Source: Ferrovibrio sp.
GTDB taxonomy: Bacteria; Pseudomonadota; Alphaproteobacteria; Ferrovibrionales; Ferrovibrionaceae
Assembly (NCBI GenBank): GCA_017991315.1
Contig: JAGOQS010000001.1
Span: 620,001-684,000, forward strand
Length of the DNA stretch: 64,000 bases
Direction: 5' to 3'
The notes beneath the pieces were generated by a model, which was given only the letters and a program-made list of their open reading frames with translations, was not told the DNA's origin and searched no databases. This document shows positions 1 to 64,000 of the stretch, one piece after another (position 1 is the stretch's first letter; each line of letters begins with the position of its first letter). A program made the position numbers and the translations under genes.

Positions 1-815
1 TTGGCGCGGAAGCGGTTGACGAAATCCTCCATATGCTTGCGCTGCTCGGCCTGGCGCGCGGCAAAGGCATTCTGCTGCTCCATGCGGGCGCGGCGCTCGG
101 CCTCGAAGGTGTCGTAATTGCCGCGATAGAGCACCAGCCTGGTGTTGTCGATATGCAGGATATGTTCGATGGCCGAGTTCAGGAAATGCCGGTCATGGCT
201 GATCAGCAGGAAGGTGCGCGGATAGGTTTTCAGATAGCCTTCCAGCCACAGCGAGGCTTCGAGGTCGAGATGGTTGGTCGGCTCGTCCAGCAGCAGCAGG
301 TCGGGCTCGGCGAACAGGCAGCCGGCCAAAGCCACGCGCATGCGCCAGCCGCCCGAGAACGTATCCAGCGGCCGGTTCTGCATCTCTTCATCGAAACCGA
401 GGCCGGCGAGGATCACGGCGGCGCGGGCGGGTGCGGCATGGGCATCGATCTCGGCCAGCCGCATATGCACGGCGGCGATGCGCTCGGCGTCCTCCATGCT
501 GGAAGACTCTTCCAGTTCCTCGGCCTCGATCAGCAGCGCCTCGCGCTCGGTATCGGCGGCCAGCACATAGGCAATCGGCGTCTGCTCGCCGCCCGGCGGC
601 TCCTGCGGCAGCTTGGCAATCTTGCAATCAGCAGGCAGCTCCACGCCGCCGGTTTCGGTCTGCAGGTCGCCGGTGATGATCTTGAACAGCGTCGATTTGC
701 CGGTGCCGTTGCGCCCCACCAGGCCGACTTTATGCCCGGCCGGGATCGTGGCCGACACATGGTCGAGCAGCACACGGCCGGCGATGCGGTAGGTCAGGTC
801 ACGAAATACAAGCAT
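1..815 (-). CDS. ABC-F family ATP-binding protein (3' truncated by window edge)
   Basis: Reading the minus strand from ATG at 815 gives a protein that begins MLVFRDLTYRIAGRVLLDHV and runs off the left edge after about 271 residues. It has a Walker A GRNGTGKST, the signature SGGWRMR, Walker B LLLLDEPTNHLD and an H-switch LISHDRHFL, followed by the charged linker (RRARMEQQNAFAARQAEQRKH) that joins the two ATPase domains. The DEPTNHLD form and the absence of membrane segments are hallmarks of the ABC-F group (Uup/YheS-like), soluble ATPases that act on ribosomes rather than in transport. Only the first domain and part of the linker are visible, so the subfamily cannot be fixed. The upstream gene ndk is divergent. 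Confidence 0.92.
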   Translation of the reverse strand, partial: MLVFRDLTYRIAGRVLLDHVSATIPAGHKVGLVGRNGTGKSTLFKIITGDLQTETGGVELPADCKIAKLPQEPPGGEQTPIAYVLAADTEREALLIEAEELEESSSMEDAERIAAVHMRLAEIDAHAAPARAAVILAGLGFDEEMQNRPLDTFSGGWRMRVALAGCLFAEPDLLLLDEPTNHLDLEASLWLEGYLKTYPRTFLLISHDRHFLNSAIEHILHIDNTRLVLYRGNYDTFEAERRARMEQQNAFAARQAEQRKHMEDFVNRFRA

Positions 816-970
816 TTCCAGTTACTTAACTGTATGGCCGGGGCGTTGGCCGGGTTTTGCTGAGGAACCGGGACGCTAACCGGGCGGGTTGCGGCTTTCG
901 GGCGGAGCCTCTATATACCCGCCACCGATTTTTAGCCAACACCCACCAAACGGATTTAAGGACCACATCC

Positions 971-1393
971 ATGGCCATCGAGCGCACCTTTTCCATCATC
1001 AAGCCGGATGCCACCCGCCGCAACCTGACCGGTGCGATCAATGCCGTGATCGAGAAGGCTGGCCTGCGCATCGTGGCGCAGAAGCGCATCCAGATGAGCA
1101 AGGCCCAGGCCGAGACCTTCTACGGCGTGCACAAGGCGCGTCCGTTCTTCAACGACCTGGTCAGCTTCATGATCTCCGGCCCGGTCGTCGTGCAGGTGCT
1201 GGAAGGCGAGGGCGCCATTGCCAAGTACCGCGAAGTGATGGGCGCCACCAACCCGGCCAATGCCGCGCCGGGCACCATCCGCAAGGAATTCGCCGAGAGC
1301 ATCGAAGCCAACTCGGTGCATGGCTCGGATGCCCCGGAAACCGCCGCCGTCGAAATCGCCTATTTCTTCTCCGGCCTGGAGATCGTCGGCTAA
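971..1393 (+). CDS. ndk: Nucleoside diphosphate kinase
   Basis: The protein has 140 residues and transfers the gamma phosphate between NTPs and NDPs through a phosphohistidine. It begins [15 protein letters not shown], which is the family N-terminus, and carries the active-site histidine at residue 117 in NSVHGSD. Length matches bacterial Ndk exactly. The reading frame is open further upstream, but the ATG at 971 has an AAGGA ribosome binding site at 958-962 and fits the family start. It stands alone, divergent from the ABC-F gene and convergent with purN, with a terminator between. Confidence 0.97.
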
Positions 1394-1418
1394 GCTATCA
1401 GCCGCACGGAATACGAAA

Positions 1419-1445
1419 AGCCCGGCAGCGATGCCGGGCTTTTTC
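1419..1445. terminator. Rho-independent terminator between ndk and purN
   Basis: A 9-bp GC-rich stem (AGCCCGGCA / TGCCGGGCT) with a 4-nt GCGA loop is followed by a T run on the + strand. It is preceded by AAAA, so it can also work on the minus strand. It serves ndk and possibly the convergent purN. Confidence 0.85.
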
Positions 1446-1449
1446 TTTG

Positions 1450-2082
1450 TCAGGGATGAACCCGCACGTGGTTGCCATCCACCCGCAGCCGCCCCTCCGC
1501 CAGCAGCTTGAGCGCCTGCGGATAGAGCTTGTGTTCTTCCGCCAGCACCAGGTCGGCGAGCTGCTCGGGCGTCACGCCCTCCGGCACGGGCACTTCGGCT
1601 TGGCAAATGACCGGGCCTTCGTCCATTTCGGGGACCACGAAATGCACGGAACAGCCGGTAATACGGGTGCCGCTTTCGATCACCCGTTCATGCACGCGGG
1701 TGCCCTTGAAGGCCGGCAGCAGCGAGGGATGAATGTTGATCATGCGGCCATGCCAGCCCTCGACGAAGCCGGGGGTAAGCAGGCGCATGAAGCCGGCGAG
1801 GCAGACGATTTCGACGCCGTGGCGCTTCAAAGCCGCATCGAGTTCGGCATCGAATGCGGCGCGGTCCTTGCCCTTGCTCGGGATCACTTCGGTGGGGATG
1901 CCATGGGCCTGCGCGAGGCTAAGCCCTTCGGCATCGGCGCGGTTCGCGATCACCACGGTGATATGCGCGGGATAGCCGGGAGCCTGCGCGGCTTCGATCA
2001 GCGCGGCCATGTTGCTGCCGCGCCCGGAAATCAGGATGCCGACAGCCTTGGTACTGATTGGCTTAGCTCCCGTCTGACTCAT
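1450..2082 (-). CDS. purN: Phosphoribosylglycinamide formyltransferase
   Basis: The protein has 210 residues and formylates GAR to FGAR using 10-formyl-THF in step three of purine synthesis. The catalytic residues are visible: Asn116 and His118 in INIHPS and Asp154 in EMDEGPV. The N-terminal ILISGRGSN loop binds the substrate phosphate. It lies 2 nt downstream of purM, the usual purM-purN operon order. The N-terminal ten residues are not conserved, so the start could be slightly downstream. Confidence 0.96.
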   Translation of the reverse strand: MSQTGAKPISTKAVGILISGRGSNMAALIEAAQAPGYPAHITVVIANRADAEGLSLAQAHGIPTEVIPSKGKDRAAFDAELDAALKRHGVEIVCLAGFMRLLTPGFVEGWHGRMINIHPSLLPAFKGTRVHERVIESGTRITGCSVHFVVPEMDEGPVICQAEVPVPEGVTPEQLADLVLAEEHKLYPQALKLLAEGRLRVDGNHVRVHP

Positions 2083-2084
2083 CG

Positions 2085-3152
<1,068 letters not shown>

Positions 3153-3214
3153 GGCGCCCTCACATATCGGCTAGATTTGACGGCGCCACCATAGCCATTT
3201 CACCCCCATTTGCA

Positions 3215-4378
3215 ATGCCCCGTATGATCCTCCCCGCCATGCCCTGGCGCACTGCCCTTGCTGCGCTGATGCTCGCGGTTTTCCCGGCTTTTTGCCCGGT
3301 GCAAACCGCCCTGGCGCAAGGCGTGCCCCAAGCCCAGCCAGTGCCCCAGCCCGGCACTGCCCCGGCCTCGGTTTTCGTCGTCAGCGGCGTTGCCGTGGAT
3401 GCCTCCGCCGATAGCAGCGCTGCCGCCCGGCCGGTTGCCCTGGCGCAAGGCCAGCGCCGCGCCTTCACCCAGCTGCTGCAGCGCCTGACCCTGATCGAAG
3501 ACCGTGGCCGCTTGCCGCAGCCGACCGAGGCGCTGCTCAACGACACCATCGCCGGTTTCGAGATCGACGAGGAGCGCACCTCGGCCACCCGTTATCTGGG
3601 CCGCATCACGGTGCGGTTCCGGCCCGAGGCGGTGCGCCAGCTGCTGCAGAACCAGCGGCTTGGCTATGCCGAGGTGCAGAGCCGTCCGATCCTGGTGCTG
3701 CCGGTATGGCAGACGGCGGAAGGCGCGAAGCTGTGGGAGGCCGACAATCCCTGGCGCGATGCCTGGAAGCGGCGAGCCGAGCACGATGGCCTGGTGCCGT
3801 TCATGATCGCCGAGGCCAGCACGGCGCCGGAAGCCTTGCCGATCGACCGCCTGCTGGTGGATAGCGCGCAACTCACCACACTGGCCCGCCAGCGCAATGC
3901 CGGCGAGACCCTGGTGGTGGCGGCCAGCCCGGTTTCGCCCGAAGGCGCTGGCGCACGGGTGGAGATCTTCCCGTATTTCGATGCCGACGAGGCCAGCGAC
4001 CACCGGCTGGAGCCTTTCGTCGCTCAAGGGGCGACGATGGAGGAGGCGCTGGCAAGCGCTGCCAGCGAACTCGCCCGCCGGGTCGAGAACCGCTGGAAGC
4101 GTGCCACGCGGCTGGATCTCGACAAGCCCGGCCAGATCAGTGTTGCCGCCGGCTTCAAGAGCCTGGCCGACTGGGTGAAGCTGCGCGACAAACTTGCCGA
4201 AGTGCCGTCGATCCGCCGCCTTGAGGTGCTGCGCCTGACCCATCGCGATGCCCAGGTGCAGCTCGGCTTTTTTGGCGAGCCGCAGCAGCTCAGCGTCGCC
4301 CTGGCGCAGAAGGATGTGGAATTGCGCCAGCGCGACGGCTTCTGGGAACTCGGCCTGCGGGGAACATTGAAGCCATGA
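3215..4378 (+). CDS. DUF2066 family secreted protein
   Basis: The protein has 387 residues. A signal peptide is clear: positively charged start, hydrophobic stretch ALAALMLAVFPAF, then AQG as a likely cleavage site. The mature part matches the pattern of DUF2066 proteins (VSGVAVDASADSSAAARPVALAQGQ, LILVLPVWQ), exported proteins of unknown function found next to perM-type and hda genes. It overlaps the next gene by 4 nt (ATGA), so it is likely the first gene of an operon with the AI-2E family protein and hdaA. Function is not established. Confidence 0.8.
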   Translation: MPRMILPAMPWRTALAALMLAVFPAFCPVQTALAQGVPQAQPVPQPGTAPASVFVVSGVAVDASADSSAAARPVALAQGQRRAFTQLLQRLTLIEDRGRLPQPTEALLNDTIAGFEIDEERTSATRYLGRITVRFRPEAVRQLLQNQRLGYAEVQSRPILVLPVWQTAEGAKLWEADNPWRDAWKRRAEHDGLVPFMIAEASTAPEALPIDRLLVDSAQLTTLARQRNAGETLVVAASPVSPEGAGARVEIFPYFDADEASDHRLEPFVAQGATMEEALASAASELARRVENRWKRATRLDLDKPGQISVAAGFKSLADWVKLRDKLAEVPSIRRLEVLRLTHRDAQVQLGFFGEPQQLSVALAQKDVELRQRDGFWELGLRGTLKP

Positions 4379-5475
4379 CGCGGCAGCAGCATATCGCCAT
4401 CTGGGCGCTGATCATCTCCGGCTTCCTGCTGGTGCTGATGGCGCTGAGTTCGGTGCTGCTGCCTTTCGTCGCCGCCATGGCGGTAGCCTATCTGCTCGAT
4501 CCGGTGGCCGACCGCCTGGAAACCAAGGGTATCAGCCGCACGGTGGCGACGGCGCTGATTACGGCGGTGTTCTTCCTGGTGCTGCTGATCGTGGTGCTGG
4601 CGCTGGTGCCGGTGCTGCTGAGCCAGCTCAATGGCTTCCTCAGCCGCCTGCCGGGCTATGTCGAGAGTTTCCGCGACAACCTGTTGCCGAACCTGATGGA
4701 ACTGGCGCAGCAATACGGCATCCCGCTGAAGCTGGATGTGAAAACCGCCATCGGCCAGCATGCCGGCGAAGCCGCCAGCGTGCTCGGCAAGCTGGTGGCC
4801 GGTGTGCTCGGCGGCGGCCAGGCGGTGCTCAGCATGCTGTCGCTGCTGGTGGTGACGCCGGTGGTGTCGTTCTATCTGCTGCGCGACTGGGACACCATGA
4901 TGGCGCTGATCGACGAGCATCTGCCGCGCCGCCAGGCCGAGGTGATCCGGGCCCAGGCGCGCGCCATCGATGGCGTGCTGGCCGGTTTCGCGCGCGGCCA
5001 GATGATGGTGTGTCTCGCGCTCGGCAGCTTCTACGGCATCGGCCTGTCGCTGGTCGGCCTGGATTTCGGCCTGGTCATCGGCCTGGGTGCCGGCGCGGTG
5101 TCGTTCATTCCTTATGTCGGTACGATCCTTGGCTTCGTCGTCAGCATGGGCGTGGCCTTGGTGCAGTTCTGGCCGGACTGGACGATGATCGCCATTGTCG
5201 CTGCCGTATTCGGCGCCGGGCAGTTCATCGAAGGCAATTTCCTCACGCCCAAGCTGGTCGGCGACCGCGTCGGCCTGCATCCGGTGTGGATCATGTTCGG
5301 CCTGTTTGCTGGCGGTGCGCTGTTCGGCTTTGTCGGCATGCTCATCGCCGTGCCGGTCTGCGCCGTGATCGGCGTGCTGACCCGCTTCACGCTGGAACGT
5401 TACCGCGGCAGTGCGCTCTATCATGGCGGCCCGGCGAAAATCGAACCGCCCGCCGAGCCTCCCGCCACTCCATGA
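4375..5475 (+). CDS. AI-2E family transporter (PerM-like)
   Basis: The 366-residue inner-membrane protein has about seven or eight hydrophobic segments, including IAIWALIISGFLLVLMALSS near the start. Its C-terminal part, with GFARGQMMVCLALGSFYGIGLS and EGNFLTPKLVGDRVGLHPVWIM, is the conserved family signature. Family members include PerM and TqsA; substrates vary and AI-2 export is shown for few. It is translationally coupled to the DUF2066 gene upstream and is followed after 30 nt by hdaA. Confidence 0.88.
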   Translation: MTRQQHIAIWALIISGFLLVLMALSSVLLPFVAAMAVAYLLDPVADRLETKGISRTVATALITAVFFLVLLIVVLALVPVLLSQLNGFLSRLPGYVESFRDNLLPNLMELAQQYGIPLKLDVKTAIGQHAGEAASVLGKLVAGVLGGGQAVLSMLSLLVVTPVVSFYLLRDWDTMMALIDEHLPRRQAEVIRAQARAIDGVLAGFARGQMMVCLALGSFYGIGLSLVGLDFGLVIGLGAGAVSFIPYVGTILGFVVSMGVALVQFWPDWTMIAIVAAVFGAGQFIEGNFLTPKLVGDRVGLHPVWIMFGLFAGGALFGFVGMLIAVPVCAVIGVLTRFTLERYRGSALYHGGPAKIEPPAEPPATP

Positions 5476-5505
5476 ACCCCGCCACGCCATGAGCCCCGCT
5501 ACGCC

Positions 5506-6195
5506 ATGAGTAGGGCGCAATTGAGTCTCGGCTTCGCGCTGCCGGTCTCCTGGGCGCGGGAGGATTTTCTCGTGGCGCCGGGCAATGAAACCGCGCTGGC
5601 CTGGATCGACCGCTGGCCGGACTGGCCGAATGGCATCCTGGTGCTGCATGGCCCCGAGGGTAGCGGCAAAACCCATCTCGGCCATATCTGGGCGGCGCGT
5701 TCCGGTGCGCGCTTCGCTGCCGCCGCCGACCTGCGCGTCGAGAGCGTCGATGCCCTGGCAGAGACAGCCTTGGTGCTGGAGGATGCGGCCACGGCGGCAA
5801 CGGCCGAGCCGGCGGCGTTGTTTCACCTGATCAACCTGATGCGCGAACGCGGCCACGGCCTGCTGCTGCTGAGTGAGGCGCCGCCGGCCGCCTGGGGTGT
5901 CACCTTGGCCGATCTGGCCTCGCGGCTGAAAGCCATGCCGGTTGCCGCCATCGCGCCGCCGGATGATGCGCTGCTCGGCGCCGTGATGGTGAAGCTGTTC
6001 GCCGACCGCCAGCTTATCGTCGGCCAGGATGTGATCGCCTATCTGCTGCCGCGCATCGAGCGCTCGTTCCATGCCGCGCGCCATTGGGTGGCGCGGCTGG
6101 ATGCGGCGGCCTTGGCCGAACAGCGTGCCATCACCATCGCGCTGGCGCGCAAGCTGCTGGAAGCAGACAGCGCGGCGCAACTCCCTGGACTTTAG
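5506..6195 (+). CDS. hdaA: DnaA-related regulator HdaA
   Basis: The 229-residue AAA+ protein resembles DnaA domain III only, without the DNA-binding domain IV, and has a P-loop GPEGSGKTHL near residue 46. It begins QLSLGFALPVSWAREDFLV, close to the QLxLdl clamp-binding N-terminus of Hda proteins, which tie DnaA-ATP hydrolysis to the replisome. The neighbourhood perM-hdaA-ppk-ppx is typical of alphaproteobacteria. Its stop overlaps the convergent DMT transporter by 4 nt. Confidence 0.88.
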   Translation: MSRAQLSLGFALPVSWAREDFLVAPGNETALAWIDRWPDWPNGILVLHGPEGSGKTHLGHIWAARSGARFAAAADLRVESVDALAETALVLEDAATAATAEPAALFHLINLMRERGHGLLLLSEAPPAAWGVTLADLASRLKAMPVAAIAPPDDALLGAVMVKLFADRQLIVGQDVIAYLLPRIERSFHAARHWVARLDAAALAEQRAITIALARKLLEADSAAQLPGL

Positions 6196-7109
6196 CCCCG
6201 CCGCACCAGCAGCAGGCAGCCGCCGATGATCAGGCCGGCGCCGGCCCAGGTCGCGGGGCCGGGCAGGTGGTTGAAGGCGAGCCAGCCGATCAGCGCGCCG
6301 AAAGCCACCGAACTGTAGCCGAACGGCGCCAGCCAGGCGGCATCGGCGAGGCGGTAGGCGCGCACATTGCACATCTGCCCCAGGATCGCCATCGGCCCGA
6401 GCAGGCAGAGCGCGCCGAGCGTGGTCCAGCTTGCATCGGTCCACAGAAACAGCATCGCCGGCAACAGCAGCAGCACGGCAAAGCCGTTCACATGCAGCAG
6501 CATGGAGAGCATGGTTTCATGCCGCGTCAGATACTTGATCAGGATGATCTCGCAGGCGGTGAGCAGGGCGCCGAGGATGGCGGCCAGCGGCGCGATGCCG
6601 TGATCAAGCAGATTGGTGAGGTTGCCGTCAGGTGTGTTGCCGCGCACGATCACGAAGGCGCCGGCAAGGCAGATAATGGCTGCCACGATCTGCGCCCTGC
6701 GCAACCGCTCGCCAAGCAGCAGCACCGCTAGCAGCATCACGAACAGGCCCTGCAGCAGCGCGAGTGCTGAAGCGTCAGCCAGCGGCATATGGGTGGCGCC
6801 ATAGATCGAGCAGGCGCCGCCGAACACGCCGCAGCAGGCGCGCAGCAGATGCAGCCAGCGCCGCCCGGTGCCGAGCGCGCGGGCCGGCGTCAGGCGTTGA
6901 TAGGCGGCGATGCCCGACACTGTGGCGAAGCCGGAGAGATAGCGGATGAACACGATCTGCAACGCCGGCAGCACGCCACCGGTGAGCTTGCCGGAAGCAT
7001 AGAGCAGCGAGAAGGCGAGCGAGGCGGCCAGCACCCACAAAGCTGCTGAAAGATTCTGGGCTGCAGAAAGCTTGGGGGCAGTGGCGATTTTGCGGGCTTC
7101 GGGTTCCAT
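6192..7109 (-). CDS. DMT superfamily (EamA) transporter
   Basis: The 305-residue protein has about ten hydrophobic helices arranged as two EamA repeats, for example LWVLAASLAFSLLYASGK at the start and WAGAGLIIGGCLLLVRRG at the end. It is probably an inner-membrane metabolite exporter or permease of unknown substrate. The frame is open further upstream, but MEPEARKIAT at 7109 is the best start since the upstream residues are polar and unlike the family. It is convergent with hdaA and divergent from the next hydrolase. Confidence 0.85.
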   Translation of the reverse strand: MEPEARKIATAPKLSAAQNLSAALWVLAASLAFSLLYASGKLTGGVLPALQIVFIRYLSGFATVSGIAAYQRLTPARALGTGRRWLHLLRACCGVFGGACSIYGATHMPLADASALALLQGLFVMLLAVLLLGERLRRAQIVAAIICLAGAFVIVRGNTPDGNLTNLLDHGIAPLAAILGALLTACEIILIKYLTRHETMLSMLLHVNGFAVLLLLPAMLFLWTDASWTTLGALCLLGPMAILGQMCNVRAYRLADAAWLAPFGYSSVAFGALIGWLAFNHLPGPATWAGAGLIIGGCLLLVRRG

Positions 7110-7263
7110 CGGCGCCGCGCAGTATAGGCGGCAGCCGGAATCCGGCAACACTGTGGCGGCCACTATTTGGGCGGGTGAAGCTGCCACAATATGGCTCCAT
7201 TCGCGCCCAGCCCGCGCCTGAATCCAGCGGCGATATCGGATCACCCGCAACCGACTAAACAGG

Positions 7264-8178
7264 GTGATCGTGATGTTCGCGCTGCGCTTTCACGTCCGGT
7301 TCCTGGTTATTTGCTGCGCCATGCTCTGCACGGTTCCAGCCCGGGCTTCGGCGCAGGAAACCATCCGTATGCCGGTGGAGATCGATGGCGAGCATGTCAG
7401 TCTCTCGACGCAGATATACCGCCCCGCCGGCAAGGGTCCGTTCCCGACCTTGATCTTCCACCATGGCTCGACCTATCGGGGCACCAAGCCGCAGCAATTT
7501 GCCATGGTGTTCGATCCCAAGCCGATGGCGGAATGGTTCGTGGCGCGCGGCTGGGCCGTGGTGCTGCCATCGCGTCGCGGCCGTGGCGGTTCGGATGGGG
7601 TTTATGATGAAGGCTTCGCCGAGGATCGCGACTTCGGCTATAGCTGCTCGCCCGCGCGATCCATCCCCGGTGCCGACCGCGCGCTGCGCGATATCGATGC
7701 CGCCACCGACCTGATCCTGAAGATGACCTTCGTCGATGCTGCGCAGGTGGTGGTGGGTGGCCATTCGCGCGGCGGCATCCTCAGCATCGCCCATGCCGGA
7801 CGCAACCCCGATATGTATCGCGGCGTGCTGAACTTCGTCGGCGGCTGGGTCGGCGAGGATTGCAACCGCGTGATCTACAAATCCGCGCCCTATATCGACC
7901 GCCTGCTGATGGGGCGTGGCACCACCACGGCATTACCGATGCTGTGGCTCTATGCCGAGAATGATTCCTATTGTTCGGAAGATTATTACCGCCGCAACTT
8001 CGAGGTATTCATCAATGCCGGCGGCCATGCCGAATATCGGCAATACACCCTGCCGAGGCGGGTGGATGGTCATGCCCTGGTGTTCTTTCCCAAGGTCTGG
8101 GGTGACGCGGTGGAGCAGTATCTGGCGGCGCGCGGCCTGCCGGTGCAGGCGGGCGAAACCAGAATGGCCGCAAACTAG
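7264..8178 (+). CDS. Secreted alpha/beta hydrolase, dienelactone-hydrolase-like
   Basis: The 304-residue protein has a signal peptide (FLVICCAMLCTVPARASA-QE). Its alpha/beta-hydrolase catalytic triad can be placed: nucleophile serine in GGHSRGG, acid in YAENDSYCS and histidine in VDGHALVF. An oxyanion region FHHGST lies near residue 76. It is probably a periplasmic esterase or peptidase-like hydrolase with unknown substrate. The start may be GTG 7264, GTG 7270 or ATG 7273. Four cysteines in the mature part could form disulfides. Confidence 0.82.
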   Translation: MIVMFALRFHVRFLVICCAMLCTVPARASAQETIRMPVEIDGEHVSLSTQIYRPAGKGPFPTLIFHHGSTYRGTKPQQFAMVFDPKPMAEWFVARGWAVVLPSRRGRGGSDGVYDEGFAEDRDFGYSCSPARSIPGADRALRDIDAATDLILKMTFVDAAQVVVGGHSRGGILSIAHAGRNPDMYRGVLNFVGGWVGEDCNRVIYKSAPYIDRLLMGRGTTTALPMLWLYAENDSYCSEDYYRRNFEVFINAGGHAEYRQYTLPRRVDGHALVFFPKVWGDAVEQYLAARGLPVQAGETRMAAN

Positions 8179-8181
8179 GCG

Positions 8182-8358
8182 CTAGTCTTCCAGCTTGCTG
8201 CCGTCGATCTCGCGGCGGATGCGCTCGGCCTCCTTGGCGGCTTTCTCACGCTCGGCCTTGCTCATGCCATGCCGGGCGCGGTTGGCCGCCGCCTGGGTGG
8301 CCTTTGCATCGCGGGCCTTGGCCTTGCGCGCCTTGTTCAGGTTGACGATGTCGCCCAT
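8182..8358 (-). CDS. DUF4169 family small protein
   Basis: This 58-residue, highly charged protein (MGDIVNLNKARKAKARDA...) matches the DUF4169 pattern, a small alphaproteobacterial family of unknown function. It starts 4 nt after the stop of the sixA-like gene and is probably cotranscribed with it. It is largely helical, with many Lys, Arg, Ala and Glu residues. Confidence 0.8.
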   Translation of the reverse strand: MGDIVNLNKARKAKARDAKATQAAANRARHGMSKAEREKAAKEAERIRREIDGSKLED

Positions 8359-8362
8359 GGCG

Positions 8363-8887
8363 TCACTCTGCTTCATCCAGCATGGCGGGTGTAACGAAGC
8401 TTGCCAGAAAACCCGATTTGGGCGCCACATCGGCCCAGCGCTTGATCGCGAAGCTGATCTCGGCCAGGCCGCCGGTGGGGTATTTGGTTTTTAGCCGCTC
8501 CAGGGCATCGCCGGCCCCGGCGCTGCACAGCCGCGCCGCCAGGTCTTCCAGGCCGGGATTATGGCCGATCAGCATCAATTCGCGGCAAGTGGTCGGCGCC
8601 GCCCGCAGGGTTGCCAGCAGGTTTGTCGCCTCGGCCAGATAGAGGCTGTGGTCGAAGCGGGTTTCGATATCCGGCCCCAGCCGCTTGGTCAGGCGTTCCC
8701 AGGTCTGCCTCGTGCGCTGGGCCGGCGAGCAGAGCACCAGATCGGGCCGCACCGCGCGTTCGGCCAGGTGGCGGGCGAGGCGGCGGCAGGCCTTCTTGCC
8801 GCGCGGCGCCAGGGGGCGGGCGAAATCATCCAGCCCGGGATCGTCCCAGGCGGATTTAGCGTGCCGCAGCAGCCACAGGCGCAACAT
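8363..8887 (-). CDS. Histidine phosphatase family protein (SixA-like)
   Basis: The 174-residue protein begins MLRLWLLRHAKSAW, with the RH phosphate-pocket pair at residues 8-9, and has the second histidine in LMLIGHNPGLEDLA. This is the short SixA branch of the histidine phosphatase superfamily, some of which dephosphorylate phosphohistidine proteins. The start at 8887 has a strong AAGGAG site and an AT-rich upstream stretch. It is divergent from ppk, so promoters for both lie between 8890 and 9040. Confidence 0.88.
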   Translation of the reverse strand: MLRLWLLRHAKSAWDDPGLDDFARPLAPRGKKACRRLARHLAERAVRPDLVLCSPAQRTRQTWERLTKRLGPDIETRFDHSLYLAEATNLLATLRAAPTTCRELMLIGHNPGLEDLAARLCSAGAGDALERLKTKYPTGGLAEISFAIKRWADVAPKSGFLASFVTPAMLDEAE

Positions 8888-8954
8888 GGGAATCTCCTTG
8901 GAATTACAAGAAAAATACTGAAAATTCGTCTGGTTCCGGGCAGGAGTCGCGGCT

Positions 8955-8983
8955 TTGACATATTCCGCCGTTACACCTATACC
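8955..8983 (+). promoter_or_regulatory. Sigma-70-type promoter for ppk
   Basis: A perfect -35 box TTGACA (8955-8960) is followed after exactly 17 bp by TATACC (8978-8983). It lies about 60 nt upstream of the ppk ATG at 9042. The ppk frame is open through it and could be read from a TTG in the -35 box, but those codons are not conserved protein. Confidence 0.7.
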
Positions 8984-9041
8984 CGAACCGGGCCCTGGCA
9001 TACCGCCACCGGGCCGGTCGGACAAGGCAGGATACTCCGAC

Positions 9042-11240
9042 ATGCCGTTGAGCAGCCCAAGCGCGCTTGAAAAATTTGCCCCCGGCGGCCAGCCGCCCGC
9101 CGAGCCCTTCGTGCCGCCGCCGGCGGTGGCGGCGGTGCCGGTGCGCGAGCGCTACATCAACCGCGAACTCTCCTGGCTGGCCTTCAATCTGCGCGTCATG
9201 GAAGAGGCCAACAACAAGCGCTACCCGCTGCTGGAACGGCTGCGCTTCCTCTCCATCTCGGCCAACAACCTGGATGAATTCTTCATGGTGCGCGTTGCCG
9301 GCCTTTACGGCCAGGTGCGGGCGGGTGTTGAGGAAATCAGCCAGGACGGCCTTACCCCGGCGCAGCAATTGGTGCTGATCAACGAAGCCGCCGCCGATCT
9401 GATGGCGAAGCAGCAGGCCTGCTGGCGCAAGCTCTGCGTTGAACTGGAGCATGCGGGCATCGCGGTGCTGGAACCGGAGAGGCTCACCGACGACGACCGC
9501 AAATGGCTGGAGGATTATTTCCTCGCCCATATCTTTCCCGTGCTGACGCCGCTGGCGATCGATCCCGCGCACCCGTTCCCGTTCATACCCAATCTCGGTT
9601 TCGCGATGGTTATGCAAATGCGACGGATTCGTGACGGTCGCAGCCTGAATGCCTTGTTGCCGCTGCCGGGCCAGGTCGAGCGCTTCATCCGTCTGCCCGG
9701 CGAGAAGATCCGCTTCCTGTCGCTGGAGAATCTTGTCGGCCTGTTCATGCATAAGCTCTTTCCGGGCTATGAGAGCATCGGTCGCGGCCTGTTCCGCATC
9801 ACGCGCGACAGCGATATCGAAATCGAGGAAGAGGCCGAGGATCTGGTGCGTCTGTTCGAGTCGGCGCTGAAGCGCCGCCGGCGCGGCAACGTGATCCGCC
9901 TCAAGATCAACGCCGACATGCCGGAGGATCTGCGCCGCTTCGTCTGCGAGGAACTGGAAGTCAGCCCGCAGGCGGTGGTGCCGGTGGATGGCCTGCTCGG
10001 CCTTGCCGATACCAAGCGGCTGATCGTCGATGATATTCCCGAGCTCAAGTTCCCGACCTTCAGCGCCCGTTTCCCGGAGCGTATCCGCGATTTCGGCGGC
10101 GACTGCTTCGCCGCCATCCGGCACAAGGACCTCGTGGTGCATCACCCCTATGAGAGCTTCGACGTGGTGGTGCAGTTCCTGCGCCAGGCGGCGGCGGATC
10201 CGCAGGTGGTGGCGATCAAGCAGACGCTGTATCGCACCTCGGATGACAGCCCGATCGTCAAGGCGCTGATCGAGGCGGCGGAAGCCGGCAAGTCGGTGAC
10301 GGCGCTGGTGGAGTTGAAGGCGCGCTTCGACGAGGCGGCGAATATCAAATGGGCGCGCGACCTGGAGCGTGCCGGCGTGCAGGTGGTGTTCGGCTTCATC
10401 GAGTTGAAGACCCATGCCAAGATTTCGCTGGTGGTGCGCCGCGAAGGCGGCTCGCTCAACACCTATGTGCATTTCGGCACCGGCAACTACCATCCGATCA
10501 CCGCGAAGGTCTACACCGACCTAAGCTTCTTCACCGACGATCCCGATCTCGGCCACGATGCCACCTATATTTTCAACTTCCTCACCGGCTATGCCGCGCC
10601 GGAGCAGTTGAAGCAGATCGCGATCTCGCCATTCTCGCTCAGGCCGCGCCTGCTTGATCTGATCCATGCCGAAATCGAGCATGCCAAGGCGGGCAAGCCG
10701 GCGGCGATCTGGGCGAAGATGAACAGCCTGGTCGATCCGGCGGCGATTGATGCGCTCTATGCCGCCAGCCAGGCCGGGGTGCAGATCGACCTGGTGGTGC
10801 GCGGCATCTGCTGCCTGCGGCCGGGCGTGAAGGGCCTGTCGGAGAATATCCGCGTGCGCAGCCTGATCGGCCGCTTCCTGGAGCATTCGCGCATCATCTG
10901 CTTCGGCAACGGCCATGGCCTGCCGTCGCCGGATGCCAAGGTGTTCATCACTTCGGCGGACTGGATGCCGCGCAATTTCGACCGCCGCGTCGAAGTGCTG
11001 GTGCCGGTGGGCAATCCCACCGTGCGCGAGCAGGTGCTGGACCAGATCATGGTGGCGAGCCTGAAAGACGAGGCGCAGAGCTGGGCGCTCGGTGCCGACG
11101 ACAAGTATTCGCGCGTCTCGACGAAACTTGACGCCTTCAGCGCCCATACCTACTTCATGACCAACCCCAGTCTTTCGGGCCGTGGCAAAGCGCTGAAGTC
11201 GCCGGCCGCGATCCGGCGCCTCCAGCTTAAATCCGGATAG
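9042..11240 (+). CDS. ppk: Polyphosphate kinase 1
   Basis: The 732-residue PPK1 reversibly makes polyphosphate from ATP. Its conserved N-terminus [21 protein letters not shown], the autophosphorylated histidine in [11 protein letters not shown], and [18 protein letters not shown] are all present, as is the C-terminal [19 protein letters not shown]. The ATG at 9042 has GGCAGGA upstream. It is followed by ppx after 1 nt, so synthesis and breakdown of polyphosphate are cotranscribed. Confidence 0.97.
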
Positions 11241-11241
11241 T

Positions 11242-12762
11242 ATGACCGCCATTCATTTCGCGCCGTCGCCCATTGCCGCCCGCAGGAATGCGGCAGAGTT
11301 GCTGCCGCTGGGTGTCATCGACATCGGCTCGAATTCCGTGCGTCTCGTGGTGTTCGACGAGCCCTTGCGCCTGCCGACACCGCGCTTCAACGAGAAAGTG
11401 CTGTGCGGTCTTGGCCGTGGCCTGGGCGAAACCCGCAAGCTGCATGAAGATGGCGTCACCCTGGCGCTGGCGACGATCCGGCGTTTCGTTGCGCTGGCGC
11501 GTCACATGCAGGTGAAGCAGTTGCAGGTGGTGGCCACCGCTGCCGCCCGCGATGCCGCCAATGGCCCGGATTTCATCAGCCGCATCGAGCGCGAGACCGG
11601 CGTGAAGGTGCGGCTCCTGTCCGGCACCGAGGAGGCGCAGTATTCGGCGCTCGGCGTGCTTTCCGGCATTCCCGATGCGGAAGGCGTGATGGGCGATCTT
11701 GGTGGCGGCAGCCTGGAACTGGTGGCGGTCGAGAAGCGCCGTATCGGCGACAGCGTCACCCTGCCGTTGGGGCCTTTGCGCCTCGCCAGCACCGGCAATT
11801 ACAACCAGACCAAGGCCTTCATCGACGCCCGCTATGGCGAAGTGAACTGGCTGAAACGCTGGCAGGGCAAGCCGCTCTATGCCGTCGGTGGCTCCTGGCG
11901 TGCCATTGCGCGCGTGCATATGGCGCAAACCCAAAGTCCGCTGCATATCATCCACGAATACAATATGGGCCGCGACGAAGCGCTGGAATTCACCCGCCTG
12001 CTCGGTCGCCAGGGCAAGGAATCGGTCAGCCGCATGGAAGGCGTGCCGCGTCGGCGCCAGGATTCATTGCCACTTGCCGCCTTGGTGATGCGCCGGCTGC
12101 TGAAAGTGTTGCAGCCGAGCGAGGTGGTGTTCTCAGCGCATGGCCTGCGTGAGGGCCTGGCCTATGCCATGCTGGATGAGACAACACGTGCGCTCGATCC
12201 GCTGCTCAGCTATTGCGCCCATATGGCCGCGCGCGAAGGCCGCTATGCCGAGCATGGCGCCGAACTCGACCGCTTCATCGCGCCGCTATTCGAGAAGGAA
12301 AGCATTGCCGAGAAGCGTCTGCGCCTGGCGGCGGCGATGCTGGCCGATATCGCCTGGCGGGTGCATCCGGATTATCGCGGCGAGCAGGCGCTGGGCCTGA
12401 TCCTGCATGCGCCGTTTGGCGGCATCAGCCAGCATGAACGCGCGCTGCTCGGCCTCGCGGTATTCGCGCGCTATGCCGGCACGGTCAGCGATCCGGTGGC
12501 CTCGCCGGCCTGGCGCATGCTGGAAACCCGGCAGGCGGATTACGCACTCGCCATCGGCCTCGGCCTGCGGCTCGGCCAGACGTTATCTGGCGGCGTGCCG
12601 GGCCTGCTGCGCGATTGCCGCCTGCGCTTCCTCAATGGCAACCTGGTGCTGGAACTCTCGCAGCAACTCGCCGTGCTGGATGGCGAACAGGTGCAGCGCC
12701 GCGTCGAGGCGCTGGCCAAGGCGCTCAACCGCGGCTGGGATATCCGTATCGCCAAGGGGTGA
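11242..12762 (+). CDS. ppx: Exopolyphosphatase (Ppx/GppA family)
   Basis: The 506-residue protein has the ASKHA-fold phosphate loops GVIDIGSNSVRLVVFD near residue 24 and MGDLGGGSLELVAVE near residue 150, plus an acidic LLSGTEEAQYSALGV motif. It degrades polyphosphate from the end, or hydrolyses pppGpp. It starts 1 nt after ppk, a coupled operon. The C-terminal half fits the longer alphaproteobacterial Ppx form with a helical domain. Confidence 0.94.
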   Translation: MTAIHFAPSPIAARRNAAELLPLGVIDIGSNSVRLVVFDEPLRLPTPRFNEKVLCGLGRGLGETRKLHEDGVTLALATIRRFVALARHMQVKQLQVVATAAARDAANGPDFISRIERETGVKVRLLSGTEEAQYSALGVLSGIPDAEGVMGDLGGGSLELVAVEKRRIGDSVTLPLGPLRLASTGNYNQTKAFIDARYGEVNWLKRWQGKPLYAVGGSWRAIARVHMAQTQSPLHIIHEYNMGRDEALEFTRLLGRQGKESVSRMEGVPRRRQDSLPLAALVMRRLLKVLQPSEVVFSAHGLREGLAYAMLDETTRALDPLLSYCAHMAAREGRYAEHGAELDRFIAPLFEKESIAEKRLRLAAAMLADIAWRVHPDYRGEQALGLILHAPFGGISQHERALLGLAVFARYAGTVSDPVASPAWRMLETRQADYALAIGLGLRLGQTLSGGVPGLLRDCRLRFLNGNLVLELSQQLAVLDGEQVQRRVEALAKALNRGWDIRIAKG

Positions 12763-12784
12763 GGCGTTGCTTCCCTTTTTTGTC

Positions 12785-12916
12785 ATTCTCGCGCACGCGA
12801 GAATCCCATTTTTTATGTGATGAAATGGGACCCTGGCTTGCGCCAAGGTGACAAGAATGGCGCGGGAGTAACGACTTCAAAAACAATAGCGTCATGCCCG
12901 GACTTGATCCGGGCAT
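12785..12916. repeat. Dispersed palindromic repeats downstream of ppx
   Basis: The 179-bp gap between ppx and rnd holds several palindromes. ATTCTCGCG-CA-CGCGAGAAT lies at 12785-12804. A GGGACCCTGG...CAAGGTGAC segment follows it. The family palindrome ATGCCCGG-N7-CCGGGCAT is at 12894-12916, flanked by GTC and CTC. The last type recurs at 16048-16115 and 26714-26779, always between genes. They may act as transcription stops for the convergent genes. Confidence 0.8.
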
Positions 12917-12941
12917 CTCATGCGGCAGAAAGCCGTTGCCG

Positions 12942-14108
12942 TTACTTCTTCAATTCCACCAGCTTGATGCGGTTGCCGTTCACGGCCAGCGCCAATTCGC
13001 CGCGCTTGAGGCGCAGGGCGTCGTTGCCGAACAGCTCGCGGCGCCAGCCCTGCATGGCGGGCACCTGGGCGTCGTCATCGGCGGCGATCTTGTCGAGATC
13101 GGAAGAGGCGGCGACCAGCTTCTGCGCCACGTCATGCTCGTCGCATTTCTGCTTCAGCAGCACTTTCAGCAATTCGACAATCGGGCCGATGCCGCGCGGC
13201 AATTCCGCCTCGCGCTCGATCTGCGGCCAGCTTTCGCGCGGCGCTTCCAGCCGCGCGGTGATCGCGGCCAGCAGGCCCTGGCCCATCTTGCCCTCGGCGA
13301 AGCCCTTGGAAAGGCCCCGGATATGGCCGAGGTCTTCCGCACTCTTGGGCGGGTGCCCGGCGATTTCCATGGCGGCTTCGTCGCGCAGGATGCGCTGGCG
13401 CGGAATGTCGCGCTGGCGGGCTTCCTGTTCGCGCCAGGCGGCCACCGCCTGCAGCACGGCGAGGTATTCCGGCCGGGTGACGCGGGGCTTGAGCCGGCGC
13501 CAGGCATCCATCGGTGCCAGATCGTAGGTCGCGGGATCGGTCAGGGTCGCCATCTCGGCATCGAGCCAGGCGGCGCGGCCACTCTTTTGCAACTTGGCGG
13601 AAAGCTTCTCGTAGCATTTCCGTAAATGCGTCACGTCCGAGAGGGCGTAGAGAATCTGCTTGGGCGTCAGCGGCCGGCGGGCCCAGTCGGTGAAGCGCGA
13701 GCTTTTGTCGATCTGGGCATTGGCCAGCTTGCCGGCCAGGGTCTCGTAGGACACCTGGTCGCCGAAGCCGCAGACCATCGCCGCCACCTGGGTATCGAAC
13801 AGGGGCGCGGGCACTTCGCCCATCTGGCGGACGAAGATTTCCAGGTCCTGACGCGCCGCATGGAACACTTTCAGAACATTCTTGTTCCGCAGCAGGTCGA
13901 AGAGCGGCGCCATATCGAGGCCGTCGGCCAGCGGGTCGATCACCCGGGCTTCCTCCGGGCCGGCCACCTGGATCAGGCAGACCTTGGGCCAGAAGGTGGT
14001 TTCCCGCATGAATTCAGTATCGACAGTGACAAACTCGGCCGTGCTCAGCGAAGCGCAGAATTGGGCCAGGGCGTCGGTGGTAGTAATCGGAGTCGGATCA
14101 GCGTTCAT
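12942..14108 (-). CDS. rnd: Ribonuclease D
   Basis: The 388-residue 3'-5' exoribonuclease has the DEDDy motifs: VDTEFMRE (Exo I) near residue 30, [11 protein letters not shown] (Exo II) near residue 83 and YALSDVTHL (Exo III). An HRDC domain follows (about residues 205-290). It trims tRNA precursors. It is convergent with ppx and divergent from aspS. Confidence 0.95.
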
Positions 14109-14246
14109 ATCCTGGCCCTAATAACACGCTTAGGGCGTCAACCCAATACAATCAGCAGGGAAAATCCGGCCTCAGATGGCTTGACTTTCCCCCCCGTTTC
14201 GCGACTGTTCCGCTTCGTTTTCACGGCTTTTATTCAGGATTCCCCC

Positions 14247-16031
14247 ATGTCCCGCTACCGCACCCATACCTGTGGCCAATTGCGCGCTGAATCAGTCGGC
14301 GCCACGGTCAAGCTTGCCGGCTGGGTGCATCGCCGCCGCGACCACGGCAACCTGATGTTCATCGACCTGCGCGACCATTACGGCATCACCCAGGTGGTGG
14401 CGGAAAGCGGCTCGGACGCCTTCAAGGCGCTGGAGAAGCTGCGCTCCGAATTCGTCATCTCGGTCAGCGGCAAGGTGGTGGCGCGCACGCCGGAGACGGT
14501 GAACCCGAACCTGCCGACCGGCGCGGTGGAGCTGGTGGTCGAGGCCGTGGAAGTGCTGGGCGAGGCGCAGGAATTGCCGATGCCGGTTTTCGGCGAGCAG
14601 GAATACCCCGAAGATATTCGCCTCAAGTACCGCTTCCTCGACCTGCGCCGCGAACGCCTGCATAACAACATCATCCTGCGCTCGAAGGTGATCTCCTCGA
14701 TCCGCCGCCGCATGACCGATCAGGGTTTCATGGAATTCCAGACCCCGATCCTCACCGCGTCGTCGCCGGAAGGCGCGCGCGACTTCCTGGTGCCGAGCCG
14801 CCTGCATCCCGGCCGCTTCTACGCGCTGCCGCAGGCACCGCAGCAGTTCAAGCAGCTCATCATGGTCTCAGGCTTCGACCGCTATTTCCAGATCGCGCCC
14901 TGCTTCCGCGACGAGGATGCCCGTAAGGACCGTTCCCCCGGCGAATTCTACCAGCTCGATGTCGAGATGAGCTTCGTGGAGCAGGACGACGTGTTCAACG
15001 CCGTCGGCCCGGTGATCCATGGCGTGTTCCAGGAATTCGCCAATGGCCGCGATTGCGGTCCGGCTGAATTCCCGCGCATCCCGTATCGTGAATCGATGCT
15101 GAAATACGGCTCCGACAAGCCGGACCTGCGCAACCCGATCATCCTCGCCGATGTGACCGAGGTGTTCCGCGGTTCGGGCTTCGGTGTGTTCGCCCGCAGC
15201 ATCGAGAATGGTGGCGTGGTGCGCGGTATTCCGGCGCCGGGCGCCTCGGGCCGTCCGCGCAGCTTCTTCGACAAGATGAACGACTGGGCCCGCCAGGAAG
15301 GCGCCGCCGGCCTCGGCTACATCATCTTCGACAATGGCGAGGCCAAGGGGCCGATTGCCAAGTTCCTGGATGCCGAGCGTATCGCCAAGCTGAAGCAAGT
15401 GGCCAATGTGAAGGATGGTGATGCCATCTTCTTCGCCTGCGACAAGGAATTGCCGGCGGCCAAGCTGGCCGGCCAGGCGCGTATCCGCATCGGCGACGAA
15501 CTCGATATCTGCGAGAAGAATGTCTTCAAGTTCTGCTGGATCGTCGACTTCCCGATGTTCGAGTATAACGAGGACGAGAAGAAGATCGATTTCAGCCACA
15601 ACCCGTTCTCGATGCCGCAGGGCGGCCTGGAGGCGCTGAACAGCCAGGATCCACTGACCATCAACGCCTACCAGTACGACATCGTGTGCAACGGCGTGGA
15701 GCTTTCCTCGGGCGCCATCCGTAACCACAAGCCGGAAATCATGTACAAGGCGTTCGAGATCGCCGGCTATGGCCCGGAAGTGGTGGAAGGCAAGTTCGGC
15801 GGCATGCTGAATGCCTTCAAGTATGGCGCCCCGCCGCATGGCGGCATCGCGCCGGGCATCGACCGCATCGTCATGCTGCTAGCCGATGAGCCGAATATCC
15901 GCGAGATCGTGCTGTTCCCGATGAACCAGCAGGCGCAGGACCTGATGATGCAGGCGCCGAGCGAAGTGACGCTGAAGCAACTCCGCGAACTGCATATCCG
16001 TATCCACGCGCCCGAACTCGACAAGAAGTAG
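14247..16031 (+). CDS. aspS: Aspartyl-tRNA synthetase
   Basis: The 594-residue class II synthetase starts [12 protein letters not shown] with an N-terminal OB-fold anticodon-binding domain ([10 protein letters not shown]). Motif 2 is [24 protein letters not shown] and motif 3 is [13 protein letters not shown]. The bacterial GAD insertion lies between. The ATG at 14247 has CAGGA 7 nt upstream; the frame is open far upstream but that part is antisense to rnd. Length is normal for bacterial AspRS. Confidence 0.97.
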
Positions 16032-16047
16032 TCCCATTAATTTCGTC

Positions 16048-16115
16048 ATGCGCGGACTTGATCCGCGCATCTCTTGGTAAATCGAAAACCAGATGCCCGG
16101 GTCGAGCCCGGGCAT
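16048..16115. repeat. Pair of dispersed palindromes between aspS and marC
   Basis: ATGCGCGG-N7-CCGCGCAT lies at 16048-16070. ATGCCCGG-N7-CCGGGCAT in the opposite orientation lies at 16093-16115. The outer flanks GTC and GAC mirror each other, so the two copies are arranged tail to tail. Same family as 12894-12916 and 26714-26779. Confidence 0.85.
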
Positions 16116-16168
16116 GACGATGGTGTGGGTTGGAGCTAAGCTAGGCTGGAAACGGGGGGGAGGGGCGT

Positions 16169-16801
16169 ATGCGTGATAGCTTCGAATATATCCGCTACGC
16201 CATCACGCTGTTCTCGATCCTGGATCCGTTCGCGGCCATCCCGCTCTTCCTGATGCTGATGGAAGGCCGCTCGGGCGCGGAGAAGGCCAAGACGGCCCGC
16301 ACCGCCGCCATCGCCGTGTTCGGCGTGCTGGTGGTCTCCGCACTCTCGGGCGACATGATCCTGCGGCTGCTGGGCGCCAGCCTTGCCGCCTTCCAGGTTG
16401 GCGGTGGCATCGTGCTGTTCCTGATGGCGCTCAGCATGGTCAATGCGCAGATGAGCCCGCAGCAGCAGACGCCGGAAGAGGCGGCCGAGGCCGGCGCGCG
16501 CGATGCCGTGGGCGTGGTGCCGATTGCCATGCCGCTGCTGGTCGGCCCCGGTTCGATTTCCGCCACCATCATTACCATGCAGAGTGGTGACGGCTTCCTG
16601 CATCAGGGCGTGGTGATCCTCGCCATTCTGGTTGTGTGCGTTGCGGTATGGATCGTGCTGCGGCTGGCGGTTCCCATCGGCCAGCGTATGGGCCGCACCG
16701 GATTGAATATCCTCAACCGCATTTTCGGCTTGCTGCTGGCCGCCGTTGCAGTGCAGATTTTTGCCAACGGCCTGCGTGGGCTGTTCCCCGGATTGCACTG
16801 A
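16169..16801 (+). CDS. MarC family integral membrane protein
   Basis: The 210-residue protein has six hydrophobic helices. It carries the MarC signatures TLFSILDPFAAIPLFL at the start and PIAMPLLVGPGSISATII in the middle, a pseudo-repeat of the DP(F/I)..IP motif. Despite the name, MarC proteins are not clearly linked to antibiotic resistance and their function is unknown. Confidence 0.9.
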   Translation: MRDSFEYIRYAITLFSILDPFAAIPLFLMLMEGRSGAEKAKTARTAAIAVFGVLVVSALSGDMILRLLGASLAAFQVGGGIVLFLMALSMVNAQMSPQQQTPEEAAEAGARDAVGVVPIAMPLLVGPGSISATIITMQSGDGFLHQGVVILAILVVCVAVWIVLRLAVPIGQRMGRTGLNILNRIFGLLLAAVAVQIFANGLRGLFPGLH

Positions 16802-16842
16802 ATAAAAATCGCTACTGAACGCCAAGCAAAAGGCACCAAGCC

Positions 16843-17778
16843 ATGCTCGATCCTGAAGCCAAGGCCCTGCTCGACGCGGTGGCCGCCGCCAATCGTCCCG
16901 CCTATGAGTCCATCGGCGCCGTGGCGGCGCGCAAGCTGTACAAGGAAACCCGGGGCGCGGTGTCGCCGGAGCCGCCGGACGTTTCCGAGGTCGGCAATTT
17001 CGCCTGTCCGGGGCCGAATGGTCCGATCCCGCTGCGCTATTACCGCCCGATCGACGTCGATAAGAAAGACGTATTGCCGGTGCTGGTGTTCTACCATGGC
17101 GGCGGCTGGGTGATCGGCGATCTCGATACCCATGATGTCGTCTGCCGCACGCTGGCGAATAATTCAGGCTGCGCTGTGGTCAGCGTCGATTACCGCATGG
17201 GGCCGGAATTCAAATTCCCCGCCGCCATCGAGGATGCCTATGCCGCGCTGGTCTGGGTGGTGGAGGAAGCCAAGCATCTCCGCGTCGATGCTGAGCGTCT
17301 GGCGGTGGGCGGCGATTCCGCTGGCGGCAATATCGCCGCCGTGGTGGCATTGCTGGCGCGCGACGCGGGCAAGCCGGCGATCAAGTTCCAACTGCTGATC
17401 TATCCCGCCACCAACATGGCGATGGAGACGGAGTCGCACAAAAACTTCGCCACAGGCCATCTGCTCACCCATAGCAGCATGACCTGGTTCCAGCTCATGT
17501 ATCTGAACGGCCCAGCCGACCGCGAGGATTGGCGTGCCTCGCCGCTGAAGGCGCCGTCGCTGGCCAACCTGCCGCGCGGCTATGTGGTGGTGGCCGGCAA
17601 CGATCCCTTGCGCGATGAAGGCGTCGCCTATGCCCAGGCTTTGCAGGCGGCGGGCAACGTGGTGCAGTTCCGCGAATTCCCCGGCACCATCCACGGCTTC
17701 ATCACCATGGGCAAGGTGCTGCCGCAAGCCAACGAGGCTTTGGCCGAAATGGGCGCAGTGCTGAAGGCGGGACTGTAG
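16843..17778 (+). CDS. Alpha/beta hydrolase, hormone-sensitive-lipase family (family IV esterase)
   Basis: The 311-residue protein has the oxyanion motif FYHGGGWVIGDLDTHD, the nucleophile motif GGDSAGGN, an acid in AGNDPLRDEG and a histidine in TIHGFITMG. These are the full family IV set. It is probably an intracellular carboxylesterase for short acyl esters. It has no signal peptide and ends 8 nt from the convergent pentapeptide-repeat gene. Confidence 0.92.
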   Translation: MLDPEAKALLDAVAAANRPAYESIGAVAARKLYKETRGAVSPEPPDVSEVGNFACPGPNGPIPLRYYRPIDVDKKDVLPVLVFYHGGGWVIGDLDTHDVVCRTLANNSGCAVVSVDYRMGPEFKFPAAIEDAYAALVWVVEEAKHLRVDAERLAVGGDSAGGNIAAVVALLARDAGKPAIKFQLLIYPATNMAMETESHKNFATGHLLTHSSMTWFQLMYLNGPADREDWRASPLKAPSLANLPRGYVVVAGNDPLRDEGVAYAQALQAAGNVVQFREFPGTIHGFITMGKVLPQANEALAEMGAVLKAGL

Positions 17779-17785
17779 TTTTTGT

Positions 17786-18724
17786 TTAGACGCTGCCCGC
17801 CGGCATGAAGCCGAAGGCCTGATCCAGCATGGCGCCACGGAAATCGGCGCCGTGGATGTCGGCGGCGGAGAGATTGGCGCCGCGCAGGTCGGCGCAGATC
17901 AGCTTGGCGCCACGCAAGCTGCAGCGCGCCATGTTGGCGCCGACCAGGTTGGCGCCGGAGAGTTCGGCGCCGTCGAGATTGAGGCCGACCAGATTCCAGT
18001 TGGAGAGGTCGGCGCGCTGGCCGGCCCTGCCGTCGCTCTGCACCCAGGAGGCATGGGATTCGAGCGCCATGTAGACGGCCGCCGGCTTGGCCGCCTTGGG
18101 TACCTTGCCGCCGCCGGAAATGATCTGCTCGCCGAGTTCGCTTGGCATGTCGGCCATGGAGAAATCGGCGCCGCGCAGGTCGGCGCCTTTCAGCGACAGG
18201 CCGGTGATGCTGGCATAGGCGAAATTGGCGTCCTGCAGGTTGGCCTTGTCGAAGATGGTGTCGTTCAGCGTTGCCGCCACGAAGGAGGCGCCACGCGCCG
18301 AGGCGCCGCCGAGCTTGGTCTCCTGCCGGCCATCGGCGACATTCTCCGGCGGCGTGTAGGGCCGGAAATCGGCGCTGTCGAAACGCGTATTGTTGAGGAT
18401 GGCGCGGCTCAAGTCGACGCCACGCATCAGCGCCTGGGCGAAATTGCCTTCGCTGAGATCGGCGGCGGTCATGTCGCTGCCGTTGAATTCGGCTTCCACG
18501 GCATCGACGCCGCGCATGTCGGTGCAGAACAGCCGGCATTGCTGCAGCACCACCCGGCGCAGGTTGCGCCGCGTCAGCTTGGTGGAGCCGAGATCGGTGC
18601 GGGCCAGCTTCAACTGCCGCCCGACCTTCACCGAGGTGCCGATGGAGAGCGTGAACCGGGCGTGGGAATCCAGCCGGTCGCCAAGATCGGTGGGGCAGGT
18701 TGCATAGCTGGGGCCGCTGGTCAT
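17786..18724 (-). CDS. Pentapeptide-repeat protein
   Basis: The 312-residue protein contains two runs of A(D/N)LXX repeats, at about residues 85-185 (for example ADLRGADFSMADM) and 235-305 (ADLSNWNLVGLNLDGAELSGANLVGANM). These fold as a right-handed quadrilateral beta helix. The N-terminus (about residues 20-60) is a basic non-repeat segment that may be a PilZ-like or other small domain. No partner is evident; function unknown. Confidence 0.85.
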   Translation of the reverse strand: MTSGPSYATCPTDLGDRLDSHARFTLSIGTSVKVGRQLKLARTDLGSTKLTRRNLRRVVLQQCRLFCTDMRGVDAVEAEFNGSDMTAADLSEGNFAQALMRGVDLSRAILNNTRFDSADFRPYTPPENVADGRQETKLGGASARGASFVAATLNDTIFDKANLQDANFAYASITGLSLKGADLRGADFSMADMPSELGEQIISGGGKVPKAAKPAAVYMALESHASWVQSDGRAGQRADLSNWNLVGLNLDGAELSGANLVGANMARCSLRGAKLICADLRGANLSAADIHGADFRGAMLDQAFGFMPAGSV

Positions 18725-18764
18725 GCCACCAGTATAGGGCGGCGAGCGTGATTCGGTAAACGCA

Positions 18765-19220
18765 TCAGCGCCGGCTGCCCAGCACCATCACCCAGAGTGT
18801 CTGGCCCTGCAATTCACCCTGGGCGATACCGGCCTCGCGCAATTCCGGCCGCAGCAGATTTTCCCGGTGGCCCGGGCTTTCCAGCCAGGCGGCCAGGGTC
18901 TCGGCGGCATTCGGCGTGCCATGCGCCAGGTTCTCGGCGGCGAAGGCGAAGGGATAGCCGGCGCGGACCAGGCGTTCGCGCAGGTCGCTGCCGTCGCAGC
19001 CCTGGTGGCTGAGGCGGCCGCAGCGCGGCAGGTCGGCGGCGAGTTCGGCGGCGGCCAGGCGGAGCTGCGGATTATCACGCAGCACGTCCAGTCCGGTTCT
19101 GGTGCGGGTGGCGTTCACCGCCACCAGCAAGGCGCGGGTCTCATCCGCCCAGGCAGCGGGCGCCCAGGCAAGCTGGGTCGCCAGCAGCATCGCAGCCAGA
19201 ATCAGGCGCCTCAGGAGCAT
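18765..19220 (-). CDS. Secreted CAP-domain (SCP/PR1) protein
   Basis: The 151-residue protein starts [20 protein letters not shown], a signal peptide ending near AAWA-DE. The mature part has the CAP fold motifs [27 protein letters not shown] and [14 protein letters not shown]. These are the bacterial YkwD-like pattern. Its ATG lies inside the last codons of nrdJ (10-nt overlap), so it may be cotranslated. The function of bacterial CAP proteins is largely unknown. Confidence 0.85.
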
Positions 19221-22200
19221 CCTGTGGTGCCGCCACAGGAATCGCATTTCAGGCAGGTGCCGTTGCGCACCAGGGTGAAGTTGCCGCATTCCGGGCAGGC
19301 ATCGCCTTCATAGCCCTTCATCCGGGCTTCGCGGATGCGGCTGGAGCGGCTGCTGCCTGCGCCTTCTTCATGGCCGCCGGCCAGCACATTCACCGCCGCC
19401 GTGATGTTGAGGCCATCGGTGCCGGTTGCCTGCAACTGCATGGTGGCGGCGCCCGCGCCAGCCGCGGCATTGTTCAGCACATAGAGGTTGGAGCGGACAT
19501 AGCCGTTCGAGGCCAGCGCCATGGCCGCCGCCGGCGCGGCTTCCGTGGTATGCGCTTCCTTGGCGCCCAGTGCATCGGGGCGCAGGTCTTCCGGCTGCAC
19601 ATGGGCGAGATCGGTGCGGCCCAAGTAGCTCACCGCCAGTTCGCGGAACACATAGTCGAGGATCGAGGTCGCCATCTTGATGACGTCGTTGCCTTCCACC
19701 ATGCCCGAAGGCTCGAAGCGGGTGAAGGTGAAGGCATCGACGAATTCCTCCAGCGGCACGCCGTATTGCAGGCCGATGGAAATGGCGATGGCGAAATTGT
19801 TCATCAGGCTGCGGAAGGCGGCGCCTTCCTTGTGCATGTCGATGAAGATTTCGCCGAGCTTGCCTTCGTCATACTCGCCGGTGCGCAGATACACCTTGTG
19901 GCCGCCGACCACTGCCTTCTGGGTGTAGCCCTTGCGGCGCAGCGGCAGGCGCTGGCGACCGGCGATGTATTTCTCGACGATGCGCTCGGCGACGATCTGG
20001 GCGCGGGCGGCAGCCGGCGCTTCGATCACGCGGTCAAGCGTGTCCGCCACGGCCTCGGCATCGTCATCGAGCAACTGCGATTGCAGCGGCTGGCTAAGCT
20101 TGGAACCGTCGCGGTAGAGCGCGATGGCCTTGCAGCCCAGCTTCCAGGCCGAGAGATAGGCCTCCGTGCATTCCTCGACGCTGGCCGAATTCGGCATGTT
20201 GATGGTCTTGGAGATGGCGCCGGTGATGAAGGGCTGCGCCGAGGCCATCATGCGGATATGGCTGGCCGAGGACAGGAAGCGGGTGCCGTCCTTGCCGCAG
20301 GGGTTGGCGCAGTCGAATACCGGCAGATGCTCGTCCTTGAGATAGGGCGCCCCTTCCAGGGTCATGGCGCCGCAGCAATGCAGGTTGGCGGCGGCGATCT
20401 CTTCGGCCGTGAAGCCGATGGCGGTGAGCAGGTCGAAATCCGGCGCGTTGAGCCGCTGTTCCGGGATGCCGAGTTCGTTGGTGCAGAAAGCCGTGCCGAG
20501 GGTGAAACGGTTGAGCACGAACTTGATGTCGAAGGCGGTGCGCAGGCCGGCTTCCACCTTGGCGATGGCTTCCGCCGTGAAGCCCTTGGCCTTCAGCGTG
20601 GAGTGGTTGACGCCCGGCGCGCCGCGCAGCGTGCCATGGCCCACGGCGTAATCGATGATGGCGCGGATCTCGCCTTCAGTATAGCCGAGCGTGCGGAGCG
20701 CCAGCGGCACGGTGCGGTTGATGATCTTGAAATAGCCGCCGCCGGCCAGCTTCTTGAACTTCACCAGGGCGAAATCAGGCTCGATGCCGGTGGTGTCGCA
20801 ATCCATCACCAGGCCGATGGTGCCGGTGGGAGCGATGACGCTGACCTGGGCATTGCGGTAGCCGTGTGCCTCGCCGAGCGACAACGCGCGGTCCCAGGCT
20901 TCCTGGGCGGCTTCACGCAACGCCGCGTCGGCGCAATGGCCGTGGTCCAGTGGCAGCGGTGCGATATGCAGGCCCTCATAGCCGGCAAGCTGGCCTTGTG
21001 CGGCGCGGCGATGGTTGCGCACCACGCGCAACATCTGGTCGGCATTGCGGCTGTAGCCGGGGAAGGCGCCGAGCTCGGCCGCCATCTCGGCCGAGGTGGC
21101 ATAGGCGGCGCCGGTCATCAAGGCGGTGATGGCACCGCAGAGCGCGCGGCCCTCATCGGAATCATAGGACATGCCGCAGCTCATCAGCAGCGCGCCGAGA
21201 TTGGCATAGCCGAGGCCGAGCGTGCGGAATTCATAGGAGCGGCGGGCGATTTCGCGGCTCGGGAACTGCGCCATCAGCACGCTGATTTCCAGCGTCACGG
21301 TCCACAGCCGGCAGGCATGCTCAAAGCCCTGCACGTCGAAGCGGCCATCATCGCTGCGGAAGCACATCAGGTTCAGCGAGGCGAGATTGCAGGCCGTGTC
21401 GTCCAGGAACATGTATTCCGAGCACGGGTTGGAGGCGTTGATGCGGCCATCCTCAGGGCAGGTATGCCAATCGTTGATCGTGGTGTCGTATTGCAGGCCC
21501 GGATCGGCGGAGGCCCAGGCAGCCTGGCCGATCTTGTCCCACAGCTTGCGCGCCGGCAGGGTCTTGGCAGCCTTGCCATCGGTGCGCCGCGTCAGCGTCC
21601 AGTCGGCATCGCGCTCCACGGCGAGCAGGAAGTCATCCGGCACGCGCACGGAATTGTTCGAGTTCTGGCCGGAAACGGTGAGATAGGCTTCGCCATCCCA
21701 GTCAGTGTCATAGGCGCGGAAATCGAGCTGGTCATAGCCCTGGCGGGCCATCTGCAGCACGCGCTGCACATAGTTCTCCGGGATCATCGCGGCGCGCGCG
21801 GCGCGGATTTCCTTGCGCAACGCGGCATTCTGCTTCGGGTCGCAGCCGCCGGCCTCATTGCAGGCGGCAAGCACGCGGCCGAGATGCTGGCGCGACAGCT
21901 TGGAGCCGGCGACCAGAGCCGCCACCTTCTGCTCTTCGATCACCTTCCAGTCGATGAAGGCTTCGATATCAGGATGGTCGATGTCGCAGATCACCATCTT
22001 GGCGGCGCGGCGCGTGGTGCCGCCCGACTTGATGGCGCCGGCGGCGCGGTCGCCGATCTTGAGGAAGCTCATCAGGCCGGAAGACTTGCCGCCGCCGGAA
22101 AGCTTTTCGTCCTCGCCGCGCAGGCGCGAGAAGTTGGAGCCGGTGCCGGAGCCGTATTTGAACAGCCGCGCCTCGCGGGTCCACAGATCCATGATGCCGC

Positions 22201-22834
22201 CCTCGTTGACGAGGTCGTCCTCCACCGACTGGATGAAGCAGGCATGCGGCTGCGGATGCTCATAGGCCGAGTCCGACTGCACCAGCTTGCCGGTGCGGTA
22301 ATCGACATAATGATGCCCCTGGGCCGGGCCATCGATGCCATAGGCCCAATGCAGGCCGGTGTTGAACCATTGCGGCGAGTTCGGCGCACCGACCTGGGCG
22401 GCCAGCATGTAGCGCATCTCGTCGAAATAGGCGCGGGCATCCTCTTCCGAATCGAAATAGCCGCCCTTCCAGCCCCAATAGGCCCAGGTGCCGGCCAGGC
22501 GGTCGAAAACCTGCCGCGCGCTGGTCTCCTGGGTATAGCGCTCGGCCTCGGGCAGCTTCTCCAGCGCCGCATCATCGGCTTCCTGGCGCCACAGCCATTG
22601 CGGCACGTCCGATTCTGGCACCGGCCGGCGGGCGGCGGGAATCCCGGCGCGGCGGAAATACTTCTGCGCCAGCACGTCGGCAGCCACCTGCGACCAGTCG
22701 GCAGGCACTTCCAGCTTGTCCAGGCGGAACACCACGGAACCATCCGGATTGCGGATTTCGCTGGCCGTGAAACGGAACTCGATGCCGTCGTAAGCTTCAC
22801 CCGCCGCATTGGTGTAGTGCCGTTGAATACGCAT
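19211..22834 (-). CDS. nrdJ: Vitamin B12-dependent ribonucleotide reductase (class II)
   Basis: The 1207-residue adenosylcobalamin-dependent enzyme reduces ribonucleotides without oxygen dependence. Recognisable parts are [13 protein letters not shown] at the N-terminus, [21 protein letters not shown] and [19 protein letters not shown] in the barrel, and a C-terminal TSCPD-type domain. The tail is a zinc-ribbon CPECGNF...[14 protein letters not shown]. The start MRIQRHYTN at 22834 matches relatives. Two NrdR-box-like repeats lie upstream. No cobalamin riboswitch is seen in the short upstream region. Confidence 0.96.
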
Positions 22835-22895
22835 TGCCGCCTGCCCCTCGTGCCCTGGAAATCGCCGCTGAATCAAAGACTTGAGGCCGCAAGAA

Positions 22896-22943
22896 CCACC
22901 AAATCTGGTGGTTCGGCGACCTCGGATGGGCTAAATCTAGGGT
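22896..22943 (-). promoter_or_regulatory. Tandem NrdR-box-like sites upstream of nrdJ
   Basis: Two 16-bp sites share the core CTAAATCTAG or CCAAATCTGG: CCACCAAATCTGGTGG at 22896-22911 and GGGCTAAATCTAGGGT at 22928-22943. Their centres are exactly 32 bp apart, about three helical turns, as in known NrdR box pairs upstream of RNR genes. They lie 62-109 nt upstream of the nrdJ ATG. The match to the published consensus is partial. Confidence 0.6.
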
Positions 22944-23020
22944 AAGGCCGGCGCGCGGGTCAATTCTTCAAAGGGCGGTGTGCCTTATTAAAACCACAAG
23001 CATTGTGCTAGACTCGGGCT

Positions 23021-23569
23021 ATGCGCCGCATCCATTCCCTGCTGCTGATTCTTCTCCTGGCGGTTACCACCGCTGTTCCCCTGGGCGTTGCCGCCCAGGA
23101 CCGGGTAACCCGGCAGGCGGCGGACAAGCTGATGGAGACTCTGAGCCTGGAAAAGCGGGTCGACTCCATCGTGCAGCTCTATTTGCAGTTCATGCCGCAA
23201 TCGACTCCGGAGGAGCAGGCCCGCGCCCGGCTGCTGCGCGAACGCGCGCCCGGCGCCGGCCAGCGTTTCCGGGGTGCCGTCTCCAATGCTGCCGCCGCCC
23301 ATTACAATCGTAATGAACTGGCGGCGCTGGATCAGTTCTTCGCCAGCGACGAGGGCCAGCGCCTGATCGCCACCGCCGTCGGTCGGGCGCTGATGTCGAT
23401 GGGCCGTGGCGGCAATCTGAAGCAGGGCGACCTGCTGAAGGCAGAGGATTTCGCCGGCCGGCCGGGGCTCGAAAAGGTTGTGTCCAAATACCCCGCTTTC
23501 GAGACCGCCGCGCGCAATGAACTGGGCCGCGAATTCGCCATGGAAATCGGCCTTCTGGTGATGAAATAG
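23021..23569 (+). CDS. Secreted DUF2059-like protein
   Basis: The 182-residue protein has a signal peptide (LLLILLLAVTTAVPLGVAA-QD) and a helical mature part. The segment NRNELAALDQFFASDEGQRL resembles the DUF2059 pattern (LxxFYxSPxGqk). DUF2059 proteins are periplasmic and of unknown function. It is divergent from nrdJ and shares the intergenic region with it; a TAGACT -10-like box sits close upstream. Confidence 0.65.
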   Translation: MRRIHSLLLILLLAVTTAVPLGVAAQDRVTRQAADKLMETLSLEKRVDSIVQLYLQFMPQSTPEEQARARLLRERAPGAGQRFRGAVSNAAAAHYNRNELAALDQFFASDEGQRLIATAVGRALMSMGRGGNLKQGDLLKAEDFAGRPGLEKVVSKYPAFETAARNELGREFAMEIGLLVMK

Positions 23570-23658
23570 GACGGCCGAATAAGGCTTTACGCAATGTTCG
23601 GGCAGTGCCATAGTCCGCCCGTAATTCAGCGCACCAGCAGCGCGGAGACAGTGAGACC

Positions 23659-23997
23659 ATGAGCCTGATCGGCACGAAGCTCTATACTTGGTGGAAAGGC
23701 GAGGCGGTCGGCAGCGACAGCTTCGGCAACAAGTATTTCCGCGAACGGAGCGGCGGGCGCCGCCGCTGGGTGATCTTCAACGGCCGCCCGGAAGCATCCA
23801 AAGTGCCGCCGGAATGGCATGCCTGGCTGCACCACACCGTTGATGACGCGCCGGTCGCTGGCGTGAAGAAGCATGTGTGGGAAAAGGAGCATCTGCCGAA
23901 TCTGACCGGCACGCCCTACGCCTATCATCCGGCGGGGCAGGGCGGCGGCACGCGGCCCAAGGCCACAGGCGACTACGAAGCCTGGAAGCCGGAGTAG
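23659..23997 (+). CDS. Complex I accessory subunit, NDUFA12 family
   Basis: The 112-residue protein matches the NDUFA12 (B17.2) family: GTKLYTWWKGEAVGSDSFGN near the start and WVIFNGRPEASKVPPEWHAWLHH in the middle. In alphaproteobacteria this is a supernumerary subunit of NADH:ubiquinone oxidoreductase on the matrix (cytoplasmic) arm. The other complex I genes are not here, which is usual. It heads a run with mlaD and the DUF2155 gene. Confidence 0.93.
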   Translation: MSLIGTKLYTWWKGEAVGSDSFGNKYFRERSGGRRRWVIFNGRPEASKVPPEWHAWLHHTVDDAPVAGVKKHVWEKEHLPNLTGTPYAYHPAGQGGGTRPKATGDYEAWKPE

Positions 23998-24007
23998 GCG
24001 ACGGCCC

Positions 24008-24487
24008 ATGCAAGGCAATCTGGTCGAGACCCTGATCGGCGCCGTGGTTCTTGCGGTGGCTGCGTTCTTCCTGGCATTCGCCTATTCCACTGCCGGCGTT
24101 GGCGGCAACGTGTCAGGCTATGAACTGAAGGCGCGCTTCAACCGCGCCGATGGCCTGGTAACGGGCGGTGCCGTGCGGCTTTCCGGCATCAAGGTCGGCA
24201 CCATCACCGGCCAGACGCTCGACCCCAAGACCTATGATGCCGTTGTCACCTTCACCGTCGATGGTCGCTACAAGCTGCCGGAAGACTCGGCGGCGAAGAT
24301 CGCGTCTGAAAGCCTGCTCGGCGGCAATTACCTGTCGATCGAGCCGGGCGGCAGCGATGTGATGCTGAAGCCGGGTGAGGCGATCAAGTTCACCCAAGGC
24401 TCGGTCAGCCTGCTCGATCTGATCGGCCAGGCGATTTTCAGCGCCACTACGGGTTCTGGTAACGGCGACAAGGCCAAGGCGCAGTAA
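24008..24487 (+). CDS. mlaD: MlaD-type phospholipid transport protein
   Basis: The 159-residue protein has one N-terminal membrane anchor (VVLAVAAFFLAFAYSTAGV) and a periplasmic MCE domain (GYELKARFNRADGLVTGGAVRLSGIKVGTI). A hydrophobic tail, SVSLLDLIGQAIFS, resembles the MlaD hexamer tunnel. It probably binds lipids in the Mla system. mlaE and mlaF are not in this window; mlaD next to DUF2155 is common in alphaproteobacteria. Confidence 0.9.
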   Translation: MQGNLVETLIGAVVLAVAAFFLAFAYSTAGVGGNVSGYELKARFNRADGLVTGGAVRLSGIKVGTITGQTLDPKTYDAVVTFTVDGRYKLPEDSAAKIASESLLGGNYLSIEPGGSDVMLKPGEAIKFTQGSVSLLDLIGQAIFSATTGSGNGDKAKAQ

Positions 24488-24493
24488 AGCATC

Positions 24494-24925
24494 ATGTTTC
24501 GGCAAGCGTCCTGCCTGCCCCGCGCAACTTTCGTTGCAGCACTGCTGCTATGCGCCGCCACGGGGGCCATGGCGCAGCCGGCCCCGGCGAGTGACGCCTT
24601 GCCGAGCAATCCGATGCCGCTGGCGATCCTGCAGGGCCTGGATAAGATCACCGCGCGCATCTACACGCTGGAAGTCGCCATTGGCCAGACCGTTGGTTTC
24701 GGCACGCTGAAGGTGACGCCGCGCGTCTGCCGCAAGCGGCCGCCGGAATATCCACCGGAAAGCGCTGCCTATCTCGATATCGTGGAAGAACGCCCCGGCG
24801 AGGCGGCAGTGCAGCGCTTCTCCGGCTGGATGTTCGCCTCCAGCCCGGCGCTCAATCCGCTGGAACACCCGGTCTACGATGTCTGGGTGATCGACTGCCG
24901 CGCGCCGCGTCCCGCCGCCCGCTAG
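24494..24925 (+). CDS. DUF2155 family periplasmic protein
   Basis: The 143-residue protein has a signal peptide (LLLCAATGAMA-QP) and the DUF2155 core: LDKITARIYTLEVAIGQTVGFGTLKVTPRVCRKRPPEY and FSGWMFASSPALNPLEHPVYDVWVIDC. The two conserved cysteines may pair. The family is of unknown function and is typically found with mlaD and aat. Starts 6 nt after mlaD. Confidence 0.9.
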   Translation: MFRQASCLPRATFVAALLLCAATGAMAQPAPASDALPSNPMPLAILQGLDKITARIYTLEVAIGQTVGFGTLKVTPRVCRKRPPEYPPESAAYLDIVEERPGEAAVQRFSGWMFASSPALNPLEHPVYDVWVIDCRAPRPAAR

Positions 24926-24937
24926 AATCTCAGCGCG

Positions 24938-26011
24938 CTAACGCCCCAACACACCATCGCGTATTTCTGCCAGGCCGGCACGGGTGAAACCGGGCCGTTC
25001 CGACAGCCGCTCCGGCTCGCCGAGCAGGCGGCCTGCGGCATCGACACGGAAGCGCAGGCCCCAGAAGCCGAGGATACTGTCGCCGGGCATGCCATAGCGG
25101 TAGTCGCGCGCCTCAATGAGAGTCGGCGTGCCGGGCTTCACCGTCCAGTGCAGATGATCGCCTGAGAACCAGCGGAACACCTTTGCTTCATAGCTGGCCT
25201 GTGCCGCATCAAGCGCTGGGCTGGAGGGCAGCCGGGCGAAACGCTGCCAGGCAATCGGCTTCTCAGTGAAGGGTGAGGCAAAGCCGATCAGGATTTCGTC
25301 GGGCAGATCCACAACGATGCGGCGCCACCAGGGCTGAAAAATCACTGGATAGGCGCTGATGCGGACGCCGGTGGTGTTCGATGATGTTGCCTGCAATTCC
25401 TCGCGCGCCCGCTGCTCCAGATGCAGACCTATGCCCCAGGCCATCGTGGTGTAGAGAAAGATATAGACCAGCGCCAACTGGGCCGTGCGCTGTGCCGCAG
25501 CGGCGAAGCGCTCGCTTACCAGGGCGAATAGAAACACCAGCAGCAGCGGCAGGGAATAGACTGGATCGATGATCGGCATCGCGTTGATGGCGAAGCGCAC
25601 GCTGCTGAACGGGGCCAGCAACTGCGTACCATAGGCGGTGAACAGGTCGATCAGCGGATGGGTGACGGCCGCCAGTGCGCCGAGCCACATCCAGTTGCGG
25701 CGGCGATACTGGCTGTCGTCGGGTCCGAGCGCCGGGCGGTTCGGCGCCCTGCTGCGCAGCCGCTCGGTTTTCCAAAGCATCCAGCCGACCGCCGCGCCAT
25801 AAACCAGCGTGGCGGGAAAGGAATGGCTGATGGCGCGGTGGTCCTGCCAGGTGTCGACCACGCTCTGATGGCCGAACAGGCCGGTTAGGACATCCAGGTC
25901 GGGCAGGGTGCCGATCAGGCCGCCTGCCGCTACCGCGCGCCGGCCCAGGCTTTTGCGGAAACCGGCAGCGCCCAGCACGCCGCCGAACAGAAGCTGCGTC
26001 ACGCTATCCAT
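24938..26011 (-). CDS. Metal-dependent hydrolase, YdjM/LexA-binding membrane family
   Basis: The 357-residue membrane protein starts [18 protein letters not shown] and has [15 protein letters not shown] and [23 protein letters not shown], histidines and aspartates spaced as in the membrane-bound metal-dependent hydrolase family. Four or five hydrophobic segments follow, then a soluble C-terminal domain. The ATG at 26011 overlaps the end of aat by 8 nt. Its substrate is unknown. Confidence 0.85.
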
Positions 26012-26690
26012 GCACGATCCTCTCCGACAATGCCACCAGCACTTCGGCCGGCGTGGCATCCAGTGGCATGCGGCCGAAATCGGCGGTCACATCCAAGGCT
26101 TCGCCCAGGCGTTCGAGATACTCGGCGCGGCGGATTTCCTCGGCACCGAAGCGGGCGAGATGCGAGGTGATGAACTGCGTATCCAGCAGCACGAAGCCGC
26201 CCAGGCGCAGGCGGGCCACCAGATGCACCAGAGCCACCTTGGAAGCATCAGTGGCGCGGCTGAACATGCTTTCGCCAAAGAAGGCGCCGTTGAGCCGCAC
26301 GCCATAGAGGCCGCCGACCAGCCGGTCCTCGCCATCGTAGCATTCGACGCTGTGGGCGAAGCCCTTGCGGTGCAGCTCGGTATAGGCGTTGCGTATCACC
26401 GCATTGATCCAGGTGTTGCGGCGCTGGCTTAAGAGATCGCGCGAGGGTTCGGCGCAGGCCGCGATCACGGCCGCGAAATCGCGGTCGACATGGACGCGGA
26501 AGCAATTGCTGCGCACCGTCTTGGCCAGCGAGCGTGGCAGGTGGAAGCGGTCCAGCGGGATGACGCCGCGATATTCCGGATAGACCCAGAAATAGCCCGG
26601 ATCGTCGGCGCTGTCGGCCATCGGAAAATAGCCGCTGGCATAGGCATGCAGCAGCAGGTCGGTGGTCAGCGGCTGCGGGTTATGCGGCAT
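26004..26690 (-). CDS. aat: Leucyl/phenylalanyl-tRNA-protein transferase
   Basis: The 228-residue enzyme adds Leu or Phe to proteins with N-terminal Arg or Lys, marking them for ClpS/ClpAP. The family pattern is clear: [36 protein letters not shown] at the start, [34 protein letters not shown] and [19 protein letters not shown]. It is located downstream of accC, as in many alphaproteobacteria. Confidence 0.96.
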
Positions 26691-26713
26691 GCCTTCTTTA
26701 TCGCACCGTCGTC

Positions 26714-26779
26714 ATGCGCGGGCTTGACCCACACATTGCTCGCCAGGTTGGATGAGATGCCCGGATCAAGTCCGGGCAT
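26714..26779. repeat. Dispersed palindrome pair between aat and accC
   Basis: A degenerate copy starting GTCATGCGCGGGCTTGACC lies at 26711-26736, and an intact ATGCCCGG-N7-CCGGGCAT copy followed by GAC lies at 26757-26779. The two copies face each other as at 16048-16115. Confidence 0.8.
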
Positions 26780-26804
26780 GACAATCCTACCCGAAATCCC
26801 ACTC

Positions 26805-28148
26805 TCACCCCTGGCGCGCGATGAATTCCTCAAGCCAGTGGATGTCGTAGGCACCGTTGACGAAATCCGGATCGCGGATCAGCGCCAGATGCAGCGGGAT
26901 GGTGGTTTCCATGCCGCCGATGACATATTCCTCAAGCGCCCGGCGCAGCCGCATCAGGCATTCGTTGCGGCTGGTGCCATGCACGATCAGCTTGCCGATC
27001 AGCGAGTCATAATGCGGCGGCACCTGATAGCCGGTGTAGAGCGCGCTATCGACACGCACGCCAAGACCGCCCGGCACATGGTAGTCGCTGACGCGGCCCG
27101 GCGAGGGCGCGAAGGTGCGCGGGTTCTCGGCGTTGATGCGGCATTCGATGGCGTGGCCGCTGAACTTGATGTCGTCCTGGGTGTAGCCGAGCGGCGCGCC
27201 GGCGGCGACGCGGATCTGCTCGCGCACCAGGTCGAGGCCGGTGATCATCTCGGTCACCGGATGCTCCACCTGCAGGCGGGTATTCATCTCGATGAAGTAG
27301 AACTGACCGTTCTCGTAGAGGAATTCGATGGTGCCGGCGCCGCGATAGCCGAGCTTGGCGATGGCATTGGATGCGATGGCACCAATCTGCTTGCGCTGTT
27401 CCTCGTTCAAAGCCGGCGAGCGAGCTTCTTCCAGCACCTTCTGATGCCGGCGCTGCAGCGAACAGTCGCGTTCGCCGAGATGCACGGCATTGCCATGCAT
27501 GTCGCCGAAAATCTGCATCTCGATATGGCGCGGGCGGGTGAGGTACTTTTCGACATAGACGGCGTCGTTGCCGAAAGCGGCGCGCGCCTCGGCCTTGGCC
27601 TGGGCCAGCGCGGGGCCGAATTCCTCCGGGCTGCGCACAACCTTCATGCCGCGACCGCCGCCGCCGGCCGTGGCCTTGATCAGCACCGGATAGCCCATGT
27701 CATCGGCGAGCTTGCGGCCTTCCGCCTCATCGGCGATGGCGCCATCCGAACCCGGCACGCAGGGAATGCCCAGCGAGCGTGCGGCTTCCTTGGCGGCGAT
27801 CTTGTCGCCCATCAGGCGGATATGTTCCGGCGTCGGGCCGATGAAGGTGATGTCATGGGCTTCGACGATCTCGGCGAACTTGGCATTTTCCGAGAGGAAG
27901 CCATAGCCGGGATGGATCGCATCGGCGCCGGTGATTTCGGCCGCCGAGATGATCGCCGGGATATTCAGGTAGCTCTGGTTGGATGGCGGCGGGCCGATGC
28001 AGACGGATTCATCGGCGATGCGCACATGCATGGCATCGGCATCCGCCGTGGAATGCACCGCCACGGTATGAATGCCCATTTCCTTGCAGGCGCGGTGAAT
28101 GCGCAACGCGATCTCGCCGCGATTGGCGATCAGCACCTTATCGAACAT
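26805..28148 (-). CDS. accC: Acetyl-CoA carboxylase, biotin carboxylase subunit
   Basis: The 447-residue ATP-grasp enzyme carboxylates the biotin on AccB. The N-terminus [21 protein letters not shown], the glycine loop [14 protein letters not shown], and [22 protein letters not shown] are the standard signatures. It is preceded by accB (21-nt gap) and aroQ, forming an aroQ-accB-accC unit. Confidence 0.98.
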
Positions 28149-28169
28149 CGGCGCGGTCCCGCTTGCCGG

Positions 28170-28649
28170 TTATTCGATCACCAGCAGGGGCTGGCCAAAT
28201 TCGACCGGCTGCTGGTTCTCGATCAGGATGCGGGTGACGCGGCCGCCCTTCGGTGCGGTGATCGGGTTCATCGTCTTCATGGCTTCGACGATCAGCAGGG
28301 TCTGGCCGGCGGAAACATTGCTGCCGACCGAGACGAATGGCGCGGCGCCGGGTTCGGACGCGGTGTAGACGGTGCCGACCATCGGCGACTTCACGGCACC
28401 GGGATGGCTGGCGACATCATCGCCTCCCGCAGCCGCAGCAGCCGGCGTGGCGGCGGCATGGGCGGCCGGAGCGGCGGCGTAGACCGGCGCGCTCACGGCA
28501 GCCACGGTCTTGGCAACACGGACTTTCAGCGAGCCTTCATTCCACTCGATTTCGCTGAGGCCGGTCTCATTCAGCAATTCCGCGAGGTCGCGGATCATCT
28601 GCTGGTCGATGCGGCTCTCTTTCTTGTCCTTGGCAGGCGTCGACGCCAT
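28170..28649 (-). CDS. accB: Acetyl-CoA carboxylase biotin carboxyl carrier protein
   Basis: The 159-residue carrier protein has an N-terminal helical domain (IRDLAELLNETGLSEIEWNEGSLKVRV), an Ala/Pro-rich linker (about residues 55-80) and a biotinyl domain with the biotin lysine in IVEAMKTMNPI. The thumb region GTVYTASEPGAAPFV is present. The start MASTPAKDKK at 28649 is chosen over the open frame upstream, which is antisense-like and overlaps aroQ. Confidence 0.97.
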   Translation of the reverse strand: MASTPAKDKKESRIDQQMIRDLAELLNETGLSEIEWNEGSLKVRVAKTVAAVSAPVYAAAPAAHAAATPAAAAAGGDDVASHPGAVKSPMVGTVYTASEPGAAPFVSVGSNVSAGQTLLIVEAMKTMNPITAPKGGRVTRILIENQQPVEFGQPLLVIE

Positions 28650-28674
28650 CCTGGAAATCCTTTTTCTGCTGCTG

Positions 28675-29154
28675 TCAGGCGATGATATCGGCAAGGGCTT
28701 CCAGCGCCAGGGCATAGCCCTTGGGGCCGAGGCCGAAAATGCCGCCGCGCGCCGCCGGCGACACATAGGAATGGTGCCGGAAGGATTCGCGCTTGAAGAT
28801 GTTGGAGATATGCACCTCGATCACCGGCTTGTCGAAGGCGTTCAGCGCATCGAGCATGGCCACCGAGGTATGGGTGAAGGCACCGGCATTGATCACGATG
28901 GCGGCGGCCTTGGTGCGGGCCTCCTGGATGCTGTCGACCAGCACGCCTTCATGGTTGGTCTGGCGGAAGTCGATCTCCAAGCCCAGCCGATCCGCGGTGA
29001 AGCGGCAAAGCGTCTCGACATCGGCCAGCGTGTCGCGGCCATAGATTTCCGGCTGGCGGGTGCCGAGCAGGTTGAGGTTCGGGCCATTCAGCACATAGAC
29101 CAGCGGCTTCGCGGCCTTGCGCCCGCCGCCACCCTGCTTGCCTGCCTGCGCCAT
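28675..29154 (-). CDS. aroQ: 3-dehydroquinate dehydratase, type II
   Basis: The 159-residue type II enzyme removes water from 3-dehydroquinate in the shikimate path. Conserved parts are [19 protein letters not shown] (with the catalytic tyrosine), [30 protein letters not shown] and VEVHISNIF-type [20 protein letters not shown]. It is the first gene of the aroQ-accB-accC run, the common alphaproteobacterial order. The first 14 residues are a Gly/Lys-rich extension. Confidence 0.96.
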
Positions 29155-29388
29155 CCCGGCCGCTCCTACAAAGGTATAACACCGGGCGGCCTGTCATTTT
29201 GGCAGCACCCTGGGGGATTGCCCTACACTATTCCGCCCCGCCGGGGCAACTGCCGGGGCCCCGGATGGGGCCAGACAGGGGCGGTTTCGGTGGTTTCCGG
29301 CCTAGATGGGGGCGGGGCGGCCTGGGTACAAGGCCAGCCCCGCAATGACCCTGGCGCCAACTGGGCGGATTTGCGATAAACCCCTGTC

Positions 29389-30057
29389 ATGACAGAGAAA
29401 CCGCCCCTCCAGATCGAAATAATCCCGGTTACCCCGTTCCAGCAGAATTGCAGCCTGGTGTGGTGTACCGCCAGCATGCGCGGCGCCCTGGTGGATGCCG
29501 GCGGCGAGCCGGACAGGCTGCTGGAGGCAGTTAAGCGCCAGGGCGTGACGCTGGAAAAGCTGCTGGTCACCCATGGCCACCTGGACCATGCCGGGGCAGT
29601 GATGGAACTCTCGGAAAAGCTGAACCTGCCGATCGAGGGGCCGCATCGCGAGGACCAGTTCTGGATCGACGGCATGCCCAAGGCGGCGCAGCAATATGGT
29701 TTTCCGCCCAGCCGCAGTTTCACGCCGGGCCGCTGGCTGGAGCAGGGCGATACCGTCACGCTTGGCGACCTCATCCTCGATGTCTACCACTGCCCCGGCC
29801 ATACGCCGGGCCATGTGGTGTTCGTCCACCCTGAAAGCCGCGTGGCTCTGGTTGGCGACGTGCTATTCCGTGGCTCCATTGGCCGCACCGACTTCCCGCG
29901 TGGCAACCATGAACAGCTCATCAAAGCCATCCGCGAGCGCCTGTTCCCGCTCGGCGACGACATCACCTTCGTGCCCGGCCATGGCCCGCTTTCCACCTTC
30001 GGCGCCGAGCGCCGCAGCAACCCCTTCGTGTCTGATCTCGCCCTGGGATTGGCCTGA
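29389..30057 (+). CDS. MBL-fold metallohydrolase, glyoxalase II-like (YcbL type)
   Basis: The 222-residue protein has THGHLDHAGA, the HxHxDH metal motif, and later YHCPGHTPGHVVF, VGDVLFRGSIGRTDFP and FVPGHGPLSTFGAERRSNPF. These are the type II hydroxyacylglutathione-hydrolase pattern, YcbL branch. It may hydrolyse S-lactoylglutathione or related thioesters. The gap before it (29155-29388) holds no recognisable gene. Confidence 0.9.
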   Translation: MTEKPPLQIEIIPVTPFQQNCSLVWCTASMRGALVDAGGEPDRLLEAVKRQGVTLEKLLVTHGHLDHAGAVMELSEKLNLPIEGPHREDQFWIDGMPKAAQQYGFPPSRSFTPGRWLEQGDTVTLGDLILDVYHCPGHTPGHVVFVHPESRVALVGDVLFRGSIGRTDFPRGNHEQLIKAIRERLFPLGDDITFVPGHGPLSTFGAERRSNPFVSDLALGLA

Positions 30058-30148
30058 GTTCCTGGGGGTTGGCCTAAGTTCCAGTTGTTAAAGGATTATT
30101 TACCCTTTTTTACGTGCCAGGACCGGGGATTCATGGTAAATATTAACC

Positions 30149-30805
30149 ATGGTTCAGTCGGTCACGGGCAGCAATCTGCTCGCAGTCTTTCCGGCCTCAG
30201 CCGCGGCGCGCAATCTGGCCCAACAGAATTTGGTCCTGCCGTCCCCGTTGCCCTCGCCCCAAGAACAGGCGCAGCAGCGGGCGTCTTCTGTTGTGCGCTT
30301 CAACGCACCGACTTTAAGCAATGCCACGCTCGCGACCCTGCAGGATGCCGCTTTGCGCTCGCAGGTATCGCCGGAATTGAATGGCAGCAACACAGCGGCT
30401 GACAGCGACAGTGCCTCGCGCGCGGCAGAGGCTTATAGCCTGGCGGCGAATTCGCTGCGGCCGTTGATCGCGCTCGGCACCGCGCCGGGTCCGGTGCCGA
30501 ATCTGCAGGCGCTGGCGCCAGGTGCCGCAGAGCAGAGCGACGAAGCCGGGAATAGCCGCGCGGCGCAGCGTCAGCAGAGCGAGCGGAGCCAGGAGAATGA
30601 GCGCGGCCAGTCGCGGATCAACGGCGATCAGGAACGCTCGAACCCGCTGCTGGCGCCGGAGCGGCAGAATTTCTCCAACCCGGCCGCTGTGGCGGCGCCA
30701 GTGGCAGCCGGCGGCAATAGCAACAATTCTGCCGCCAGCAATGTCGTGCCTGGCAGCGCCCGTATCGGCGCCACGCTGGGCGTGCGGATTGATCTCGGCG
30801 CCTGA
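30149..30805 (+). CDS. Low-complexity Ala/Ser/Gln/Asn-rich protein of unknown function
   Basis: The 218-residue protein is unlike any family I recognise. Its N-terminal third is Ala/Leu/Gln-rich, the centre (about residues 125-165) is very polar (QRQQSERSQENERGQSR) and the rest is Asn/Ala-rich, ending in GARIGATLGVRIDLGA-like SARIGATLGVRIDL. It is probably disordered. No signal peptide. Codon use resembles the neighbours, so it is a likely real gene. Confidence 0.5.
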   Translation: MVQSVTGSNLLAVFPASAAARNLAQQNLVLPSPLPSPQEQAQQRASSVVRFNAPTLSNATLATLQDAALRSQVSPELNGSNTAADSDSASRAAEAYSLAANSLRPLIALGTAPGPVPNLQALAPGAAEQSDEAGNSRAAQRQQSERSQENERGQSRINGDQERSNPLLAPERQNFSNPAAVAAPVAAGGNSNNSAASNVVPGSARIGATLGVRIDLGA

Positions 30806-30936
30806 CGCTGCCGTCCTGCCGGTGGCGTGCCGCCTACGGCGCCGATAAGGCTTTCCCTCTCGTTTATGATATAGCATGCTGCAGTGCGGCAGAGATTTGG
30901 GTGGTCCGCGCCGCTGCGCGTTTCAGAAGACGGATC

Positions 30937-31989
30937 ATGACATCCATGCGTTTGCTGCTCGGTGCCGCCTTGGGGGCTGTTTTCGCCATGTCCCTGCCTG
31001 CCTTGCCGCCGGCCGGACAGTCAGCATTCCCGCATTGGCCCGAGGCTGCGGCCAACGAACTGCTCGATAGTGCCCTGCGCAAATTCCGCGGCCAGAAACT
31101 GCCGGCCGGCATTGCCAGTTCCAATGGCCGGTTGGAAGCCGACTATGTCGATATCGCCACCAAGCTACCCGGTCGCCTCGCCGCGATGCTGGTGGAGGAG
31201 GGCGACATGGTGCGCGCCGGTAGCGTGGTGGCCCGCCTGGAGACGACCGAGATCGATGCGCAGTTGCGTGCCGCCGAGGCGCAGGTGCGCCGCGCCGAAC
31301 GAAGCCGCGACCAGGCCCAGGCCACCTTGACGATGCGCGCCAGCGACCGCAGCCTGGCACGCCAGGAAATGGAACGCGCCGACGCCTTGCAGCAGCGCGG
31401 TTTCGCCTCCGAGCAGGCGCGCGACCAGCGCCGCAGCCAATTGCGCTCCGCGGAGGCTGCCTATATGGCGGCCCAGGCGGCCCTGGAAGAGGCGCGCGCA
31501 GCCATCGACGTGGCTAACGCGGAGACCGACCGTCTGCGCAGCGTGCTGCAGGACACGGTGCTGCTGGCGCCGCGCGATGGCCGCGTGCAATACAAGCTGG
31601 CGCAGGCCGGCGAAGTGGTGGCAGCCGGGACCAGGGTGGCCACGCTGCTTGATCCCAGCGACATCTACATGACCATCTTCCTGCCCGCCCGCGATGCCGG
31701 GCGCCTTGGCATCGGCGACGAAGCGCGGCTGAAGCTGGACCCTTATCCAGATTTCGTGGTGCCGGCGAAGGTGAGCTTCGTGGCCAGCGAAGCGCAGTTC
31801 ACGCCGAAATCGGTGGAAACCGCCGATGAGCGTGAGAAGCTGGCCTTCCGGGTCAAGCTGCGCATCGATCCGGCGTTGCTGAAGCAGTATGAAAGCCTGG
31901 CCAAGACCGGGGTACGTGGCATCGGCTATGTGCGCACGCGCAGCGACATCGCCTGGCCGAAGCAACTCGCTGTTTCGCTGCCGCAATGA
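30937..31989 (+). CDS. HlyD-family membrane fusion protein (YbhG/YhiI-like)
   Basis: The 350-residue protein starts MTSMRLLLGAALGAVFAM with an N-terminal membrane segment. It then has a lipoyl half (ADYVDIATKLPGRLAAMLVEEGDMVRAGSVVARLE), a long coiled-coil hairpin (about residues 95-205) and a beta-barrel region (VATLLDPSDIYMTIFLPARDAGRLGIGDEARLKL). It overlaps the RbbA-like gene by 4 nt and should bridge that ABC system to the outer membrane. Confidence 0.92.
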   Translation: MTSMRLLLGAALGAVFAMSLPALPPAGQSAFPHWPEAAANELLDSALRKFRGQKLPAGIASSNGRLEADYVDIATKLPGRLAAMLVEEGDMVRAGSVVARLETTEIDAQLRAAEAQVRRAERSRDQAQATLTMRASDRSLARQEMERADALQQRGFASEQARDQRRSQLRSAEAAYMAAQAALEEARAAIDVANAETDRLRSVLQDTVLLAPRDGRVQYKLAQAGEVVAAGTRVATLLDPSDIYMTIFLPARDAGRLGIGDEARLKLDPYPDFVVPAKVSFVASEAQFTPKSVETADEREKLAFRVKLRIDPALLKQYESLAKTGVRGIGYVRTRSDIAWPKQLAVSLPQ

Positions 31990-34760
31990 CTTCGGCTGCC
32001 GCATCGGCGCCGATTCCCGCTCTGGCCGATGTCGCGGCGAGTCTCGGGCAGGTCAGTCACCGCTATGGCGGCCGGCTGGCGCTGGATAATGTCTCGCTGC
32101 AGATTCCGGCCGGCCGCATGTGCGGTCTGATCGGACCGGATGGCGTTGGCAAATCCACCCTGCTGGCCTTGATCGCCGGTGTGCGGCGGCTGCAAAGCGG
32201 CAGCATCGCGGCGCTGGGCGGCGACATGCGCGATGCCGATCATCGCCGCGCCTCCTGTGCCCGGCTGGCCTATATGCCGCAGGGCCTGGGCCGCAATCTC
32301 TATCCCACGCTCAGCGTGCGCGAAAATCTCGATTTCTTTGGCCGCCTGTTCGGCCAGGGCGCCGAGGAACGCGCCAGCCGCATCGACATGCTGCTCAAGG
32401 CTACCGGCCTCGACCCGTTTCCCGACCGCCCTGCCGGCAAGCTTTCCGGCGGCATGCGGCAGAAACTCGGGCTGTGCTGCGCGCTGATTCATGATCCCGA
32501 CCTGTTGCTGCTGGACGAGCCGACCACCGGCGTCGATCCGCTGTCGCGCCGGCAATTCTGGGAATTGATCGGTCGCATGCGCGCGAGCCGGCCGCAGATG
32601 AGCGTGGTGGTTGCCACCGCCTATATGGAAGAAGCCGAGCGGTTCGACTGGCTGGCGGCAATGGATGATGGTCGCGTTACGGCCAGCGGCGCGCCGGACG
32701 AGATCAAGGCGATGAGCGGCGCGGCAAGCCTGGAAGCGGCCTTTGTCGCCCTGCTGCCCGAGGCCAAGCGCGCCGGCTTTGAGCCGGTGCGGCCAGAGCC
32801 GCGCCAGGCATTGGCGGGGCCGCCGGCCATCGAGGCGGAAGGACTGACCTGCCGCTTCGGCGATTTCACCGCCGTGGACAATGTCAGCTTCCGTATCGGG
32901 CGCGGCGAGATTTTCGGCTTTCTCGGCTCCAATGGCTGCGGCAAGACCACGACGATGAAGATGCTGACCGGCCTGTTGCCGGCAACTGCCGGCACGGCCC
33001 GGTTGTTCGGCGAGCCGCTGCGGGTGAACGACATGGCGACGCGGCGCCGGGTCGGCTACATGTCGCAGAGCTTCTCGCTTTATGGCGAATTGACGGTGCG
33101 GCAGAATCTGGAATTGCATGCCCATCTCTTTCGCCTGCCGGCGGCGACGATCGCGGCGCGCATCGAGGAACTGCTCGACCGTTTCGCGCTGCGCGACATG
33201 GCCATGGTTCTGCCTGATGCCCTGCCGCTGGGCCTGCGCCAGCGGCTGCAACTGGCCGTGGCGGTGTTGCATCGGCCGGAGGTGCTGATCCTTGATGAGC
33301 CGACTTCCGGTGTCGATCCGGTGGCCCGAGAGGCTTTTTGGCGCATCCTGATGGAGTTGTCGCGCCGCGACGGCGTGACCATTTTTCTCTCGACGCATTT
33401 CATGAACGAGGCCGAACGCTGCGACCGCATCTCGCTGATGCATGCCGGCCGTGTGCTGGCGGTGGGGACGCCGGCTGAACTGACCGCCACACGCGGCGCC
33501 GCGCGGTTGGAAGATGCCTTCATCGCCTATCTCGCCGAGGCGATGCCGGAGGCCGGCAAGGCCGCCGGAGCGGCAGGAGAGGTGGGGGCGACGCCGGACA
33601 TGGCCGATGCCGCTGCGGCCGCGCCGCCGCGCCGGCTGGACTGGAGCCGCGCCTGGGCCTATGCCCGGCGTGAGGCGATGGAGATCATGCGCGATCCGCT
33701 GCGGCTGGCTTTCGCCCTGCTGGGGCCGCTGCTGCTGATGCTCACCTTCGGCTATGGCATTTCCTTCGATGTCGAGAACCTGACCTATGCCGTCTACGAT
33801 CAGGACCGCACGCGGGAGAGCCGCGACTATGCCGAGAGCTTTGCCGGCACCGCGATCTTCAAGGAACAGGTGCCACTCAGCGATGTTGCCGACGCGGAAC
33901 GCCGGCTGGGCGTTGGCGCGCTGACGCTCGCCATCGAGATTCCCGCCGGCTTCGGCCGCGATCTGCTGCAAGGACGCCAGCCGGCCGTGTCGGTATGGAT
34001 CGACGGCGCCATGCCGTTCAGGGCCGATACGGCGCGCGGCTATGTCGAGGCGGTGACGTTGGCCTATGTGGCGGAACAAATGCGCCGGCGGCTCGGCAAT
34101 GCACCCAGCCTGCTGCCGATCAATATCGAAACCCGGTTTCGCTACAACCAGGATTTCAAGAGCATCTATGCCATCGCGCCGGGCATCCTGATGCTGATGC
34201 TGGCACTGATCCCGGCCATGCTCACCGCTGTTGGCGTGGTGCGGGAGAAAGAAACCGGCGCCATCGCCAATTTCCGCGCCACGCCGGTAAACCAGGTGGA
34301 GTTCCTGTTCGGCAAGCAACTGCCCTATGCCGGGATAGCGCTGCTCAGCTTCCTCACCCTGATGGCGCTGATCCTCTATGTCTTCGCCGTGCCGGTGCGC
34401 GGCTCCGGCCTGGCGCTCTGTCTCGGCGCGCTGCTCTATGTGTTCGGCACCACCGGCTTCGGCATCCTGATCTCGTCCTTCACCCGGAGCCAGGTGGCTG
34501 CCATCTTCGCCACTGCGATCATCACCATCATTCCGGCGGTGAATTTTTCCGGTCTGCTGGTGCCGGTTTCCTCCCTGGAAGGGCCGGGCCGGCTGCTGGG
34601 GCTGGCCTTCCCGGCATCTTGGTTCCAGCAAGTCAGCATCGGCACCATCACCAAGGGGCTTGGCTTCGCCGAATTGTGGCCCGATCTGCTGATGCTCTCG
34701 GTTTTCGCGGTCGGCTACCTCGGCATCGCCGTGCTGGCGTTGCGCAAGCAGGAGGCGTGA
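31986..34760 (+). CDS. rbbA: RbbA-like ABC transporter: two ATPase domains fused to ABC-2 permease
   Basis: The 924-residue protein contains two nucleotide-binding domains and a permease. NBD1 (about residues 15-250) has Walker A GPDGVGKST, signature LSGGMRQK and Walker B LLLLDEPTTGVDP. NBD2 (about 280-510) has GSNGCGKTT, a degenerate signature LPLGLRQRL and LILDEPTSGVDP. The permease (about 550-920) has a large periplasmic loop after the first TM helix and five TM helices at the end. This is the YhiH/RbbA arrangement with MFP and YhhJ-like permease, a drug or lipid exporter by inference. Confidence 0.92.
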   Translation: MTSAAASAPIPALADVAASLGQVSHRYGGRLALDNVSLQIPAGRMCGLIGPDGVGKSTLLALIAGVRRLQSGSIAALGGDMRDADHRRASCARLAYMPQGLGRNLYPTLSVRENLDFFGRLFGQGAEERASRIDMLLKATGLDPFPDRPAGKLSGGMRQKLGLCCALIHDPDLLLLDEPTTGVDPLSRRQFWELIGRMRASRPQMSVVVATAYMEEAERFDWLAAMDDGRVTASGAPDEIKAMSGAASLEAAFVALLPEAKRAGFEPVRPEPRQALAGPPAIEAEGLTCRFGDFTAVDNVSFRIGRGEIFGFLGSNGCGKTTTMKMLTGLLPATAGTARLFGEPLRVNDMATRRRVGYMSQSFSLYGELTVRQNLELHAHLFRLPAATIAARIEELLDRFALRDMAMVLPDALPLGLRQRLQLAVAVLHRPEVLILDEPTSGVDPVAREAFWRILMELSRRDGVTIFLSTHFMNEAERCDRISLMHAGRVLAVGTPAELTATRGAARLEDAFIAYLAEAMPEAGKAAGAAGEVGATPDMADAAAAAPPRRLDWSRAWAYARREAMEIMRDPLRLAFALLGPLLLMLTFGYGISFDVENLTYAVYDQDRTRESRDYAESFAGTAIFKEQVPLSDVADAERRLGVGALTLAIEIPAGFGRDLLQGRQPAVSVWIDGAMPFRADTARGYVEAVTLAYVAEQMRRRLGNAPSLLPINIETRFRYNQDFKSIYAIAPGILMLMLALIPAMLTAVGVVREKETGAIANFRATPVNQVEFLFGKQLPYAGIALLSFLTLMALILYVFAVPVRGSGLALCLGALLYVFGTTGFGILISSFTRSQVAAIFATAIITIIPAVNFSGLLVPVSSLEGPGRLLGLAFPASWFQQVSIGTITKGLGFAELWPDLLMLSVFAVGYLGIAVLALRKQEA

Positions 34761-34761
34761 G

Positions 34762-35886
34762 ATGCTGCGTGTGCTCGGCAATATCTGGCATCTCGGCTGC
34801 AAGGAACTGCGTGGCCTGCGCGCCGATCCGGTGATGCTGGTGCTGATCATCTACACATTCACCCTGGCGGTCTATTCGGTGTCGAAGGGCATGAATTTCG
34901 ATGTCGAGCGCGCCTCGGTCGCCTATGTCGACGAAGACCGCTCGCCGCTGTCGCGCCGCATCGTCGCGGCGATCCGGGAACCTTATTTCCAGCCGCCGCA
35001 GCCGGTGACGCCGGGCGAGATAGATCCGCGCATGGATAGGGGGCGCTTCGTCTTCGTGCTGGAAATCCCGCCGCATTTTGAGCGCGACCTGCGCGATGGC
35101 CGCCGGCCATCGCTGCAGATCGATATCGATGCCACCGCCATGGCCACGGCCGGAAATGGCGCCAATTATCTCAGCAACATCATCACCAGCGAGGTGCTGA
35201 CATATCTCGGCGGTGCCGGCAGCGACAGGATGCCGGTGAATGTGGTGATCAGCACCCGGTTCAACCCGAACGGCCAGTCGTCCTGGTTCATGGCGGTGAT
35301 GCAGGTGATCAACAACATCACCATCCTGTCGGTGATTCTCACCGGCGCGGCGTTGATCCGCGAACGCGAGCATGGGACCATCGAACATCTGCTGGTAATG
35401 CCAGTGACATCGCTGGAAATCATGCTGGCGAAAATATGGGCCAACGGCCTGGTGGTACTTGTGGCCGCCAGCCTGTCGCTCACCCTGGTGGTGCAACTGC
35501 TGCTCGGAATCCCGATTGTCGGATCGGTGCCGCTATTTCTGTTCGGCGCCGCCATCTATATGTTTTCCGTCACCGCGCTGGGCATTCTGATCGCCACCAT
35601 CGCCGGATCGATGGCGCAGTTTGGCCTGCTGGCGATGCCGATCCTGATCGTGCTCAACCTGCTGTCCGGCAGCACCACGCCGCTGGAAAGCATGCCCGAC
35701 TGGCTGCGGCTGGCGGTGCAATTCTCGCCAGCGACGCAATTCGTCGCCTTCGCGCAGACGGTGCTCTATCGCGGCACAGACCTGGCCGGGGCCTGGGGCT
35801 ATCTCGTGATGCTGGCCGGTATCGGCTGCGGCTTCTTCCTTCTGGCGCTGCTCCGCTTCAAGCGCATGCTGGCGCAGATCAATTAG
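34762..35886 (+). CDS. ABC-2 type permease (YhhJ family)
   Basis: The 374-residue protein has an N-terminal TM helix (VMLVLIIYTFTLAVYSVS), a large periplasmic domain and five C-terminal TM helices (VINNITILSVILTGAALIREREHGTIEHLLVMP is the ABC-2 signature). It is the second permease half for the RbbA-like protein, starting 1 nt after it. Its stop overlaps the convergent fah gene by 8 nt. Confidence 0.92.
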   Translation: MLRVLGNIWHLGCKELRGLRADPVMLVLIIYTFTLAVYSVSKGMNFDVERASVAYVDEDRSPLSRRIVAAIREPYFQPPQPVTPGEIDPRMDRGRFVFVLEIPPHFERDLRDGRRPSLQIDIDATAMATAGNGANYLSNIITSEVLTYLGGAGSDRMPVNVVISTRFNPNGQSSWFMAVMQVINNITILSVILTGAALIREREHGTIEHLLVMPVTSLEIMLAKIWANGLVVLVAASLSLTLVVQLLLGIPIVGSVPLFLFGAAIYMFSVTALGILIATIAGSMAQFGLLAMPILIVLNLLSGSTTPLESMPDWLRLAVQFSPATQFVAFAQTVLYRGTDLAGAWGYLVMLAGIGCGFFLLALLRFKRMLAQIN

Positions 35887-36862
35887 ACGAGCGTACCACG
35901 CGCTGGTCGATGGCGCCGAAGATCGAGCGCCCGGCGCGGTCGAACATCTCGATCCGCACGCGGTCGCCGAATTTCAGGAAACCGGTTTTCGGCTTGCCCT
36001 CGTTGATCGTCTCGATCATGCGGATTTCGGCCAGGCAGGAGAAACCCCGGCTGGCATCGCGGTTCGAAACCGTGCCGGAGCCGACGATGCAGCCGGCGCG
36101 CAGCCGCCGCGTCCTGGCGGCATGGGCGATCAATTGCGCCAGGCTGAACTGCATGTCGTCGCCGGCTTCAGGCGCGCCGAACTTGGTGCCGTTGATATGG
36201 CTGACCAGCGGCAGGTGGATTTTCTCGTCCTTCCAGGCATCGCCGAGTTCGTCCGGCGTCACCGCCACGGGCGAGAAGGCAGTGGAGGGCTTGCCGTGGA
36301 AAAAGCCGAAGCCCTTGGCCAGTTCGTTCGGGATCAGGTTGCGCAAGGATACATCGTTGACCAGCAGCAGCAATCGGATATGGCCTGCGGCGGCCTCGGC
36401 CGAGACGCCCATCGGCACATCGCCGGTGATAGCCGCCACTTCGCCTTCCAGGTCGATGCCATAGGCTTCGTCGGCAACCAGGATATCCTCGGTGGGCCCA
36501 AGGAAATCATCCGAGCCGCCCTGGTACATCAGCGGGTCATGCAGGAATTCCGGCGGCATTTGCGCGCCGCGTGCCTTGCGCACCAGTTCCACGTGGTTGA
36601 GGTAGGCCGAGCCATCGCACCATTGGAAGGCGCGCGGCAATGGTGCTGCAAGCTTGGTGGCGTCGAAGGCGAGGGCGGCGCCAGCCTCACCGGCATTCAG
36701 CGCCATTGAGGCGGCTTCCAGCTTGGGTGCCGCCACGGCCCAGGAATCGAGCGCCAGTTGCAGCGTCGGCACCAGGCTATCGACGGGCAGCATTTTCGTC
36801 AGGTCGTGGCTGACGACGCAGAGACGGCCGTCGCGGCCATGATTCAGCGAAGCGAGTTTCAT
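35879..36862 (-). CDS. Fumarylacetoacetate hydrolase family protein (fumarylacetoacetase)
   Basis: The 327-residue protein matches bacterial FAH: metal ligands in GIDLEGEVAAITGD and LLVNDVSLRNLIPNEL, then GFGFFHGKPSTAFSPVAVTPDELG and GSGTVSNRD. It cleaves fumarylacetoacetate to fumarate and acetoacetate, the last step of tyrosine breakdown. It is the third gene after hppD and hmgA on this strand, with 16 nt to hmgA, which supports that role over other FAH-fold enzymes. Confidence 0.92.
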   Translation of the reverse strand: MKLASLNHGRDGRLCVVSHDLTKMLPVDSLVPTLQLALDSWAVAAPKLEAASMALNAGEAGAALAFDATKLAAPLPRAFQWCDGSAYLNHVELVRKARGAQMPPEFLHDPLMYQGGSDDFLGPTEDILVADEAYGIDLEGEVAAITGDVPMGVSAEAAAGHIRLLLLVNDVSLRNLIPNELAKGFGFFHGKPSTAFSPVAVTPDELGDAWKDEKIHLPLVSHINGTKFGAPEAGDDMQFSLAQLIAHAARTRRLRAGCIVGSGTVSNRDASRGFSCLAEIRMIETINEGKPKTGFLKFGDRVRIEMFDRAGRSIFGAIDQRVVRSSN

Positions 36863-36878
36863 CTTGGTCTAATCCTGA

Positions 36879-38057
36879 CTATTCGGCGGCGTGGCGGAAG
36901 CCTTGCGGATTCCAGCTCGCGACATAGCCGCCGAATTCGACGCTTTCGGCCGCGGGTGAGACATCCAGGGCATCGCGGGTATCCAGCATCACCGCCACTT
37001 CATCCAGCATGCGCGGCGGCGCCGGAACATTGCTAGCCTGCTTCGCTGCCTTGGTCGCCATCTGGAAGGCCTTGGGATGTGGCCCATGCGGGAAGCCGCA
37101 GGGGTGCAGCGTGATCATGCCGGGATGAATGTTGTCGCGGCTGAAAAACTGGCCGTGGTGATAGAAGATCACCTCGTCGTAATCGTCGTTGTTATGGAAG
37201 AAGGGCAGCTTCAGCGCGTCGGGATCGCTTTCCGCCGGGCGCGGCACAAAGGTGCAGACCACGAAGCGGCTGGCCAGGAAGGTGGTGTGGGCCGAAGGCG
37301 GCAGGTGGTAGCGGTGGCTCATCAGGGGGCGGATATCGCGCCAGTTCAGTTTCACCGGGGCGAGGTCGCCCTTCCAGCCCACGGCATCGAGCGGGTTGAA
37401 CGGATAGGTGACGGTGGAAAGCGTGTCGCGCCGCTTGATCACCACGCGCCAGGTTTCGCTGCTGCTCTGCTGTGCCTTGAAGGCATCATCCAGCGCCGGG
37501 ATTTCCAGCACTGCGGGATCGAAGATGGCATGCGGGCCGACCAGCCCCTTTTCCGGCAGGCGGTAACTGTCGTTGGTCGCCTCGATCAGCAGCAGCTTGG
37601 TTTCCGCCGAAGGCTCGAGCCGCCACATGGTACCGCGCGGCAGCATGATATAGTCGCCCTCGGTGTAGCGCAGATGGCCGAAATCGCAGTAGAGCGAGCC
37701 GTAGCCGGCATGCACGAACAGCAATTCATCGCCATCACCGTTGCGCACCAGATGATCCATCTTCTCAGCGATGGTGCCGGTGCGGTATTTCACATGGGCA
37801 TTGCCGAGCAGCAGCCGCGCATCCCAGGGCGAATTGCCATGGCTGGTGAATTTCGTGGTGTCGAAGGCGCGCGGTTTGAGCGGGCCTTCCCAGTCGATCC
37901 AGCCGGTGGGCGGATGCGCATGGTAGAAATGCGCCGCCGGACCAAAGAAACCTTCCTTGCCCATCTCGCGCTCATAGGTGCCGGCGGGCAGGGCAACATG
38001 CGCCTGCCGCGAGGCATTGCCCTCGCTATGGGTCATCGGAATCCAGGTCTTTGCCAT
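36879..38057 (-). CDS. hmgA: Homogentisate 1,2-dioxygenase
   Basis: The 392-residue enzyme opens the ring of homogentisate. Fe(II) site residues are in NNDDYDEVIFYHHGQFFSRD (the conserved Glu) and TLHPCGFPHGPHPKAFQ (His). The protein is somewhat shorter than the about 440-residue classical form. It has the strong RBS CGGAGGAAACGCC before ATG 38057. It lies between hppD and the fumarylacetoacetase. Confidence 0.93.
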   Translation of the reverse strand: MAKTWIPMTHSEGNASRQAHVALPAGTYEREMGKEGFFGPAAHFYHAHPPTGWIDWEGPLKPRAFDTTKFTSHGNSPWDARLLLGNAHVKYRTGTIAEKMDHLVRNGDGDELLFVHAGYGSLYCDFGHLRYTEGDYIMLPRGTMWRLEPSAETKLLLIEATNDSYRLPEKGLVGPHAIFDPAVLEIPALDDAFKAQQSSSETWRVVIKRRDTLSTVTYPFNPLDAVGWKGDLAPVKLNWRDIRPLMSHRYHLPPSAHTTFLASRFVVCTFVPRPAESDPDALKLPFFHNNDDYDEVIFYHHGQFFSRDNIHPGMITLHPCGFPHGPHPKAFQMATKAAKQASNVPAPPRMLDEVAVMLDTRDALDVSPAAESVEFGGYVASWNPQGFRHAAE

Positions 38058-38096
38058 GGCGTTTCCTCCGTTTGTATTGTTAGGCGCTTCTTTTCG

Positions 38097-39182
38097 TTAG
38101 GCGTTGGCCTTAAGCACACCGCGGCGGATTTGGTCGAGTTCTATGGATTCGAACAGCGCCTTGAAGTTGCCTTCGCCGAAGCCGTCATTGCCCTTGCGCT
38201 GGATGATCTCGAAGAAAATCGGGCCGATCACCGTGTCGGTGAAAATCTGTAAGAGCAGGCCTTGGCCGGCAGTTGGCGCGCCATCGATCAGGATGCGCAA
38301 TTCGCGCAGGCGGTCCAGATTCTCGCCATGGCCCGGTACGCGTTTATCGACGCCATCGTAGTAGGTGCTGAGCGTATCCTGGAATGGCACGTCGCGGCCG
38401 CGCATGTTGCTCACGGTGGCATAGATGTCGTCGCTGCCCAAAGCCACATGCTGGATGCCTTCGCCATGATAGGCGTGCAGGTATTCCATGATCTGCGACT
38501 TGTCGTCGGAGCTTTCGTTGATCGGGATGCGGATCTTGCCGCAGGGGCTGGTCATGGCCTTGGACTTCAGGCCGGTCAGCTTGCCCTCGATGTCGAAATA
38601 CTTGATCTCGCGGAAGCCGAACAGACGCTCGTAGAAATCCGCCCATTCGCCCATGCGGCCACGGTGCACGTTATGGGTCAGGTGATCGATATAGGTGAGG
38701 CCGCAGCCGGCCGGATTGCGCTCGACCGCCTTGCCATCGGCGCCTTCGATGGGCACGAAATCGACGTCGTAGATGGTGCCGCGCGGGCCGTAACGGTCGA
38801 CCAAGTAGATCAGGCTGTCGCCAATGCCCTTGATCGCCGGGATGTTCAGCTCCATCGGGCCAGCCTTGTTCTCGACGCCCCAGGCGCCGAGCGAAACGGC
38901 ACGCTTGTAGGCAAAGGCGGCATCCTTGACGCGGAAGGCGATGGCGCAGATGCAGGGGCCGTGGATGCGGGCGAAGCTCTGGGCGAAGCTCGCCGGCTCG
39001 GCATTGAGGATGAAGTTCACATCGCCCTGGCGATAGAGCGTCACATTCTTGGAGCGATGCCGCGCGACGGCGACGAAGCCCATGCGCTCGAACAGGGCGG
39101 CAAGCTTCTCTGGCTCCGGCGCGGCATATTCCACGAATTCGAAGCCGTCGGTGCCCATCGGGTTGTCCCAGAGATCGGCCAT
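38097..39182 (-). CDS. hppD: 4-hydroxyphenylpyruvate dioxygenase
   Basis: The 361-residue Fe(II) enzyme converts 4-hydroxyphenylpyruvate to homogentisate. It has two vicinal-oxygen-chelate domains; iron ligands fall in YIDHLTHNVHRGRM, GEGIQHVALGSDDI and GPIFFEIIQRKGNDGFGEGNF. Its RBS GGAGGAAACC lies before ATG 39182. It heads the hppD-hmgA-fah operon, divergent from the MarR regulator, with a palindrome between. Confidence 0.96.
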   Translation of the reverse strand: MADLWDNPMGTDGFEFVEYAAPEPEKLAALFERMGFVAVARHRSKNVTLYRQGDVNFILNAEPASFAQSFARIHGPCICAIAFRVKDAAFAYKRAVSLGAWGVENKAGPMELNIPAIKGIGDSLIYLVDRYGPRGTIYDVDFVPIEGADGKAVERNPAGCGLTYIDHLTHNVHRGRMGEWADFYERLFGFREIKYFDIEGKLTGLKSKAMTSPCGKIRIPINESSDDKSQIMEYLHAYHGEGIQHVALGSDDIYATVSNMRGRDVPFQDTLSTYYDGVDKRVPGHGENLDRLRELRILIDGAPTAGQGLLLQIFTDTVIGPIFFEIIQRKGNDGFGEGNFKALFESIELDQIRRGVLKANA

Positions 39183-39220
39183 TGGTTTCCTCCATGGGGA
39201 ATTTGCATCTGCCCCGCATA

Positions 39221-39240
39221 TTAGTTACATTTGTAACTAA
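39221..39240. promoter_or_regulatory. Palindromic operator between hppD and marR-type gene
   Basis: TTAGTTACATTTGTAACTAA is a perfect inverted repeat with 8-bp arms and a 4-bp centre. It is strikingly AT-rich in a GC-rich genome, lies 39 nt upstream of hppD and 20 nt upstream of the MarR gene, and has the size of a MarR dimer site. It probably controls both directions. Confidence 0.75.
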
Positions 39241-39259
39241 ATCAAGCGAGACCGCGCCC

Positions 39260-39694
39260 ATGTCGAAAACCCCGCTCGTGCTGGAAAATTTCCTGCCCTA
39301 CCGGCTGTCGGTGATGACCAACCGGATCAGCGGCGCGCTGAGCCGGCATTACGCCGAGCGGTTCGGCATCGGGATCCCCGAATGGCGGGTGATCGCCAAT
39401 CTCGGCCGCCATCCCGGCATCACTGCCAACGAGGTGGTGGAACGCGCGGCGATGGACAAGGTGACGGTGAGCCGTGCCGTGGCGGCGCTGGAAAAAAAGA
39501 AGCTGGTGGAACGCCGCCGCGACGATGGCGACAAGCGCAAGACGCAATTGACGCTCTCGAAGGCCGGCGAGAAGGTCTATGGTGAGATCGTGCCGCTGGC
39601 GCTCGGTTTCGAGCGCGAGTTGCTTGAGAAGCTGACAGCGGAGGAGCGTCGCGTGCTGGATCGGGTAATCGACAAGCTGCTGGCGGCGGCCTGA
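39260..39694 (+). CDS. MarR family regulator of tyrosine catabolism (predicted)
   Basis: The 144-residue protein has the MarR winged helix: EWRVIANLGRHPGITANEVVERAAMDKVTVSRAVAALEKKKLVERRRDDGDKRKTQLTLS, with the DxR wing motif. The start MSKTPLVLENF at 39260 is preferred; the open frame upstream includes the operator. It is divergent from hppD, so it is likely a repressor of hppD-hmgA-fah and of itself, released by an aromatic intermediate. Confidence 0.9.
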   Translation: MSKTPLVLENFLPYRLSVMTNRISGALSRHYAERFGIGIPEWRVIANLGRHPGITANEVVERAAMDKVTVSRAVAALEKKKLVERRRDDGDKRKTQLTLSKAGEKVYGEIVPLALGFERELLEKLTAEERRVLDRVIDKLLAAA

Positions 39695-39700
39695 GCGGCG

Positions 39701-40558
39701 TTAACCCCGCACCACGCTGCGGTAGGCGGCAGAGAGGGCGGCCAATGCCGCGCGCGGCTTGGCGCCACGCACGCGGGTATGCAGCAGCACCGGCAGCCGC
39801 GGCAAGACCGGCAACCCCAGCCGGGGGCCGATATCCATGGCGCCGAAAGGCAGCATGCGTGGCGCCAGCGCGCTGACGCCGACACCGGCCATCACCGCCG
39901 CCGCCACCGCTGCCACGCCGCCGCCGACAAACACTTCCGTCCAGGCGATGCCGGCTGTATCGAGAAGCTGGCCGGCCAGCGCGCGCACGCCGCAAGGCTC
40001 CGCCATGGTGGCGAGCGGCAAAGGTTCGCCGGCACGGTGCTGCCAGTGCGGCGCCGCGAACCAGCCGAATTTCTCCTCGGCGAGCAATTCGCCACCGCTG
40101 CGCCCGGCATGCAGGCGCACGATCACGGTGTCGAATTCGCGCCGGTCAAAACGCTGCAGCAGGTCACCTGACGAACCGATATGAATCTCGATCAGCAGGT
40201 CCGGGTCCTGGGCGTTCATGCGGGCGATCAGCGCCGGCAGTTCCGGCCCGGCAACATGGTCGCTGATGCCGATGGTCAGGCGCTGACGCGCCGCGATAAA
40301 GCCGGCCAGCGCGCGGTCATGCACCGCCAGCAATTCGCGGGCATGGTCGAGGAAGGAAGCGCCGCGCGCCGAAAGTTCCAGGTGGCGCGGGGTACGTTCC
40401 AGCAGCCGGCAGCCGAGCCGCTTTTCCAGCCGCTGCAGCTTAAGGCTCACCGCGCCCTGGGTGGTCTGCAGGGCTTCCGCGGCGCGCGTGAAGCTGCCGA
40501 GTTCGGCGATGCGGATGAAAGCCCGCACGGCATCCAGATCGAGGGGGTGTTCAGTCAT
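39701..40558 (-). CDS. LysR family transcriptional regulator
   Basis: The 285-residue protein has a LysR helix-turn-helix (FIRIAELGSFTRAAEALQTTQGAVSLKLQRLEKRLGCRLLERT) and a substrate-binding domain (residues about 90-285). It is divergent from the tautomerase gene, with a dyad in the 96-bp gap, so it probably regulates that gene. Its effector is unknown. It is convergent with the MarR gene (6-nt gap). Confidence 0.92.
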   Translation of the reverse strand: MTEHPLDLDAVRAFIRIAELGSFTRAAEALQTTQGAVSLKLQRLEKRLGCRLLERTPRHLELSARGASFLDHARELLAVHDRALAGFIAARQRLTIGISDHVAGPELPALIARMNAQDPDLLIEIHIGSSGDLLQRFDRREFDTVIVRLHAGRSGGELLAEEKFGWFAAPHWQHRAGEPLPLATMAEPCGVRALAGQLLDTAGIAWTEVFVGGGVAAVAAAVMAGVGVSALAPRMLPFGAMDIGPRLGLPVLPRLPVLLHTRVRGAKPRAALAALSAAYRSVVRG

Positions 40559-40566
40559 TTGTATTC

Positions 40567-40586
40567 ATAATAGCTGATATCATTAT
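40567..40586. promoter_or_regulatory. LysR-type dyad between lysR gene and tautomerase
   Basis: ATAATAGCTGATATCATTAT has 5-bp arms ATAAT/ATTAT around a T-N11-A spacing. It sits just upstream of the LysR gene's ATG (40558) and 69 nt before the tautomerase ATG. The AT-rich dyad at a divergent LysR pair is the usual place for a binding site. Confidence 0.55.
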
Positions 40587-40654
40587 TAATTCGCTATGAA
40601 AATGACTGGCTGCAGCGGTAGGAGTTGTTCGGACAACAGAAAAAAGGGGCGATC

Positions 40655-41032
40655 ATGCCGCTGCTTCATATCTCTCTGCGCGAAGGCAAGCCGGAAGCCT
40701 ACCGGCAGGCAATTTTCGATAGTCTCTATCTGGCGCTGCGCGACGCACTGGCGGTGCCCGAGGATGATCAGTTCATGACCATCACCGAGCATGCTGCGGC
40801 GAATTTCCGTAAAGGGAATGCCTTCGGCGTCACGCGCAGCGATGATCTGGTCTATATCCAGATCACCGTGTTCAGCAGCCGCACGGCGGCGCAGAAGCAG
40901 GCTTTGTTCCGCTGCATTGTGGAGCGGCTTGGCGCCAGTCCGGGTATCCGGCCTGAGGATGTGTTCGTGACGGTACTGGATGCGCCGAAGGAAAACTGGT
41001 CCGTCGGCCACGGCCTGGCGCAATTCGCCTGA
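40655..41032 (+). CDS. Tautomerase family protein
   Basis: The 125-residue protein begins MPLLHISLREGKPEAYRQAI, leaving a catalytic Pro1 after Met removal as in 4-oxalocrotonate tautomerase relatives. It is of the longer type (FMTITEHAAANFRKGNAFGVTRSDDLVYIQITVFSSRTAAQKQALF). ATG 40655 has AAGGGG upstream. It is probably regulated by the divergent LysR gene; the substrate is unknown. Confidence 0.87.
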   Translation: MPLLHISLREGKPEAYRQAIFDSLYLALRDALAVPEDDQFMTITEHAAANFRKGNAFGVTRSDDLVYIQITVFSSRTAAQKQALFRCIVERLGASPGIRPEDVFVTVLDAPKENWSVGHGLAQFA

Positions 41033-41047
41033 CGGGTTTTAACCGCG

Positions 41048-41701
41048 TCACTCCGCCTTGGTTTCAGGCTTGCTGGCGTCGGGCAGCTTGGCTTGTTCGG
41101 CGGCCTGCTGCTCGGCGATCTTGCGCTCGAAGCTGGCCTTGCTGCGGCGGTGGGTGAAGAACAGGATCACACCAACCAGGGCGAACACGCCGAGCATGAC
41201 TAAGCCGAAATCCTTGGCGACATCGCCAAGCACGGCTTCGAAAGTCTTGCCGAGCAGGTAGCCACCCCAGGCGAAGGCATTGGCCCACAGGCCGGCGGCG
41301 ATGAAGTTCAGCGCAGCAAAGCGCGGCCAGCCAATCGGGCTCATGCCCATCGCCAGCGAGGAGAAGTTGCGCACACCGTAGATGAAGCGGAAGGAGAGGA
41401 TGAAGCCGATGTGATACTTGTGCAGCATCCCGAGCGCGACATTGACACCGCCCTGCATGCGCGGGAAGCGCTTGAGCAGGCGATGGCCGTATTTGCGGCC
41501 AATCCAGAAGTAGAGCTGGTCGCCGGAGAAGCTGCCGAGCCAGGCGGCGGCGATCAGGATATACTGGTTCAGCATCCCCTGACTGGCGGCGGCGCCGGCG
41601 AAGATCACGAAAGTCTCGCCTTCCAGGAAGGTCCAGATGAAGGTGATGACGTAGAAGAGGTCGCGGTACTCTTCGATCAGCTTATAGATATCGAGGTCCA
41701 C
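41048..41701 (-). CDS. DedA family membrane protein
   Basis: The 217-residue protein has the DedA motifs FLEGETFVIFAGAAASQG, GSFSGDQLYFWIGRKYG and FRFIYGVRNFSSLAMGMSPIGWPRFAALNFIAAGLWA, with five or six membrane segments. DedA proteins are linked to polyprenyl-phosphate or lipid flipping. The C-terminal 35 residues are charged and Ala/Lys-rich. It lies 23 nt after thiS-thiG on the same strand. Confidence 0.9.
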   Translation of the reverse strand: MDLDIYKLIEEYRDLFYVITFIWTFLEGETFVIFAGAAASQGMLNQYILIAAAWLGSFSGDQLYFWIGRKYGHRLLKRFPRMQGGVNVALGMLHKYHIGFILSFRFIYGVRNFSSLAMGMSPIGWPRFAALNFIAAGLWANAFAWGGYLLGKTFEAVLGDVAKDFGLVMLGVFALVGVILFFTHRRSKASFERKIAEQQAAEQAKLPDASKPETKAE

Positions 41702-41724
41702 TTTGGGGCCTTTGCGCTACGGGT

Positions 41725-42711
41725 TTAGATCAGGCCCGCGAGCGGGGACGAAGGATCGGCATAGCGCTTTTTCGGCATGCGGCCGGCGCGATAGGCCAGC
41801 CTGCCGGCTTCCACCGCCATGCGCATGGCATGTGCCATGCGGATCGGGTCGCCGGCTTCGGCGATGGCGGTATTCATCAGCACGCCGTCGCAGCCAAGCT
41901 CCATGGCGATGGCGGCATCAGACGCTGTGCCAACGCCGGCATCCACCAGCACCGGCACGCGGGCGTTTTCCTTGATGATGCGGATCTGCACCGGATTCTG
42001 CACGCCGAGGCCGGAACCGATCGGGGCGGCCAGCGGCATGATGGCGCAGGCGCCGAGGTCTTCCAGCTTCTTCGCCGCGATTGGATCGTCGGCGCAGTAG
42101 ACCATGACGTCGAAGCCTTCCTTCACCAGGATCTTGGTGGCGGCGAGGGTCTGTTCCATGTCGGGGTACAGCGTCTTCTGGTCGCCCAGCACTTCCAGCT
42201 TCACCAGCTTCCAGCCGCCGGCCTCGCGCGCCAGGCGCAGGGTGCGCAGCGCGTCGTCGGCAGTGAAGCAGCCGGCGGTGTTGGGCAGGTAGGTGTATTT
42301 CTTCGGATCGACGTAATCCATCAGCATCGGCTGCTTGGGGTCGAGCACGTTCACCCGGCGCACCGCCACGGTCACGATCTCGGCGCCGGAAGCCTCGATG
42401 GCGGCCTTGGTTTCGGCCAGGTCCTTGTACTTGCCGGTGCCGACCAGCAGGCGGGACCGGAAACGACGACCGGCGACCTCGAAATAGTCGTCATCCGGGT
42501 GCTGCGCGGCATTGCCGCCGCCGATGAAATGCACGATTTCGATGGCATCGCCATCTTTCAGCGCCGTGGCGCCATAGGCCGAGCGCGGCACGATCTCGCG
42601 GTTCAGCTCAATCGCGATCTTGCGCGCATCGAGTTCCAGCGTGGCCAGCAATTCGGCAACATTGGCCGCCTGGCCCATTTCACGGGATTCACCGTTAATC
42701 GACAGCCGCAT
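41725..42711 (-). CDS. ThiS-ThiG fusion: sulfur carrier protein and thiazole synthase
   Basis: The 328-residue protein joins ThiS (about residues 1-66, ending HFIGGGN) to ThiG (about 75-328). ThiG signatures include [24 protein letters not shown], the Schiff-base lysine region [16 protein letters not shown], and [31 protein letters not shown]. No in-frame stop or start separates them. ThiG makes the thiazole of thiamine using the thiocarboxylate on the ThiS C-terminal glycine, which here is internal (Gly64-66). No TPP riboswitch is seen upstream. Confidence 0.93.
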
Positions 42712-42886
42712 TTGTCCTGCTCTTCCTCTAACCCCTCCCGGTGCCGCCTTATCACATGGGGGCTGCCGGGCGTTCCGACAATAGAGCCCCGCCCAACCAG
42801 GGGCAACCGCTCCGTGGCCCTGGCTGTACTATCTCTTTGTTACGGCTCAACGCTGGGTTAGGATTGCGGCAAAACAGGAGGACGGC

Positions 42887-43525
42887 GTGAAGCTGTTTGG
42901 GTATTTCCGGTCTTCTGCGGCCTACCGCGTTCGAATCGCCCTGAACCTGAAGGGGCTGGACTACGAACTGGTGCCGCTGCATTTGCAGAAGAATGAGCAT
43001 CTCTCGGCGGATTATGCCCGGCTTAACCCGCAGCAACTGCTGCCGTCCCTGGAAGTGGATGGCGCGGTGTTGACCCAGTCGCTGGCCATCATCGAGTATC
43101 TCGACGAGGTGTATCCGAAACCGGCCTTGCTGCCCAAGGAACCGGTGCTGCGTGCCCAGGTGCGGGCCATGGCGCAGGCCATCGCTTGCGATATTCACCC
43201 GATCAACAACCTTCGCGTGCTGCGCTACCTGGTGCACGACATGGGGCTGTCGGACGAGAAGAAGAACCAATGGTACCGCCATTGGGTCGAAAGCGGTCTG
43301 GCCGCTGTGGAACAGATGCTGCGCCAGAGTTCACTTAGCGGTGATTTCTGCTTTGGCGCGGCGCCCGGCCTGGCCGATGCCTGCCTGGTGCCGCAGGTGG
43401 CCAATGGCCGGCGGTTCAATTGCGACCTCTCAGGCTGTCCCACGGTGGTGCGCATCGTCGATCACTGCAACACGCTTGATGCTTTCCGCCGTGCCGCGCC
43501 CGACCAGCAGCCGGATGCCGAATAG
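42887..43525 (+). CDS. maiA: Maleylacetoacetate isomerase
   Basis: The 212-residue zeta-class GST-fold protein has the SSAAYRVRIALNLKGL glutathione-binding motif, NPQQLLPSLEVDGAVLTQSLAIIEYLDE and the CDIHPINNLRVLRYL region typical of MaiA. It isomerises maleylacetoacetate to fumarylacetoacetate, completing the hppD-hmgA-fah pathway encoded 3.7 kb upstream. The start is GTG at 42887, preceded by AGGAGG. Confidence 0.93.
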   Translation: MKLFGYFRSSAAYRVRIALNLKGLDYELVPLHLQKNEHLSADYARLNPQQLLPSLEVDGAVLTQSLAIIEYLDEVYPKPALLPKEPVLRAQVRAMAQAIACDIHPINNLRVLRYLVHDMGLSDEKKNQWYRHWVESGLAAVEQMLRQSSLSGDFCFGAAPGLADACLVPQVANGRRFNCDLSGCPTVVRIVDHCNTLDAFRRAAPDQQPDAE

Positions 43526-43528
43526 CCG

Positions 43529-44587
43529 ATGCGACGCCGCGACGCGCTGCTTGCTTTTGCCGCCACTGCCGCCGCCGGCCTTGTCTGGCCGGCCCGTGCC
43601 GATCACCAGGTTCGGCCAGGCGGCCAGGCAATGCCGGCTTTCTTCCGCATCGGCACCGGTGGCACCGCCGGGGTGTATTTTCCACTCGGCAGCCTGATCG
43701 CCCGCGTGGTGGCGGAAAGCCATGGCGCGCCCGATTGCGCGCCGCCATTGCCGCAGCCCTGCGGTGTGCCTGGCCTGCTGGCGGTGGCGCAAACCTCAAA
43801 CGGCTCGGTGTCGAATGTCGATGGCATGCAGGCCGGCGCCATCGAGGCCGGGCTGGTGCAGTCCGATATCGCCCATGGCGCCTTCCATGCCAACGGCATC
43901 TTTGCCGGCAAGCCGGCGGCGACGCGGCTGCGCTTCGTGGCCCGGCTCTATCCGGAAGCGGTGCATGTGGTGGTGCGGCGCAATGTCGGAATCCAGACTA
44001 TTGCCGATCTTGCCGGCAAGCGCGTCAGCCTGGACGAGCCTGGCTCCGGCACCCTGGCGATGGCGCGCATGCTGCTTGCTGCCCATGGCCTTTCGGAAAG
44101 CCGGCTGCGCCCCGAATATGTGAAGCCCGATCTGGCCGCGCCGCGTCTGGCTGCTGGCCAGCTCGATGCCTTTTTCTTCGTCGGCGGCTGGCCGGTGCGC
44201 ACGGTTGCCGATCTCGCCAGCGCCGGCCATGTCGATATCCTGCCGGTGCGGGGCGAAGCCGCCGCAGACCTCTTGCAACGCAATCCCTTCCTCAGCCATG
44301 GCACCATTCCCGCCGGCATGTATGCCGGAGTCAACGCGGTGGAAACCGTCACCGTCTCGGCGCAGTTGCTGGTGCGCGCCGATCTTGACGATGCCCTGGT
44401 GGAAGGGGTGTTGCGGCAGATATGGAGTGAGCGCGGGCAGACGCTGATCCGCGCCGGCCACCCGCGCGGTGCCGACCTGGCGCTGGCCCAGGCGCTGGAA
44501 GCGCGTGGCATTCCGCTGCATCCTGGCGCCGCGCGCTTCTATCGCGCTGCCGGCCTTGATCCCGGCCCGGCCGCAGCGGCCCGCTGA
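43529..44587 (+). CDS. TAXI-family periplasmic solute-binding protein
   Basis: The 352-residue protein has a signal peptide with an RR pair (MRRRDALLAFAATAAAGLVWPARA) and the TAXI signature FRIGTGGTAGVYFPLGSLIARVV. Later are SNGSVSNVDGMQAGAIEAGLVQSDIAHGA and VSLDEPGSGTLAMARMLL. It would bind an organic anion such as glutamate in the periplasm. No TRAP membrane gene is beside it; its stop overlaps a histidine kinase by 1 nt, suggesting a sensing role. Confidence 0.9.
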   Translation: MRRRDALLAFAATAAAGLVWPARADHQVRPGGQAMPAFFRIGTGGTAGVYFPLGSLIARVVAESHGAPDCAPPLPQPCGVPGLLAVAQTSNGSVSNVDGMQAGAIEAGLVQSDIAHGAFHANGIFAGKPAATRLRFVARLYPEAVHVVVRRNVGIQTIADLAGKRVSLDEPGSGTLAMARMLLAAHGLSESRLRPEYVKPDLAAPRLAAGQLDAFFFVGGWPVRTVADLASAGHVDILPVRGEAAADLLQRNPFLSHGTIPAGMYAGVNAVETVTVSAQLLVRADLDDALVEGVLRQIWSERGQTLIRAGHPRGADLALAQALEARGIPLHPGAARFYRAAGLDPGPAAAAR

Positions 44588-45981
44588 TGCGGCAGCCGCT
44601 CAGGCATTGGAGTTTCGGCCGGCGCCAGATCACCGCCGCAATCATCGCCGTGGTCGCAGCGGCCTTCGTGATCGGCGCCTATGTGCAGCAGAGCCTCAGT
44701 TCCATTGCCCGCGACCTGCCGGTGACCCTGCTGGACCAGGAGCGCGACGCCGAAACCCTGATCCGCGAGATGGCCAATCTGGCCTGGGCCATCGAGTTCT
44801 GGCGTGTGCAGCCCAGCGAAGCGACCCGCGAGCGGGTGCGCGAGCGGTTGCAGGTGGCCGTGCGGCGCACCGAATTGCTGCGCACCAACTACAATCTCGA
44901 CAATCTGGTCGGCGCCGCCGGCATGTATGCCGTGGCACGGCCGGCCTTGCAGGATATTGAACGCTGGTTCGATGAGGGCGCCATGGGGCAGCCGGCCGGC
45001 TCGCCTTCCGCGATCTGGCTGATGCAGGCCCGTGCCCGCGACGCCGAGGCGCGGCTGATCACGCTGCTGGGCGAGGGCCGTGGCAGTGCGCGCGAATTGC
45101 TGCTGGCGCAGGAGGCGCGGCTCGACCGTTTTTCGCTTGGCGTAGCACTGCTCACGGCGTTTGCCGCCCTGCTGGTGCTGGGTCTGGTGCTGCTGCTCTA
45201 TCGCCAGCGCGTGCTGCTGGAACTGCGCGAGGAAACCGAGGTTACGCTGCTGGCGGCGATGCGCTCGGCGGAGGAGGCCAACCGGGCGAAAAGCGATTTC
45301 CTCGCCAATATGAGCCATGAGCTGCGCACGCCGCTTAATGCCATCATTGGCTTCTCCACCATGATCAAGGACGAGATGCTGGGGCCGGTGGGCCAGAAAC
45401 GCTATCGCGACTATGCCGCCGACATCCATGGCAGCGGCGAGCATCTACTGGCAATCATCAGTGACATTCTCGATCTCTCCAAGGTCGAGGCCGGCAAGAT
45501 GGAACTGGTGGATGCCGAATTCGATGCCGCCGAGGTGATGCGCGCCGCCATCCGGCTGGTACGCGAGAAAGCGGAAACCGATGGCTTGGCCTTGATCCTG
45601 CGGCCTTTGGAAAAGCCGGTGAAGCTGCATGCCGACCGCCGAGCGGTGCTGCAGATGCTGCTTAACCTGCTGAGCAATGCCGTGAAATTCACCGAGCGCG
45701 GCAGCGTGGAATTGGCCGCCAGCCTGACCCCGTCGGGTGGTTTGCGCTTCAGCGTGCGTGATACCGGCATCGGCATGACTGCGGCGCAACTCGCCAAGGT
45801 GCTGGAGCCATTCTACCAGGTGCAGAATGCCCTGACCCGCGACCAGCCCGGCACCGGCCTGGGCCTGCCGCTGGTCGACCGCCTGATCCGCCTGCAGGGC
45901 GGTCGGCTGGAGATCGAGAGCCAGCCCGGCATCGGCACCACGGCCAGCATCGAACTGCCGCCAAACCGTGTACTGACTTAG
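44587..45981 (+). CDS. Membrane sensor histidine kinase paired with TAXI protein
   Basis: The 464-residue kinase has two TM helices (about residues 15-35 and 184-205) around a 150-residue periplasmic domain of helical character. Then come a coiled coil, H-box with His244 in NMSHELRTPLNAIIGF, N-box QMLLNLLSNAVKFT, G1 DTGIGM and G2 GTGLGLPLV. It overlaps the TAXI gene by 1 nt, and ends overlapping gph. No response regulator gene is adjacent. Confidence 0.92.
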   Translation: MRQPLRHWSFGRRQITAAIIAVVAAAFVIGAYVQQSLSSIARDLPVTLLDQERDAETLIREMANLAWAIEFWRVQPSEATRERVRERLQVAVRRTELLRTNYNLDNLVGAAGMYAVARPALQDIERWFDEGAMGQPAGSPSAIWLMQARARDAEARLITLLGEGRGSARELLLAQEARLDRFSLGVALLTAFAALLVLGLVLLLYRQRVLLELREETEVTLLAAMRSAEEANRAKSDFLANMSHELRTPLNAIIGFSTMIKDEMLGPVGQKRYRDYAADIHGSGEHLLAIISDILDLSKVEAGKMELVDAEFDAAEVMRAAIRLVREKAETDGLALILRPLEKPVKLHADRRAVLQMLLNLLSNAVKFTERGSVELAASLTPSGGLRFSVRDTGIGMTAAQLAKVLEPFYQVQNALTRDQPGTGLGLPLVDRLIRLQGGRLEIESQPGIGTTASIELPPNRVLT

Positions 45982-46649
45982 GCGGTTTGCAACGAATCCA
46001 GCGCGGCCCGCAGATCGTCGAAATGATGGATCAGCCGGTCGGCGCCCAGTTCGGCGGCGGGAATGCGGGTATAGCCGAAACTCACCGCCACGTTGGGCAG
46101 CTTCGCGGCTTTAGCGGCATCGATATCGTTCGAGGAATCGCCAACCATCGCCGCCCAGCTGATTTCGCCACCGATGCGTCCCAGGGTGCCAGTGATATGG
46201 CCGGGATCGGGCTTCTTCACCGGGAAGGTGTCGCCGCCGACAATGGCGTCGAAGAACGGCGTCAGTTGCAGCTGATCGAGCAGCGGGAAGGTGAAGGCTT
46301 CGGTCTTGTTGGTGCAGACCGCGAGCTTGTAGCCATCGCGGCGCAAGGCGTCCAGGCAGGCGACCACGCCGGGGAAGGGCTTGCTGGTGGCGACCAGATT
46401 GGCGGCGTAATAGACAAAGAAGGCGTCCACGGCGGCCTTGAACTGCTGCTCGGAAACGATGCCGCCGGTGGCGATCAGCCCACGCTGCACCAGCGCCACC
46501 GCGCCATCGCCCACCATGCTGCGCACCGCATCCAGGCCGACAGTGGGCCGGCCCTGGCTGGTCAGGGCATGGTCGAGCGCGGCAGCAAGGTCCGGCGCGG
46601 TGTCGACGAGGGTTCCGTCAAGGTCGAACAGGATCGCTTTCATGGCCAT
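45978..46649 (-). CDS. gph: Phosphoglycolate phosphatase
   Basis: The 223-residue HAD-family protein begins MAMKAILFDLDGTLVDTAPDL (nucleophile Asp and DxD motif). CTNKTEAFTFPLLDQL and VVGDSSNDIDAAKAA-like MVGDSSNDIDAAKAAKLPNVAVSFGYT give motifs II-IV. It dephosphorylates 2-phosphoglycolate. The start could be 46649 or 46643. No clear RBS is visible: the upstream 40 bp are a tandem repeat next to the phage integrase, so the native leader was probably changed by integration. Confidence 0.9.
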   Translation of the reverse strand: MAMKAILFDLDGTLVDTAPDLAAALDHALTSQGRPTVGLDAVRSMVGDGAVALVQRGLIATGGIVSEQQFKAAVDAFFVYYAANLVATSKPFPGVVACLDALRRDGYKLAVCTNKTEAFTFPLLDQLQLTPFFDAIVGGDTFPVKKPDPGHITGTLGRIGGEISWAAMVGDSSNDIDAAKAAKLPNVAVSFGYTRIPAAELGADRLIHHFDDLRAALDSLQTA

Positions 46650-46650
46650 T

Positions 46651-46690
46651 GAAACACTCGGAAAAACCTTGAAACACTCGGAAAAACCTT
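46651..46690. repeat. Tandem 20-bp repeat at chromosome/phage junction
   Basis: GAAACACTCGGAAAAACCTT occurs twice in direct tandem (46651-46670, 46671-46690). An inverted CGAGTGT follows at 46700-46706. It lies between gph and the integrase 3' end. It could be part of the attachment site or an integrase binding site. Confidence 0.7.
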
Positions 46691-46713
46691 TTGTATCAAC
46701 GAGTGTATGAAAA

Positions 46714-47676
46714 TCAACTATTTGTGGCCAGCTTTTTGCCATTTTGCCGCGGGGAGAAATTCTCGACCTTTGCGATAGCAGCTCGGGCCAACTTCTTCTG
46801 TTCAGCGGCTTTTGTGTACCGCTGCAGGGTAGCCAGTGTTTGGTGGCCTGTGATCGATCCAATCTCATGCGCGGTTGCGCCGGTCTCCGCAAGTCGCACG
46901 GCCGCAGTATGCCGGAGCTCGTGAAAGACGTGCCCAGTTAGGCCAAGCCGTCTCACCTCCCGCTTCCATAACCACTCGAATGAGTCGGTCGATATTGGTC
47001 TGCCGTCAGGCCTAGAGACTATAGTCAATCCTGTGGCCTCGGCGCGAGCCAACCTCAAGGCTTCGAGAAGCTCGACCGAGCACGGCACCCAAAGCTCGAT
47101 GCCTGTCTTCTGCTGCTTAACGGCGATACCCTCACCATCGAAGTCGGACCACCGCATCGAGAGAATATCGCCGATGCGCTGCCCGGTGTGCAGACCCAGC
47201 AGGAATGCCAGGCGGACGATACCTTGCATCTCAGCTTTCGCCTTTGCCACAACCTCATCCGGCCAAGGCCCCCTTGTCTTGATGGGCAGACGCTTGATCT
47301 TGGCGACGGGCGAATAGTCAGTGCGATATCCTCGCTCCAACGACCATACGAAGAACGCCCCAGCGGCGGCGATGAAGCTGTTCGCAGCCCCCGGTTTTGT
47401 GGAAAGCGCATCGCGAATACGATAAATATGCTGCCGAGATATGCTGTTAAGATCATGCTGTCGTATCGGATCAAACAGCTTCAGGGCGCGTCGATAAACG
47501 ACCTGGCTACCCGGAGCTAGGCTGGTGAATTCTTGAGAAACCAAATACTGTCGCAGCGCCCAACCAATAGTGCCCTGGGCCGGCGCAACACGCTTCTTTG
47601 AGCGCGGGTATGAATAAACCTTAACCGTGCCGTCTTTGAGTGTGTGCTTTACTTTGTTGGAGCGGGTACGCTTCAT
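46714..47676 (-). CDS. Tyrosine-type phage integrase
   Basis: The 320-residue recombinase has an N-terminal SAM-like core-binding domain (about residues 35-120) and a catalytic domain with Arg167 (HTGQRIGDIL), Lys190, His252-x-x-Arg255 (HELRHTAA), His278 (GHQT) and the nucleophile Tyr287 (LQRYTKA). All six catalytic residues are present. The start MKRTRSNK at 47676 is chosen; an upstream ATG at 47733 is also possible. It overlaps the excisionase-like gene. Confidence 0.95.
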   Translation of the reverse strand: MKRTRSNKVKHTLKDGTVKVYSYPRSKKRVAPAQGTIGWALRQYLVSQEFTSLAPGSQVVYRRALKLFDPIRQHDLNSISRQHIYRIRDALSTKPGAANSFIAAAGAFFVWSLERGYRTDYSPVAKIKRLPIKTRGPWPDEVVAKAKAEMQGIVRLAFLLGLHTGQRIGDILSMRWSDFDGEGIAVKQQKTGIELWVPCSVELLEALRLARAEATGLTIVSRPDGRPISTDSFEWLWKREVRRLGLTGHVFHELRHTAAVRLAETGATAHEIGSITGHQTLATLQRYTKAAEQKKLARAAIAKVENFSPRQNGKKLATNS

Positions 47677-47878
47677 CGAGCGCCTCCATGACCGGGTCCC
47701 GGGATTTAGCCGAGGTTCCCATTGCCTCGTCAACCTTCTCTCGATCCCAGCGCGGCAGTTTTGGTGTCAGGTAAACGGGCTGGGGTAGCCTCCCTGAGGC
47801 GACAAGATTATTGATCGTCGACCTGCTGCAGGCCAGATATTGGGCCAAACCGGCAAGCGAAAGGTAGCGCGCCGTCAT
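47621..47878 (-). CDS. AlpA/excisionase-like HTH protein
   Basis: The 85-residue protein has a MerR-like winged-helix: YLSLAGLAQYLACSRSTINNLVASGRLPQPVYLTPKLPRWDREKVDEAM, the pattern of AlpA and phage excisionase regulators. It overlaps the integrase by 56 nt, the usual xis-int arrangement, and begins 4 nt inside the preceding zinc-protein gene. Probably directs excision. Confidence 0.82.
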   Translation of the reverse strand: MTARYLSLAGLAQYLACSRSTINNLVASGRLPQPVYLTPKLPRWDREKVDEAMGTSAKSRDPVMEALDEAYPLQQSKAHTQRRHG

Positions 47879-48153
47879 TGGGACGGGATTCCTTCCATTT
47901 CAGCCACCCCCAGCGCCACCAGGCAGGCCCGCGCCGTGGCGTCGATCCGCCCCACTGCGAACCGCCTGGCTGAAAAATCCCCCGCTGCGGCCCTGAATTC
48001 CCTCACGGCCTGACTATTGGCCTTGCGCAGCGCCAGCGGCACCCGCTTCCAGCAGGTATCGCAGCAGAGCCGGCGCAGGCCACCCAGGCGCCGTCCGCCC
48101 GGCATAGGCTCGCCGCAGGCCGGACAGGGGCAGGTGGGGCGAGGGTGGGGCAT
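47875..48153 (-). CDS. Small Cys-rich putative zinc protein
   Basis: The 92-residue protein starts [20 protein letters not shown] and continues LRRLCCDTCWKRVP, giving two CxxC pairs likely to bind zinc. The rest is helical (ALRKANSQAVREFRAAAGDF). ATG overlaps the stop of the NrdR-like gene (TGATG), so it is coupled to it. No known family is recognised. Confidence 0.65.
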   Translation of the reverse strand: MPHPRPTCPCPACGEPMPGGRRLGGLRRLCCDTCWKRVPLALRKANSQAVREFRAAAGDFSARRFAVGRIDATARACLVALGVAEMEGIPSQ

Positions 48154-48467
48154 CAGGTCTGCTGCTCCCCGGCATCCGCCAGAAGGCGACGCGTCATGGC
48201 CTTCACCAGATCGAAGTCCTGGGGCGATAGCAGCCGAAGCATGGCGTCGAGCCGGATAGCTTCTTCGATGCCGTCGGCAAAGTCGTTGCGGATCTCGAAG
48301 GTGGTATAGCGATGCCCGCAGCGCGGACATGCCCGGCGTCGGCGGATGCTGCCCATGGTGCCGCGAGAGTCGAGAACACGGGAATCGTTATCCCCGCACC
48401 GCGGGCAGCACATACCTGACAGCGTCGCGGGCACGGGCGTTACGATGGTGGCGCTGTGCTGGTTCAT
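48153..48467 (-). CDS. NrdR-type zinc-ribbon protein lacking the ATP-cone
   Basis: The 104-residue protein has [20 protein letters not shown] then [20 protein letters not shown], with Cys21, 24, 47 and 50 and the RRRR-x-C...RxTTFE motif that defines the NrdR DNA-binding zinc ribbon. Normal NrdR continues into an ATP-cone of about 100 residues; here only 45 helical residues follow ([24 protein letters not shown]). It might bind NrdR boxes such as those upstream of host nrdJ without nucleotide control. It is 1 nt downstream of the ASCH-like gene. Confidence 0.78.
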
Positions 48468-48468
48468 G

Positions 48469-49122
48469 TCAGGCCGCCTTCGGCATAGCGTCGATATTGC
48501 AGCGATGGACGGTGAAGGTGAGGGCGACAACCTCGGGGTTCTCGGCCCAGGAATCATGCCCATGTAGGGACTGCCAAAGTTCGCGAAAACTGATTATGGC
48601 AAACCTGTTGGCAGCGACGGCATGTGGATGCGGTGTGCCGTCGGGATACGTTTCATAGGACTTCCAGCCCAATTCGCCACGGGGGCCGTGCTCACGCTCA
48701 ATGCCTTCTGCGATTGCATCAGCCTCGCTGATATGCTGCAGGCGCTCGATCTTGGTGGCCGACACATCGAGGGTGATCCGAGAGGCTTCGAGATAGCAGC
48801 CCATTGAGAGGTGCTCTCCGACGCGCGGCGTGAACCGCAGGCGCGGAGGGAACGGCAGCCACACACCAGGCTCGTAACCATCTGCGTCGTAGCGCACCTT
48901 GATCTCATCGCCGCGAATGGCAATGCACTTCGTGCGTTCGCGCACCCATAGGCGGTCGCCGGGCTTCACCTTCTGCCAGGGCGACGGTCTTACCGATGAA
49001 CTCATGCATCCCGAGGGTTTTTCCTCAAGATGAAACCACGCCAGCCGGCGTGTCATGGTCTTGCGGCCATCCAGCAGTGCGTGGATCATGGGGGCGCTAT
49101 AAATGATGGGGAGATCAGCCAT
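48469..49122 (-). CDS. Phage ASCH-like protein
   Basis: The 217-residue protein has [57 protein letters not shown] and [25 protein letters not shown]. This is a widespread phage protein pattern related to the ASCH domain (PUA-like RNA/nucleoside binding). Its role is unknown. The ATG overlaps the ATG of the divergent gene at 49121. Confidence 0.75.
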
Positions 49123-49648
49123 GGCCATACCCAGTAACAGCGGCAGGTTCGGCCTGGTTGGCCCCCGTGACCTGCTCGACAAGCTGCAGTTCGACCGGGC
49201 AAGGCTTTCCGCGACGAACGACCGCCGAGCGATTGTCTACGCAATCCTCGACTGCGCGATAACCGTATGGAGCTTCAATGACTGGTGCATTGAATGGTTC
49301 AGGGATAAAGGCCGGGCGGCTGAGGAGGTGACCAAGGAGCTTCGAGAGCGTGTGCCTTTGCTGAGCACTTGCGAGCTCATCGCCACTAGCGCAAAGCATT
49401 TCATCATTCGGCGTAAGGATTCCGGCGATTTGCACACGTCCATCATGGGTATTCACACGAAAGACTTTAATGCCGGCGAGATTGTCAGGAACAGCGAGTA
49501 TTATGGGGCCATCTTCCACAATGGGCAGTCCTGGGATGCCGTGGATCTCTTCGTCGAGACGGAGTTGAGTTTGGCTCGCTATCTGCAGGAACACGGTATC
49601 GACCAGCTCAGCGGTGCTATCCGTTACGAATGGGACCCTGATAAATGA
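49121..49648 (+). CDS. Phage protein of unknown function (against operon direction)
   Basis: The 175-residue protein is Trp/Phe-containing (TVWSFNDWCIEWFRDKGRAAEEVTKELRERVPLLSTCELIATSAKHFIIRRKDSGDLHTSIMG) and looks globular. The opposite frame over the same bases is also open, but its product is less protein-like. ATG 49121 has GGGGAG 8 nt upstream. It is the only + gene between 46.7 and 61.4 kb, so it may be under separate control. Confidence 0.65.
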   Translation: MAIPSNSGRFGLVGPRDLLDKLQFDRARLSATNDRRAIVYAILDCAITVWSFNDWCIEWFRDKGRAAEEVTKELRERVPLLSTCELIATSAKHFIIRRKDSGDLHTSIMGIHTKDFNAGEIVRNSEYYGAIFHNGQSWDAVDLFVETELSLARYLQEHGIDQLSGAIRYEWDPDK

Positions 49649-49653
49649 CTTCA

Positions 49654-50706
49654 TCAACGCACTGCCGGGAAATCGCTGTGCTCACGGCCGTCGAGCAGGC
49701 GGCCGGCGGCTTTTTTGCCAATCCGAGAAACGGTGTCGTCGTCAACATCATCCATCCATTGTCGGGTATAGGGCGTTCCAAAATGGTCGCCCTCCCAGTC
49801 TCGGTGTGGGAAGCGAGAGGTTTCCGGATCGTCATCGATTGACCAGCCATCAACGGCACCGACTTCTGGCGCCCATTCCCCCCATTGCTTGAAGAAGAAC
49901 GGCACGTTGGCGGCGGCGCATTGATCGCGCAGGCTGCGCGCCCAATCGGGGTGCATCGGCCGGGCGCCTGGGCCTGATTCGCCGCCGCAGATTACCCAAT
50001 CCGGCCGCGGCACCGGCAGGTTATCTAGGGTTATCGGGCCAAGCAGCGGCTCGGCGGAGATGAAGCGAACGGCCGCCGGTGTTTCAAGTAGATGCGGGTA
50101 GCGGTCGTTGAAACTGGCCTGATCCTCGACGCTGGTGCCGAGCCAGACATTGGGGAGGGGCCAATAGGCCATTTCAATGTCGTCAGGCAGGTCAATGTCG
50201 CCGATAGATGCAACCGGCCATGGATCGCGCTTAAGGAGTGACGGATCGGCTATCGCCATGTCCACCACCGCGCGGGCGATATTTGCGCTGCGGCGCGGGG
50301 CTGTCATATACATCGCCATGCGATCCGGCCGTTTGGTGAGAATCTGGAAAGTGTGCTGGGGACTGAGCATCATCACGGCGAAGATGTGATCGAGCCATTC
50401 TTCCTTGACCTGGTCATGAAACAGGTCGGATGTGGAGTTGACGAAGATGCGGCGCGGCCGGGTCCACTGCAGCGGCAGCATCACCTGGCTATCGGCCCAG
50501 GCGATGGCGCCGGTCCAGCGGTGATCGGTCTTGCCATCCGGCAATTTCACCATGGTAGCGATGCCGTGGCCCCATTGACCGGGCTTGGAGAAGCGCGCCG
50601 CCATGATCTCGGCATAGCAGTTCCGGCAGCCCTCGGAGACGCGGGTGCAGCCCCGCACCGGGTTCCAGGTGGCGTCGGTCCATTCGATGCTGCTGTTAGC
50701 GGCCAT
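49654..50706 (-). CDS. Phage Gp37/Gp68 family protein (DUF5131)
   Basis: The 350-residue protein has the family N-terminus SSIEWTDATWNPVRGCTRVSEGCRNCYAE, with Cys20, Cys27 and Cys30 in a CX6CX2C set that may hold an iron-sulfur cluster as in radical-SAM-like enzymes. Other parts are FVNSTSDLFHDQV, FQILTKRPDRM, NVWLGTSVEDQ and WVICGGESGPGARPMHPDWARSLRDQC, all conserved in the family. The function is unknown. It is coupled to the XRE gene (overlapping stop/start). Confidence 0.88.
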   Translation of the reverse strand: MAANSSIEWTDATWNPVRGCTRVSEGCRNCYAEIMAARFSKPGQWGHGIATMVKLPDGKTDHRWTGAIAWADSQVMLPLQWTRPRRIFVNSTSDLFHDQVKEEWLDHIFAVMMLSPQHTFQILTKRPDRMAMYMTAPRRSANIARAVVDMAIADPSLLKRDPWPVASIGDIDLPDDIEMAYWPLPNVWLGTSVEDQASFNDRYPHLLETPAAVRFISAEPLLGPITLDNLPVPRPDWVICGGESGPGARPMHPDWARSLRDQCAAANVPFFFKQWGEWAPEVGAVDGWSIDDDPETSRFPHRDWEGDHFGTPYTRQWMDDVDDDTVSRIGKKAAGRLLDGREHSDFPAVR

Positions 50707-50933
50707 CACAGCACTCCTTTCATAATGCGCATCGTGGAAATGCGCAGAGCCTTTGCGATCTGCTTCACCGAGTGTATCAATACACGCTGCCTGCCCGCTT
50801 CGATGTTGGCGATGCTGGACCGCTCCCATCCAATACGGTTGGCCAGTTCTTGTTGCGTCCAACCGCGCGCTTTACGAGCAGCGAGCAGATTTGCGCCAAG
50901 AACTAGGTATGGTTTTTCCACCCGTGGCATCAC
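50706..50933 (-). CDS. XRE-family HTH regulator
   Basis: The 75-residue protein is a single helix-turn-helix: LGANLLAARKARGWTQQELANRIGWERSSIANIEAGRQRVLIHSVKQIAKALRI. It overlaps both neighbours by a few nt, so it is expressed within the leftward operon. It could regulate phage or host genes; it is not placed like a CI repressor. Confidence 0.85.
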   Translation of the reverse strand: MMPRVEKPYLVLGANLLAARKARGWTQQELANRIGWERSSIANIEAGRQRVLIHSVKQIAKALRISTMRIMKGVL

Positions 50934-51694
50934 TTCTCTCCTTTCAGCGCGGCTTCGAGCAACGCCGTCATTCGCTTCTTTGTTAACGCCAGTCTCGTGT
51001 TACGCATCAAATATGCCCTGGCGCGCTCCACCATCGCGTTATCCACCACAGGCGCGACGGGCTGGCGCAATAATTCTGCCGCACGGCCTATTTGAGAAAC
51101 CAAATCTTCGCCGGTTATCGCCATCAACTCGCGAACTGGCAGGTCAAGATTGGACGGAGCGGCAGTAAACCCGAATTGCCACTCCGTCAAAACCTTCGCC
51201 AATTCCTCGCGCTCGGCATCCGGTGCCTGTTGCGTGATATCGGAAGCCACCTCCCATTCATCGGGGTTGATATCGCCTACGTGCGCTCTTATGGTGGCAA
51301 TCTGCTCGTATGTAACTTCATCGTCGTAGTCCGGCAACGGCGCGGGCTTTTCGGTGAGCGATGCCGGGTCGATGGCGCGGATAGCGTCTATGCAGGAAGT
51401 CGCACCGTTTAATTCGCCTCCGCAGATCGGGTCCGCCGTGCTGGCGATATCAGCTTTTGCCTCAGCTTGAATTTCCACACACCGCTTTAAAGCAGCCTCC
51501 CGCATCGCCAGTGCGCCGGCAAGGAAGTCGTTGCGGCGCTCGGTCGCGAGGGCGTGCAAGGTACCCGCAGTGACTAGGCACAACTTGCCGAGGTCCCTAT
51601 CCCCGCTTCCATCGATTAGTTCAGCCTTCCCAGTCTTGGCATGCATGTCTGCCAATCGCTCCAGTACTTCGGGCGACAAATCCAGCTTGGTCAT
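50930..51694 (-). CDS. Phage protein of unknown function
   Basis: The 254-residue protein is acidic and helical (LATERRNDFLAGALAMREAALKRCVEIQAEAKADIASTADPICGGELNGATSCIDAIRAIDPAS), with a middle segment DYDDEVTYEQIATIRAHVGDINPDEWEV. It overlaps the XRE gene and the HerA-like gene by 4 nt each. No family is recognised. Confidence 0.6.
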   Translation of the reverse strand: MTKLDLSPEVLERLADMHAKTGKAELIDGSGDRDLGKLCLVTAGTLHALATERRNDFLAGALAMREAALKRCVEIQAEAKADIASTADPICGGELNGATSCIDAIRAIDPASLTEKPAPLPDYDDEVTYEQIATIRAHVGDINPDEWEVASDITQQAPDAEREELAKVLTEWQFGFTAAPSNLDLPVRELMAITGEDLVSQIGRAAELLRQPVAPVVDNAMVERARAYLMRNTRLALTKKRMTALLEAALKGEK

Positions 51695-53457
51695 TGGTCA
51701 GCCTCAAGGAACAGAATCGGCTGCGCCGCCACTGAGCCGCGCTCCGGGTAGTCGATCAGGCCAAGGCTTCGTAGTGCGCCAAGATTATTCGTGTAGGCCG
51801 AGCTGGTCGCACTGGCCTCAGCCAGGTCGGCAAGTTTGCCCCGCTCGATTGCACTGGGGTATGCGCCGATCAATGCCGAAAGTATCCGCCATTGCGGACC
51901 CGGCACCCTCGCGCGAATCAGGTTGCGCAGCTCATCGCTGGTCTTCGGGGCGTTCGGAGCTTTGGCGGCACCGCGGCCCAGAGGCAGTAGGGCAACCCTA
52001 CCACCTGACGGGTAGTCGATCATTTCAGCCGTGCGGAGCGAGCCGAGGTTATTGGTGAAGGCAGAGCTCTTCGGCGATGCATCGGACAGGAAGGCGAGTT
52101 GGATCCGGTCTGCATGCCGTACGCCGATAGTTTCCAGGTACGCCAAGGCATCAAGAATGCGCTGCTGCGGACCAGAAACCTTGACGCCAGTACCTGGCTT
52201 GACCATGGGCAGTGGGCGAGTAGGCGTGGAGCGGACGACGGGACTCGAACCCGCGACGTTCGGTTTGGAAGACCGAGGCTCTGGCCGCTGAGCTACGTCC
52301 GCTTTGAGGTGAGGCGGTGCCGTCGTGCGAATGTCCTCGGGGGGCACAAGCGACCGGATCGCGTTCTCGCTGGCGTCGAGGGCATTCTTCCTGGCCATGA
52401 CATATCCGGCCTCGAAGCCCTTCGGGTAGCCCTCCTCGTAGCCGGCGGCATGGCCCGCTTTGAAACCGTCATCGTAGGCAGCGGCAAGTGCATCCTGGTC
52501 CTGCTCCGGCGCAGGAGCGGCTTGCTGTTGGCGCTCAAGCTCGGCGATGCGCGCCTTGAGACGCTTGGGATCATTGGCTTCGGCTTCCTCGGCCGCCCCG
52601 CCGATCGCCAGGCGCAGGGCCGCGACATCGACCCGCGCCGCCACCACGTCGTGATCCCCGGTGTTGGCATCGGGGGTTGCCGTGTTGTCGTAGGTCGAGA
52701 TACGCGGCATGACGAGCTGATTGAACTGCTCGGCTTCCCCGGAGCAGATCCAGGCCGTGCCGCGCGGCTGCTTGCCGAGCGAACCGGCGATCTTGACCTG
52801 GGTCGCGGTGTCGACATTCGCCTTCAACCACTTCAGGATCGGCTCCTGGTCGGCCGGCGAGGTAAGCCGATGAGCGATCAGGGTGTCGCAGCTGCCTAGG
52901 ATAGCGTTGTGGAGCGCCTGGGTGCGCTGGGTGGCGACGATGAGCCTGATGCCCTTGGAGCGCCCGGCGGTGGCGAGCGTCTTGGCCCAGTGGATCGCCA
53001 TGTTCTCAGCGCCCAGGCCGGCGCGCTCCTTCGGTGCGAAAAGGTGTGCCTCCTCGATTACCAGGTAGAGGACGCCCTTCATGCGGCGCAGCAGCACCGG
53101 CGCGAAGTCGACGAAGAACTGCGCCAGACCGCCGGGCCTGAAATCGGCCATGTCGATGATCGAGAGCGGGAGCGAGCCATTGGCGACGAGTTCCGCCACG
53201 GTGGCGCCGGCCTTGTCGTGAAGCGGTACATGCCCGCGTGGGCCGCCCAGGATATGGAACGGCAAGCCCGGCCGCTTGCCGTCGGCGCTGGAGATCAAGC
53301 CCCACCAGTCGGACTTGATCGGATCCAGGATGCAGACCCGCGCACCTTCGGCCACGACCTGCTCAACGAGCAGCTTGGCGGTCGTGGTCTTTCCAGAGCC
53401 GGTCTTGCCGACAATTGCTGTGTGCTGCTCGATGGCCGCGCGCGGGAGAATGTTCAT
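51691..53457 (-). CDS. HerA-like ATPase with tandem winged-helix tail; ORF contains a tRNA gene
   Basis: The 588-residue ORF begins with a P-loop AIVGKTGSGKTTTAKLL (residues 17-24) and Walker B LYLVIEEAHLFAP (about 130), then IRLIVATQRTQALHNAILGSCDTLIAHRL, the HerA/FtsK-like motor pattern. A Gly/Ala spacer (about 310-350) leads to two similar winged-helix-like repeats with TNNLGSLRTAEMIDYP (about 450) and TNNLGALRSLGLIDYP (about 560). Codons 386-411 lie exactly on a tRNA-Gly gene on the same strand. A second start at 52206 could yield the tail alone. Confidence 0.8.
   Translation of the reverse strand: MNILPRAAIEQHTAIVGKTGSGKTTTAKLLVEQVVAEGARVCILDPIKSDWWGLISSADGKRPGLPFHILGGPRGHVPLHDKAGATVAELVANGSLPLSIIDMADFRPGGLAQFFVDFAPVLLRRMKGVLYLVIEEAHLFAPKERAGLGAENMAIHWAKTLATAGRSKGIRLIVATQRTQALHNAILGSCDTLIAHRLTSPADQEPILKWLKANVDTATQVKIAGSLGKQPRGTAWICSGEAEQFNQLVMPRISTYDNTATPDANTGDHDVVAARVDVAALRLAIGGAAEEAEANDPKRLKARIAELERQQQAAPAPEQDQDALAAAYDDGFKAGHAAGYEEGYPKGFEAGYVMARKNALDASENAIRSLVPPEDIRTTAPPHLKADVAQRPEPRSSKPNVAGSSPVVRSTPTRPLPMVKPGTGVKVSGPQQRILDALAYLETIGVRHADRIQLAFLSDASPKSSAFTNNLGSLRTAEMIDYPSGGRVALLPLGRGAAKAPNAPKTSDELRNLIRARVPGPQWRILSALIGAYPSAIERGKLADLAEASATSSAYTNNLGALRSLGLIDYPERGSVAAQPILFLEADQ
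52227..52302 (-). tRNA. tRNA-Gly(UCC) with encoded CCA, inside the HerA-like ORF
   Basis: The minus strand reads a full cloverleaf: acceptor GCGGACG/CGTCCGC (7 perfect pairs), D-arm GCTC...GAGC, anticodon stem TCGGT/ACCGA with loop CTTCCAA (anticodon UCC), T-arm GCGGG-TTCGAGT-CCCGT, discriminator U73 and encoded CCA at 52229-52227. Total 76 nt. It is in the same strand as, and in frame within, the ATPase ORF. Confidence 0.9.
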
Positions 53458-53723
53458 GCCGTGCCCCCATTGGCGATCTTGAGCGGCTTGGCCGCCAGCT
53501 TGCCATCGATCAGCGACACAAGGTCGCCGACGGTGAGTGCCGCCTCAGCTTCGCGGTCCTCGATCCCGATATCGAATTCATCCTCGGCCCACATCGCGAT
53601 TTCCACGATGTCGAGGCTATCCGCGCCGAGATCGTCGATGATGCGGGTGCTGTCCTGGATGGTGTCGGTGGGCTTGTTCAGGTGATCGGCCAGCCAGTGG
53701 GTCACGGTTTCGCGGGTGGTCAT
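53454..53723 (-). CDS. Phage-encoded acyl carrier protein
   Basis: The 89-residue acidic protein has the ACP pattern DSTRIIDDLGADSLDIVEIAMWAEDEFDIGI, with Ser36 of the DSL motif as the phosphopantetheine site. It is in a phage early operon between a methyltransferase and the HerA-like ATPase, overlapping both by 4 nt. No acyltransferase or synthase gene is near, so its partner is probably a host enzyme or is unknown. Confidence 0.88.
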   Translation of the reverse strand: MTTRETVTHWLADHLNKPTDTIQDSTRIIDDLGADSLDIVEIAMWAEDEFDIGIEDREAEAALTVGDLVSLIDGKLAAKPLKIANGGTA

Positions 53724-55432
53724 TCGGCGGCTCCATAAAGTGGCGGTAGGGAAACGGCAATCTGGTAAGGGCGCACCCAGATATCCTCGTTGGTCAGCAG
53801 GAAGGTCTGACCTGTCCAAACAAGCAGCAGGGTCTTGAAGATGGTCGACGCCACGGCCTCGGCAGCATCAGGCGGCACGGCATTACCGATCCACTCGCGC
53901 CATGCGGAATCGCTGTTGCCGGCGAGCCAGAACGGCTTGTCGAAGTCGACCATGCTCTGGAGCGCGCCTTGATCCAGGGTTGTGAACGGACGATGCCAAG
54001 TGCCGTCCTCGGCCCGGATCACAGCCACCACCTTGTCGTTCTGGCCAGGCAGCCCAGCCCATGTCGCCCTTGGATCGGCAACGCTCCATGGCCCATTGTC
54101 GTGCTGTCCCTGGGCCGGCACGGCGCCGGCATGTCCCGTCCACGGCACCACCCCGTAGTGGCCGCCCGTCAGGTAGGCGTTGCGGTCAGGGCTTGAGAGT
54201 GCAGTCGGGCGTGGATCAGCAACGCCCAGGCCGCCAGCACTCGGGCCGGCACCGCTGGTGATGGTCGGGCTGACATCCTCCATCCTCACGACACGGAAAG
54301 CGTTGTTGTGCTTCTGGTCAGAGCCGATGCGAGGTTCGGCCTCCGAGTATGGGCCTTGGCCGGGCGCGACAGCCGAGGTGACGGTCGAGCCAACGTCCCG
54401 CCAGCGCTTGAGCCCGAGCTGCGAAAACTCCCCTCGGAATTCATCAGCGCGTGGATCCGCTACGCTGAAGGCCCCATTGTAGGGTAGGCCACGTGTCGTT
54501 ACGACGCCGCTTTGCCCTTCCCATTCATTCACCCCCAGCACGCCACGGTGATAGGCTTCGTCCGGCAGGATAAGGTAATCCCTCAAGTGGCCATCCTCGA
54601 TGGCAAGCCGCTTGAGGCTGCGCCAATCCTTGCCGGCCTCGACAAAAGCCAGCCGCACCCACGTTTTCCAATGCAGCGACGGCACGCGGTGCATCGGCCC
54701 TGCCGCTGGATCACCGGGTAGCGGCAATTGCTCCAGAACAGAGCCGACGCTTTTCAGGGGCTTGCGTGGGGCCTGGTAAAGGAAAGGTGGCACCTTCGCC
54801 ATGTGACGCGCCACCAGCAGGAACCGCTTGCGGCGCTGCGCCAGGCCGCCGAGCTCACCGCAGCAGTGGTTGGATTCATGCACGGCATAGCCATGGGAGT
54901 GCAGCAGCGCCGTGATCTTATCGAGCAGCTTTCGCGACCTGGTGACGATACGCGGAACATTCTCGAACAGGATGAACTCGATAGGATCGTCCTTGTAGGC
55001 TTCGAGCAGCAGCCAGACGCCACGGAGAGCCAGTTCATTCAGCGCCTGATACTTGCTGGTCTTGGCACGGTTCTCCGGCAGCAGGCCGCTATTGCCCTTG
55101 CATGGAAAACTCATAAACACGACGTGAGGATGCTGATGGCCGTATGCCCGATGTAGGTCAGCAGGAACAGCCTCACGCCAACCCGTAGGAGGCAGCCGGC
55201 CATGGAAAGCGATGTACTGTTCGGTCGAGAACAGGTCCAGCAACGTGCCCTTAACGCCGGTCATGGCCTCGAAGCCTTCCAGCGCACCCTTGTCGTTGTC
55301 GATGCCACCGAGGCAGACGGATTCCGCTTCCATGTTCCCGACGCGGGCTTTGCCGCGGAGGAAGCCGGTTGCGCCTGCGCCCACGCCGCAGCACATATGA
55401 GCATGGTTGATTTTTCGACGCTCAAACGGCAT
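53720..55432 (-). CDS. DNA (cytosine-5-)-methyltransferase
   Basis: The 570-residue enzyme has motif I HMCCGVGAGATGFL, motif IV FMSFPCKGNS with catalytic Cys111, motif VI FENVPRIV and motif VIII GLAQRRKRFLLVARH. The long region after (about residues 290-500) has repeated VADPR blocks, the target-recognition section of phage C5 enzymes. Motifs IX-X follow near the end (GNAVPPDAAEAVA). No restriction partner is seen, so it is probably a self-protective phage methylase. Confidence 0.93.
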   Translation of the reverse strand: MPFERRKINHAHMCCGVGAGATGFLRGKARVGNMEAESVCLGGIDNDKGALEGFEAMTGVKGTLLDLFSTEQYIAFHGRLPPTGWREAVPADLHRAYGHQHPHVVFMSFPCKGNSGLLPENRAKTSKYQALNELALRGVWLLLEAYKDDPIEFILFENVPRIVTRSRKLLDKITALLHSHGYAVHESNHCCGELGGLAQRRKRFLLVARHMAKVPPFLYQAPRKPLKSVGSVLEQLPLPGDPAAGPMHRVPSLHWKTWVRLAFVEAGKDWRSLKRLAIEDGHLRDYLILPDEAYHRGVLGVNEWEGQSGVVTTRGLPYNGAFSVADPRADEFRGEFSQLGLKRWRDVGSTVTSAVAPGQGPYSEAEPRIGSDQKHNNAFRVVRMEDVSPTITSGAGPSAGGLGVADPRPTALSSPDRNAYLTGGHYGVVPWTGHAGAVPAQGQHDNGPWSVADPRATWAGLPGQNDKVVAVIRAEDGTWHRPFTTLDQGALQSMVDFDKPFWLAGNSDSAWREWIGNAVPPDAAEAVASTIFKTLLLVWTGQTFLLTNEDIWVRPYQIAVSLPPLYGAAE

Positions 55433-55821
55433 CAGGCCTGGCCCTCCTGATAGGCGATGAACTCCTCGATCCACCGCGGATCGGTGGTCTGGCGGCAGAG
55501 CTTGTCGGCGATCAGCAGCAGGACCTCCGCGCTCCAGCGCAGCCGGGCGGTGTTCTGCGCCGGCAGTTCTCCGGGACGGGAGGAGAACCGCGCCAGGCCG
55601 GCGAGCTCACGCATGCGGGCATGCAGGGGCGAGGCATCCTCGGGATGTTCGACGCGGAGCGAATCTGCGGCGAGGGCAAGGTCGTGGAAGCCGGCATGCC
55701 AGGCGGCCCGCATGGCATGCTCGAGTTGCGCCGCGAGCAGGATCTGGCGATCCTTGGGCACAAGCTCCAGCCGCACCATGTCGGCCGCGATGCCAGTGGC
55801 GTGCTGTTGGAAGGCGTCCAT
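55432..55821 (-). CDS. Phage protein of unknown function
   Basis: The 129-residue helical protein (MDAFQQHATGIAADMVRLELVPKDRQILLAAQLEHAMRAAWHAGFHDLALAADSL) lies between bet and the methyltransferase, overlapping both by stop/start bases. No family is recognised. Confidence 0.6.
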   Translation of the reverse strand: MDAFQQHATGIAADMVRLELVPKDRQILLAAQLEHAMRAAWHAGFHDLALAADSLRVEHPEDASPLHARMRELAGLARFSSRPGELPAQNTARLRWSAEVLLLIADKLCRQTTDPRWIEEFIAYQEGQA

Positions 55822-57269
55822 CACGGGGCCTCGCCGCCGGCGGCCGGCGCCGCGTCGGTGAAGCTCGGGGTGTCGCCCTCGTCGATGGGCCAGCCCGTTA
55901 TACGCCGGCTGTGGACAGCGAGTGTGGCGTGCATCGAGGGGCCATGTTCGGGGTGATGATGCCGCAGCCGGCGGAGTTGTTCCTGATTGCTTTCCCACAG
56001 GGCTTTGGCGGCCTGTGGTGCCAACTTCAGCTTATCGAGGGCACGACTGAAGCCCTGGTAGAACTTGCCAGAGCCTGAAAACCGATAGGTGCCGACATCG
56101 TCGCCATCGGGGATTATCAACGGCCAAACCGGCTCATCGCTGTCGTCGGCCTCGTTCGGCTTGACGCTGGAGGCCGCCGGCTCTCCCATGGCGGCAAGGC
56201 CTTCGCTGCCCTTGGCCGCCGCCTGCTTGCCCTTCGCCTCTAGCGCGATGAATTCCTTGTGCAGGGCCTCAGCAGCAGCCTTGCCGTCGTCGGTCTTGCG
56301 CAGATCGGCGAACTGCTGGCCGGCATTATTCTCCCAGATCGACGCCAGCACATACCATTGGCCGGCAGCAGCGGCCTGGCGCATGGCGGCCAGCATCGCG
56401 TCATAGAAGTCGCCCGGCGTATAGAGCAGTTCCTCGCCGTGCTCGGTGATGAAGGGGATTGTGGCCTCGGCCTCGGTTTCCCCGGCGCCCCCGGATTCTT
56501 CGCGCGTGAAATCCTCGCGGCGTGGCGGCGGCGTTTCCTCACCAGACGAGCGCGGCGCGTCGATGATACGGCCTTCCATTTCCTCGGCGGTGTAGTCATT
56601 GCCGAGTTCCTCGGGGAAAGCGCGACGCAGTGCGGCGGCTTCGGCAACCTTCTCCAGCATGTAATGCGGACTGCGGGTCCATTTATCGTTCGGGCAGTCC
56701 GTACCCTTCCAGGTGCCGAAGCTGGCCCTGTAGTAGACCTTCGGCCCGACAAAGCCGACGCGCTGCCCGTCGATCATCCGAAACACGGTCATCTGACACC
56801 ACTCGGGATAGGAGACGGTGACGGTGCGCGTATCACCGCGCTTCTCGCCGGTGAACGTCTCGGACTTGTCGGGCCCGAACGAAGCCGCGTCACAACCGGC
56901 GAATTTACCCGTGCGATGCGCGGTGGTGCGCAGTTCGCCAATGCCGGGCCATACGGTCTCGACCTCGTAGCCCTTCTTGCTGTCCCAAACCGGAACGATG
57001 TGGACTGGGCGTTTGAAGGGATCGAGCTTGCGTGCCCGGCAATAGGCCAGGGCCAGCACGATGGCCTCCGGGGTCTTGGCCGAGGGAAAGATGGAGTCGG
57101 TGAGTGCGCGCCATTCGGCCGGCCCGATACCGAACTTCTCCTCAATGCCTTTGACGAAGGGAATGCGGCCGCGCTCGACCTGGACCACCTGACCTTTGCT
57201 GGCCGCATCCTGCAACTGCTCGAGACGCTGATCGTGAGCGATCTGCTCCTTGGTTTTCTGCTTCGCCAT
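55821..57269 (-). CDS. bet: Phage recombination protein Bet/RecT family
   Basis: The 482-residue protein has the Bet core in its first 250 residues: TDSIFPSAKTPEAIVLALAYCRARKLDPFKRPVHIVPVWDSKKGYEVETVWPGIGELRTTAHRTGKFAGCD and SPHYMLEKVAEAAALRRAFPEELGNDYTAEEM. It anneals single strands in phage recombination. The C-terminal half (about residues 260-480) is low-complexity plus a helical segment not typical of Bet. The start MAKQKTKEQI at 57269 is chosen. No exonuclease gene is identified beside it. Confidence 0.9.
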   Translation of the reverse strand: MAKQKTKEQIAHDQRLEQLQDAASKGQVVQVERGRIPFVKGIEEKFGIGPAEWRALTDSIFPSAKTPEAIVLALAYCRARKLDPFKRPVHIVPVWDSKKGYEVETVWPGIGELRTTAHRTGKFAGCDAASFGPDKSETFTGEKRGDTRTVTVSYPEWCQMTVFRMIDGQRVGFVGPKVYYRASFGTWKGTDCPNDKWTRSPHYMLEKVAEAAALRRAFPEELGNDYTAEEMEGRIIDAPRSSGEETPPPRREDFTREESGGAGETEAEATIPFITEHGEELLYTPGDFYDAMLAAMRQAAAAGQWYVLASIWENNAGQQFADLRKTDDGKAAAEALHKEFIALEAKGKQAAAKGSEGLAAMGEPAASSVKPNEADDSDEPVWPLIIPDGDDVGTYRFSGSGKFYQGFSRALDKLKLAPQAAKALWESNQEQLRRLRHHHPEHGPSMHATLAVHSRRITGWPIDEGDTPSFTDAAPAAGGEAP

Positions 57270-57270
57270 A

Positions 57271-58317
57271 TCAGCCTCGCACGGTGGTGTTGGTTTCGGG
57301 GAAGATCGACACGCCCGGGATCTCTTCGACCCCGCCTTCGTTGATGGCGGCGCGGATCGCGGCCTCATCGGGCATCAGGTATTTGCGCGGCAGGGCGTCG
57401 ATATCGGTGATGCGGAAGGCCATGCGCTGGCGCAGGGTCGCCATGCTGCCCATGTCGCCGCGTACCCGGGCGGATTTGATCGACGCCGCAACCTGCTTCT
57501 GCGCGTGATGCGCTTCGCCCTCGGTGGTGACGGCGCGGCGGCGGGCCAGGCGGGCGTCGCGGTTGGCATCCTCGGCTTCCACCTCGGCGGCTTCCGCCTG
57601 GGCCTGGGCTGCGGTGGCTTCGTCGGCCTTCTTCTGTGCCTCGGCGGCGCGCTTGTCGGCGGCTGCCTTGGCCTTCGCGGCTTTCTCCTCTGCCTTGGCC
57701 CGGGCCTCGGCATCGACCTGCTGCTTGGCGGCACGCTCTGCGGCACGCTTGGCATCCTCGGCAGCCTTCGCGGCCCGCGCCGCCTGGGCCTCGGCTTCCC
57801 GCTTGATGCGCTCGGCTTCCGCCGCTGCGCGCTGTCGCTCGGCCTCGGCCTCGCGCTCCTTGCGTTCGGCTTCCTCGCGCTCGCGCCGGGCCCGGGCCTC
57901 TGCTTCGCGCGCCAGGCGGGCCTCTTCCTCGCGCTGCCGCCGTGCCATTTCGGCCTTCTGGTCCTGCCAGCGCTTGAGGCGCGGCCGCAACTGCTCATCG
58001 TGCTCCCTGATCCGCGTGATGCGGCGCTGGAAGAAGTTCTCCACCATCTGCGCCATGGCGAGGAAAGGCGCCTTGATACGGGCCCGGGTATCGTCGATAG
58101 CCTTCCGCGCCTTGGCCAGCTGCACGAGAAAATCAGAGAGCCGCGCGGCCTCGTCGTCGTTGCTGATAACAGCCGGGACGCGCGCCACGGCCTCCTCATA
58201 CCTGGTGATCAGCGTGTCGTAGGAGGCGACCGCGCGCTCCATCTCCTCGCGCAGCGCCTCTTCCTGGGGCGGGTTGTTGCCGCCCATGCCGAGGCGTGAT
58301 TCGTCGTCGATGCTCAT
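57271..58317 (-). CDS. Long coiled-coil phage protein
   Basis: The 348-residue protein has an N-terminal region (residues 1-115), a very Ala/Glu/Arg/Lys-rich coiled coil of about 140 residues (about 115-255) and a conserved-looking C-terminus RITDIDALPRKYLMPDEAAIRAAI. Proteins with this C-terminus sit next to RecT genes in other phages, which suggests a recombination role by inference. It is 1 nt upstream of bet. The coiled coil is coded by GC-rich near-repetitive DNA. Confidence 0.75.
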   Translation of the reverse strand: MSIDDESRLGMGGNNPPQEEALREEMERAVASYDTLITRYEEAVARVPAVISNDDEAARLSDFLVQLAKARKAIDDTRARIKAPFLAMAQMVENFFQRRITRIREHDEQLRPRLKRWQDQKAEMARRQREEEARLAREAEARARREREEAERKEREAEAERQRAAAEAERIKREAEAQAARAAKAAEDAKRAAERAAKQQVDAEARAKAEEKAAKAKAAADKRAAEAQKKADEATAAQAQAEAAEVEAEDANRDARLARRRAVTTEGEAHHAQKQVAASIKSARVRGDMGSMATLRQRMAFRITDIDALPRKYLMPDEAAIRAAINEGGVEEIPGVSIFPETNTTVRG

Positions 58318-58326
58318 CAGGTGACC

Positions 58327-58794
58327 TCAGAAGGGCGAAGGGGCGTGGAGCCAGTCGGTGCGCTGGCGGGGATTGGCGTGAGGCGAAGTCGGCAGGTGCT
58401 CGCGGGCGTGGCGGGCGCGGGCCACCATGAAGGCGTATTCCTCGGGCTCTATGGCCTCGGCCATCAGGCCATGGCGGGACCAGGCCGCGAGTGCGCCGAG
58501 GCCCATGCAGGCGATCTCACCCGGATCGTGGCCGGCAGGCGGATCAGCGGTGACGCGCGCGCCGCTCAGCTCCGCGTGATACTCGATATCGGCCAGCAGC
58601 ACGCCGCTCTCCCGGCACCGGTGCTGCACGGTCCAGAAGCGCAGCGGCGTCGGCACCGTGCCGCGCGCCAGGCGCACCTGGTACCAGCCCGGCTGCGGCA
58701 GGGCATGGTCCTGATCGGGGTTGCCATGCTGGCGCCGGAAGCGCCACTCAGCGCTGGTGGTGGAAGTGGCGGTGATGATGGGCGAGGGGGTCAT
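58327..58794 (-). CDS. Phage protein of unknown function
   Basis: The 155-residue protein (MTPSPIITATSTTSAEWRFRRQHGNPDQDHALPQPGWYQVRL...) ends in a helical part ACMGLGALAAWSRHGLMAEAIEPEEYAFMVARARHAREHL. The ATG overlaps the TGA of the micro-ORF (ATGA). No family recognised. Confidence 0.6.
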   Translation of the reverse strand: MTPSPIITATSTTSAEWRFRRQHGNPDQDHALPQPGWYQVRLARGTVPTPLRFWTVQHRCRESGVLLADIEYHAELSGARVTADPPAGHDPGEIACMGLGALAAWSRHGLMAEAIEPEEYAFMVARARHAREHLPTSPHANPRQRTDWLHAPSPF

Positions 58795-58865
58795 GCCGTC
58801 CCCCAGGTCAGGCGCCACCAGCGCCATTGCTGCCGCACGCGATAGAACCAGCCGCCGCGCCGCAT
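58791..58865 (-). CDS. Trp/Arg-rich 24-codon micro-ORF
   Basis: The ORF encodes 24 residues starting MRRGGWFYRVRQQWRWWRL, with five Trp and seven Arg. Its ATG overlaps the upstream gene's stop (TGATG at 58867-58863), and its TGA overlaps the next gene's ATG (ATGA). Both junctions being coupled strongly suggests it is translated. It may be a membrane-active peptide, a regulator, or just a coupling device. Confidence 0.5.
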   Translation of the reverse strand: MRRGGWFYRVRQQWRWWRLTWGTA

Positions 58866-59143
58866 CATTCACTCCCCCGGCGATACCAGTCGGCGTGCAG
58901 GCAGGGCGCATACGCGGTGCGGCCCTGCTCGAGATCCTCGGCTACTTCAATCGCGGCCTCGGCATCAGCCTGCAGGTCGATGGCGTGATCGGCATCGCCG
59001 GCGATCAGTGCCGTCTTCGCCGCTCGCTGCAGCGCATCGGCATAGCGGCGCGCGCCTCGGGCCGCGACCTCGGCCGGGCTCAGGCTCGGGCCCTTGCCGG
59101 CGGGCCGGATCAGCGGGAAACCATTCTCAAGCCTGGGGATCAT
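58865..59143 (-). CDS. Phage protein of unknown function
   Basis: The 92-residue protein starts MIPRLENGFPLIRPAGKGPSLSPAEV and is Ala/Asp-rich and helical (AAKTALIAGDADHAIDLQADAEAAIEVAEDLEQGR). It ends CLHADWYRRG. No family is recognised. It precedes the micro-ORF with a TGATG overlap. Confidence 0.6.
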   Translation of the reverse strand: MIPRLENGFPLIRPAGKGPSLSPAEVAARGARRYADALQRAAKTALIAGDADHAIDLQADAEAAIEVAEDLEQGRTAYAPCLHADWYRRGSE

Positions 59144-59150
59144 GTTCACC

Positions 59151-59465
59151 TCACGCCGCGGGACGCGGCCCGCCGTCATGGTCGGGGGAGACCTGAGACG
59201 GCGGGCACGCGGTGCTCCGACCTGGCGAGGCAGCCCAGGGCGGAGCGGGTGACTGTGAAAAGACAAGGCGCAGATGGCCAGGCGGCGTCAGCACCGGAGC
59301 GGGCTCGATCTCGTGCGCGGGGATGAACCAGTCGGAGTCCGGCGTGGCGTCGAGCGCCACGGTGAGGAACTGGTTGGTGAAGCCGGCCGGGCTGGCGTTC
59401 ACCACCGTCCCGTAGGCGCCCGATACGGGATCGCGGACGCGGTCGTATGGGCGGAAGCGGCTCAT
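59151..59465 (-). CDS. Small SH3-like phage protein of unknown function
   Basis: The 104-residue protein begins MSRFRPYDRVRDPVSGAYGTVVNASP, a KOW- or SH3-like beta pattern found in many small phage proteins, followed by a Pro-rich low-complexity tail (PSQVSPDHDGGPRP). The ATG overlaps the LRR gene stop (ATGA). The tail may be disordered. Confidence 0.5.
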   Translation of the reverse strand: MSRFRPYDRVRDPVSGAYGTVVNASPAGFTNQFLTVALDATPDSDWFIPAHEIEPAPVLTPPGHLRLVFSQSPAPPWAASPGRSTACPPSQVSPDHDGGPRPAA

Positions 59466-60097
59466 GGCACGGTCTCGTTCTGCCGCCCGCTGGCGTAGTC
59501 CGCGATGCGCTCCACAAGTTTGTGGCAGTCGTCCCGGTGACGGGGTGCGCCAGGCCCCCAATGTTTGCGGGCATCTTCGAGACTGAGGAGTCGGCAGCCA
59601 GCTTGCACAAACCACTGCCCGCGCAGCACAAGGCCTCGGAACATGTAGCCGCGACCATCTACTCCAGCCTCAATAAAGAGGGTCAGCCCAGGGCAGTTCA
59701 CGACCCGCACGACGGTGGCGGCCTCGAGCGCCGGCAGCGCCGTCAGCCCAGGGCAGTTCACGACCCGCACGTCGGTGGCGGCCTCGAGCGCCGGCAGCGC
59801 CGTCAGCCCAGGGCAGTTCTCGACCCGCACGACGGTGGCGGCCTCGAGCGCCGGCAGCGCCGTCAGCCCAGGGCAGTTCTCGACCCACACGACGGTGGCG
59901 GCCTCGAGCGCCGGCAGCGCCGTCAGCCCAGGGCAGTTCTCGACCCACACGTCGGTGGCGGCCTCGAGCGCCGGCAGCGCCGTCAGCCCAGGGCAGTTCA
60001 CGACCCGCACGACGGTGGCGGCCTCGACGTTTTCAAAAAGCCACGACAACGAGCGGCGGCGGCCATTTACGCTCAAATGGATCTGATCCGGGTTCAT
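59462..60097 (-). CDS. Leucine-rich-repeat phage protein with variable repeats
   Basis: The 211-residue protein has an N-terminal cap (MNPDQIHLSVNGRRRSLSWLFEN), six strand segments linked by five 20-residue repeats NCPGLTALPALEAA-T.V.V., then a C-terminal domain MFRGLVLRGQWFVQAGCRLLSLEDARKHWG. LRR of this 20-residue LPALxxL type occurs in bacterial effectors and phages. The start at 60097 has GGAGA 6 nt upstream and overlaps a 9-codon ORF. Each unit differs only at three positions (see findings). Target unknown. Confidence 0.75.
   Translation of the reverse strand: MNPDQIHLSVNGRRRSLSWLFENVEAATVVRVVNCPGLTALPALEAATDVWVENCPGLTALPALEAATVVWVENCPGLTALPALEAATVVRVENCPGLTALPALEAATDVRVVNCPGLTALPALEAATVVRVVNCPGLTLFIEAGVDGRGYMFRGLVLRGQWFVQAGCRLLSLEDARKHWGPGAPRHRDDCHKLVERIADYASGRQNETVP
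59682..60027. repeat. 60-bp tandem repeat, 5.8 copies, inside LRR gene
   Basis: Units at 59701, 59761, 59821, 59881 and 59941 are 60 bp each, with partial copies at both ends. The motif is CGACCC(G/A)CACG(A/T)CGG... and ends GGGCAGTTC(A/T)-like. Only three positions vary per unit and all 57 others are identical, including third codon bases. Confidence 0.97.
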
Positions 60098-60123
60098 AGA
60101 TTTCTCCATTGAAATTTGGTCAT
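60094..60123 (-). CDS. 9-codon relay mini-ORF upstream of LRR gene
   Basis: ATG at 60123 overlaps the stop of the preceding gene (ATGA) and reads M-T-K-F-Q-W-R-N-L, ending with TGA whose bases overlap the LRR gene's ATG at 60097 (ATGA). It would let ribosomes pass from the 76-residue gene to the LRR gene by two reinitiations. Too short to name. Confidence 0.35.
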   Translation of the reverse strand: MTKFQWRNL

Positions 60124-60350
60124 GGCAGCGTCCCCTGGGCCTGGTTGAGGAGCACGATGCCGAGCAGCAGGTCGGCGCGGGCCACAGCGGCGGCAGCGTC
60201 GGCCATGGCGATGGCGGGATCGCGATAACGGGGCACCCTATAGGGCAGCGTCTCGCCGCCGCAGGCTTCGCTGGCGAGCCGCACCACGGCATCGCGCAGT
60301 TCGGCCTGCCGGGTTTCTCGCGCGATGCGATGGCGTGAGAGCCAGGTCAT
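60120..60350 (-). CDS. Phage protein of unknown function
   Basis: The 76-residue helical protein (MTWLSRHRIARETRQAELRDAVVRLASEACGGETLPYR) overlaps the preceding gene's stop (ATGA). An earlier ATG at 60386 is possible but would overlap that gene more. No family recognised. Confidence 0.55.
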   Translation of the reverse strand: MTWLSRHRIARETRQAELRDAVVRLASEACGGETLPYRVPRYRDPAIAMADAAAAVARADLLLGIVLLNQAQGTLP

Positions 60351-60574
60351 GCGCAGCTCCTCCAGCGCGACCAGGTGGCGCGGCATGGATTCGCGGGATC
60401 GGCCGAAATGGAGGGCTCGTAGCCGTACCAGTCCCAGCGCCAGGCGCTCATCGCGGCTTCGAGATCCTCGGGCCGCTCAACGGTCAGTTCACCCGTAAGG
60501 TCGCCATGCGATCCGCGGCCCGTTTCCTTGATGGAGAAGGCCGGTCTGCTGCTGGATGAGGGGCCCGCGCTCAT
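60347..60574 (-). CDS. Phage protein of unknown function
   Basis: The 75-residue protein (MSAGPSSSSRPAFSIKETGRG...DLEAAMSAWRWDWYGYEPS) has several aromatic residues in its C-terminal half. Start ATG overlaps the preceding membrane protein's stop (ATGA). No family recognised. Confidence 0.5.
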   Translation of the reverse strand: MSAGPSSSSRPAFSIKETGRGSHGDLTGELTVERPEDLEAAMSAWRWDWYGYEPSISADPANPCRATWSRWRSCA

Positions 60575-60816
60575 GCCAGCACCCATTCCAGGATCTGCAC
60601 CAGAGCGGAGAACAGCCACCACAGTCCTTCGGCGATCAGCCACAGGCCGTGCAAGGCCGCGACGACAAAACCGACCACCAAGGTCCAGGCCAGAATGGTG
60701 ATGGGATTGCTGAGCGCTGGCGGCATCGTGTCGCGCGGGTTCTCATCGTCGCGGCCCCAGAATTCCTCCCACCAGGAGGCAACCTTGGCCTTGGCGCGTT
60801 CGATCAGGTTCGGCAT
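60571..60816 (-). CDS. Small membrane protein of phage
   Basis: The 81-residue protein has an amphipathic N-terminus (KVASWWEEFWGRD) and two hydrophobic segments: ITILAWTLVVGFVVAALHGLWLI and LWWLFSALVQILEWVLA. It is likely an inner-membrane protein; no family is recognised. Confidence 0.6.
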   Translation of the reverse strand: MPNLIERAKAKVASWWEEFWGRDDENPRDTMPPALSNPITILAWTLVVGFVVAALHGLWLIAEGLWWLFSALVQILEWVLA

Positions 60817-60818
60817 GG

Positions 60819-61367
60819 CTATTCGGCCTCCGTGGTGAAGCGGGCGCGGTGCGCCATGAAGTGGCTGTCATCGGCCGCCATGGATTCGGCAATGGTGGTG
60901 AGCTGCGCAGGCGGCACCGCGTGCAGGCCCGCCGAATAGCCGCGCTCGGCCTGGGCGTGGAGTTGCTGGAGCGATGCCGCGGGGGTCGGGGCGGCGATGC
61001 AGGGCTCAGGCAACGCTGAGCCTGGCGGCCGCATGGTCACGTAATCGAGCAAGGCCTGCTGGGCATCGGCGATCTCCGGCAGGGCGTCATGCTCGGATTC
61101 GAACTGCACCGCGATGTGCCGCAGCACGGCGTCGAGATGCAGGGCCAGGCGGTCGGCATGGTTCAGCGCATGGACAATGGCGGCGGTGCCGGCCACGCCG
61201 CGACGGCTCGAGACATGGGCGATGAAGTCGCCATCGGCGCCAGCGATGGCATGGCTGCCATGGGCATGAACGGGAAGCGGCAGGGCTTCGCCCACGGGGC
61301 GGCTAGGCCGGGCATCGCCGGGTTCGGCGAGGGGAAGAGTGGAGGGAGCGGGGGCCTGGCAGTCCAT
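60819..61367 (-). CDS. Phage protein of unknown function
   Basis: The 182-residue protein is Ala/His-rich with a helical C-terminus (LQQLHAQAERGYSAGLHAVPPAQLTTIAESMAADDSHFMAHRARF). It is 2 nt upstream of the membrane-protein gene, so cotranscribed. No family is recognised. Confidence 0.55.
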   Translation of the reverse strand: MDCQAPAPSTLPLAEPGDARPSRPVGEALPLPVHAHGSHAIAGADGDFIAHVSSRRGVAGTAAIVHALNHADRLALHLDAVLRHIAVQFESEHDALPEIADAQQALLDYVTMRPPGSALPEPCIAAPTPAASLQQLHAQAERGYSAGLHAVPPAQLTTIAESMAADDSHFMAHRARFTTEAE

Positions 61368-61484
61368 GTGCGGTCCTAGAGGCGCGAGGGATGGGGCTGA
61401 GTGGCGGGAATGCAGACCAGCCTTGTGAGCCGGCCCGCACCCCGCCTAGCATCGGCGGTGCGAACCCAACCGATGGAGGAGACG

Positions 61485-61772
61485 ATGGAGAGCAAACTGG
61501 AGCGCCGTGTGTCGTTGCTCGAGCGGCAGGCCGGCGAACACACCTTGGCGGCGGCACGAAATGCCGTCATGGCCGAGGTTGCGATTGAAGTCGCCGCGTA
61601 TTTAGGGATATTGCTCGGCGCGACATCGCGCCCGATGCAGGAAGCCCTGGAGAAACTGCCGGCGATGCTATTGAAGGCCAGGCCGGAAGGCCCCGCGAAG
61701 GAAATGGCCGCCACGATCATGGAGCGACTCCACCTGCAGTGGGCGCGCCCGAATCCGTGGCGGGACAAATAG
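61485..61772 (+). CDS. Small helical phage protein (against operon direction)
   Basis: The 95-residue protein starts MESKLERRVSLLERQAGEHTLAAARNAV and is helical, with a heptad-like first 25 residues. ATG 61485 has GGAGGAG just upstream (61475-61481); ATG 61473 is an alternative. Its 3' end overlaps the convergent 61717-61971 gene. No family recognised. Confidence 0.55.
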   Translation: MESKLERRVSLLERQAGEHTLAAARNAVMAEVAIEVAAYLGILLGATSRPMQEALEKLPAMLLKARPEGPAKEMAATIMERLHLQWARPNPWRDK

Positions 61773-61971
61773 TCGCCCGCCGCCATGCGTCATTGGCAAT
61801 GGCCAGTGCGCCGGCGGATTCTTCCATATGCTCAACCCAGCGCTCCAGATGGGCGCGCGCCATGGGATCAGCTTCCTGGGCGGCAAAGTCAGCAGGCAGG
61901 AAGCTGACATAGTCGCCCTGGTTGGCGATCGCGAGATACCGGCGATAGAGGGGGCTATGGGGCCGGGCCAT
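61717..61971 (-). CDS. Phage protein of unknown function
   Basis: The 84-residue protein (MARPHSPLYRRYLAIANQGDYVSFLPADFAAQEADPMARAHLERWVEHMEESAGALAIANDAWRRA) is amphipathic and acidic. Its 3' end overlaps a gene on the + strand by 56 nt. No family recognised. Confidence 0.5.
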   Translation of the reverse strand: MARPHSPLYRRYLAIANQGDYVSFLPADFAAQEADPMARAHLERWVEHMEESAGALAIANDAWRRATICPATDSGAPTAGGVAP

Positions 61972-61974
61972 CGC

Positions 61975-62190
61975 TCAGGCCTCCTGCAGCAGCGCGCCGA
62001 GGAACTGGGCCGCCTCAGGAGAGAGCTTGAAACGCTGGAGCGGAGCGCCCGGGACCTCGATCACAAGCATCTTGCCCTCAGGAGTGGGAAGGACTTGAAT
62101 GCTTTCAATCGCAAGGGATGCGCGCTCCACGGCTCGACCGTTGACGCACCACTGATAGAGGGAGGCCTTGATGTCGTTGCTGTCAGACAT
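61975..62190 (-). CDS. Phage protein of unknown function
   Basis: The 71-residue protein (MSDSNDIKASLYQWCVNGRAVERASLAIESIQVL...FKLSPEAAQFLGALL) is a plausible small globular protein. Its ATG shares the CATG palindrome with a + strand ATG at 62189. It is 3 nt upstream of the next leftward gene. Confidence 0.5.
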   Translation of the reverse strand: MSDSNDIKASLYQWCVNGRAVERASLAIESIQVLPTPEGKMLVIEVPGAPLQRFKLSPEAAQFLGALLQEA

Positions 62191-62482
62191 GCTGAATGCC
62201 CTGGATCGCTGGGATGAATGGCGGGAGATGCGCGCCGCGCCGAAACGCATTGCCGATCTGGAGGCCCGCATGGGCGCGCTTGAGGCCGCGTTGGCCAAGC
62301 GGCCGCCGGCGGAGGCCTGCCCGATCTGCGGCGGCGAGATGAAGATCACGAAGGTCGTCCCGCATCGCCAATTTGGCGCGATGGGCCTGCAGGACAGGCT
62401 CTATGCCTGCCAGGACGCGGCTTGCGGTCACAGCGAGCAGCGGATGCATGACCCGAATGGGCGCCTGGGAAAGAAGGGCTGA
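62171..62482 (+). CDS. Small zinc-ribbon phage protein (against operon direction)
   Basis: The 103-residue protein has a heptad helix (LNALDRWDEWREMRAAPKRIADLEARMGALEAALA) followed by CPICGGEMKI and YACQDAACGHSEQRMHD, a CxxC...CxxxxC zinc ribbon. ATG 62171 (or 62189) is the start. It ends 9 nt before the convergent 62491 gene. Confidence 0.65.
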   Translation: MSLLSDMLNALDRWDEWREMRAAPKRIADLEARMGALEAALAKRPPAEACPICGGEMKITKVVPHRQFGAMGLQDRLYACQDAACGHSEQRMHDPNGRLGKKG

Positions 62483-62490
62483 AGCGCGCA

Positions 62491-62907
62491 TCACCGACGC
62501 CCCATAGGCAGGACGGCCTCGGGACCGGCCTCACCGACATGCGCGATGCCGGCGCCTGCGAAAGGCGGGCGCCATTTCGGCCGGGCGGTCTGGCGGTCCC
62601 GCGCCATGTAGCCGGAGAGCGCTTCATAAAGGCGACCCTCCCGGCGCTCATCGAGCGCCGCGGCGATATCGCGAGGCAATTCGGTCGAGCGTTCTTCGGG
62701 CGGGATCGAGGCATCGCTCAGGCCGAATTCATAGCCCGCGCTATAGCCGATGAAAAAGATGATCCTGGTGAGGGCCGCGTCGCCGGCAAGGGCAGTGACG
62801 TGCTTCCGGGCGAGCTGGTAGATGACCTCGTAGGCGATGGCGACCCGCAGTGCCGGCAGAAAGGCAAAAGCCTTGTCGGCGGTAGCGGCTGCGGCGGTGT
62901 CGGGCAT
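62491..62907 (-). CDS. First gene of leftward operon, unknown, with tape-measure-like tail
   Basis: The 138-residue protein starts MPDTAAAATADKAFAFLPALRVAIAYEVIYQLARKHVTALAGDAAL and ends GAGIAHVGEAGPEAVLPMGR, a motif seen at the end of phage tape-measure proteins. A strong AGGGGAG RBS precedes ATG 62907. It is directly downstream of the putative promoter/operator, so it opens the operon. Confidence 0.6.
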   Translation of the reverse strand: MPDTAAAATADKAFAFLPALRVAIAYEVIYQLARKHVTALAGDAALTRIIFFIGYSAGYEFGLSDASIPPEERSTELPRDIAAALDERREGRLYEALSGYMARDRQTARPKWRPPFAGAGIAHVGEAGPEAVLPMGRR

Positions 62908-62932
62908 CGTGGTCTCCCCTGGTGATGGGGAG

Positions 62933-62974
62933 ATGGTACGCATATGCGGACTTTTGTCAATACGCAAAATCGTA
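62933..62974 (-). promoter_or_regulatory. Leftward phage promoter with two operator-like repeats
   Basis: On the minus strand a -35 TTGACA (62960-62955) is followed after 16 bp by TACCAT (62938-62933). Two related 14-bp sites on + read TACGCATATGCGGA (62937-62950) and TACGCAAAATCGTA (62961-62974), 24 bp apart, one over the -10 side and one just before the -35. CGCATATGCG is a perfect palindrome. This looks like a repressor-controlled pL. The repressor gene is not identified. Confidence 0.65.
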
Positions 62975-63057
62975 CTAATGAATTTTAATCTAAGAAGCGG
63001 TCCTTTCGACTAAAGCGAAGTTCCATTTAAATCAGTGAGACTTAAGGCTCTATATGA

Positions 63058-63651
63058 CTAAAATGCGCGCCGCCCACTCTTACTTAGAGCCTCAGCCTTC
63101 CGTCGAGAAATCTCCTGGGATGCATACGGGTGAGTCATTTCGAGATAAGAAAAATCTGCCGTGCTTGATCTTTGCCTTAACTTCATTTGCCCGTAAGCCG
63201 TTTCCCAAACGCAGTGTTCGGATTGGTACATGACTCCCATCCTACTCTGCCATGGCAATACTGTTTGGCTTGTTGGCGGCCCATATCGTGTGACCAGCAT
63301 CGATTTCAGAGCCTGATAGTCAGCGACAACAACACTCATTGCGAAAGCAACAAATTGATTATCCAAGTAAACGTACGAAAGAAACTCTACAGTTATCCCT
63401 TCCAATTTATACATATTGCCCCCAATGCGACCTGTGCTTTGGAGGGACCTGTCGTAACAAGTAACCAAACCGGGAATAGCATCATCATTATTGCAGGGTT
63501 GAGAAAACTGATGACCCATATAATTTCCCTGGTGTTTCGAAAGGCTATCGCCGAAGCGGTGACCGCGAAATGAGAATGTTTCGTCTATTTGGGCTGATGC
63601 AGATCCCAGCAAGACAATGAATATCATGGCTATATAGGTTGTGATCCTCAT
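63058..63651 (-). CDS. Secreted AT-rich protein of unknown function
   Basis: The 197-residue protein has a signal peptide (MRITTYIAMIFIVLLGSASA-QI) and four cysteines in the first half. Its codons are AT-rich compared with all neighbours, a sign of separate acquisition. It contains SFRGHRFGDSLSKHQGNYMGHQF and LVTRYGPPTSQTVLPWQSR; no family is recognised. It is possibly a phage cargo (moron) gene expressed from the prophage. Confidence 0.7.
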   Translation of the reverse strand: MRITTYIAMIFIVLLGSASAQIDETFSFRGHRFGDSLSKHQGNYMGHQFSQPCNNDDAIPGLVTCYDRSLQSTGRIGGNMYKLEGITVEFLSYVYLDNQFVAFAMSVVVADYQALKSMLVTRYGPPTSQTVLPWQSRMGVMYQSEHCVWETAYGQMKLRQRSSTADFSYLEMTHPYASQEISRRKAEALSKSGRRAF

Positions 63652-64000
63652 AACTTCCCCCGCTAGATGTTACCCAAACTTTCTGAACTGCCAGATTCGG
63701 CGATAATCAGATTGCGGAAGTAACTATAGCGCGAACTTCTAATTGACAAAAACAGTAAAACACGCTTCGATTGATGTGCTGCGAGAGCGGCATAACTGCC
63801 GGGTGAATGCCCTCACCCCCCAACGTTAATTCGCCTGGGACTCCCTGCCAGCGCGCCGGCATTTCCAGGTCTAATCAACTCGCGACTGTGAGTCGATGGG
63901 GTGGGGGAACTAGTGACTAAATGCTTATCTATTTGCCGCTTTTTGCCGCAATTTACACTAATAGAGAGCCCAAATTTATCCATGCGGTACAGCCATGGAT
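63652..64000. other. AT-rich non-coding stretch at window end
   Basis: No convincing ORF, RNA or repeat is seen here. The bases just upstream of the 63651 start (on minus) may hold its promoter. The last 100 bases include AT-rich runs but no clear phage repressor, attachment site or ribosome site. Confidence 0.5.

What the first reader, a model, noticed from the sequence alone, without database searches (positions are those of the whole stretch)
59682..60027. LRR repeats that vary only on one face of the strand
The five full 60-bp units are identical at 57 of 60 bases. The three variable bases are all nonsynonymous: Val/Asp, Arg/Trp and Val/Glu, at positions i, i+2 and i+4 of the T-x-V-x-V-x-N strand. 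These side chains point the same way, toward the concave, ligand-binding surface of an LRR. The combinations along the six strand segments (N to C) are VRV, DWE, VWE, VRE, DRV, VRV. No silent change is seen, so diversification, not drift, is implied. It resembles a combinatorial binding repertoire built by shuffling three two-state sites.
Basis: partly seen in the sequence, partly recalled or inferred. Interest (0 to 1): 0.78.

Follow-up and report, generated by a model that had tools for sequence, protein, structure and literature searches.

The report
Prophage repeat protein with hypervariable face
A virus integrated in a bacterial chromosome carries a protein made of nearly identical repeats that differ almost only at three surface positions per repeat, and viral relatives from other samples show the same pattern, as expected for a binding surface that evolves fast while its scaffold is kept uniform.

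Summary
A 211-aa gene (60097-59462, minus strand) holds a 60-bp leucine-rich-repeat array whose five full units differ at three bases, all nonsynonymous, at columns 3, 5 and 7 of the T-x-V-x-V-x-N strand. In this window alone 'no silent change' means little (P = 0.37). But across nine homologous arrays (51 units) columns 3, 5 and 7 carry 36 nonsynonymous and 3 silent changes, the other 17 codons 16 and 10; pN there over overall pS is 8.1 (bootstrap 4.6-21). Silent differences are 0-7.5% within and 20-73% between arrays: scaffolds are homogenised while three residues diversify. The gene lies in a 61-kb prophage. Its C-terminal domain recurs on pentapeptide- and hexapeptide-like solenoids; in one such phage pair about 20.8 kb differ by one 15-bp unit and one missense base, both inside the array. 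No reverse transcriptase was found. Best reading: a phage binding protein evolving like fungal HNWD receptor repeats (concerted evolution plus diversifying selection). Its target is unknown, and shuffling whole units cannot explain the reassortment within units.

The parts
59462..60097 (-). LRR gene, 211 aa, ATG at 60097 preceded by GGAG; N-terminal cap, six strand segments, C-terminal domain
   Evidence: model
59682..60027 (-). 60-bp tandem array, 5.8 copies; full units identical except columns 3 (GTC/GAC), 5 (CGG/TGG), 7 (GTG/GAG)
60020..60097 (-). N-terminal cap (MNPDQIHLSVNGRRRSLSWLFENVEA), similar caps in L009, L101, L115 and L015
59465..59695 (-). C-terminal domain with AGCR...EDARKHW motif; present on LRR, pentapeptide-like and hexapeptide-like solenoids of other phages; no Pfam or NCBIfam family above its cut-off
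   Evidence: model
46694..64000 (.). left part of a ~61-kb prophage that runs on to G000:C2:727845; genome G309, labelled same species, has the empty site
46649..46693 (.). two tandem copies of a 20-bp word at the left junction, also present at the empty site; a 20-bp overlap of the two flank matches fits an attachment core
46714..47676 (-). integrase (phrog_1, 2.5e-43)
55821..57275 (-). RecT single-strand annealing protein (PF03837, 7e-18)
51691..53457 (-). HerA/FtsK-like ATPase, 46% identical over 586 aa to a protein about 2.6 kb from the L115 LRR gene
49654..50829 (-). DUF5131-type protein (phrog_2045; 32% over 399 aa to the DUF5131 protein near the L115 LRR gene)

Best explanation
An early-region prophage gene encodes a small LRR protein whose concave face is a fast-evolving binding surface. 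Shown: (1) repeat units inside each array are homogenised at DNA level (recent unit duplication, deletion or conversion); (2) three alternating residues of each strand, columns 3, 5 and 7, are diversified far above the silent rate in nine homologous arrays (all three columns in seven arrays, two of the three in L002 and L101+L099), mostly between an acidic and a hydrophobic residue (3, 7) and between a basic and an aromatic residue (5); (3) within units these sites reassort in window and L116. Inferred: the array recombines through its own repeats, perhaps helped by the phage recombinase encoded nearby, and selection for binding a changing partner keeps and renews diversity on the concave face. 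The partner is most likely a variable host or rival-phage factor met early in infection or in lysogeny. The conserved C-terminal domain would be a common docking or effector module, since it is found with different solenoids.
Against: No ligand, expression or phenotype data; the target is a guess. L015 has only two units, identical at the three columns (not in the count). L002 does not vary at column 3 and L101+L099 not at column 7; L003 varies at seven further columns, L009 at two, L012+L097 at three (two of them through its divergent first unit), L002 and L024 at one. The silent rate at the three columns themselves is 0.129, higher than the overall 0.038, so against it the ratio is only 2.4 (few silent sites). 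Six of the eight viral arrays touch contig ends, so unit counts are uncertain. The arrays are homologous, so not independent. The role of RecT/YqaJ rests on gene neighbourhood only. The C-terminal domain is absent from L002, L012, L024 and L116, so it is not needed for the pattern.
Confidence: 0.62

Rival explanations
1. Relaxed constraint: the scaffold is under purifying selection, columns 3, 5 and 7 are merely tolerant, and drift accumulates there.
For: These are solvent-exposed positions by LRR convention. Measured against the silent rate at the same three columns the excess is only 2.4-fold (pS 0.129).
Against: Tolerance cannot raise nonsynonymous change above the silent rate: ratio 8.1 to the overall rate, bootstrap 4.6-21. 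Residues are restricted: of 147 triad residues tallied, none is N, Q, T, G, A or P and 3 are S (L015, not tallied, has A and K). Multi-base codon differences such as GAG/TCC and GAG/TAC sit in otherwise near-identical DNA.
Confidence: 0.12
2. Targeted mutagenesis, for example a diversity-generating retroelement that rewrites the three codons.
For: Position-specific diversity in otherwise identical DNA; AGG/CGG/TGG at column 5 and GTC/GAC would be possible products of an A-containing template.
Against: Reverse transcriptase (PF00078) in 0 of 1 host genome (72.6% complete) and 0 of 8 phage contigs (contigs may be fragments). Third-base and non-A changes occur (GAT/GAG/AAG/TTT, TGG/GAA, CTC/GAC) and the G and A products expected from random A replacement of these codons are not seen in the nine arrays.
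Confidence: 0.08
3. Structural tuning: alternation of residues keeps side-chain ladders of the solenoid compatible (folding, solubility), with no ligand involved.
For: The varied residues would stack in ladders along the concave face (inferred from the model).
Against: Unit order is indistinguishable from random: 53 adjacent identities against 52.8 expected, 30 like-charge contacts against 27.5 expected. Uniform charged ladders occur: column 3 of L002 is all D and column 7 of L101+L099 all D.
Confidence: 0.1
4. Assembly or chance artefact of a short repeat.
For: Repeat arrays are often mis-assembled from short reads; six of eight viral arrays touch contig ends.
Against: The window array lies inside a 1.0-Mb contig and is a full-length gene; L115 is an internal complete gene; the same columns vary in nine arrays.
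Confidence: 0.05

Closest known systems
HNWD (het-d/het-e/het-r) NLR genes of the fungus Podospora anserina, WD40 repeats with high internal conservation
   Same: Repeats nearly identical within a gene through concerted evolution, repeat-number change, and four codons per repeat hypervariable under diversifying selection on the recognition face (abstract and passages of PMC12222747; passages of PMC4986451).
   Different: WD40 (also ANK, TPR) repeats in fungal NLRs, where no LRR was found (PMC4986451 abstract passage); here a 211-aa LRR protein of a prophage with no NTPase or death domain recognised; target unknown.
Bacterial 20-residue LRR proteins (IpaH, SspH1/2, SlrP, YopM, EspK/GogB repeats)
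   Different: No effector or ligase model above its cut-off; their known use in animal cells does not transfer.
TAL effector repeats (repeat-variable diresidue)
   Same: Near-identical repeats with two variable residues per repeat (abstracts in the listing).
   Different: 34-residue repeats (abstract), helical and DNA-reading (partly recalled); no evidence of nucleic-acid reading here.
Variable lymphocyte receptors of jawless fish
   Different: Somatic gene assembly in animals (recalled); here germline phage arrays.
Phage proteins with the AGCR C-terminal domain behind pentapeptide-like solenoids (L014, L017, L019, L118-L120; Caulobacter phage RW gp016, weak, E 4e-3)
   Same: Same C-terminal domain; array change between near-identical phages. 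EBPR siphovirus 2 gp1 carries the domain, but its gene is cut at the record start, so its solenoid is unseen. BFVD: best structural match is an uncharacterised Caudovirales protein, E 9e-7.
   Different: Different solenoid; function unknown there too. The C-terminal part of L019 matches phrog_37032, of unknown function.

Membership tests
Leucine-rich repeat proteins, bacterial 20-residue class | 20-residue repeat with parallel strand, buried hydrophobics and LRR solenoid fold | tested here: met
IpaH/SspH/YopM effectors | NEL ubiquitin-ligase domain (IpaH/SspH, recalled) or overall effector match above curated cut-off | tested here: not met
   No Pfam family above cut-off; NCBIfam SspH2 12.4 bits against cut-off 1243, EspK 12.6 against 934; L003 29.7 and 35.2, also far below
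High-internal-conservation recognition repeats (HNWD-like mode of evolution) | Homogenised repeats plus diversifying selection at a few fixed codons | tested here: met
High-internal-conservation recognition repeats (HNWD-like mode of evolution) | Repeat-number polymorphism in a population | tested here: inconclusive
   Shown only in a pentapeptide-like sister pair; for LRR versions only L003 (8 or more units) against L015 (2 units), 88.6% identical over 377 bases of the shared end
High-internal-conservation recognition repeats (HNWD-like mode of evolution) | Known polymorphic ligand bound by the variable face | not testable with these tools
   needs binding data
Diversity-generating retroelement target | Linked reverse transcriptase | tested here: not met
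   0 of 1 host genome (72.6% complete), 0 of 8 phage contigs, which may be fragments
Diversity-generating retroelement target | Changes only where the template has A (recalled) | tested here: not met
   Third-base and non-A substitutions at the variable codons
AGCR C-terminal-domain phage solenoid proteins | C-terminal AGCR...HW domain behind a beta-solenoid | tested here: met
   window C-terminus 53% identical to L010 and 49% to L013
Known anti-phage defence proteins (PADLOC) | Match to a defence-protein model | tested here: not met
   0 of 9 proteins matched at E <= 0.01; the library covers defence, not counter-defence

The most novel reading that the evidence does not exclude
Temperate phages carry a modular, quickly retargetable recognition protein: one conserved C-terminal module joined to interchangeable beta-solenoids (LRR, pentapeptide-like, hexapeptide-like), whose outward residues form a small code (acidic or hydrophobic, basic or aromatic, acidic or hydrophobic) that is re-set by codon changes and by gain or loss of DNA-identical units through the phage's own recombination. 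It would be a prokaryotic-virus counterpart of the fungal non-self repeat receptors.
Probability: 0.3. Interest if true: 0.9.

Novelty: new variant of a known kind. Interest (0 to 1): 0.7.

Why it matters
Repeat receptors that keep an identical scaffold and diversify a few surface codons are known to me from fungi and from TAL effectors; a version in temperate phages, on LRR and perhaps other solenoids and with no retroelement found, would show that phages also evolve programmable binding surfaces. It would make the arms race testable in simple lysogens, and the natural alleles are in effect a ready-made set of LRR binders. I found no description of it in the listings of ten full-text searches; these used narrow combinations of terms, and subscription journals are largely missing from that library.

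Tried and rejected

How rare: 3 of 192 relatives by protein (own included; the other two 33-35% identical over part), 2 of 385 class genomes with the LRR alignment (own, and G302 through the C-terminal region), 1 of 398 phylum genomes with the C-terminal alignment (own only), 0 of 11 stretches confirmed in genome contigs. The DNA-pattern scan of genome contigs gave 72 stretches; a script that printed only those with two or more repeat-like motifs in a frame holding the pattern printed one, L075, not a real array. Viral scans confirmed 3 of 6, 5 of 35, 2 of 46, 8 of 88, 4 of 8 and 3 of 4 stretches; pattern scans gave 3 and 16 stretches, and in 7 of the 16 (L100, L103-L107, L109) no frame held the repeat motif. 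INPHARED had no match to the window protein and one, E 0.8, to the L009 protein; PLSDB gave five records at 32-35% identity to the L009 protein, not followed.

Rows left out of the counts: L004/L011 (two complete units by the unit pattern, array cut by the contig end), L010 (one unit), L015 (two units, identical at the three columns), weak hits L005 and L006. The duplicate truncated unit at the end of L101 was dropped but counted; the divergent first unit of L097 was counted and dropped. In one search I entered the triads by hand with L101 units only (four, the truncated one included) and without the L097 unit: 49 units. One search used L012 without L097. Units were found by a pattern that fixes columns 1, 2, 4, 6 and 9 loosely; the listed starts are consecutive at 20 residues, so no inner unit was dropped by it. 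Last units were left out of columns 10-20. No Pfam scan of L021 was made (one search failed and I left it out); its hexapeptide-like repeat is read by eye.

Full report
WHAT IS THERE. The window is G000:C2:620001-684000 of a 2.38-Mb, 72.6% complete genome. The array at 59682-60027 is real: period 60, 5.8 copies, 97% matches. It is read in frame on the minus strand in a 211-aa gene, 60097-59462. The five full units differ only at GTC/GAC, CGG/TGG and GTG/GAG, giving triads VRV, DWE, VWE, VRE, DRV, VRV.

CONTEXT. A genome labelled same species, G309, matches the window up to 46693, and its next bases continue at G000:C2:727846. So the gene lies in an insertion of about 61 kb with a 20-bp overlap of the flank matches, as left by site-specific integration. 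An integrase lies beside the left junction; further right are repressor, DnaB-like helicase, terminase, portal, major head and tape-measure genes. The LRR gene sits in what I take for the leftward early region, with RecT, a DNA methyltransferase and an acyl carrier protein. A 58-kb viral contig, L115, encodes a full-length LRR relative (47% over 202 aa) and, nearby, relatives of the window's DUF5131-type protein and ATPase. Recombinase genes also lie near other relatives: YqaJ in L003 and L010, RecT in L098.

IS IT MORE THAN CHANCE? I therefore gathered relatives from IMG/VR. Nine arrays (window, L002, L003, L009, L012+L097, L024, L101+L099, L115, L116; 51 units) give amino-acid differences in 73 of 129 unit pairs at each of columns 3, 5 and 7, and at most 16 of 90 at any other column; 36 nonsynonymous and 3 silent changes at the three columns, 16 and 10 in the other 17 codons; 0 of 200,000 column permutations reach the observed sum. 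In 4 of 9 arrays (window, L101+L099, L115, L116) no amino acid varies anywhere else among the columns compared. Against: L003 varies at seven more columns, L012+L097 at three, L009 at two, L002 and L024 at one; L002 is constant at column 3 and L101+L099 at column 7; L015, with two units and not in the count, does not vary at these columns at all. pN at the three columns over pS of all columns is 8.1 (bootstrap over arrays 4.6-21); over the silent rate at the three columns themselves, 0.129 on few sites, it is 2.4. Arrays are homologous, so the permutation figure overstates independence.

TWO CLOCKS. Among codons that encode the same scaffold residue, silent differences are 0 to 7.5% within arrays and 20 to 73% between arrays. 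Scaffolds have thus been homogenised inside each array while lineages diverged. The three codons escape homogenisation. V/D with R/W recurs in four arrays with different scaffold codons (window, L101, L115, L116), so it was kept through, or re-made after, homogenisation.

WHAT VARIES. Over 49 units, column 3 is D/E in 24, V/Y/F in 23 and K in 2; column 5 is R/H in 23, W/Y/L/V in 25 and S in 1; column 7 is D/E in 22, V/Y/W/L/I/M in 25 and S in 2. Order along the array is random with respect to identity and charge, against a folding or stacking reason. In window and in L116 all four combinations of columns 3 and 5, six bases apart, occur; the other seven arrays show no such full set for columns 3 and 5. 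Moving whole units cannot do that; recurrent codon change or very short conversion is needed. L116 and L002 have both AGG and CGG for arginine, which fits repeated origin or a plain silent change.

A WIDER FAMILY. The C-terminal domain (AGCR, then about ten residues, then HW) matches no Pfam or NCBIfam family above its cut-off; part of L019 matches phrog_37032, of unknown function. L021 units differ only at CGG/TGG (R/W) and TTC/TCC (F/S), apart from a divergent last unit: the same style. Of the nine LRR arrays, the C-terminal domain is present in four (window, L003, L101+L099, L115), absent in four (L002, L012+L097, L024, L116) and beyond the contig end in one (L009). L118 and L119 are two viral contigs whose 4,547 aligned bases differ only by one 15-bp unit and one A/C missense base, both in the solenoid array; the adjoining 16,250 bases are identical. 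If this is not mis-assembly, the array is the fastest-changing part seen in those phages.

MECHANISM. Most likely: array turnover by recombination between identical units, plus strong diversifying selection on three concave residues for binding a changing partner. Shown: homogenisation, excess of amino-acid change, position. Inferred: binding, the partner, the role of RecT/YqaJ. No reverse transcriptase was found in the host genome or in eight phage contigs, and the substitution types do not fit adenine-only rewriting.

KNOWN KINDS. The closest described mode is the fungal HNWD family, whose WD40 repeats are homogenised by concerted evolution and hypervariable under diversifying selection at four codons per repeat (abstract and passages of PMC12222747; passages of PMC4986451). 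[quoted passage not shown] The phage gene works like that mode of evolution; it is not a member of that protein family. TAL effectors and lamprey receptors are looser parallels (partly recalled).

VERDICT. Observation confirmed; interpretation partly supported and strengthened by relatives. New variant of a known kind: a phage LRR with concerted scaffolds and hypervariable concave residues.

Noticed in passing
52227-52302 (-): ARAGORN predicts a tRNA-Gly(TCC) on the same strand inside the ATPase ORF 51691-53457, which reads through it.
   Followed up: no
53454-53729 (-): Prophage-borne acyl carrier protein (phrog_5934) next to a DNA methyltransferase.
   Followed up: partly
L024 1-357 and 896-1447: An LRR array gene and a pentapeptide gene with an AGC-type C-terminus lie close together in one phage contig.
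   Followed up: partly
L003, L009, L012/L097, L024, L101/L099, L116; also L004, L010: Six of the eight viral arrays in the count touch a contig end; two contigs (3300047994_000162, 3300025308_000004) carry the gene's two halves at their two ends, as expected of circular genomes opened in the repeat.
   Followed up: partly
L118 1841-1891 against L119 1242-1278: Only differences in about 20.8 kb between two phage contigs: one pentapeptide unit and one missense base.
   Followed up: yes
L013 3-116: Two DNA-identical 19-residue repeats (LKADAAKTVYASGCTALTE) in front of the same C-terminal domain.
   Followed up: no
L018, within 5560-6147: GGSF[E/K/L] repeats with nearly identical scaffold codons and GAG/AAG/CTG at one position.
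   Followed up: partly
17786-18724 (-): Pentapeptide-like protein in the chromosomal part of the window; no AGCR C-terminal domain seen.
   Followed up: no
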